Below, piece by piece: positions 1 through 25,819 of a stretch of 25,819 nucleotides of DNA (the stretch's first letter is position 1; each line of letters starts with the position of its first letter). This DNA is from a virus. The stretch is taken from the IMG/VR virus record IMGVR_UViG_3300009703_001851, positions 1 through 25,819 of that record. One strand, given 5' to 3'. The translations under genes and the position numbers were made by a program. The notes beneath the pieces are model-generated. The model ran no database searches and had not been told where the DNA came from. It was given only the letters and a program-made list of their open reading frames with translations.

Positions 1-1
1 G

Positions 2-856
2 TGGCGCTCTGACTTGCTAACCAACGATGAGAAGTTAGTAGTAAAAAGGTCTTTGGGGTTCTTTGCCGGTTCAGAGTCTTTAGTAGCCAACAACCTTCTT
101 TTGAGTATCTTCAAGTATGTGACCGATCCTGAATGTCGTCAGTATATACTTAGGCAGGCTTACGAAGAAAGCTTGCACAACTTAACAGTCGTCTATTGCT
201 GCGATTCTCTCGGTCTAAAAATTAATGAAGTCTACCAAGCATACAACTCAATACCTAGCATTAAGTCTAAGGACGAGTTCCTAATGAATATCTGTACCGA
301 TATTAATAGGCCAGACTTTAACATCAACACTTTAGAAGGCAAGAGAGAGTTTCTAAGAAACATTATCACCTACTATGTTATCTGCGAAGGAATATTTTTC
401 TTCTCCGGTTTCGCAATGCTTTTGTCCTTTAATAGACAAAATAAACTGCCGGGAGTTGGAGAACAAATTCAATACACTCTTCGTGACGAAAGCTTACATA
501 TTAAATTTGGAACCACTCTGATCAATAGAATTAGAGAGGATGACCCAAAGGTTTGGACTAAAGCTTTTGAAAAAGAAACTCTAGAGCATATAGATAAAGC
601 TATGGAACTTGAACTTGCTTATGCAAGAGATGTTCTTCCAAATGGTATCTTAGGGTTAAACTCTGATATGTTTATTGATTATGTGCAGTATATAGCAAAT
701 CGTAGGCTAGAAGATTTGAATCTACCAAGTCCTTATGAAGATACCAAAAATCCATTTCCTTGGTTAAGTGAAATTATCGACCTAGAGAAGTGCAAGAACT
801 TTTTTGAAACTCGCGTCACTGAATATGCGGTTGGAAACATTGAAGACGATTTCTAA
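2..856 (+). CDS. nrdB: Ribonucleotide reductase beta subunit, class Ic-like (5' partial)
   Basis: Small (radical-generating) subunit of class I ribonucleotide reductase, which with the alpha subunit makes dNDPs for phage DNA synthesis. The frame stays open to the window edge (W-R-S-D precedes the TTG codon at 14), so the gene begins upstream and 14 is not the true start. Counting from codon 14, diiron-type ligands are visible: E21 (in SESLV), E52 and H55 (EESLH), the E of CEGIFFFSGF, and E/H of RDESLHIKFG. The C-terminal tail NIEDDF fits the peptide that docks to the alpha subunit. The residue four after H55, normally the radical Tyr, is V59. The first ligand is Glu rather than Asp, as in chlamydial class Ic R2. 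From memory the whole protein resembles chlamydial R2 closely, with Val where that protein has Phe. The alpha subunit is probably just upstream. Family assignment is firm; class Ic and Mn/Fe chemistry are inferred. Confidence 0.95.
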   Translation, partial: WRSDLLTNDEKLVVKRSLGFFAGSESLVANNLLLSIFKYVTDPECRQYILRQAYEESLHNLTVVYCCDSLGLKINEVYQAYNSIPSIKSKDEFLMNICTDINRPDFNINTLEGKREFLRNIITYYVICEGIFFFSGFAMLLSFNRQNKLPGVGEQIQYTLRDESLHIKFGTTLINRIREDDPKVWTKAFEKETLEHIDKAMELELAYARDVLPNGILGLNSDMFIDYVQYIANRRLEDLNLPSPYEDTKNPFPWLSEIIDLEKCKNFFETRVTEYAVGNIEDDF

Positions 857-999
857 TGCTTAGAAGTATCACAATAGACAATGATATGCTCAAATGGTTA
901 GCTGAGCAGCTGAACAAAGAAGTAGAAGCTGGTAATAAAATCACCAGAAGCACTCTTTCCAATTTAATTTGGAAATATGAAAAGAAGGAAATTAAATGA
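856..999 (+). CDS. Small hypothetical protein (47 aa)
   Basis: A 47-codon ORF fills the space between nrdB and dut exactly. Its ATG overlaps the nrdB stop by one base (TAATG) and its TGA overlaps the dut start as ATGA at 996-999. The product is charged and probably helical, starting MLRSITIDNDMLKW and ending KYEKKEIK. I recognise no domain, signal peptide or membrane segment. The tight coupling on both sides, like the other junctions in this window, is the main reason to believe it is translated. The Shine-Dalgarno upstream is weak (GAAGAC), so translation probably depends on ribosomes finishing nrdB. Function unknown. Confidence 0.6.
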   Translation: MLRSITIDNDMLKWLAEQLNKEVEAGNKITRSTLSNLIWKYEKKEIK

Positions 1000-1421
1000 C
1001 CGCTTTTTTTGAATCTAAGAAGCTTTATGATTCATCTCGTGTTCCAACAAAAGGTCATATGGATGACGCTGGTTGGGACTTATACTCTTTTGAAGCAATC
1101 TCTGTACCTTCTGGAGCCACAGTCTTAGTTTCAACTGGAATAGCAATTGCAATACCCAAAGGTTATGTAGGTTTGATATGGGATAGATCATCAATGGGAG
1201 TCAAAGGTATACATAGACACGCAGGAGTTATAGACTCTGAATACAGAGGTGAAGTAAAAGTTTGTCTGCACAATACAACAAAAGAGCCGTATCATATAGA
1301 AAGAGGCGATAGAATCGCACAAATGTTAATACAAGAAGCCCCAACCTTTATACAACATGTAGTTCATGAACTAGACTCTACAAACAGGGGCGATGGAGGG
1401 TTTGGTTCTACAGGTAAGTAG
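996..1421 (+). CDS. dut: dUTP diphosphatase (trimeric type)
   Basis: Hydrolyses dUTP to dUMP and pyrophosphate, keeping uracil out of phage DNA and supplying dUMP for dTMP synthesis. All five motifs of the homotrimeric dUTPase family are present in 141 residues, the normal length: motif I DDAGWDLYS (23-31), motif II RSSMGVKG (64-71), motif III GVIDSEYRGE (77-86) with catalytic D80 and Y83, motif IV RGDRIAQ (103-109), and the glycine-rich motif V RGDGGFGSTG (131-140) that closes over the nucleotide. The start overlaps the preceding 47-aa ORF as ATGA, with AAGGA upstream. It lies downstream of nrdB, as expected for a nucleotide-pool gene. Confidence 0.97.
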   Translation: MTAFFESKKLYDSSRVPTKGHMDDAGWDLYSFEAISVPSGATVLVSTGIAIAIPKGYVGLIWDRSSMGVKGIHRHAGVIDSEYRGEVKVCLHNTTKEPYHIERGDRIAQMLIQEAPTFIQHVVHELDSTNRGDGGFGSTGK

Positions 1422-1422
1422 T

Positions 1423-2109
1423 ATGACTAGAAAAAAGAATAATGAGTCAGGATATACTACGAGACGGAAGGCTTTAAAGCCTAAAACGGAAAATCAGACA
1501 GAATATATTAACATTATAAATGGAAATGATGTTACATTTTGTACAGGCCCAGCGGGTACTGGAAAAACAGCAGTAGCAGTTGGATTAGCTTGTGATTATT
1601 TATTAGATAAAAGAGTTGAGAAGATAGTTGTTACTAGACCTGTCATTGAGTCAGGTAGAGGGCTAGGTTTTTTGCCCGGAACTTTTGAAGAGAAAATACA
1701 TCCTTATCTTGTTCCTGTATTAGAAGAGATGCAGTACAGGTTGAATAGCAATAGAGTTCAAGCATATAGAGAAGAAGGCAAGATTGAAGTAGTGCCTTTA
1801 GAGTATATGAGGGGGCGAAACTTTCACAATTCTTTTATAATATTAGATGAGGCCCAAAATGCTACGTTTGAACAATTAAAAATGTTCATAACTAGAATTG
1901 GCTGGGATTCTAAAGCTGTGATTAATGGCGATATAGATCAGACAGATCTAGCGTCAAAAGATCAAGGAGGTCTTGAGGAGTTTCTTGAACGTCTTGAAGA
2001 TGTTGAAGGAGTTGGTATTGCCGAACTTACAGAAGATGATATAATTAGAAACAAGATTATTTCTAGAATCTTAGACGCTCTTTATGACGACACGGTAAAA
2101 TATTCCTGA
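1423..2109 (+). CDS. phoH: PhoH-like P-loop ATPase
   Basis: PhoH-family ATPase (228 aa). Walker A is GPAGTGKT at residues 42-49 and Walker B is FIILDEAQN at 138-146, with the family's TRPVIESGRGLGFLPG segment between. I chose the ATG at 1423, two bases after the dut stop, because AGGT sits about 7 nt upstream. The in-frame ATG at 1393 would overlap dut by 29 nt with its AGGGG only 2 nt away. PhoH is common in marine and freshwater phages. It was named for phosphate-starvation regulation in E. coli, but its phage role is unsettled; RNA helicase/RNase links are proposed for family members with extra domains that are absent here. It ends in a TGATG overlap with the next gene. Confidence 0.92.
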   Translation: MTRKKNNESGYTTRRKALKPKTENQTEYINIINGNDVTFCTGPAGTGKTAVAVGLACDYLLDKRVEKIVVTRPVIESGRGLGFLPGTFEEKIHPYLVPVLEEMQYRLNSNRVQAYREEGKIEVVPLEYMRGRNFHNSFIILDEAQNATFEQLKMFITRIGWDSKAVINGDIDQTDLASKDQGGLEEFLERLEDVEGVGIAELTEDDIIRNKIISRILDALYDDTVKYS

Positions 2110-2468
2110 TGCCTACTTATGATTACTTATGCAACGATTGCGGCCATGAATTTGAGCAATCTCATGGTTTTGGGAAAACCCCTGAGCCATGTTCTTGTGG
2201 AAGTAGTGACATTAAAATAGTTATCAATCAGGCTCCTACTGCATTTGTTAAAGGAGAACCAAAAACTCTTGGTCAACTCGCTGAGGCAAATACTAAAAAT
2301 ATGGGCCGTTATGAACTTGAGGATCACAGAGCAAAGCAGGAAAAAGGAAACCTTAAGAAACAAAAACCAAAAGAGTGGTGGAAGAAGTCAGGCGATGCGA
2401 GTAAGACTGACATAAATAAAATGTCTACATCACAAAAAGCTAAGTATATAAAAGATGGAAAAAAATAA
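2109..2468 (+). CDS. FmdB-type zinc-ribbon protein
   Basis: A 119-aa protein beginning MPTYDYLCNDCGHEFE, the typical start of FmdB-family putative regulatory zinc ribbons. Candidate zinc ligands are C8, C11, C28 and C30; the second pair is CxC (PCSCG) rather than the usual CxxC. The rest is lysine-rich and low in hydrophobics (KKQKPKEWWKK, then SQKAKYIKDGKK), suggesting a basic nucleic-acid-binding tail. It starts by a TGATG overlap with phoH. Such short zinc ribbons often accompany PhoH in phages. Role unknown: regulator or nucleic-acid-binding protein. Confidence 0.75.
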   Translation: MPTYDYLCNDCGHEFEQSHGFGKTPEPCSCGSSDIKIVINQAPTAFVKGEPKTLGQLAEANTKNMGRYELEDHRAKQEKGNLKKQKPKEWWKKSGDASKTDINKMSTSQKAKYIKDGKK

Positions 2469-2721
2469 TTTGGAAGATATACCATTTGAAGATAAAATCA
2501 TAAAGTGCGCCGATTGTGATACCGACTTGTTGAAAATGGTTAAAGTAGCTGACTCAGACAATGAATTTTCTATATCTGCTAACTGTCCTTTGTGTGGTGG
2601 GTCTAGCTGGGTTATAGATTTATCTGGTAAATACTATCAAGCAGCAACAGATGGTTTTCTAATTGGGGAAGCAACAGAAGAAGACGGAAAATTTACAGTG
2701 GAGATCGTTAAAAATGACTGA
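2455..2721 (+). CDS. Zinc-ribbon hypothetical protein (88 aa)
   Basis: Short acidic protein with two CxxC knuckles, KCADC (C18, C21) and NCPLC (C44, C47), spaced like a four-cysteine zinc ribbon. A predicted beta-rich tail follows (SSWVIDLSGKYYQ). It starts 14 nt inside the preceding zinc-ribbon gene, at the ATG in the last codons of that gene, and ends in an 8-nt overlap with the next. No enzyme signature is visible. It could bind nucleic acid or a protein partner; I do not recognise the family. Confidence 0.65.
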   Translation: MEKNNLEDIPFEDKIIKCADCDTDLLKMVKVADSDNEFSISANCPLCGGSSWVIDLSGKYYQAATDGFLIGEATEEDGKFTVEIVKND

Positions 2722-3034
2722 TGACGTGGAACAATTCTTAACCCCTGAAGACACAACCTATATCTATTACGATAAAGATGGACAAGTAATTGAAGAAGAA
2801 ATTGGGTCTTCTTGTGCTTATATAGCCACTGTAAAAGGCAAAAGCTTTAATTATGTAAAATCTATGAGAGGTCGTTTGTTCGACCCTTTTGGTATGGATG
2901 CAAACAAAATTAACTCAGTTAATACAAAGTTTTCCAAAGTTAGCATTGATACTTTTAATCATTACATAAAATATTTAGAGACAAAGCAGAACAATAGTTT
3001 GACTTGGGCCGAGAGGAGTTTCTTAAATGACTAA
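2714..3034 (+). CDS. Hypothetical protein (106 aa)
   Basis: Conserved-looking but unrecognised protein of 106 residues. The ATG at 2714 is chosen because GGAG lies about 10 nt upstream and it forms the 8-nt overlap (ATGACTGA) with the previous stop that recurs in this window; the frame opens further upstream but only inside the previous gene. Visible features are an acidic N-terminus (MTDDVEQFLTPED), a short beta-rich stretch (YIYYDKDGQVIEEEIG), and a helical C-terminus with an ETKQNNSLTWAERSFL segment. No catalytic motif, signal or membrane segment was found. Confidence 0.6.
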   Translation: MTDDVEQFLTPEDTTYIYYDKDGQVIEEEIGSSCAYIATVKGKSFNYVKSMRGRLFDPFGMDANKINSVNTKFSKVSIDTFNHYIKYLETKQNNSLTWAERSFLND

Positions 3035-3344
3035 GAAAACTGGAAAACTAACTAAGGTTGAAAAATTCTATATCGAAAATAACACAGATAAAACCGCTGA
3101 AGAAATTGCCAAAGATTTGAACAGGACTAAATCGTCCGTCGATAAGCATATTAAGACTCTTGACAGAAGCTCTCATACTTCAGAAGCTAAATCAGATCCT
3201 GATGTGTCAGGTCTAATGGGACACAAAGAGGGTAGGGGAGTGACTATCATGACTCCAGCAGCCTCTGAACGTGGTGATGCAACAAGATCTTCTAGAACTT
3301 CTAAGTCTAGACACCAAAACGCTATACATACGATTAAAAAATAA
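3027..3344 (+). CDS. Small helix-turn-helix protein
   Basis: A 105-aa basic protein. Residues about 9-44 read as a helix-turn-helix: FYIENNTDKTAEEIAKDLN, then RTKSSVDKHIKTL. This is the pattern of DNA-binding HTH domains in which AEEIAKDL is the first helix and SSVDKHIK the recognition helix. The remainder is polar and Ser/Arg/Thr-rich (GDATRSSRTSKSR), probably disordered. A strong Shine-Dalgarno (GAGGAG) about 9 nt upstream suggests good translation; the start forms an 8-nt overlap (ATGACTAA). It may be a phage transcription regulator, but the target cannot be told. Confidence 0.65.
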   Translation: MTKKTGKLTKVEKFYIENNTDKTAEEIAKDLNRTKSSVDKHIKTLDRSSHTSEAKSDPDVSGLMGHKEGRGVTIMTPAASERGDATRSSRTSKSRHQNAIHTIKK

Positions 3345-3829
3345 TGACTGTGTTCTTAAGCAAAGAATTAGATAGCTATATAAATCAGTACGCTGATTCT
3401 AATCCAATATGGATAGCTGAACTTTCTAACGGAGAAACTGTTTACCAAGACGACGGTAGACCTAATGTTGAACCCGAAAGTGGCTGGCTTAGAATGAAGC
3501 AATACTGTGAAGAAAATAACTTGCATATAGAAAGTATGAAAGTCAGAAACCGTTCTCATGTAGAAGATATTGGTTCTGGATATGACGGTTATTTTTTTTG
3601 CAAAGGAGCTGGAGCTTTACTATTTCAAGATCTAACAGTTCATACATTTAATATAGGTCATGTTGAAAATGGCAAACTACATGTAAGAACTTGGAGACTT
3701 CCTGAATTGATTCCAGAGCGTTTTGAAGAGAGGAGCCTTTACGATGCTCCTTATGAATGTTTGATTACGAAGAAAGGCACATTGGATGAACAAAAATTAC
3801 AAGCACAAGACAACAGGACAAGCATGTAA
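3344..3829 (+). CDS. Hypothetical protein (161 aa)
   Basis: Unrecognised soluble protein of 161 residues, starting by a TAATG overlap. The N-terminal part has a beta-hairpin-like PIWIAELSNGETVYQDDGRP and a Trp/Met-rich helix (SGWLRMKQYCEENN). The middle has a glycine/aromatic stretch (GSGYDGYFFCKGAG), and the end is polar. No catalytic signature, membrane segment or signal peptide. Its last 44 nt overlap the next gene in another frame, which is longer than most overlaps here. Confidence 0.55.
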   Translation: MTVFLSKELDSYINQYADSNPIWIAELSNGETVYQDDGRPNVEPESGWLRMKQYCEENNLHIESMKVRNRSHVEDIGSGYDGYFFCKGAGALLFQDLTVHTFNIGHVENGKLHVRTWRLPELIPERFEERSLYDAPYECLITKKGTLDEQKLQAQDNRTSM

Positions 3830-4211
3830 TGCCGCTCAATACATTGCTGAAATGGTTTGCCTCAGAGAAGCTGAAAAACAAAGGGTCGGTAGACCAGCTT
3901 ATGCCTTATGGAATACTGATAAATGGCAAAAGAAATTTAAAAGCCAAGTAACCAAAGCTTACACTCTTCTCAAAAAATATAGCGATAAAGCTATTATCAA
4001 TGCCTTGAACTCTTACAAAGGCAAAAACATATATTCTCTGCGTGTCAAATTCCTTGAACCTATAATTAAAAAGGAACAAGAGTCTATTGACAAGCTAGAG
4101 GCGACAGAAATAAAAGAAGTTAAGTACGAAGACAATACTATGCAAAAGCCAAGAAAGAGTTTTGGTAAGAAAAGTTTGTTTTCTAAACTGGAGAATCTGG
4201 ACAATGAGTGA
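3786..4211 (+). CDS. Hypothetical basic helical protein (141 aa)
   Basis: Lysine-rich, mostly helical protein of 141 residues. The core NAAQYIAEMVCLREAEK, then AYALWNTDKWQKKFKSQVTKAYTL and a second helical region around KYSDKAIINAL looks conserved in style, but I cannot assign a family. The acidic/basic C-terminus is probably flexible. The ATG at 3786 has AAGG upstream and overlaps the previous gene by 44 nt. The position directly before recA, with an 8-nt overlap, hints at a recombination or replication accessory role. That is only context. Confidence 0.55.
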   Translation: MNKNYKHKTTGQACNAAQYIAEMVCLREAEKQRVGRPAYALWNTDKWQKKFKSQVTKAYTLLKKYSDKAIINALNSYKGKNIYSLRVKFLEPIIKKEQESIDKLEATEIKEVKYEDNTMQKPRKSFGKKSLFSKLENLDNE

Positions 4212-5271
4212 CGCAGCATTAAAAACCATTACTAAAAAATACGGAAATATATTAGTGAATGGAGCTGATGTATTTGAAGAACTGCAAGACATGCAGGTTA
4301 TTCCTGTAAGTCCATCTCTCGACTACGCTCTTGGTGGTGGCTTTCGAGAGGGAACTTGGATTCAGATGATTGGAGATCCAAAGTCTGGAAAAACAACCAC
4401 AGCTTTACAATTCGCTGCGAACTGTCAGAAAAAAGAGTATGGAGAAAGACCCATATTTTATGTGAATGTAGAAGGCAGGTTAAGCACGAAGAACTTTGAA
4501 GGAGTTCATGGCTTAGATGCTAGTAAGATCACTGTAGTACAGTCTGAAACAGAAACCCTTAGTGCAGAAAAGTATCTAGGTGCTATAGAAAAGATAGTAA
4601 AGGCCCATCCTAACTGTGTAGTCATTATTGATTCAATATCTAGCTTCATAGCACAGAAAGACTTAGACGAAGAAGTAAGAGGCGATTACAGGCCGGGAGT
4701 TCCCAAGATACTGTCTAACTTCTGCAAGAAGATGAGCAGTGTGGTTCCCAAACAAAGAGCTATCATTATCATGATTACACACTTTATTGCTAATACTGGC
4801 GGCATGGGAAAGAAAAAAGTGGCCGATGGTGGCGTAAAGGTTCGCTATCAAGCAGATACGATATTGGAAATTGCTTGGATTCAAGCATGGAAAGAAAAGA
4901 GTGACGGAAGACAAATCGGACAAGCACTTCATTGGAAAGTAGTCACTTCTGCTCTTGGGGGATTTGTAGGAGCCGAAGCTATTGGATGGCTTCGGTATGG
5001 AACAGGTATTGATTACAAGCAAGAACTGTTCGATCAAGCAAACGACTTCGATTTGATTTCCGCAGCCGGAGCTTGGTACACATGCGATTTTTTAGTCGAT
5101 GATCCGAAGCTTATAAAAAAACTTTTGGAGGCCGAAGGAATCGAAAAAGATGATGAAGAAAAAATTACTAAGTTGGTCAAGTTTCAAGGTCAGCAAAGAC
5201 TCAGAGCTTTTCTTGATGAACACGACTTATGGCCTGCTTTACAAAACTCATTGAAGGAAATGTTGTTTTGA
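4204..5271 (+). CDS. recA: RecA-like recombinase
   Basis: Strand-exchange ATPase that forms filaments on ssDNA for recombination and recombination-dependent replication (RecA/UvsX role). The 355 residues contain LDYALGGGFREG (39-50), Walker A GDPKSGKT (57-64), Walker B VVIIDS in the middle, and a C-terminal segment with the RecA pattern RYGTGIDYKQELFD followed by AAGAWYTCDFL. The length matches bacterial RecA, and the GxGID/GAWY pattern is more RecA-like than T4 UvsX-like. The ATG at 4204 is preferred over an upstream in-frame start at 4162 because GGAG lies upstream and it makes an 8-nt overlap (ATGAGTGA) with the preceding gene. The stop is shared with the TTG start of a nuclease-like gene. 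Confidence 0.93.
   Translation: MSDAALKTITKKYGNILVNGADVFEELQDMQVIPVSPSLDYALGGGFREGTWIQMIGDPKSGKTTTALQFAANCQKKEYGERPIFYVNVEGRLSTKNFEGVHGLDASKITVVQSETETLSAEKYLGAIEKIVKAHPNCVVIIDSISSFIAQKDLDEEVRGDYRPGVPKILSNFCKKMSSVVPKQRAIIIMITHFIANTGGMGKKKVADGGVKVRYQADTILEIAWIQAWKEKSDGRQIGQALHWKVVTSALGGFVGAEAIGWLRYGTGIDYKQELFDQANDFDLISAAGAWYTCDFLVDDPKLIKKLLEAEGIEKDDEEKITKLVKFQGQQRLRAFLDEHDLWPALQNSLKEMLF
5254..5258 (+). promoter_or_regulatory. Shine-Dalgarno deciding a TTG start
   Basis: AAGGA lies 9 nt upstream of the TTG at 5268. It supports that TTG over the in-frame ATG at 5229, which would overlap recA by 43 nt. The TTG forms a TTGA stop/start overlap with the recA TGA. Confidence 0.6.
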
Positions 5272-5690
5272 AAGCTATAGGCTTTGATGGCCGAGAAAGA
5301 AATTGGAACCTATCAAAATGCGTAGTTTCAGGAGATCAGACAAGACCTCGAAGCAAATTGCATATTTTAGCAAGAAAATTACTCCGTGAGCAGTTTCCTT
5401 ATGATACAATCCTTGAGGAAGTGCCGCTTGTCGGCTCACATAAGCCATCAAGAAAATCTACTCTGTATGTTGATTTCTTGATACCGTCACATTCTTTGGC
5501 GGTAGAAGTACACGGGCGACAGCATTTTGAATTTGTCGCCCATTTTCATGGCAATAGACAAGGTTTCAGAAAGTCAAAAGCTAGAGATAGAGATAAGGGA
5601 AATTGGCTTTATAACAATGATATACAACTTGTTATTTTGAGTTATTCAGGAACAGAAAATGAATGGCGAGAATCAATTATCAATAGATAG
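5268..5690 (+). CDS. PD-(D/E)XK nuclease-like protein (Vsr/DUF559-like)
   Basis: A 140-aa protein with restriction-endonuclease-like features. E50, then LYVDF (D69), then AVEVHGRQHFEF with E80-V-H82 and Q85-H86 match the E...D...ExX layout of the PD-(D/E)XK fold seen in Vsr and DUF559 proteins. The usual catalytic Lys is replaced by His, as sometimes happens in this superfamily. A conserved-looking RDRDKGNWLYNNDIQL stretch follows. Start: TTG at 5268, coupled to recA as TTGA. The recA neighbour suggests DNA processing during recombination, such as branch or flap cutting. Nuclease activity is inferred from motifs; a different metal-dependent or inactive nuclease fold is possible. Confidence 0.7.
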   Translation: MKAIGFDGRERNWNLSKCVVSGDQTRPRSKLHILARKLLREQFPYDTILEEVPLVGSHKPSRKSTLYVDFLIPSHSLAVEVHGRQHFEFVAHFHGNRQGFRKSKARDRDKGNWLYNNDIQLVILSYSGTENEWRESIINR

Positions 5691-6138
5691 ACTAGAAGAG
5701 TTTGTAGGTAAATTAGATGGATACATGTCTGACGTTATTCATGTAGAACCAAACCCTGAAGTCGAAAAAATACTGTCACTTACAGCATTTGAACTTAAGT
5801 CCTTAACTTCAGAAGAGTGCTGTGAAAAAGCTTACGCCATATACAATTATTGCAACTTCCTACAAAAGAAGCACAACAAAGAAGTTGCTAAATCTAAATG
5901 GTGTGAAGAATTTATAAACTATGCGGTATCAAAAGTTTCAAATCAATTTGATAAGTATACTAAATGGGAAGTTAAAGTGAACTCTGTTATAAGAGAAGAC
6001 GACTTCGTACAAAAAGTATGGCGTGTCAAAAGAGTAATTGATGGGAATGTAACTTCTTCATCAGATATTATAAGAGACATCAGAAAACAGGCAGACACAC
6101 TACTTGAGTTAAGCAGAAGAAAGTATAGTAGGAACTAA
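5659..6138 (+). CDS. Hypothetical helical protein (159 aa)
   Basis: All-alpha-looking soluble protein of 159 residues with no recognisable enzyme motif. Segments such as EECCEKAYAIYNYCNFLQKK and WEVKVNSVIREDDFVQKVW look like amphipathic helices. The ATG at 5659 has AGGA about 8 nt upstream and overlaps the nuclease-like gene by 32 nt. Located between recombination genes and the replicative helicase, so a replication accessory role (loader or recombination mediator) is possible. The sequence does not show it. Confidence 0.55.
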   Translation: MNGENQLSIDRLEEFVGKLDGYMSDVIHVEPNPEVEKILSLTAFELKSLTSEECCEKAYAIYNYCNFLQKKHNKEVAKSKWCEEFINYAVSKVSNQFDKYTKWEVKVNSVIREDDFVQKVWRVKRVIDGNVTSSSDIIRDIRKQADTLLELSRRKYSRN

Positions 6139-6140
6139 TT

Positions 6141-6599
6141 ATGTCACCTTTAGAACTAATAAAAAATGGAATCATAGAAAATGATCTTGAAAAAATTGCT
6201 CAAGGCTATAATGCCCTCACGGGAGAAAACATCTCACCAATCACAGCAGATGAACCAGCCGGAGAAACAGCAGGATCAGAAGACGCAGGCTCAGACAAAA
6301 TGCCATCGTCGTCAGTGCGGGTGCGGTCGGAAATAGAAGATTTCGCAATAAAGCGGGACAACCTTCCTGCTGGAAAGCATGGAAGAAAAGAACCGATAAA
6401 AGTTGGAGAAAATCAATTTGTAGACGATGGAAGCGAAGCTACAGGGAAAGAATTTGAAACTCCAGATATTGCTCCAACCCCTCGTAGAAAACCAGTAAAA
6501 ATGGTTGAAGTAGTTTGCAACACTTGTGGAAAAAAAGAGGAGATAAATCCAGCTTATAAAGCTGGAACCTATCATCGGTGTTCGAGGTGCGTAGGTTAA
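6141..6599 (+). CDS. Hypothetical protein with C-terminal zinc ribbon
   Basis: A 152-aa protein in three parts. It has an N-terminal helix (LELIKNGIIENDLEKIAQGYNALTG), a long polar, probably disordered middle rich in Glu/Ser/Pro, and a C-terminal four-cysteine zinc ribbon with C126, C129, C147 and C150 (VVCNTCGKK, then HRCSRC). The N-terminal helix followed by a tail is a pattern I associate with phage proteins of unknown role. It ends by a TAATG overlap with the replicative helicase gene, so a helicase-loading or single-strand-binding partner is conceivable. No direct evidence. Confidence 0.55.
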   Translation: MSPLELIKNGIIENDLEKIAQGYNALTGENISPITADEPAGETAGSEDAGSDKMPSSSVRVRSEIEDFAIKRDNLPAGKHGRKEPIKVGENQFVDDGSEATGKEFETPDIAPTPRRKPVKMVEVVCNTCGKKEEINPAYKAGTYHRCSRCVG

Positions 6600-8089
6600 T
6601 GGACAAAATAAATGATGTAACAGCAGAAAAATCTGTAATCGCAGGTTTGATACAGCATGGGCAAGATGCCTTTGATGATGTTGATGGCATCCTTACGGCT
6701 AACTCTTTCACACAAGAAGAAAACCAAATTATGTGGAGCTGTTTAGAACAGCTCTTCAAAGACTCAACAACTGTCGATTTACCAACGCTTTATGGCGCTT
6801 CCAAAGTTTTAAGTTTAGACGAGCAATTTTCTAAGAAAAGTTTAAAAGACTATTTCAAAAAACTAAGCGCCACGACTATTGAAAAATCAAATGTCAATCA
6901 TCAAGCTGCAACTGTCGCGAAATTGGAAGTAGCTAGAGAAGTCTACCGATGCTCTTTGATGGTTCAACAAAATATACTAGAAGTAAAGAGCGACAAGTCT
7001 ATCTCTGAAATTCTGGCTATTGGAGAAGAGCCTTTTTATGGTCTTGCAGACACACTTCAAAATCGCGGTGGTAATGAACCAGTAGATATATTTCAAGATA
7101 TTGATGAGCATATAGACGACTTAATAGAAAACCCATGTGAAATGATGGGTGTAAGCACGGGCTTTTCAAGATACGATAAGATGATAGGAGGAGGACTTAG
7201 ACAAGGAAACGTAGACCTCATAGGAGCCAGAACAAAAGTTGGTAAAAGTTTTTTCGCAGACACGGTTGCTCTGCATGTAGCTGGAAAACTAAATATTCCA
7301 GTTTTGGTACTAGACACCGAGATGCAACAAAAAGATCATGTGTACAGAATATTAGCTAGTATTAGCGATGTCCAAACTAATGAAATATCAACAGGTCAAT
7401 TTTCAAAATCAAAAGCAAAAATAGAGAGAGTAAAACAGGCTGCTGAAACCCTCAAGAAGATGCCGTACAAATACTCTCCAGTAGCCGGTATTCCAATCCA
7501 AGAAATTGTATCTATCATCAGACGTTGGGTTAAAAGAGTTGTTGGTAGAGATGAAAATGGAAATACAAATCCTTGTCTTGTTGTCTATGATTATTTGAAG
7601 CTAGGCGGTTCATCAGAAATGAAAGGCAATGAACAGCCACATATAGCTTTGGGTTTCAAAATGCAAGAATTGGTTAATGTCTCAATAAAAGAAAACGTCT
7701 CAGTTCTCTCTTTTGTTCAATTAAATAGAGAAGGGATTACTAGGGAAGGCGAAGACGTTATAGCGGGTTCTGATGATATTGCTCGATATTGTAGTAGCTT
7801 CTGCCTATTCAAGAAAAAATCAGAAGAAGAAGTTGCTGAAGATGGTGGAGAAAGCGGAAACAGAAAGCTTAAACCTATTCTGCACAGACATGGCGGAGGA
7901 TTAGAAGAAGATTTTGATTATGTTAATATGAATTTGATTGGCGAATATGGAAAGCTAGTTGAAGGGTTTACCAAATCTGAATACATACTCGCTAATAAAA
8001 AAGAAAAAGAAGGTTTTGATAACGAAGTCAATGACAACGAAGAAGGCTTTGTAGTTGAAGAAGATATTGATCCGGAGAAGCCGTTTTGA
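6599..8089 (+). CDS. dnaB: DnaB-like replicative helicase
   Basis: Hexameric 5'-3' helicase of the RecA/DnaB superfamily that unwinds the fork and works with the adjacent primase. In 496 aa it has an N-terminal helical DnaB-type domain (EKSVIAGLIQHGQDAFDDVD), then the motor core: TGFSRYDKMIGGGLRQG, Walker A GARTKVGKS (209-217), DTEMQQ (motif 1a region), Walker B LVVYDYLKL with D331, and FVQLNREG (H3-like motif). The acidic tail ends EEDIDPEKPF. The start at 6599 is a TAATG overlap with the preceding stop; an in-frame upstream start at 6578 would only add residues inside that gene. The primase follows with a TTGA overlap, so the two are coupled. Confidence 0.92.
   Translation: MDKINDVTAEKSVIAGLIQHGQDAFDDVDGILTANSFTQEENQIMWSCLEQLFKDSTTVDLPTLYGASKVLSLDEQFSKKSLKDYFKKLSATTIEKSNVNHQAATVAKLEVAREVYRCSLMVQQNILEVKSDKSISEILAIGEEPFYGLADTLQNRGGNEPVDIFQDIDEHIDDLIENPCEMMGVSTGFSRYDKMIGGGLRQGNVDLIGARTKVGKSFFADTVALHVAGKLNIPVLVLDTEMQQKDHVYRILASISDVQTNEISTGQFSKSKAKIERVKQAAETLKKMPYKYSPVAGIPIQEIVSIIRRWVKRVVGRDENGNTNPCLVVYDYLKLGGSSEMKGNEQPHIALGFKMQELVNVSIKENVSVLSFVQLNREGITREGEDVIAGSDDIARYCSSFCLFKKKSEEEVAEDGGESGNRKLKPILHRHGGGLEEDFDYVNMNLIGEYGKLVEGFTKSEYILANKKEKEGFDNEVNDNEEGFVVEEDIDPEKPF
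8074..8077 (+). promoter_or_regulatory. Shine-Dalgarno for the TTG start of primase
   Basis: GGAG lies 8 nt before the TTG at 8086. That TTG shares bases with the helicase stop (TTGA). The site supports a non-ATG, coupled start for the primase. Confidence 0.55.
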
Positions 8090-9192
8090 AAAGATTGTCT
8101 GGAAAAGAACTTAAGGTTCTTGGTGACAAGATTGCGTTGAATATAGTACCAGTGCTTGCACACTTTGGAATAGAGGTTCAGATATTTGATGACTATGTAA
8201 CATGTCCATGTCCAATACATGGTGGTGATTGCCCCACAGGATGGACAATGACAACAGATGCAGACAATCCTTACTTAGGGATATGGGTCTGTTGGACAGA
8301 ACATTGTGAGCAAGAGATAGATAAGACCACTGGCAAGAAAAAGTATGTAAACAATCCCATAGGTCTTATAAGAGCTTTATTATCTAATAAATACGACAGG
8401 GAAGATATTCCTTTCGCAGATGCCGTTTCATTTGCAATGAAGCTGGTTGAAACTAACTTTGAAGATTTAAATAAAGGCTCTTCCAAAGTAGACTTTACGA
8501 AGAAAAGCCTATCAAACGCTGAAAGAAACTTTAAGAGACGAGAACAAAACAAGAAACTTGGACACCCAAGAAACAAAGTCAGGCAGTCCTTGTTGCGGCC
8601 AGCTAAATACTTTTTGAATAGAGGATACAGCGAGGAAGTTCTTGACGCTTTTGATGTTGGAGTTTCTCGAAATACAAAAGGCGTTATGAGAAAAAGAGTC
8701 ATAGTGCCGGTTTATGACGACGAGGGGGAAGTAATGGTTGGCTATCTTGGAAGATGGCCTTCTGAAGAATACGAAGATTATGAACAACCTAAGTGGAGAT
8801 TCTCCAAAAAGTTTTATTCTGGAGCTTGGCTTTATGGTTATCATATCGCTAAAGGGTATATCGAAGACACAAAGATTGTAGTTTTAGTTGAAGGGCAAGG
8901 GGATGTTTGGCGATTGTGGGAATCTGGAATCAAAAATTCTGTTGGAATGTTTGGTTGCAGTATAACTGATACTCAGCTGAGAATACTTGAAAATTCTACT
9001 GCTGAAAAAATTGCTTTGATATGTGATAACGATAAAGCTGGACAAAAGGCAAGAATATCTATCAGAAAAAAGTGTGAGGGTAAACTTGAAGTAGTGGATA
9101 TAATGATTGAATCAAAGGATATTGGAGAAATGTCCACCATAGAGATAGAACAAAAAATAAAACCTCAGATTGAAGGGTTGTATAATGACTAA
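8086..9192 (+). CDS. dnaG: DnaG-like DNA primase
   Basis: Makes RNA primers at the replication fork. The N-terminal zinc-binding domain is visible as CPCPIHGGDCP (C40, C42, H45, C49) with a second pair C69 and C74 (WVCWTEHC). A linker follows, then an RNA-polymerase/TOPRIM domain: LVEGQGDVWRLWESG with E269 and CDNDKAGQKA with D314 and D316 as metal ligands. At 368 aa it is shorter than bacterial DnaG and lacks a clear helicase-interaction domain. The start is a TTG overlapping the helicase stop, with GGAG upstream; such a start may keep primase below helicase level. The C-terminus overlaps the dNMP kinase by 8 nt. Confidence 0.9.
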   Translation: MKRLSGKELKVLGDKIALNIVPVLAHFGIEVQIFDDYVTCPCPIHGGDCPTGWTMTTDADNPYLGIWVCWTEHCEQEIDKTTGKKKYVNNPIGLIRALLSNKYDREDIPFADAVSFAMKLVETNFEDLNKGSSKVDFTKKSLSNAERNFKRREQNKKLGHPRNKVRQSLLRPAKYFLNRGYSEEVLDAFDVGVSRNTKGVMRKRVIVPVYDDEGEVMVGYLGRWPSEEYEDYEQPKWRFSKKFYSGAWLYGYHIAKGYIEDTKIVVLVEGQGDVWRLWESGIKNSVGMFGCSITDTQLRILENSTAEKIALICDNDKAGQKARISIRKKCEGKLEVVDIMIESKDIGEMSTIEIEQKIKPQIEGLYND

Positions 9193-9946
9193 AATACTAG
9201 GATTCTCTGGTGCAAAACAAAGTGGAAAGAGTACATGCTGCAAGTTTATACATGGATACCAATTGAGACTGAATGATGTTGTCAAGAAATTTTTTATGGA
9301 CGAAGAAGGTTCTCTTCTGGTAAACGCCACGCAGATAGATGAACACGGAAATGAAGTAGAGGGATTGGGAGTTCTTGACATTGAGAGACAAGATGAAGAA
9401 TTCGTAGAATATGCCTCACAAGTAATATGGCCTTATGTCAGATCGTTTAGCTTTGCCGACCCACTAAAAATAATAGCTGTTAATTTATTTGGATTAAAAG
9501 AAGAGCAATGTTATGGCTCAGATGAAGATAAGAATACTCCTGTTAATATTAAATGGGAAGATATGCCGAACGTTATAAACGCCTCTGGTTTTATGACAGC
9601 AAGAGAATTCTTACAGTATTTTGGCACAGATGTCTGTAGACGTATAAAACCGGATATTTGGACAAGCTCTTGCTTGGAGAGAATACTTTCAAGCGGCACT
9701 GAGTTTGCCATTGTTCCCGATGTAAGATTCCCTAACGAAGTTGAAGCAATACAAAAAGCTGGAGGAAAAGTAATCAGACTTACCAGAAAGCCTTTTGAAG
9801 ATGCTCATTCAAGCGAAACATCTTTAGATGCTAAAGAGGAAATATTTGACCATATATTAGACAATAGTGAAAAGGATCTTCACGAAACTAACTTAGCTCT
9901 TATGGAAGTATTAAAGGATTGGGGATGGCTAACAACAAAATCATAA
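9185..9946 (+). CDS. Deoxynucleoside monophosphate kinase (T4 gp1-like)
   Basis: P-loop kinase that phosphorylates dNMPs to dNDPs for phage dNTP synthesis. The N-terminal P-loop GAKQSGKS is at residues 9-16. SFADPLK, typical of the T4 gp1 dNMP kinase family, follows, along with EFLQYFGTDVCR, and then IVPDVRFPNEVEAIQ and GGKVIRLTRKP, the lid/arginine region. Length is 253 aa. The ATG at 9185 is preferred: GAAGGG lies upstream and it gives the 8-nt ATGACTAA overlap with primase. The TTG at 9170 would only add five residues. It sits among replication genes rather than beside dut and nrdB. Confidence 0.88.
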   Translation: MTKILGFSGAKQSGKSTCCKFIHGYQLRLNDVVKKFFMDEEGSLLVNATQIDEHGNEVEGLGVLDIERQDEEFVEYASQVIWPYVRSFSFADPLKIIAVNLFGLKEEQCYGSDEDKNTPVNIKWEDMPNVINASGFMTAREFLQYFGTDVCRRIKPDIWTSSCLERILSSGTEFAIVPDVRFPNEVEAIQKAGGKVIRLTRKPFEDAHSSETSLDAKEEIFDHILDNSEKDLHETNLALMEVLKDWGWLTTKS

Positions 9947-10497
9947 GTATACCTTGGGATGACAGGATGGTCACTCGCGCTCAGAAGAAAGCGAAGAGTC
10001 TTGGAAGAATAAGGAACTCAATACTGAGAGGTGGTGGTAATGCCGCTGGTTACTTAGGAGAGGAAGCTGTAGCATCTTATATTGGAGCAGAAATAACTAG
10101 CTGCAATAAAGGCTCAGATAAATATGACTACGACATCATAGCTAAGGATGGCCGTAGGGTAGAAATAAAAACAAAAAGAAGAACAGTTTATCCACAGGAA
10201 CACTTTGATGTATCCGTCGCTAAAACGAGTGTTCATCAAAGACCTGATTTGTATATTTTTGTAAGTATTGAATTTGCTAGGATGACGATGGAAAACGGAA
10301 GGCGTGCCTATCGTAACATCAAAAGTATTTGCATCTTGGGGCAGGCAGAGCCTGAAGATTTTTTTGCGAGAGCCAAAATTTGGCGAGAAGGCGATATTGA
10401 TAGTAGAAATGGTTTTAAAACACATGTAGATATGTATAACTTGCCTATATCAGAAATAGATCCGTTAGATGATAGTTTGTTACCACAGAAGCAGTAG
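9925..10497 (+). CDS. PD-(D/E)XK nuclease-like protein
   Basis: A 190-aa protein with a small restriction-like nuclease signature: GNAAGYLGEEAV (E47), YDYDII with D70, and GRRVEIKTK with E80-I-K82, the canonical D...ExK catalytic triad. An N-terminal basic helical region (RAQKKAKSLGRIRN) could bind DNA. The start is ATG 9925 with AAGG just upstream; it overlaps the kinase gene by 22 nt. The gene lies between dNMP kinase and a second, larger PD-(D/E)XK nuclease, so both may process replication or recombination intermediates or degrade host DNA. Substrate unknown. Confidence 0.75.
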   Translation: MANNKIISIPWDDRMVTRAQKKAKSLGRIRNSILRGGGNAAGYLGEEAVASYIGAEITSCNKGSDKYDYDIIAKDGRRVEIKTKRRTVYPQEHFDVSVAKTSVHQRPDLYIFVSIEFARMTMENGRRAYRNIKSICILGQAEPEDFFARAKIWREGDIDSRNGFKTHVDMYNLPISEIDPLDDSLLPQKQ

Positions 10498-11485
10498 TCT
10501 TGGAACTTTGGAATTTTGTCAGCAAAAGTATTTTTTGCAGTACAATCTTTCGTTCAAAGATAAAACTAATGCAAAAGCCTTGATGGGTACTATTACTCAT
10601 AAAGTTATGCAAACTCTTGGAGACAAGAAAGTTGCAATGAATAAAGGTTTTGACATCGTAGAAGATGAGGAAACCGGAAGAAACCTGACTCTAGAAGAGT
10701 GCGACGATCTTGAGCTTTTGAATAACATAGCTTTTGATTATTACACAAATGCTTTTCCAGAAGTTAATATTGGAGAAAAAGAAAAGAGGCAATGTCTTCG
10801 TTGGGCAGAGAAGGCAGTAGCATACCAAGACGGATTGCTAGACCCTAGAAATCAAAATGTATTTGCTACCGAGTTGTTTTTTGACATAGAGATAAAAAAG
10901 CCTTGGGCAAAATATAAGTATGAGTTTGAAGACCAGACGATTGAAGGATACCTGTCAATCAAAGGCACTGTAGACCTAATCCTTAAACAGGGAGAAGGCT
11001 ACTATGAGATACTAGATTACAAAACCGGAAAACGGCTAGACTGGGCGACCGGAGAAGAGAAGACTTACGAAAAGCTACAGAAAGACACGCAGCTACTTCT
11101 TTACTACTACGCTCTTAAAAATATGTATCCAGAAAGAGAATTCTCAGTAAGCATATATTACATCAATGCTGGCGGATTGTTTTCAATGGTATTTGACGAA
11201 AGCGATTATGAAAAAGCTGAATCCATACTAAGGAAAAAATTTGAGCAGATAAGAGACATTCAACAGCCTAAACTTCTTTCTAATGAAAACAGACACTGGA
11301 AGTGTCAAAAGCTTTGCAAGTTCAGCGGCGAATATGAAGACTCAGGCAAGAGTATATGTCAACATATAAGAGACGAAGTTAAAGAAAAAGGCGTAGTCAA
11401 AGTCGTTGAAGAGTACGGAAAAATTGAAAAGATCGCCACTTATGGAGATGGCGGCGGAAGATTAGCAGAAGATAATAAAAAATGA
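10469..11485 (+). CDS. RecB/Cas4-type PD-(D/E)XK exonuclease with four-Cys cluster
   Basis: A 338-aa nuclease of the RecB-like family. Motifs in order: N-terminal SSLGTLEFCQQKYFLQY (family start, containing C17), motif II GTVDLI with D169, motif III ILDYKTGK with D183 and K185, then QLLLYYYAL (motif QxxxY). Four cysteines, C17 near the start and C279, C283 and C297 near the end (KCQKLC and ICQH), resemble the one-plus-three arrangement that holds a [4Fe-4S] cluster in Cas4, AddB and Dna2, though the spacing is looser. The likely role is 5' or 3' end resection, supplying ssDNA for RecA. It overlaps the preceding nuclease by 29 nt and ends ATGA with dnaE. Family firm; cluster type inferred. Confidence 0.85.
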   Translation: MIVCYHRSSSLGTLEFCQQKYFLQYNLSFKDKTNAKALMGTITHKVMQTLGDKKVAMNKGFDIVEDEETGRNLTLEECDDLELLNNIAFDYYTNAFPEVNIGEKEKRQCLRWAEKAVAYQDGLLDPRNQNVFATELFFDIEIKKPWAKYKYEFEDQTIEGYLSIKGTVDLILKQGEGYYEILDYKTGKRLDWATGEEKTYEKLQKDTQLLLYYYALKNMYPEREFSVSIYYINAGGLFSMVFDESDYEKAESILRKKFEQIRDIQQPKLLSNENRHWKCQKLCKFSGEYEDSGKSICQHIRDEVKEKGVVKVVEEYGKIEKIATYGDGGGRLAEDNKK

Positions 11486-13395
11486 GTTGGACACCTTTAC
11501 ACTTACATACACACTACAGTCTTTTAGATGGTCTTAGTAAGCCCTCACAGGTCGCTGAGCGATGTTCTAATCTAGGCTATACCTCCTGCGCCTTAACCGA
11601 CCACGGTACTATATCAGGCGCTGTGGCCTTTACACAGGCAATGAAGAAAAAGAATATCAAACCTATTCTTGGGTGTGAGTTTTACCTAAGCCAGCAAGAT
11701 TGCAAAATAAAGTCCGACGAAAATAGAAGCCTGAGTCATTTATGTGTGCTTGCTAAAAACAGAAAAGGTTGGGACAACCTGATCCAAGCAGTCTCTAAAA
11801 GCAATGACGAAGAAAATTACTATTACAAGCCAAGACTAGACCTTGCCGAATTAAACCTTTTTGCAGATGGCAACTTAATATCTTACAGCGGGCATCTTGG
11901 TAGCGACTTAGCAAATGCAATATTCGTAGACCCAAAGTCTGCTTATAACGCAAAAACAGAAGATGAAGCCAAAAGATACATACATCCAGAATGGGTAGAC
12001 CAAGTATTAAAAATTGCAAATAGATACAGGTCTATATTTGGTAAGGAAAACTTCTTCATTGAGATACAAGCTATTGACCAAGATAATTCTCCAGCAGCGA
12101 AGTTAGTAGTTCAAGGTCTACGGTATATAGCTAAAAAGTATAAATTCCAAACTGTAGCTACGGCAGATTCACACTATCCAGAAAAGAAAGACGCAAACGA
12201 TCAATTATTACTGCTTTGCTCTGCATTGAAAACAACCCTGCCTAAGATCAAGAAAAAGCTAAAAGAATCTGGAGAAGCTGCATTTGCTGGTTTTCTAAAG
12301 TCTAATAACTTTCATATTCCATCCCTTGAAGAAATACAAAATGTAAATACTTCACAGGAGATAGAAAACTCAATGCTAATAGCTAGTATGTGCGAAGACT
12401 ACAACATACTAGGCAAACCTATGCTTCCTAAGTTCAAGTGTCCCAAAGACTTTTCAGAAGATCAATATCTAAGACACTTATGCAGAGAAGGTTGGAAAAG
12501 CAGATTAGCACCCATAGGAAAAGTTAACACAGAGCAAAGCAAGCAGGTGTACGCAGACCAAATCAAGAAAGAGCTTGATGTCATTAGCGAAGCAAACCTA
12601 GCTGGCTATTTCTTAATAGTTAGAGATATTGTCAATAGTGTGGTTGATAAGAATCACATCCCCGGTCCGGGAAGAGGTTCTGCCGCTGGATGTTTAGTAT
12701 CATACTTAGTAGGAATAACACAAGTTGATCCAATTGATTATGGATTATTGTTTGAGCGTTTTTATAACGCAGGAAGAAACACTGATGACCATGTGTCTTT
12801 ACCAGACATTGATATAGACGTTCCTGCTAATAAAAGAGACGAGACAATAGATTACATACGCGGCAAGTACGGAAGTGAAAAGGTTGGACAAATGGTGACA
12901 TTTGGAAGACTGCAAGGCCGAGGCGCAATTAAAGAAGTCTTGAGAATGAATGAAGCTTGTGGTTATGACCAAATGAATGAAATAACAAAAAGTCTTCCAC
13001 ATGAACATGAAGTATCCGATCAATTGGCAGAGATGGACAATCCATCTGTGATTAAATGGACTCTGATGAATCAGCCGGAGACACTTCGTGGCTACTGTAG
13101 ATTAAATGATGATGGTGTTCTTGAAGGCGACTATGCTAAATTTTTCGATCAGGCTATGCGAATAGAAGGGACTTTCAAATCGCAGGGCAAACACGCTGCT
13201 GGTGTAGTTATATCCTCTCATGATCTTAACGATGTTTGCCCAATGGTAAGGGACAAGAGAGGTAGCGAGAAGATAGCTGGAATGGAAATGAACGACTTGG
13301 AGTCTATGGGGCATGTAAAATTTGATATTCTTGGTATTTCACTAATGGATAAAATGATGGGAATTAGAGACCAACTAAAGGAAAGACATGGATAG
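11482..13395 (+). CDS. dnaE: DNA polymerase III alpha, N-terminal half of split DnaE
   Basis: N-terminal 637 residues of a bacterial-type replicative polymerase. The PHP domain has metal-binding residues in place: H7 and H9 (HLH), D16 (LLDG), H41 (TDHG), E66 (GCE) and ADSH. The palm follows: GPGRGSAAG (395-403), LPDIDIDV with D442, D444 and D446, GKHAAGVV, and KFDILG with D615, the equivalent of E. coli D555. The ORF stops 22 residues later (ending KERHG). It therefore holds all three catalytic aspartates but lacks the fingers, HhH and OB regions, which a separate gene at 14270 supplies. The break falls in the loop after the last catalytic strand/helix, with no intein. The start is coupled to the exonuclease gene as ATGA. 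Confidence 0.93.
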   Translation: MSWTPLHLHTHYSLLDGLSKPSQVAERCSNLGYTSCALTDHGTISGAVAFTQAMKKKNIKPILGCEFYLSQQDCKIKSDENRSLSHLCVLAKNRKGWDNLIQAVSKSNDEENYYYKPRLDLAELNLFADGNLISYSGHLGSDLANAIFVDPKSAYNAKTEDEAKRYIHPEWVDQVLKIANRYRSIFGKENFFIEIQAIDQDNSPAAKLVVQGLRYIAKKYKFQTVATADSHYPEKKDANDQLLLLCSALKTTLPKIKKKLKESGEAAFAGFLKSNNFHIPSLEEIQNVNTSQEIENSMLIASMCEDYNILGKPMLPKFKCPKDFSEDQYLRHLCREGWKSRLAPIGKVNTEQSKQVYADQIKKELDVISEANLAGYFLIVRDIVNSVVDKNHIPGPGRGSAAGCLVSYLVGITQVDPIDYGLLFERFYNAGRNTDDHVSLPDIDIDVPANKRDETIDYIRGKYGSEKVGQMVTFGRLQGRGAIKEVLRMNEACGYDQMNEITKSLPHEHEVSDQLAEMDNPSVIKWTLMNQPETLRGYCRLNDDGVLEGDYAKFFDQAMRIEGTFKSQGKHAAGVVISSHDLNDVCPMVRDKRGSEKIAGMEMNDLESMGHVKFDILGISLMDKMMGIRDQLKERHG

Positions 13396-13609
13396 GAAGA
13401 CTAGCTACAGACAAAACGTAAAGGACAAAATTAATTCAGGGAGATACGTTGATTACAAAAGCTTATCAATTTGTAGAATCAATGACTTCTATCCATTAAT
13501 GCATGGAAAAATAAGATACCAAGTACACTCTCATTTTTTCAGCAAGCTATATGAAAATATTGACGAAGCGCTGGACAAATTTTTTGAGATTAGAAGGAAA
13601 ATAAAATGA
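13388..13609 (+). CDS. Small basic protein between dnaE halves (73 aa)
   Basis: A 73-residue basic protein encoded between the N-terminal dnaE half and the exonuclease. AAAGGA lies upstream and an 8-nt overlap (ATGGATAG) joins it to the dnaE stop; its own stop overlaps the next start as ATGA. The C-terminal part, RYQVHSHFFSKL then YENIDEALDKFFEI, loosely resembles the last strand and helix of AP2-type DNA-binding folds (strand, then D/E-EAxxxF). That match is weak. Because it is fixed inside the polymerase locus, it could bridge the two polymerase halves or bind DNA. Function unknown. Confidence 0.55.
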   Translation: MDRKTSYRQNVKDKINSGRYVDYKSLSICRINDFYPLMHGKIRYQVHSHFFSKLYENIDEALDKFFEIRRKIK

Positions 13610-14289
13610 ATTACAAGGACATTATTGTTTTTGACTTTGAAACAGGCTCCAGAAACCCAGAAAAAACACAGCCTGTACAAATTGCGGCTGTCGCTATACA
13701 CGGTCGTAAGTTGACTGTTCAACCAGACGGATATTTTGAAAGTTTAATGCGGCCTATATTAGACGACGAAGAAGCAATCAAAATGGGTCTAGATCCTATC
13801 GAAGACGAAGCATTAGCCGTAAATGGCAAGACAAGAGAAGAACTCGCAAAAGCTCCTTCAGAACGAACTGTATGGAAAAAGTTCACAAACTTTGTAAATA
13901 AATACAACTGGAAAGGAACTCCTTACTTCGCTCCGATTGCGGCGGGTTATAATATTGTTGGTTTTGACATGCCTATTGTTCAAAGAATGTGTGAGCTATA
14001 TGGGCCAATCGACAAGAAAACAGGGAAGCAGACTCTCTTTAATAAAATTCACAGAATTGATGTGATGGATAATGTCTGGATGTGGATGGAAAATAATGCA
14101 GATGTTAAATCATTGAGTATGGATTCCATGCGAGACTTATTTGGCATGAGCAAAGAAAACGCTCATGATGCTTTGCAAGACGTTAAGGATACAGCCAACT
14201 TAATGATTGGTTTTATGAAACTATATAGAAGAGTTGCGCCGAAGATTAAATTTGAAAAGGCTTTTGCTGATGGAAACCTCCACATTTGA
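13606..14289 (+). CDS. DnaQ-like 3'-5' exonuclease (DEDDh)
   Basis: Proofreading-type 3'-5' exonuclease of the DnaQ/epsilon superfamily, 227 aa. Motif I is VFDFETG with D10 and E12, motif II lies in GYNIVGFDMPIV (N and D), and motif III is NAHDALQDVKD with the H and D of the DEDDh type. It has a strong AGAAGGAAA Shine-Dalgarno and ATGA coupling to the 73-aa ORF. Its last 20 nt overlap the C-terminal dnaE piece. Encoded between the two polymerase halves, it is very likely the proofreading subunit of this polymerase, like epsilon, which binds the PHP domain in E. coli. It lacks a long C-terminal tail carrying an obvious clamp- or alpha-binding motif. Confidence 0.88.
   Translation: MNYKDIIVFDFETGSRNPEKTQPVQIAAVAIHGRKLTVQPDGYFESLMRPILDDEEAIKMGLDPIEDEALAVNGKTREELAKAPSERTVWKKFTNFVNKYNWKGTPYFAPIAAGYNIVGFDMPIVQRMCELYGPIDKKTGKQTLFNKIHRIDVMDNVWMWMENNADVKSLSMDSMRDLFGMSKENAHDALQDVKDTANLMIGFMKLYRRVAPKIKFEKAFADGNLHI
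14256..14260 (+). promoter_or_regulatory. Shine-Dalgarno for the C-terminal dnaE gene
   Basis: AAAGG lies 9 nt upstream of the ATG at 14270, inside the exonuclease coding sequence. It supports independent initiation of the second polymerase half at 14270 rather than at the in-frame ATG 14234. Confidence 0.55.
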
Positions 14290-15862
14290 ACCTCTTGAAC
14301 TTGGATTTGAAGATGAAAAAGCTTGGGATCTAATATGCTCAGGAAAAACAAAAGGTGTTTTTCAACTAGAAAGCAACTTAGGTAAGTCTTGGGCTAAAAG
14401 AGTTCAGCCAAAAAACATTGAAGAACTATCTGCTCTAATATCAATTATTAGACCGGGAACATTGAAGGCTATTGTAGATGGCAAATCAATGACCCAACAC
14501 TATGTTGATAGAAAGAATGGGGTGCAAGAAATAACTTATCTTCACCCATCCCTTGAGCCAATCCTTAAGAGGACTCAAGGAGTTCTTGTGTATCAAGAAC
14601 AATCTATGCAGATTGCACAACAGTTAGCAGGGTTTAACCTTCAAGAAGCCGATAATCTACGCAAAGCTATCGGTAAGAAAAAAGCAGACCTTATGGCTAA
14701 AGTCAAAGAGGACTTTCTAAAGGGAGCCTCCGAACAAGGCACTATCACGACAGAAGAAGCCGAAGAAATCTTTAGCTGGATTGAGAAGTCTAGTCGTTAT
14801 GCCTTTAATAAATCCCACGCTGTATCTTACGCAATATGTGCATATTGGAGCGCTTATGCTAAGGCTCACTTTCCGCTAGAGTTTTATTGTAACTACCTCA
14901 TTCATTCTTCTGGCAAGCCAGATCCGCAACAAGAAGTTAGAGACCTAGTTAACGATGCAAAGAATTTAGAGATATATGTAAATCCTCCATCAATAAAAGC
15001 TCTGAATACCCAAACAGACATAATCGAAGATCGCATACATTTTGGTTTAATAGACATAAAATCTGTTGGAGCAAAGCAGGTTGATAAGTTTAGAGATGCT
15101 ATAGTGTATTTAGAACAAACTTTAGGCAAGCAGCTATGCGAAGTTAATTGGTACGAGTTTCTTGTTTTAGCTTCACAGAAGATCAATTCAAGAATGTTAA
15201 CAGCTTTGATATCAGTAGGGTTCTTTGCGGATCTTCCAGAGAGTAGACAGCAAATGTTAGACGAGTTTGATACTTGGTCAAACATAACTAAGAAAGAAGC
15301 TGAGTGGGCAGAAGACAACTTTGAAAACTATGACAACCTAGTAGATCTACTAAGAGTCATGTCTCCTGTCAAAAAGGACGGAGGAGCAACCTTTAACTCA
15401 AAGCGTTCTCAGATTATCTCCGATTTAGTAATCCAATGTGAAAATCCATCTTATTCGCTAAAAGATGATCCTGAATGGGTTATTAGAACCGAAGAAAATT
15501 ACTTAGGAATAGGACTTACATACTCAAGAGTAGAAGCTTATGACACAAGCTTGGCAAATACTACTATCAAAGAGTTTATTAATGGTAAAAGGGGCAATGT
15601 CAAAATGGCCGTTACCATCAATGAAGTTAAGAGATACACCGCTAAAAAAGGTAAAGCGATTGGTCTTGAGATGGCATTTTTATGCGTTGAGGATACGACA
15701 GGAACTATGGATAGTGTTACTGTTTTTAGTGACCAATGGAACTCATACAAAAATATTTTATATGAAGGAAATAACGTAATATTGATTGGACAAGATTCAA
15801 AAAAGAAAAGATACCAATTAGATGACGGTTTCATAGTTAATGAAGTTATTGAGTTGCGTTGA
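14270..15862 (+). CDS. dnaE: DNA polymerase III alpha, C-terminal half of split DnaE
   Basis: The 530-residue C-terminal part of a DnaE polymerase. It begins with LELGFEDEKAWDL, which aligns with the segment directly after the last catalytic-Asp region of normal DnaE. Then follow GVFQLES (29-35), ISIIRPGTLK, YQEQSMQIAQQLAGF, ADNLRKAIGKKK and YAFNKSHAVSYA (177-188), all fingers-domain hallmarks. HhH-type IDIKSVGAKQ and a C-terminal OB fold complete it. It ends after the OB domain, so a tau-binding domain is probably absent, and I see no clear QxxLF-type clamp motif. The two halves sum to 1167 aa, close to E. coli DnaE (1160). The gene has its own Shine-Dalgarno and overlaps the exonuclease by 20 nt. 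Confidence 0.92.
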   Translation: METSTFEPLELGFEDEKAWDLICSGKTKGVFQLESNLGKSWAKRVQPKNIEELSALISIIRPGTLKAIVDGKSMTQHYVDRKNGVQEITYLHPSLEPILKRTQGVLVYQEQSMQIAQQLAGFNLQEADNLRKAIGKKKADLMAKVKEDFLKGASEQGTITTEEAEEIFSWIEKSSRYAFNKSHAVSYAICAYWSAYAKAHFPLEFYCNYLIHSSGKPDPQQEVRDLVNDAKNLEIYVNPPSIKALNTQTDIIEDRIHFGLIDIKSVGAKQVDKFRDAIVYLEQTLGKQLCEVNWYEFLVLASQKINSRMLTALISVGFFADLPESRQQMLDEFDTWSNITKKEAEWAEDNFENYDNLVDLLRVMSPVKKDGGATFNSKRSQIISDLVIQCENPSYSLKDDPEWVIRTEENYLGIGLTYSRVEAYDTSLANTTIKEFINGKRGNVKMAVTINEVKRYTAKKGKAIGLEMAFLCVEDTTGTMDSVTVFSDQWNSYKNILYEGNNVILIGQDSKKKRYQLDDGFIVNEVIELR

Positions 15863-15887
15863 CTCTTTTGTCTTTTGAGAGTATAAC
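15859..15887 (+). promoter_or_regulatory. Sigma-70-like promoter upstream of ssb
   Basis: TTGACT (15859-15864), a 17-nt spacer and TATAAC (15882-15887): one mismatch to each consensus hexamer at the optimal spacing. It lies in the only intergenic gap longer than 2 nt in the window (15863-15921), with the -35 overlapping the last codons and stop of the C-terminal dnaE gene. Expected transcription start is near 15894. It would give ssb, the sigma factor and the sugar genes an independent, host-polymerase-read start. Confidence 0.65.
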
Positions 15888-15921
15888 TATATTTAGCACA
15901 AACAACATGCGAGACATTTAA

Positions 15922-16278
15922 ATGAATACTATTTCAAATTATTGTAGATTTATTGGAAGACTAGTAGAAAACCCAAAAGTTGTTGAGTTTGAAAATACGA
16001 ATCTTTGCACTTTTACTTTAGCTATCAATGAGTATAGAAAAGAAAAGAACGGAGAAAAAAAGAAAACTGTCAACTATTTTGATTTTGAAGCTTGGGATTC
16101 TGGCGGAGAAACAATTAGTCGATATTGCTCTAAAGGAGATATAATTGATTTAGTTGCCTCTGCAAGGAATAACTCTTGGATTGACAAAAGTGGAAAAAAA
16201 AGATACTCAACAAAATTTAGAGTCAAAGAGTTCAAACTCTTTAATCAAACAAAAGAGCGACAAACAGTCGGGCAATAA
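15922..16278 (+). CDS. ssb: Single-stranded DNA-binding protein
   Basis: Bacterial-type OB-fold SSB of 118 aa that coats ssDNA at the fork. The N-terminal SNYCRFIGRLVENPKVV, then CTFTLAINEYR, YFDFEAWDSGGETISRYC and KGDIIDLVASARNNSW follow the SSB strand order, and YSTKFRVKEFKLF forms the last strand. The C-terminus (QTKERQTVGQ) lacks the acidic DDDIPF-type tail that most SSBs use to recruit partners. It may therefore not dock host repair proteins or may use another contact. It is the first gene after the promoter at 15859. Its 3' end is overlapped in another frame by the sigma factor gene. Confidence 0.9.
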   Translation: MNTISNYCRFIGRLVENPKVVEFENTNLCTFTLAINEYRKEKNGEKKKTVNYFDFEAWDSGGETISRYCSKGDIIDLVASARNNSWIDKSGKKRYSTKFRVKEFKLFNQTKERQTVGQ

Positions 16279-16756
16279 TCAAAAGATATCTAAACAAGAA
16301 GAGCTTGTAGAAGACAGTCTAATTCGTGAACATTACGGATTGGTTGTCTCTCAAGCTCTTTCTTTTTTTAATGACCCTAATTTTGAAGACTATATACAGG
16401 CTGGATTAATTGGTCTCTTAAAAGCTATAAGAACTCATGATAAAGAAAAAGCTATATTCAGTACCTACGCGATTGTTTGTATAAAAAACTCTATCTCCAA
16501 ACTTAGAAAAAAATTAAATAGACCAAGTTTAACAAATAAGATGGAGGAATTTGACACACAATTTCCTTATAATAGCAAGGATGCTATCTTAGACTATTTG
16601 CCGGAATACTTGCCGGAAGAGTATGTATTCATAATAAAAATGAGACTTGAGGGATACACAAACAAAGAAATTTCTGACTATACATCTAGCACAAAAAAAG
16701 AAATATCTGAAAAAATAAGACTTATAATACAAGTGTTAAGAGACGCAAATTCATGA
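16181..16756 (+). CDS. Phage RNA polymerase sigma factor (sigma-70 family)
   Basis: Directs RNA polymerase to phage promoters. Sigma region 2 is clear: REHYGLVVSQALSFF, FEDYIQAGLIGLLKAI and IFSTYAIVCIKNSISKLRKK. A C-terminal region-4-like HTH follows (LPEEYVFIIKMRLEGYTNKE, then SDYTSSTKKEISEKI). Region 3 is missing, as in small alternative sigmas. The frame has no ATG before region 2. The candidates, all inside ssb, are TTG 16154, TTG 16181 (AAGGA 12 nt upstream) and GTG 16190 (GGA 9 nt upstream). I list 16181, but the start is uncertain and the overlap with ssb is about 90-125 nt. The stop couples to the first glycosyltransferase as ATGA. It probably serves middle or late transcription. Confidence 0.8.
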   Translation: MTKVEKKDTQQNLESKSSNSLIKQKSDKQSGNNQKISKQEELVEDSLIREHYGLVVSQALSFFNDPNFEDYIQAGLIGLLKAIRTHDKEKAIFSTYAIVCIKNSISKLRKKLNRPSLTNKMEEFDTQFPYNSKDAILDYLPEYLPEEYVFIIKMRLEGYTNKEISDYTSSTKKEISEKIRLIIQVLRDANS

Positions 16757-18390
16757 GAAAAAAAAGAATATTATTTTGCGGAGAAGCAACGTACTTAAAC
16801 ACTGGGTATGCTACATATCTCAGAGAGATTATGAAAAGGCTTCATGCAACAGGAAAATATGAGTTAGCTGAATTCGCAAGTTATGGTTCCGATACAGACC
16901 CTAAAAGAGCTGAGATACCTTGGCATTTTTTTGGTAACTTGCCTGACAAAGAAAACGAATCAGACAAAGAAAAATATGACTCAAACCCAATCAACCAATT
17001 TGGAGCTTGGAAATTTGAGTCTGTAGTTTTAAGCTTCTTGCCTGATATTGTTTGTGATATCAGAGACTTTTGGATGTTTGAATACCAAGAAAGATCTCCA
17101 TTTAGACCTTTCTTTAATTGGGTCATAATGCCAACTGTAGATGCTAATCCACAAAACGAACAATGGCTATCAACTTTTTCTAGTGCCGATGCTGTTTTTA
17201 CATATTCTGATTGGGGAGCGGAAGTTCTAAACAAAGAGTCTAATGGTGTCATCAAGTGTTTAGGGTCAGCGCCTCCCTCTGCGGACGAAGCATATAAACC
17301 AGTCAAAGATAAAAGAGCGCATAAATCAGAAATGGGTTTTGATCCAGATTCGCAGATAATCGGAACTGTGATGAGAAATCAAAGAAGGAAGTTGTTTCCT
17401 GATTTGTTTGATTCGTTTAGCAAGTTTTTGCAATCGACCAATAAAGACAACGTGTATTTGTATTGTCACACTAGCTATCCAGATCTTGGATGGGATATAC
17501 CAAAGCTATTAAACCAATACAAAATATCAAGCAAAGTGCTATTCACTTATTCTTGTGCAGAATGTGGTCACAGTTTTCCTAACTTCTTTTCTGATGCAAG
17601 AACGAAATGTCCAAAATGCGGCAACTTTACCGCGTCTTTTTCAAATGTGCAAAAAGGAGTGTCATACGAATATCTTTCTAAGGTAATGAACGTTTTTGAC
17701 TTGTATATACAATATTCAAACAGTGAGGGTTTTGGCCTTCCTCAAGTAGAAGCTGCTGCATGTGGTGTTCCAGTGATGAGCGTTGATTACTCTGCCATGA
17801 GTAGCGTAATAAGGAAATTGGGAGGAACTCCTCTAAAACCCAAAGCGTTATACAACGAACTAGAAACAGGTTGTGACAGAGCTGTTCCTGATAATGATAA
17901 TACAGCAAAACAAATTGAAAAGTTTTTTGAGATGCAAGAAACTGAGAGAATGACGCTGGCAAAGAACACTAGGCTCAACTTTGAGAAATATTATCAATGG
18001 GACAAAACAGCCAAGAAGTGGGAAAATTATTTTGATTCAGTGGAATTAAAGCCATCAGAAGAAACATGGTTGTCTGCTCCTAGAATTCATCAGCCCAGAA
18101 ATGGCAACACTGAAAACATGTCAAACTCAGAATATGCCAGATGGTTAATCGTAAATGTGTTAGGAGAACCAGAAAAGCTTAACACTTATTTTGAATCTAG
18201 ACTAATAAGAGATTTGAACTATGCAATGTTTATTAACGGAATGGGCGATGCCTATCTGAATGAAGATTCCTTTAAGTTTCTAAAGCCTTTATATGAGCCA
18301 TTCGATAGGCAAAAAGCGTATGATATGATGGCTGACATTTGCGAACTGAAAAACTTTTGGGAAAACAAGAGAAAAGAAGTTATACGATGA
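16753..18390 (+). CDS. GT4-like glycosyltransferase with internal zinc ribbon
   Basis: GT-B fold glycosyltransferase (545 aa) that would transfer a sugar from an NDP-sugar. The N-terminal ILFCGEATYLNTGYATYLRE is a GT4-type acceptor-domain start. The donor domain carries the EX7E motif EGFGLPQVE (E325 to E333) followed by AAACGVPVMS. Between the two, residues 268-289 contain a four-cysteine knuckle (CAEC and CPKC), a zinc ribbon embedded in the enzyme, which is unusual. After about residue 430 a helical C-terminal extension of roughly 110 residues has no recognised domain. It is coupled to the sigma gene (ATGA). Acceptor unknown: virion protein, glycan or DNA base are all possible; host-surface or virion decoration is most likely. 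Confidence 0.85.
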   Translation: MRKKRILFCGEATYLNTGYATYLREIMKRLHATGKYELAEFASYGSDTDPKRAEIPWHFFGNLPDKENESDKEKYDSNPINQFGAWKFESVVLSFLPDIVCDIRDFWMFEYQERSPFRPFFNWVIMPTVDANPQNEQWLSTFSSADAVFTYSDWGAEVLNKESNGVIKCLGSAPPSADEAYKPVKDKRAHKSEMGFDPDSQIIGTVMRNQRRKLFPDLFDSFSKFLQSTNKDNVYLYCHTSYPDLGWDIPKLLNQYKISSKVLFTYSCAECGHSFPNFFSDARTKCPKCGNFTASFSNVQKGVSYEYLSKVMNVFDLYIQYSNSEGFGLPQVEAAACGVPVMSVDYSAMSSVIRKLGGTPLKPKALYNELETGCDRAVPDNDNTAKQIEKFFEMQETERMTLAKNTRLNFEKYYQWDKTAKKWENYFDSVELKPSEETWLSAPRIHQPRNGNTENMSNSEYARWLIVNVLGEPEKLNTYFESRLIRDLNYAMFINGMGDAYLNEDSFKFLKPLYEPFDRQKAYDMMADICELKNFWENKRKEVIR

Positions 18391-19499
18391 AAGTCTTGTA
18401 TGTAGGCTGTTATAGAGATGGTACGGGATGGGGAAATGCGGCAATTGATTATATATTGTCTCTAGATGCTGCTGGAGTAGATGTCGTACCTCGCGCAATT
18501 AAGCTAAACAATGAGCAGGTAGAATTACCTAGTAGGATTGTTGAGCTTGAAAATAAAAGCTCTAGCGGTTGCGACGTTTGTATACAACATATTTTGCCAC
18601 ATTTTATGGAGTATAGCAACAAGTTTAAAAAGAATATAGCCCTGTACGCAACAGAAACAGATAACTTTATAGACTCCGATTGGGCTAGAAGAATAAATTT
18701 GATGGATGAGGCTTGGGTGATTAACAACCAAATGGCTCAAGCGTCAAGCAAAAGCGGCGTGACGGTTCCCATAAAAGTTATTCCCCATGCTACTAATTTC
18801 TCAAAGTTTGAAAAAACTTATGACAAGCTAAGCTTTCCATCAGCAAAAAACAACTTTGTATTTTATACAGTCGCAGACTGGAACAAAAGAAAAAATATTG
18901 AAGCCTTTATAAGAGCTTTTCATACTGAGTTTGACGCAGACGAACCAGCTTCTCTTTTAATAAAAACCAGTCAGCACGGAGTAGAGCCTGAGCAATTAGC
19001 ATTGAAGGTTCGGGATATGTGCAATGCTGCAAAAACAAAAGTTAAAAAGTATAAAAACATAAATGAATACAAGGAAGATCTGATAGTAACAGATTTCACT
19101 TCTGAAAAAGAGCTTTACAGACTTCATAACTCTTGTGATTGTTTTGTCATGCCTAGCTTCGGTGAAGCATGGTGCATACCTGCTTTTGACGCAATGGGAT
19201 TTGGAAAAACTCCTATTTGTACAAATATAGGTGGAATGTCTGACTTCATAGGACATGGAGGCTTTTTAATTGAAGGAAGAATGGAACCTGTGTATGGAAT
19301 GATGAATACTCTTCCAAATCTTTTTACGCCAAATGAAAATTGGTGTTCTATTGACATACAGGGTCTAATGTCTGCAATGAGACATGCATATGAAAATTCT
19401 GAAGAATTAAAGAACATGAAGCAAATTGGATTAAAGCAGGCTTATGAATATCGCTATGAAAAAATTGGAGCTTTGATGAAGGAGACCATAAATGCCTAA
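18387..19499 (+). CDS. GT4-like glycosyltransferase
   Basis: GT-B glycosyltransferase of 370 aa. It starts MKVLYVGCYRDGTGWGNAA, a family-1/4 N-terminal Rossmann pattern; then VFYTVADWNKRKNIEAFIRAF (donor-domain start) and GEAWCIPAFDAMGFGKTP, an EX7E-like motif with E260 and Asp at 268 in place of the second Glu. The ATG at 18387 forms ATGA with the previous stop; an in-frame opening upstream (18339) lies inside that gene. It sits second in the sugar block, with no membrane segment, so it is probably a soluble cytoplasmic enzyme. The donor sugar cannot be read from the sequence. Confidence 0.85.
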   Translation: MKVLYVGCYRDGTGWGNAAIDYILSLDAAGVDVVPRAIKLNNEQVELPSRIVELENKSSSGCDVCIQHILPHFMEYSNKFKKNIALYATETDNFIDSDWARRINLMDEAWVINNQMAQASSKSGVTVPIKVIPHATNFSKFEKTYDKLSFPSAKNNFVFYTVADWNKRKNIEAFIRAFHTEFDADEPASLLIKTSQHGVEPEQLALKVRDMCNAAKTKVKKYKNINEYKEDLIVTDFTSEKELYRLHNSCDCFVMPSFGEAWCIPAFDAMGFGKTPICTNIGGMSDFIGHGGFLIEGRMEPVYGMMNTLPNLFTPNENWCSIDIQGLMSAMRHAYENSEELKNMKQIGLKQAYEYRYEKIGALMKETINA

Positions 19500-20505
19500 T
19501 GCAATGTCTTCTATATTAAGAGCTTCAACTAGAGATCCAAATGAAAAGCTGAACGTATTGACTTTTCCTACACATGAAAGATATGAAACTGGATTAGCCA
19601 AAACTGGACACAACTTTTATGCGTATAGAGCAGAAGGAATAAAAGATTGGAATGAGACATACGCCCCTCTTCCAGAAAATTACACTCTTCTAAATCCCAA
19701 TATGGGAAATGCTCAACTTCCAACGCATATCGACTTTGATTTGGTTTTATCTCAAAACAAGTTTGGTCAATTTCAAAAGGCTCACGAGCTTGCAAAACTT
19801 CTTCATTTGCCTTTGGTCAGCTTAGAGCATACCCTCCCTGTTCCAGAATGGGGTGACAATATAATGAACGCAGTTCAAAACATGAGAGGTGATGTTAATA
19901 TATTTATATCAGCCTTTAGCATAGGCGAATGGGGATGGGAAGACAAACAAGACACTGCTGTCATTACTCATGGTATAGACACAGATTTATTTTGCACAAC
20001 AGATAAAGAGAGAAGTGATGAAATTTTGTCTGTTGTAAATGATTGGGTAAATAGAGATTGGTGTTGTGGCTTTAGCATTTGGCAAAGAGTCATAGACGGT
20101 TTACCATACAAGGTGGTTGGCGATACTCCGGGTTTATCTGAGCCAGCTGCTTCAACTGAAGAGCTTGTCGCCACCTACCAAAACAGTAGGATATTTTTGA
20201 ATACTTCAACAATATCTCCAGTTCCTACAGCTCTAATGGAAGCAATGGCTTGTGGATGCGCAGTTGTCTCCACAGATACTTGTATGATTCCTGAAGTAAT
20301 AGAGCATGGGGTAAATGGATTCATAACCAATGATGAAAATCAAATGAAGCAGCATTTGGTGGATTTATTAAATGATGAAGACATGTGTAAAGAAATTGGC
20401 GAAAGTGCAAGAAAGACTATAGTAGAGAACTATTCAATGGATACATTTGTTTCAAACTGGGACAAAACTCTTAGACTTGCGGCAAATGTGCCGTTTCGAG
20501 GTTAA
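19492..20505 (+). CDS. GT4-like glycosyltransferase
   Basis: A 337-aa glycosyltransferase with a GT-B-type C-terminal donor domain: VPTALMEAMACGCAVVSTDT, then IPEVIEHGVNGFITND, the usual GT4 sequence with E/A in the EX7E region. The N-terminal half is compact (LNVLTFPTHERYETGLAKTG, then LPLVSLEHTLPVPEW). GAAGGAGA just upstream and an 8-nt overlap (ATGCCTAA) with the previous gene set the start. No signal peptide or transmembrane segment. Together with its neighbours it suggests a stepwise glycan assembly. Confidence 0.85.
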   Translation: MPNAMSSILRASTRDPNEKLNVLTFPTHERYETGLAKTGHNFYAYRAEGIKDWNETYAPLPENYTLLNPNMGNAQLPTHIDFDLVLSQNKFGQFQKAHELAKLLHLPLVSLEHTLPVPEWGDNIMNAVQNMRGDVNIFISAFSIGEWGWEDKQDTAVITHGIDTDLFCTTDKERSDEILSVVNDWVNRDWCCGFSIWQRVIDGLPYKVVGDTPGLSEPAASTEELVATYQNSRIFLNTSTISPVPTALMEAMACGCAVVSTDTCMIPEVIEHGVNGFITNDENQMKQHLVDLLNDEDMCKEIGESARKTIVENYSMDTFVSNWDKTLRLAANVPFRG

Positions 20506-20506
20506 T

Positions 20507-20971
20507 ATGAAGTTAAGAATAACAGTAGGCGCTGAGGATAAACTCAATGGGTATACAAATGTAGACCCAGTGAGTCAATTTGACGGTCTAAATACAGATC
20601 TTAGAAATTTAGATGCTATTGTTTCAGACGCAGAATGTTCTGAAATTTTAGCTGATGAGGTGATTGATTTTATCCGGCAGGAAGAAGTCTACCCAATATT
20701 AGACCATTGGATAAATAAGCTTAGACATAATGGAAACATATTTGTATCTTTTTATGACACTAGGCAAATAGCAAAAGCTTTTTTTAGAGATAAAATTAGT
20801 TTAGACGAATTTAACAAGATAGTGCATGGAACCTTCTCTGCCCCTTGGGACATAAGATTAGGACATACTACTGTCGAGGAAGTATCAAAATTTTTACAAA
20901 CAAGAGGTCTAGTTGTTACTAAAAAGACTCTAGATGGATTAAAAGCTACTATTGGAGCTACGAGGCCATGA
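20507..20971 (+). CDS. SAM-methyltransferase-fold protein, degenerate SAM loop
   Basis: A 154-aa protein matching the small class I methyltransferase layout common in phage sugar clusters. ITVGAEDKLNGYTNVDP stands where family members have a G-C-G-x-K...NVD SAM loop, then TDLRNLDAI, a DEVIDFIRQEEVYPIL stretch where others have a His-Val-Leu-Glu-His helix, and LRHNGNIFVSFYD in place of LKPGG. The glycine loop is altered (GAED instead of GCG), and both the EH pair and the PGG turn are lost, so catalysis is doubtful. The ATG at 20507 follows the previous stop by one base with GAGG upstream. It may be a structural or regulatory relative, or a diverged enzyme. Confidence 0.65.
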   Translation: MKLRITVGAEDKLNGYTNVDPVSQFDGLNTDLRNLDAIVSDAECSEILADEVIDFIRQEEVYPILDHWINKLRHNGNIFVSFYDTRQIAKAFFRDKISLDEFNKIVHGTFSAPWDIRLGHTTVEEVSKFLQTRGLVVTKKTLDGLKATIGATRP

Positions 20972-21783
20972 AAAAAGAAGATATAAATAAAGAGTTTAAT
21001 CTCAACTACGAAGACAAAGAAAATGCAGATGAGCAGGTAGAAAGCAAATGTATTGATTGTGTTTTTGAGACGCTTCCCAAACTATGCGAACATAATCAAA
21101 TTGAATTTAAATCGGAATCAGACATTCGTCTGGTTAGAGAAGAAGACAATCAAGAACATTATAGAGTCAAAGGTTTTTGCAAATGGTTTAGAGACGAACT
21201 ATGGAAGACTGCAAATCAAGGAAAAGACTTTAAGTCGATTGTAGAGAAAGAAAATGAGATAAAGTTGTCGCTGATTATCATCGTTCGAGATGACGATCAA
21301 GATTTCCAAAAGACAATTGATTCTATAAAAGAGCAAAAGATTCCTGTGGGCAGGATATTATTTTCCATCGTATCAGATGATGTAGATTATTTTGATTTCA
21401 TATTGAATGTCAGAGAAGTATCTGAAGAATCAGAGCTTGACATAAAAGTGCAGAAGGTAACAGATCCTAAAATTAACAAAGAAGACCTTTTAATAATTGA
21501 TGAAGGTTTCAAAGAAATAAAAAGCGGCTACTATTCTGTTTTTGATTTGGGATATGAGATACCGGAAAATTGGACATACAAATTGAACAAAGCAATTAAT
21601 AAAGACAACAAAAAAGTTGCCTATATAAGAGCGTCTGATGGAGTAAATGGCATTACTGCTCAAACGATGATACACGCATTTTTATATGGTAATAGAGGCG
21701 CTCCTCTTGAGAAAAAATTAAAAGAGGGGTTAGAATACGATAAAAATGATACTCAAATGATTTTTGAATGGGAAGAATTATAA
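20968..21783 (+). CDS. GT-A/GT2-like protein with N-terminal Cys cluster
   Basis: A 271-aa protein. The N-terminal region holds C28, C31 and C40 (KCIDC, KLCEH) and a later FCKWFRDELW cysteine, probably a metal-binding cluster. The second half begins IKLSLIIIVRDDDQDFQKTI, like the first strand and helix of GT2 GT-A enzymes, and has DSIKEQKIPVGRILFSIVSDD. No clear DXD metal motif or ED acceptor motif follows in order, so the glycosyltransferase part looks degenerate. It is coupled by ATGA to the gene before and by TAATG to a normal GT2 enzyme after it, so it may act as a partner of that enzyme. Confidence 0.6.
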   Translation: MKKEDINKEFNLNYEDKENADEQVESKCIDCVFETLPKLCEHNQIEFKSESDIRLVREEDNQEHYRVKGFCKWFRDELWKTANQGKDFKSIVEKENEIKLSLIIIVRDDDQDFQKTIDSIKEQKIPVGRILFSIVSDDVDYFDFILNVREVSEESELDIKVQKVTDPKINKEDLLIIDEGFKEIKSGYYSVFDLGYEIPENWTYKLNKAINKDNKKVAYIRASDGVNGITAQTMIHAFLYGNRGAPLEKKLKEGLEYDKNDTQMIFEWEEL

Positions 21784-22568
21784 TGAGCCTAGCTTCGGTT
21801 ACAATCCTCATAGCAAATTACAACGATGAAGAGTATATAGATCGTTGTATTGAAAGCGCTGTTAATCAGAATTATCCCGGACCTCTTACTGTCTGTATAG
21901 TAGATGATGGGTCAGAAGATGATTCTTGGGAAGCAATTACATCGTATTTGAAAAATCCAACTGAAACAAAAGTTGAAGATGGTCTGATCTTGGAGTCTAA
22001 AAATATAGGGAGATTTGGAAATACGAAGATAATGGCAGTCCAAACGTCTAACGGTGGTCCAAGTTATGCTAGAAATATTGGGATAAAATACACATTAGAA
22101 GAAACAGACATTTATGCAATTTTAGACTCTGATGACGAAATGTATGAAGACAAGGTGTCTGCTTGTATAAATTTGTTTGAAATGGGAAATGGTATGATAG
22201 GGGTAGTCTACGGAGATTACGACACTGTCAATGTAGAGACCGGAAAAATAATTAGAGAATTTAAAGAGTCGTATAGCAGAAAAAAGCTTGTTAAGGAATG
22301 CATTGTTCACAGTGGAGCTTTAATTCTAAAAGAAGCTTTGCAAGATGTTCTTGAAGATACTGGCTACTATGATGAAACAATGAGGACTTGTGAAGACTAT
22401 GATTTGTGGATGAGAATAAGCGAAAAATACATCATAGCTCATGTCCCTAAATCTTTGACAAAAGTCAGGGTTACAGGTGACAATTCGTCTTTTATTGTCA
22501 ACCAAGAGGTCTGGCAAAAAAATTGGATTAGAGTCATGGAAAAAATGCAACAAAGATCAAATGGATAG
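21783..22568 (+). CDS. Glycosyltransferase family 2 (GT-A)
   Basis: Complete-looking GT2 enzyme of 261 aa. The first strand is ASVTILIANYNDEEYIDRCI, then CIVDDGSEDDSW (D41-D42), GPSYARNIGI, AILDSDDEM with the metal-binding DXD at D115-D117, and CEDYDLWMRI, the ED motif acting as catalytic base region. All GT2 landmarks are in place and no transmembrane helix is present, so it acts on a soluble or peripheral acceptor. TAATG overlap with the preceding gene; GGAAG lies upstream. Confidence 0.9.
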   Translation: MSLASVTILIANYNDEEYIDRCIESAVNQNYPGPLTVCIVDDGSEDDSWEAITSYLKNPTETKVEDGLILESKNIGRFGNTKIMAVQTSNGGPSYARNIGIKYTLEETDIYAILDSDDEMYEDKVSACINLFEMGNGMIGVVYGDYDTVNVETGKIIREFKESYSRKKLVKECIVHSGALILKEALQDVLEDTGYYDETMRTCEDYDLWMRISEKYIIAHVPKSLTKVRVTGDNSSFIVNQEVWQKNWIRVMEKMQQRSNG

Positions 22569-23265
22569 ATTTACCACGACTGTAAAAAATGACGGATCAA
22601 GCAAAGAGGAAGATCCAAACATAACTGTGATAGTACCAGTTGCTGGTATGGGTCATAGAATGAAGTCGTATGGCCCAAAGTGCTTGCTACAAGCAAACCA
22701 AAAAGAAACTATATTAGAAAAAACCATATCTAATATTAAAAGAGAATATCCTAAGTCAGACATAATAGTTGTAGCAGGATTTGAATCAAACAAAGTAATA
22801 AACTCCTTACCTCACTATGTTAGAATAGTTGAAAATTTAAGTTTTGAAGAAACAAATATAGTTGAGAGTATAAGGCTTGGTATAAATGCTTCTGCAAACA
22901 AAAAATTACTTATAGTTTATGGTGACTTGATATTTAATGTGTATTCTATAAGAAGTGTAGAAGCTAATGGGACTTGTGTAATCGTTGATTCCAAGTCTAG
23001 ATTCAAGGATGATGAAATAGGAGTAACCGTTGTAGACGATGAAGTCACAATGTTTGCTTATGGCTTAGAAAAAAAATGGTCTCAAATAGCATACTTTGAA
23101 GGAAAGGCTTTTGATCTTTTAAAAAAATTATGCTCAAACAAAAAAAGATCTAGACTATATCCATTTGAAATATTTAATATGATGATAGAGTCTGGAATAA
23201 AAATAAAAGCGGTAGAACCAAAAAGAATGACTATAAAAGAGATAGACTCTCTCAAGGATTTATAA
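22561..23265 (+). CDS. Sugar-nucleotidyltransferase (NTP_transferase family)
   Basis: A 234-aa nucleotidyltransferase that would make an NDP-activated sugar or alcohol from a sugar phosphate and NTP. ITVIVPVAGMGHRMKSYGPK (21-40) is the signature G-x-G-x-R-M...PK loop binding the NTP; KTISNIKREYPKSDIIVVAG and LIVYGDLIF (with the metal-binding D) follow. Overall it resembles small GlmU/LicC/MobA-type transferases; the exact substrate is not decidable. The ATG at 22561 gives an 8-nt overlap (ATGGATAG) but only a weak Shine-Dalgarno; a longer in-frame opening at 22477 lies inside the GT2 gene and is not needed. Confidence 0.82.
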   Translation: MDRFTTTVKNDGSSKEEDPNITVIVPVAGMGHRMKSYGPKCLLQANQKETILEKTISNIKREYPKSDIIVVAGFESNKVINSLPHYVRIVENLSFEETNIVESIRLGINASANKKLLIVYGDLIFNVYSIRSVEANGTCVIVDSKSRFKDDEIGVTVVDDEVTMFAYGLEKKWSQIAYFEGKAFDLLKKLCSNKKRSRLYPFEIFNMMIESGIKIKAVEPKRMTIKEIDSLKDL

Positions 23266-23414
23266 TGGGAAATTACTGGGGTTGGATTAAAAACAACTAT
23301 AAATGGTACGCTTGGAAATATGTAAAAAACAAGGTTAAAGTTAAGCTTGGACCATTTCATACTATAGAAGAAGCTCAAGAAGCGGCAAAAGAATATGAAG
23401 ATTCTAATAAGTAG
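23265..23414 (+). CDS. AP2-like mini-protein (49 aa)
   Basis: Short ORF fitted by a TAATG overlap to the nucleotidyltransferase stop and ending 20 nt inside the next gene. The sequence MGNYWGWIKNNYKWYAWKYV, then KVKLGPFHTIEEAQEAAKEY, has the strand-strand-strand-helix look of an AP2-type DNA-binding domain: Trp/Tyr-rich strands, LGxFxTxEEAxxA turn and helix. AP2-like domains usually accompany homing endonucleases or integrases in phages; here it stands alone. It may bind DNA or be a remnant of a mobile HNH-AP2 gene. Confidence that it is translated is moderate. Confidence 0.55.
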   Translation: MGNYWGWIKNNYKWYAWKYVKNKVKVKLGPFHTIEEAQEAAKEYEDSNK

Positions 23415-24444
23415 CGATGGGCCTCACGCACATTATTACATAAGAATGTCTTGGGCTAAAGTATTCAAGGCTATGGACCATGATGTAGTTTTGTGGGAAA
23501 AAGATAGCAAACCTGCATTTGATGCTTTCGATGAATTTGAGCCAGATTTATTCATGGGTCAAACATATCACATAAACGAAGCTCTAATAAAGTGTATTAA
23601 ACAAAGACCTCATATGAAAGTGGTCATGCGTGCTTCTGACTGGGGAGACATGCAGAAGGAAATAGATCTTAACAAGTATCCAATCTTAGTCGCTCAAGAC
23701 GAAGAAAAGCGACTAATGGAGAAATTAAAGGCGGAAACAGGAAGACCGGATTTTGTCCACAATCATTACACTCAAAATTGGATTGACGTAACGCATAACA
23801 AATGGAACGAAATAGGTATAAAGCCTATTTCTCTAATACACGGGGCAGACATATTCGACTTCTACCTTCGTCCTCCGGCAAAGGAGTTAAAGTGTGACAT
23901 TGGTTTTGTTGGAGGTTACTGGCCTTACAAAGCAATAAATCTAGATAAATACTTAATAAATTTGTGTCATCCAGTTGGTGATTATAACATAAAAATATTT
24001 GGAACATCTCATTGGCCTGTTACACAATATCTAGGAACCATATCTTCTGATAACATAGGGTCTTTATTTGCCTCTGCTACGATCTCTCCAAACATAAGCG
24101 AGCCTCATTCGCAAGACTTTGGTTACGATGTAATTGAAAGACCCTTTAAGATCCTAATGTCTGGAGGATTCTGCATTTCAGATTATGTAGAATCTATGGC
24201 TAATGACGTTTTCATTAACAATGAAATTGTTTTTGCAAAAACTCCTGAAGAGTTTAAAACTCTAGTCGATTTTTATGTAAAAAATCCTGACGAAAGATTG
24301 AAACATATGAAAGTTGGGTATGAGTCTGTTGTAAAGAACCATACTTACTTTGAAAGAGTAGCTACTATATTAGAAAATGTAGGCTGGGAAGCCGAAGCAA
24401 AAAAATGTCTTGAAGTTAAAAACAAATTTTTTGAGGTAGAATGA
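23395..24444 (+). CDS. CgeB-like glycosyltransferase
   Basis: A 349-aa GT-B glycosyltransferase of the CgeB/Glyco_trans_1_2 style. N-terminal MKILISSDGPHAHYYIRMSW and FEPDLFMGQT, a central KELKCDIGFVGGYWPY that opens the donor domain, then IERPFKILMSGGFCISDYVE and TPEEFKTLVDFYVKNPDER, the C-terminal pattern typical of this family. The start at 23395 overlaps the 49-aa ORF by 20 nt, with a weak Shine-Dalgarno. Its donor is unknown; the adjacent nucleotidyltransferase and epimerases may supply it. Confidence 0.82.
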   Translation: MKILISSDGPHAHYYIRMSWAKVFKAMDHDVVLWEKDSKPAFDAFDEFEPDLFMGQTYHINEALIKCIKQRPHMKVVMRASDWGDMQKEIDLNKYPILVAQDEEKRLMEKLKAETGRPDFVHNHYTQNWIDVTHNKWNEIGIKPISLIHGADIFDFYLRPPAKELKCDIGFVGGYWPYKAINLDKYLINLCHPVGDYNIKIFGTSHWPVTQYLGTISSDNIGSLFASATISPNISEPHSQDFGYDVIERPFKILMSGGFCISDYVESMANDVFINNEIVFAKTPEEFKTLVDFYVKNPDERLKHMKVGYESVVKNHTYFERVATILENVGWEAEAKKCLEVKNKFFEVE

Positions 24445-25382
24445 TGGCAGTTCTAGTGACGGGAGCGAATGGTTTTATAGGAAGACACTTAATAAAAAAA
24501 CTTTATTCCTATAGACAAACTGTTGGAGAAATAATAACTACTAGCCGCAGACATTTTAAGTCTCCCTATTCTCATAAGCACTACAGGTGCGATCTGGGTT
24601 TTTCAGATACTACAGATGCGGAATTTTCTTGTCTCCAGTACATGTGTAAAAAACACGAACCTTCTTACATATTTCATCTTGCAAGTAAAGCAACAGTCAA
24701 GATGCAAGGCAATGATCCATTCGATATTATTCAAGATAATATCTTAAGCACGCAGAAAATCTGTCAATGGGCGCCGAAAGGCGCTAGAGTGGTTCTTGCT
24801 TCATCTGTAATTGTTTATGGCGATTGGAGTGATTTGTATATAGAAGAAGACAAAACAGAACCAACATCTATATACGGGATGACTAAGAGAGCATCTGAGA
24901 GTATCCTAAATTATTATACAGAAACAGGACAAATTAGCGGCGTATCGGCTCGTATGTGCGCGACTGTTGGGCGTGGTCTTACCCACGGAGTTGTTTATGA
25001 TTTTATGAGGAAAATTAAAAACAATCCTGTGTTAGAGGCTTTAGGCAGTTCTCCGGGTTCTACTAAACCTTATTGTCATGTAGATGATACTACTGATGCC
25101 TTGATATTACTAGCTTTAAAGGAAGAAGTAGAAAAATATTACAACATAGTTCCCAGTGATGTAATAAACATAAATCAAGTAGCAGATTCTGTCATGAAAG
25201 GCATGAATGTTGAGAAAGAAATAGTTTGGCTTGGAGACGAAGCAAACTGGAGTGGTGACAACAATCTCATTAATACTTTAAATACAAAACTAAAGTCAAT
25301 AGGCTGGCAAAACAAATACAATTCAAAAGAAGCAATAGTTAAAGCTGTAGAAGATACAATTAAGGATGATTTAAATGACTAA
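24444..25382 (+). CDS. NAD(P)-dependent nucleotide-sugar epimerase/dehydratase (SDR)
   Basis: Extended short-chain dehydrogenase/reductase of 312 aa acting on an NDP-sugar. The Rossmann loop is VLVTGANGFIG (3-13), then IFHLAS, VLASSVIVYG (catalytic Ser region), YGMTK with Y144 and K148 as the catalytic pair, and KPYCHVDDTTDALILL, the usual C-terminal substrate-domain motif. I list the ATG at 24444 because GAGGT is 6 nt upstream; the overlapping ATG at 24441 (ATGA with the previous stop) is equally possible and adds one Met. Exact reaction (4-epimerase, 4,6-dehydratase or reductase) cannot be told. Confidence 0.88.
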   Translation: MAVLVTGANGFIGRHLIKKLYSYRQTVGEIITTSRRHFKSPYSHKHYRCDLGFSDTTDAEFSCLQYMCKKHEPSYIFHLASKATVKMQGNDPFDIIQDNILSTQKICQWAPKGARVVLASSVIVYGDWSDLYIEEDKTEPTSIYGMTKRASESILNYYTETGQISGVSARMCATVGRGLTHGVVYDFMRKIKNNPVLEALGSSPGSTKPYCHVDDTTDALILLALKEEVEKYYNIVPSDVININQVADSVMKGMNVEKEIVWLGDEANWSGDNNLINTLNTKLKSIGWQNKYNSKEAIVKAVEDTIKDDLND

Positions 25383-25819
25383 GGTTTTAGTTACTGGTGG
25401 TGGAGGTTATGTTGGCAATGTACTTTGCAGACATCTTTTAGATAATGGTTATAAAGTAAAATGCATAGATAACTTTCATAAAGGTCAGTGTGACGCAATT
25501 ATCCCATTAGCAACAAGTCCAAACTTTGAATTTGAATATGGGGATGTAACAGTTTTAAAACAAATGAAGGAGGCTGTTCATGGGTGTGACGCTATTATTC
25601 ATCTCGCTTCTATTGTTGGCTTTCCGGCTTGCAAATCCCAACCTGCTCTGGCGACGGCGGTAAACGTAGAAGGCACTAGAAACATGCTTTTTGCGAGAGA
25701 AGCTTATAATCCAAAAATGCCTTTCGTCTATGCGTCCACAGGAAGCGTTTACGGTAAGGTAGAGGGAAGATGCACAGAAGAGTCCCCGCTTAACGCTGTG
25801 TCTCTCTACGGCGTTAATA
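25375..25819 (+). CDS. NAD(P)-dependent nucleotide-sugar epimerase (SDR), 3' partial
   Basis: Second extended SDR sugar enzyme; only the first 148 codons are in the window. VLVTGGGGYVGNVLCRHLL is the NAD-binding loop, followed by CIDNFHKGQCD, FEYGDVTV, IIHLASIVGFPAC and YASTGSVYG. The last codons read SLYGVN, where Tyr is the catalytic Tyr and a Lys should follow immediately beyond the edge (YxxxK). The AAGGA upstream and the 8-nt overlap ATGACTAA with the first epimerase set the start. It resembles UDP-glucose 4-epimerase-type enzymes in style. Confidence 0.88.
   Translation, partial: MTKVLVTGGGGYVGNVLCRHLLDNGYKVKCIDNFHKGQCDAIIPLATSPNFEFEYGDVTVLKQMKEAVHGCDAIIHLASIVGFPACKSQPALATAVNVEGTRNMLFAREAYNPKMPFVYASTGSVYGKVEGRCTEESPLNAVSLYGVN

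Follow-up and report, generated by a model that had tools for sequence, protein, structure and literature searches.

The window (the whole stretch of DNA analysed, 25,819 nt, positions 1 to 25,819 of the IMG/VR virus record IMGVR_UViG_3300009703_001851) begins with a plus-strand gene at positions 2–856, which is open at its 5′ end in the ORF list and encodes 284 amino acids of a class I ribonucleotide reductase (RNR) β subunit (NrdB, R2). These are the C-terminal 284 of 335 residues; the full-length NrdB, starting with MKKTKEI, is present in a second IMG/VR contig (L001) and is identical to the window protein over the shared 284 residues. The protein scored 222.2 bits against Pfam PF00268 (Ribonuc_red_sm; cut-off 33.6) and 410.8 bits against NCBIfam NF005550 (cut-off 309), and matched the small subunit family PHROG 86. 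A phmmer search of the PDB returned Chlamydia trachomatis (Ct) R2 as the best match by sequence (1syy, E 3.8e-105), followed by 2ani, the Ct F127Y mutant, which carries Tyr in the column of V63. The alignment to 1syy ran without gaps around the sites of interest, where an offset of 64 converts window into Ct numbering, and placed the following features, the viral set being the relatives described below:

2–856, + strand: NrdB (R2, β subunit), C-terminal 284 of 335 residues, from ORF, Pfam/NCBIfam and phmmer evidence; 5′ end cut at the window edge
74–76, + strand: GAG, E25, first metal ligand, a Glu (Ct E89); direct read, alignment and viral set
167–169, + strand: GAA, E56, metal ligand (Ct E120), preceded by E55 (Ct E119, second sphere); alignment and viral set
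176–178, + strand: CAC, H59, metal ligand (Ct H123); alignment and viral set
188–190, + strand: GTC, V63, at the radical-Tyr position (E. coli Y122, Ct F127); direct read, alignment and viral set
194–196, + strand: TAT, Y65, Tyr two residues after V63 (Ct Y129); viral set
383–385, + strand: C128 (Ct M192), adjoining ligand E129; viral set and cellular class Ic
386–388, + strand: E129, metal ligand (Ct E193); alignment and viral set
473–475, + strand: Y158 (Ct Y222); invariant across the viral clade
476–478, + strand: T159 (Ct I223, E. coli I234, radical-insulating pocket); viral and cellular sets
488–490, + strand: E163, metal ligand (Ct E227), preceded by D162 (Ct D226, second sphere); alignment and viral set
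497–499, + strand: H166, metal ligand (Ct H230); alignment and viral set
824–826, + strand: Y275 (Ct Y338), C-terminal radical-transfer Tyr; alignment, invariant in the viral set

Reading the codons directly bore out both residues on which the first-pass annotation had rested its case, the Val at the position of E. coli Y122 and the Glu as first metal ligand. Three scans of viral contigs yielded 235 loci, with contigs overlapping between scans. Keeping hits whose alignment spanned at least about 270 residues of the query, and counting identical proteins once, left 126 distinct full-length proteins. In the first scan, none of the 81 loci carried Tyr at site 127 in Ct numbering (76 Val and 5 Ile, the window's own locus counted), and the 126 proteins carried Val in 103 and Ile in 23 cases. 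Since all 126 proteins have Val or Ile and all 81 loci lack Tyr, V63 is more than an accident or a sequencing error. The first ligand was Glu in every one of the 126 proteins, and all six metal ligands, E119, D226, Y222 and Y338 were likewise invariant, while site 129 varied (Tyr 100, Thr 22, His 4). The codons at site 127 were GTA (48), GTT (30), GTG (19), GTC (6), ATT (12), ATA (6) and ATC (5). A single base change in these codons would give Phe, Leu or other residues, none of which occurred in the 126 proteins. On the tree, Val and Ile have been exchanged at least eight times, the clade keeping one or the other throughout.

The E-E-H-E-E-H-E-D pattern of first- and second-sphere residues, found in the window and all 126 viral relatives, has NrdBzc (class Ic) as its sole match in the table of PMC6370689, in which classes Ia and Ib have Asp as first ligand, the seventh place is Cys or Ser in class Id and Asp in Cyano SP, and class Ie lacks the carboxylates. 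The same source defines class Ic (NrdBzc) by a Phe, Leu or Val where the radical Tyr would be, a rule that V63 fits; the 23 relatives with Ile lie outside its wording, and the replacement of Phe by Leu, Ile or Val is already documented in R2c according to PMC3824934, citing Hogbom 2010. The class Ic-type reading of the first-pass annotation was thus supported, with NF005550 above its cut-off, Ct R2c as the best PDB match by both sequence and fold, Glu as first ligand and a site without Tyr. Class Id (NrdBi) was rejected, with Glu at the seventh site rather than Cys or Ser, and Val or Ile rather than Tyr, in 126 of 126 proteins; class Ie (NrdFe) was rejected on the retention of carboxylate ligands 2, 4 and 5 in all of them, and R2lox on the presence of the C-terminal Tyr and a best R2lox model score of 44.2 bits against a cut-off of 274.

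Among the cellular relatives, taken as the best 80 of at least 571, the first ligand and site 127 were Asp/Tyr in 48, Glu/Phe in 31 and Glu/Leu in 1, with no mixed case. A viral scan from a cellular class Ic query gave 43 loci, of which 11 were partial and 2 had no alignment and were left out; the remaining 30, with both sites aligned, comprised 24 Asp/Tyr and 6 Glu/Phe and again no mixed case. Given that neither set holds a mixed case, Glu at ligand 1 and loss of the Tyr go together across the NrdBz group. Of 232 Chlamydiae genomes searched, 155 had a match, and the 20 loci fetched from these were all Glu/Phe. Neither the best 80 of at least 571 cellular relatives nor the 20 Chlamydiae loci contained a Val or Ile carrier, so that rarity in cells is a statement about these two sets. 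The first-pass remark that Val is the rarer residue therefore stands for these cellular relatives and fails for the viral clade, where Val is the rule (103/126), and it is further qualified by the record of Val and Ile for class Ic in PMC3824934 and of Val in PMC6370689. No isolated phage of the Glu/Val type turned up among the phage records looked at; in tblastn searches, one of which listed 60 of its 3,581 matching records, the closest NrdBz records among the matches listed were from Pseudomonas and Acinetobacter, and the one read from each (L082, L083) was Asp/Tyr. Six IMG/VR contigs (L344, L345, L346, L347, L351 and L380), one of them 435,946 bases long, carry a Glu/Phe class Ic NrdB; they could represent genuine phages with a class Ic enzyme, or host sequence that entered the collection.

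We built a tree from the window and 29 of the 126 viral proteins (88% clustering), 32 Glu-type cellular proteins, 10 of the 48 Asp/Tyr proteins, 2 phage proteins and 1 outgroup. With the two trait columns removed, the unrooted tree set the 30 viral rows on one side at 100/100 and the Tyr rows on one side, with all Glu-type rows on the other, at 75/69, the cellular class Ic proteins lying in between. A topology separating cellular class Ic alone from viruses and Tyr rows together was rejected (p-AU 0.026). When a Listeria phage served as outgroup, the Glu-type rows grouped at 80/98, except for a Guyparkeria protein (L160). The stem of the viral clade was long, at 0.84–0.85 changes per column. 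Placement of the viral proteins with class Ic thus has moderate evidence in the tree and strong evidence in the site pattern. The Guyparkeria NrdB is of the Glu/Phe type and was placed beside the Asp/Tyr group, not with class Ic, which might mean that the class Ic site arose twice.

An AlphaFold2 model of the window NrdB, built with 51 fetched relatives, reached a mean pLDDT of 84.4 and a pTM of 0.84, with the last 24 residues disordered. The top Foldseek matches in the PDB were all Ct R2c entries (E 1e-20), and structural comparison with the highest-ranked Foldseek chains gave a Z of 37 and an r.m.s.d. of 1.7–1.9 over 271–278 residues at 53–54% identity. A Trp column that we take to be that of Ct W51 was invariant in the alignment (A3). 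An upstream NrdA gene on the same strand was present in 111 of the 114 loci with at least 2.4 kb of DNA on that side, the window itself containing no NrdA, and the NrdA proteins have the Tyr dyad in 111/111 and the two tail Cys in 110. In L005, a relative at 99% identity, an 818-aa NrdA is encoded one gene upstream (2392–4848) and overlaps the start of the β reading frame. The PDB chain closest to NrdA was 5im3_A, presumably from P. aeruginosa. The β subunit ends in DDF (window 845–853), as it does in most viral relatives, with the Phe in 107 of 126 viral proteins and the other 19 having no alignment there, and the cellular C-termini in A3 differ; this ending could be the signature of a matched tail for NrdA binding.

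According to PMC7615503, the tyrosyl radical of E. coli R2 is insulated by a hydrophobic pocket made up of F208, F212 and I234, and ligand spacing identifies F133, F137 and T159 as their equivalents in the window. The two Phe positions were Phe in all 126 viral proteins, whereas the I234 equivalent was Thr throughout the viral set (126 of 126) and Ile throughout the cellular one (80 of 80, the best of at least 571). In addition, Ct site 192 was Cys in 125/126 viral proteins (Met in 31/32 cellular class Ic), site 198 was Phe in 118/126 (Tyr in 32/32) and site 88 was Ser in 122/126 (Ala in 31/32), and Gly at site 87, Asn at site 124 and Ile at site 220 were each present in all 126 viral proteins. 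To judge by these residue patterns, the viral pocket seems to have been rebuilt as one unit, and we take this change to be the most informative addition of the analysis.

Taking these observations together, we think it probable that the gene encodes a phage class Ic β subunit of the NrdBz group whose oxidising equivalent is stored in the dinuclear metal centre, most likely as Mn(IV)/Fe(III), and not on a Tyr, with Val or Ile merely filling the pocket that the Tyr left. In Ct R2c, the active cofactor is Mn(IV)/Fe(III), and turnover converts it to the reduced Mn(III)/Fe(III) form (PMC11883743). By analogy, a reduced metal pair held by the observed ligands E25, E56, H59, E129, E163 and H166 would react with O2, and with no Tyr at position 63 the oxidised cluster would take one electron through the usual path, comprising the Trp at the position of Ct W51, Y275 and two Tyr of NrdA. 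The electron flow along these residues, all of which are present, would generate the cysteine radical and lead to ribonucleotide reduction. We infer the metal identity and the function from Ct R2c, and likewise the changed sensitivity to metals and reactive oxygen species put forward in the first-pass annotation. Our literature search turned up no class Ic enzyme carrying Val or Ile that has been characterised, and a search on F127Y gave no result.

A metal pair could also serve as oxidant in another make-up, either a Mn pair, as in class Id, or an Fe pair, which we consider unlikely. Class Id likewise has Glu as first ligand (PMC6370689), and in one analysis of PMC12918982 the Ic-like viruses were anti-correlated with predicted iron, which would fit a Mn-rich cofactor; the same preprint says, however, that no single trace metal accounts for the Ic-like pattern. 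Against this make-up, the seventh residue is Glu as in class Ic, not Cys or Ser as in class Id, in 126/126 proteins, class Id retains the Tyr, and the sequence search and the fold search both rank Ct R2c first, with the class Id structure 6cwo appearing far down either list.

That the enzyme instead forms a tyrosyl radical on another Tyr, chiefly Y65, seems very improbable to us, and the objection that the first-pass annotation had raised against its own reading, a radical site at this Tyr two residues on (its Y61), does not hold. Although Y65 is kept in the nearest relatives of the window and in Ct R2 (Y129), the position is occupied by Thr (22) or His (4) in 26 of 126 viral relatives that are identical at the other sites. 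Moreover, 46 of the 48 Asp/Tyr enzymes, which have the normal radical Tyr, have a Tyr there too, and all 126 viral proteins have Thr in place of the Ile that helps to shield the radical. The missing radical Tyr could suggest a non-working RNR subunit, either a decayed gene or an R2lox-like oxidase, yet none of the 126 proteins departs from the full ligand set, the path residues or the C-terminal Tyr, NrdA adjoins in 111 of the 114 loci and every R2lox model falls far below its cut-off, making this reading hardly credible.

The preferred reading, a class Ic subunit with a metal-centred oxidant, has close counterparts. Ct R2c (NrdBzc) shares with the window the six ligands, E119, D226, Y222, Y338, the W51 position and the fold. 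The window clade differs from it by Val or Ile for F127, Thr for I223, Cys for M192, mostly Phe for Y198, Ser for A88, Gly for T87, Asn for T124, Ile for F220 and the DDF C-terminus, the substitutions being judged on the 32 cellular Glu-type relatives. Because the second shell is unlike that of cellular class Ic at several places, the properties of the cofactor need not carry over. It is conceivable, though we doubt it, that the phage clade with Val or Ile represents a variant of class Ic that works differently, in which the second shell (Val or Ile at 127, Thr 223, Cys 192, mostly Phe 198 and Ser 88) was rebuilt once the need to shelter a tyrosyl radical was lost, giving a metal preference, redox potential or activation route other than the chlamydial one.

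NrdBza of gammaproteobacteria and of the Pseudomonas putida and Acinetobacter phage records resembles the window protein in belonging to the NrdBz group, in its 44–53% identity and in having nrdA and nrdB adjacent, but pairs an Asp at ligand 1 with a Tyr at the radical position, making it class Ia by the published rule. The Cyano SP/class O RNR of cyanophage P-SSP7 is likewise a phage enzyme with the Tyr lost and Glu as first ligand (PMC6370689), but its seventh site is Asp and its β subunit, of about 240 aa, is much shorter.

A bioRxiv preprint of February 2026 (PMC12918982) describes 269 marine viral α sequences nearest NrdAz, with β subunits carrying Ile or Val, under the name ‘Ic-like’, and keeps them apart from class Ic, for which its references had Phe or Leu. 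That clade and the window clade share the marine viruses, the replacement of Tyr by Ile or Val, NrdAz as nearest group and adjacent α and β genes; compared by description, through the residue pair and the NrdAz neighbourhood, the window very probably belongs to it. The available part of the preprint does not give the first ligand, the pocket changes or a β-subunit tree, all of which come from the present analysis. Our data argue for placing the ‘Ic-like’ clade with class Ic. New relative to that part of the preprint are the retention of Val or Ile through its repeated exchanges and the invariant Thr-for-Ile change, and this change and the strict Val/Ile restriction are the parts that deserve a bench test. 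As a small branched aliphatic residue occupies the radical-Tyr position across diverse and widespread marine phages, the chlamydial Phe is not special, and the clade supplies naturally occurring versions of the shielding pocket with which to probe what sets Mn/Fe selection and stability in class Ic. Following the argument made for P-SSP7 in PMC6370689, such an enzyme would allow dNTP synthesis that presents no target to tyrosyl-radical scavengers.

Elsewhere in the window, the DNA polymerase III α subunit is split. The gene at 11482–13395 encodes the PHP and palm parts (PF02811, PF07733), and a second gene at 14234–15862 encodes the protein from the fingers onward (PF17657), with a small ORF (13388–13609) and an RNase_T-type exonuclease gene (13606–14289) between the halves; no intein was noticed by eye in this region. 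Against phage records, the split polymerase gave matches of only 31–36%. The halves are also apart in contigs G006 and G007 and in G008, the last with a stop, and both parts lie in one frame of 855–864 aa in the farther relatives G012 and G013. By eye from the ORF list, the regions at 16753–23265 and 24441–25818 hold many consecutive genes that look like glycosyltransferases and, after them, two resembling NAD-dependent epimerases.

Follow-up and report, generated by a model that had tools for sequence, protein, structure and literature searches.

An apparent two-gene DnaE polymerase with an exonuclease gene between its halves in a large group of uncultured phages

The window, by which we mean the whole 25.8-kb metagenomic fragment analysed here, carries a replication operon that runs from a UvsX-like recombinase gene through genes for a DnaB-like helicase, a primase and a PD-(D/E)XK nuclease to the N-terminal half of a DnaE polymerase (N), a 73-aa ORF, an exonuclease, the C-terminal half of DnaE (C) and SSB. 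Directly after the UvsX-like gene, at 5229-5690, lies a 153-aa ORF resembling homing endonucleases (PHROG 559, 9084). Re-checking confirmed the ORFs and coordinates first given, and the locus reads as follows:

10469..11485, + strand: PD-(D/E)XK nuclease, the upstream neighbour, whose stop overlaps the start of N (Pfam)
11482..13395, + strand: DnaE N half (alphaN), 637 aa, with PHP, palm, thumb and all catalytic Asp (Pfam, E. coli DnaE alignment, AlphaFold, Foldseek)
13388..13609, + strand: 73-aa ORF, conserved in part of the clade (homologues in relatives; dN/dS)
13393..14269, + strand: break, the DNA separating N's last sense codon from C's first codon; it lies in the linker of palm and fingers (alignment)
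13606..14289, + strand: DEDDh exonuclease, probable proofreading subunit (RNase_T, PHROG 192, catalytic residues, constant position)
14270..15862, + strand: DnaE C half (alphaC), 530 aa, with fingers, HhH and OB (Pfam, PDB sequence matches, AlphaFold, Foldseek)
15922..16278, + strand: SSB, the downstream neighbour (Pfam)

N and the 73-aa ORF overlap by 8 nt, the 73-aa ORF and the exonuclease gene share an ATGA, and the exonuclease and C genes overlap by 20 nt. The original prediction gave the 73-aa ORF and the exonuclease gene their own overlapping starts with Shine-Dalgarno sequences: the overlaps stand, as does good pairing for the 73-aa ORF and the exonuclease (-5.6 and -5.7 kcal/mol), and pairing is moderate for C (-3.2 kcal/mol) and poor for N (-1.0 kcal/mol). 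Because the genes overlap, translational coupling is suggested.

The two flanking genes divide the domains of DnaE between them. N matches PHP (E=2.4e-38) and the entire length of the DNA_pol3_alpha profile (E=2.7e-69), and C matches DNA_pol3_finger (E=4.6e-49) and HHH_6 (E=1e-5) in Pfam, so that the PHP, finger and HhH domains follow in DnaE order across the two halves, as Foldseek also finds. The OB part of C has no Pfam match; here the AlphaFold model shows the expected strands at its end and aligns at full length with solved DnaE. The palm with its three catalytic Asp and the GPGRGS block is present in N: D442, D444 and D615 correspond to E. coli D401, D403 and D555 and are invariant in 51 members. 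The equivalents of E. coli D401, D403, K553 and D555 are all in N and the FNKSH block is in C; across these 51 diverse members, the catalytic residues of N and the finger blocks of C are invariant or nearly so. When the halves are joined and aligned with E. coli DnaE, the junction falls between residues 577 and 578. The domain map of E. coli alpha places this point immediately beyond the palm, within the linker that leads to the fingers. The conserved core has lost no residue at the break, while C stops at about E. coli residue 1074 and the tau-binding C-terminal domain is missing. Pfam, the alignment and Foldseek therefore bear out the domain assignment made in the original prediction, including its view that nothing had been lost between the halves. 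In one large sub-clade (L055-L111 and relatives) N has about 530 aa rather than 637, with about 100 residues of the PHP region missing or unrecognised.

Each half was modelled alone with AlphaFold from 51-sequence alignments. The models have a pLDDT of 92.4 and pTM of 0.90 for N and a pLDDT of 91.1 and pTM of 0.83 for C, and the best solved matches of both in the PDB are DnaE polymerases (Foldseek). From the confidence of these single-half models, we would expect either half to fold by itself into the corresponding part of DnaE.

The searches of viral contigs relied mostly on C, a query neutral between split and fused genes, with N used in one scan; each scan gave its best 80 matches, and a sister group without the split, branching from the stem, may have escaped them. 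Among the matches listed, the first searches returned 169 viral loci with both halves, all split, and in addition the cultured phage phiT1, which is also split. Re-fetches and a query with a more distant sequence added 84 further split loci, and one unsplit locus on a contig of a Lokiarchaeota bin. The original prediction had proposed seeking the same gene order in phage genomes: with duplicate DNA removed, N, exonuclease, C is the order in all 206 distinct viral loci among the matches listed, with no fused gene in any of them. Identity of C to that of the window reaches down to about 40% among these relatives.

In a tree of C, a long branch (SH-aLRT 100) sets 42 split representatives, as a monophyletic clade, apart from 46 DnaE of cells and phages. 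Since these split loci stand apart in this tree, a single break that preceded the radiation of the clade is most likely. Cellular or reference loci are unsplit in 79 of 81 cases; of the other two, one is cut off and one is a virus-like contig in a Lokiarchaeota bin. Among contigs L184, L350 and L351 of a Lokiarchaeota MAG, two carry the N-exonuclease-C array; these two are phage contamination or else belong to viruses whose host range differs.

Rossellomorea phage phiT1 (gp20/gp18, PV767480), which is cultured, has a DnaE cut at the same palm/fingers boundary, its halves annotated as two DNA polymerase III alpha genes. Unlike the clade, it has a 49-aa ORF and no exonuclease between them. In the tree of C it groups with unsplit phage DnaE (support 93), so its split is probably independent and this boundary was probably cut twice.

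Where the synonymous distance to relatives is measurable, dN/dS lies at 0.017-0.039 (N), 0.025-0.081 (C), 0.013-0.020 (exonuclease) and 0.051-0.077 (73-aa ORF); purifying selection acts strongly on both halves. For N and C, pairwise distances correlate with a Pearson coefficient of 0.93, compared with 0.54-0.79 for either half and the PD-(D/E)XK nuclease or SSB; as the pairs are not independent, this is a weak sign of co-inheritance. The larger relatives searched have one finger domain and one N half each, the exception being two Ace Lake records in which N is interrupted. The original claim that the two genes are two parts of one polymerase agrees with the single ancient origin, the strong selection and the presence of one of each per record: judged by their sequences, N and C are one DnaE in two genes.

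Tailed phages that form a very large uncultured group carry the split. A phage collection yielded no cultured members (C about 31% identical at best; exonuclease without a match). A PHROG search of the structural genes of a 136-kb relative returned only a terminase and a weak tail-fibre match, which points to a tailed phage of no clear family; the same relative has a ribonucleotide reductase. Searches with PF07068 (T4-like capsid) and PF02916 (T4-type clamp) gave no match, nor did their controls. The split DnaE may serve as a genomic marker for this group, although annotation will tend to call its two halves fragments of a broken gene.

The exonuclease matches RNase_T (E=2e-15) and PHROG 192. 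Its D10, E12, D121, H187 and D192 are invariant in the relatives aligned and supply the DEDDh catalytic residues within an RNase_T fold; its solved relatives are distant ones only. From fold class, catalytic residues and position, it is probably the proofreading subunit. In 26 of the 206 loci it begins no more than 30 nt after N. Elsewhere the halves are separated by short ORFs or by genes for HNH endonucleases, a TylF-type methyltransferase, uracil-DNA glycosylase, a formyltransferase or sugar enzymes. In two records, L052 and L144, N is parted from the exonuclease and C genes by six ORFs (about 6 kb). The exonuclease adjoins C even where N sits that far off.

The 73-aa protein is encoded in 112 of 170 first-set loci and in none of L270-L349. 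The earlier suggestion that it holds the halves together is thus not borne out as a general role: because many loci are without this ORF, the protein may at most be a lineage-specific helper.

The window has no homing endonuclease at the break. HNH genes lie between the exonuclease and C in 21 of 206 loci and may be later arrivals. Small HNH (endonuclease VII-like) genes, many of which begin with residues (METSTYK...) that mimic the start of C, make this gap a hot spot (L056, L057, L062, L063, L102, L104, L106, L108 and others). TylF-type methyltransferase genes are found exactly at the exonuclease/C junction in L010, L029, L036 and L042, and methyltransferase genes that look FkbM-like by eye lie exactly at the PD-(D/E)XK/N junction in L003 and L005.

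We consider it likely that the locus codes for the replicase core of a large tailed phage, that N and C, made separately, come together non-covalently as one active polymerase that works with the exonuclease, and that this arrangement goes back to a single ancestral break. The DnaE gene would have been broken once in the clade ancestor, in the palm/fingers linker, and the N protein (PHP, palm, thumb, catalytic Asp) would associate non-covalently with the C protein (fingers, HhH, OB) to give the active enzyme. The DEDDh exonuclease would join as an epsilon-like proofreader: in E. coli, epsilon binds the PHP domain of alpha, and the PHP domain here lies wholly in N. Overlapping genes on one message could help the subunits to assemble during synthesis. 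As to the origin of the break, homing-endonuclease invasion as in T4-type split genes would be the likeliest route, and it is plausible because HNH genes occur between exonuclease and C in relatives and because the T4-type cases set a precedent (PMC2988022).

A stricter form of this explanation makes the exonuclease a structural bridge without which the halves fall apart. The exonuclease gene lies between the halves in every one of the 206 loci and keeps its place beside C at a distance of 6 kb from N; against this, such support is one of gene position only, and phiT1 has the same break with no exonuclease in it, so that we regard an essential bridge as possible and rather doubtful. It is unlikely that the three proteins (alphaN, exonuclease, alphaC) form an obligate core, bridged by the exonuclease, for which the host sliding clamp is dispensable, an architecture that would be undescribed for the C family.

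The halves might also have ceased to be one polymerase, with one of them kept for another task (such as a PHP nuclease or DNA binding) and replication left to a host or unseen enzyme. Two observations could be read in this way. No bacterial clamp gene was found in 20 records of unstated completeness, and at the usual place after HhH, where E. coli has its internal clamp-binding motif, four clade members lack any counterpart of the QADMF region, whereas the same alignment shows the motif in gut phage and cellular DnaE; such a motif is no strict requirement for membership of the DnaE-type C family. We hold this explanation to be improbable, given the near invariance of the catalytic residues and finger blocks, the purifying selection on both halves and the operon shared with helicase, primase and SSB. 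Moreover, no other polymerase family was found in relatives: PolA and PolB were not detected in 17 relative records of 93-205 kb and unstated completeness, in which controls were positive. Because these sampled large relatives show no PolA or PolB, the split DnaE is probably the replicase of the clade, although the records are fragmentary and another polymerase could be missed in them.

The original prediction had named an intron or frameshift joining the halves, a full-length polymerase gene elsewhere and an assembly error as findings that would speak against it. A full-length DnaE copy was absent from the larger relative records searched, whose completeness is unstated; the record of the window is itself a fragment. 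Covalent joining of the halves might be imagined, whether through RNA splicing, through ribosome bypass or through an intein at the break that escaped recognition. Its model would be cyanobacterial DnaE, whose parts a split intein rejoins, and split inteins are present in N of some relatives. Searches of Rfam, however, returned no group I or II intron match between the halves, and the DNA that separates them consists of intact, selected genes whose content and length vary, up to about 6 kb, with unrelated genes in many relatives, so that an intron or frameshift was rejected. An intein was likewise rejected by alignment, in which ordinary DnaE sequence runs up to the break from either side; the prediction that neither half contains an intein there, and that the break is unlike the cyanobacterial one, stands. 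Covalent joining is therefore very improbable. We give next to no credence to an assembly or sequencing error as the source of the gene order, even though the window is a metagenomic fragment, because 206 distinct viral loci from many metagenomes share the order and the break, down to about 40% identity, and none is fused.

Some relatives have a second break within the palm, at GPGRG|S (four Ace Lake loci, L018-L021, and L068, L162 and L279). Read by eye, its ends have motifs of split-intein halves: ...GPGRG|CFLPDTRV... is followed by ...VHN|SAAG... in the next ORF. The polymerase of these phages would come from three genes. The cut inside the catalytic core thus has intein-like ends, whereas none were seen at the palm/fingers boundary. 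Between the split-intein-like ends, L068 and L279 carry an endonuclease-like ORF. C of L018 and L019 (about 8500-8880) has an in-frame mini-intein-like insert, FNK|S...TSN|SHAV, which lies within a few residues of where the cyanobacterial DnaE intein sits. L019, in contrast to L018, has a further palm interruption at 4557-5400, just before VSLPDIDIDV, where the frame is left broken; this may be an intron or a homing insert, or else the gene is damaged.

To our knowledge, DnaE-type replicases have been known as single chains or as chains rejoined by an intein. The single-chain DnaE or Pol III alpha of E. coli, Thermus, M. tuberculosis and phages MTATph1 and GBK1 has the same domains, order, catalytic residues and predicted folds as the enzyme described here, which differs in its two genes, in having no clamp-binding motif recognised at the usual place and in its missing tau-binding domain. 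Cyanobacterial DnaE is likewise encoded in two genes, but its break lies later and is rejoined by a split intein (PMC3919608), which is absent from the break in the clade.

Splits of other kinds are on record. In group 2.2 jumbo phages, a C-family polymerase (a minimal split Pol III alpha) comes as two proteins for which reunion in a single enzyme was predicted (Iyer et al. 2021, PMC7824862). That enzyme is a minimal core only, lacking PHP, cut between its NTP-binding and Mg/template-binding parts, encoded by distant genes and found beside a family B polymerase (PMC7824862). By this description the clade is set apart by a full PHP-to-OB DnaE, the palm/fingers cut and neighbouring genes, as well as by the exonuclease between the halves and the lack of PolB in 17 clade records. 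In T4-type phages, an essential replication gene is in two parts without splicing, as with gp43A/43B of Aeromonas phages 25 and 44RR and nrdA of Aeh1, and gp43A and gp43B of phage 25 co-purify and are active (PMC2988022). These are a family B polymerase or a ribonucleotide reductase with a homing endonuclease or spacer at the break, where our locus has a replication exonuclease. According to PMC4104785 (citing Kelman 1999), the Methanobacteriales encode a replicative polymerase, PolB3, in two genes with no intein; this is an archaeal family B enzyme, whose split is attributed to faulty intein loss. Split polymerases without inteins are therefore already known, among them a different split Pol III alpha of phages; within the open-licence literature, we found no published description of the N-exonuclease-C layout.

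If this reading holds, the apparently sole DNA polymerase of a large phage lineage would consist of two chains cut at the palm/fingers boundary. With the same cut present in an unrelated cultured phage, the palm/fingers contact could be put to the test as a site of natural assembly, and the halves could be parts for a polymerase switched by mixing.

The marine jumbo phage group PGC_A, in which about half of the members have the PF07733 marker (PMC9123017), may overlap with the split-DnaE clade. Two further phages have DnaE genes annotated in pieces. Alicyclobacillus phage MMB025 (L355, 2132-6494) has two polymerase genes with an endonuclease gene between them, possibly a DnaE gene that was invaded recently, here in a cultured phage, or else an intron. 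DnaE of Staphylococcus phage MVC_VPHSA1 (L183, 3168-6270) is annotated as five separate polymerase pieces, which could be sequencing frameshifts.
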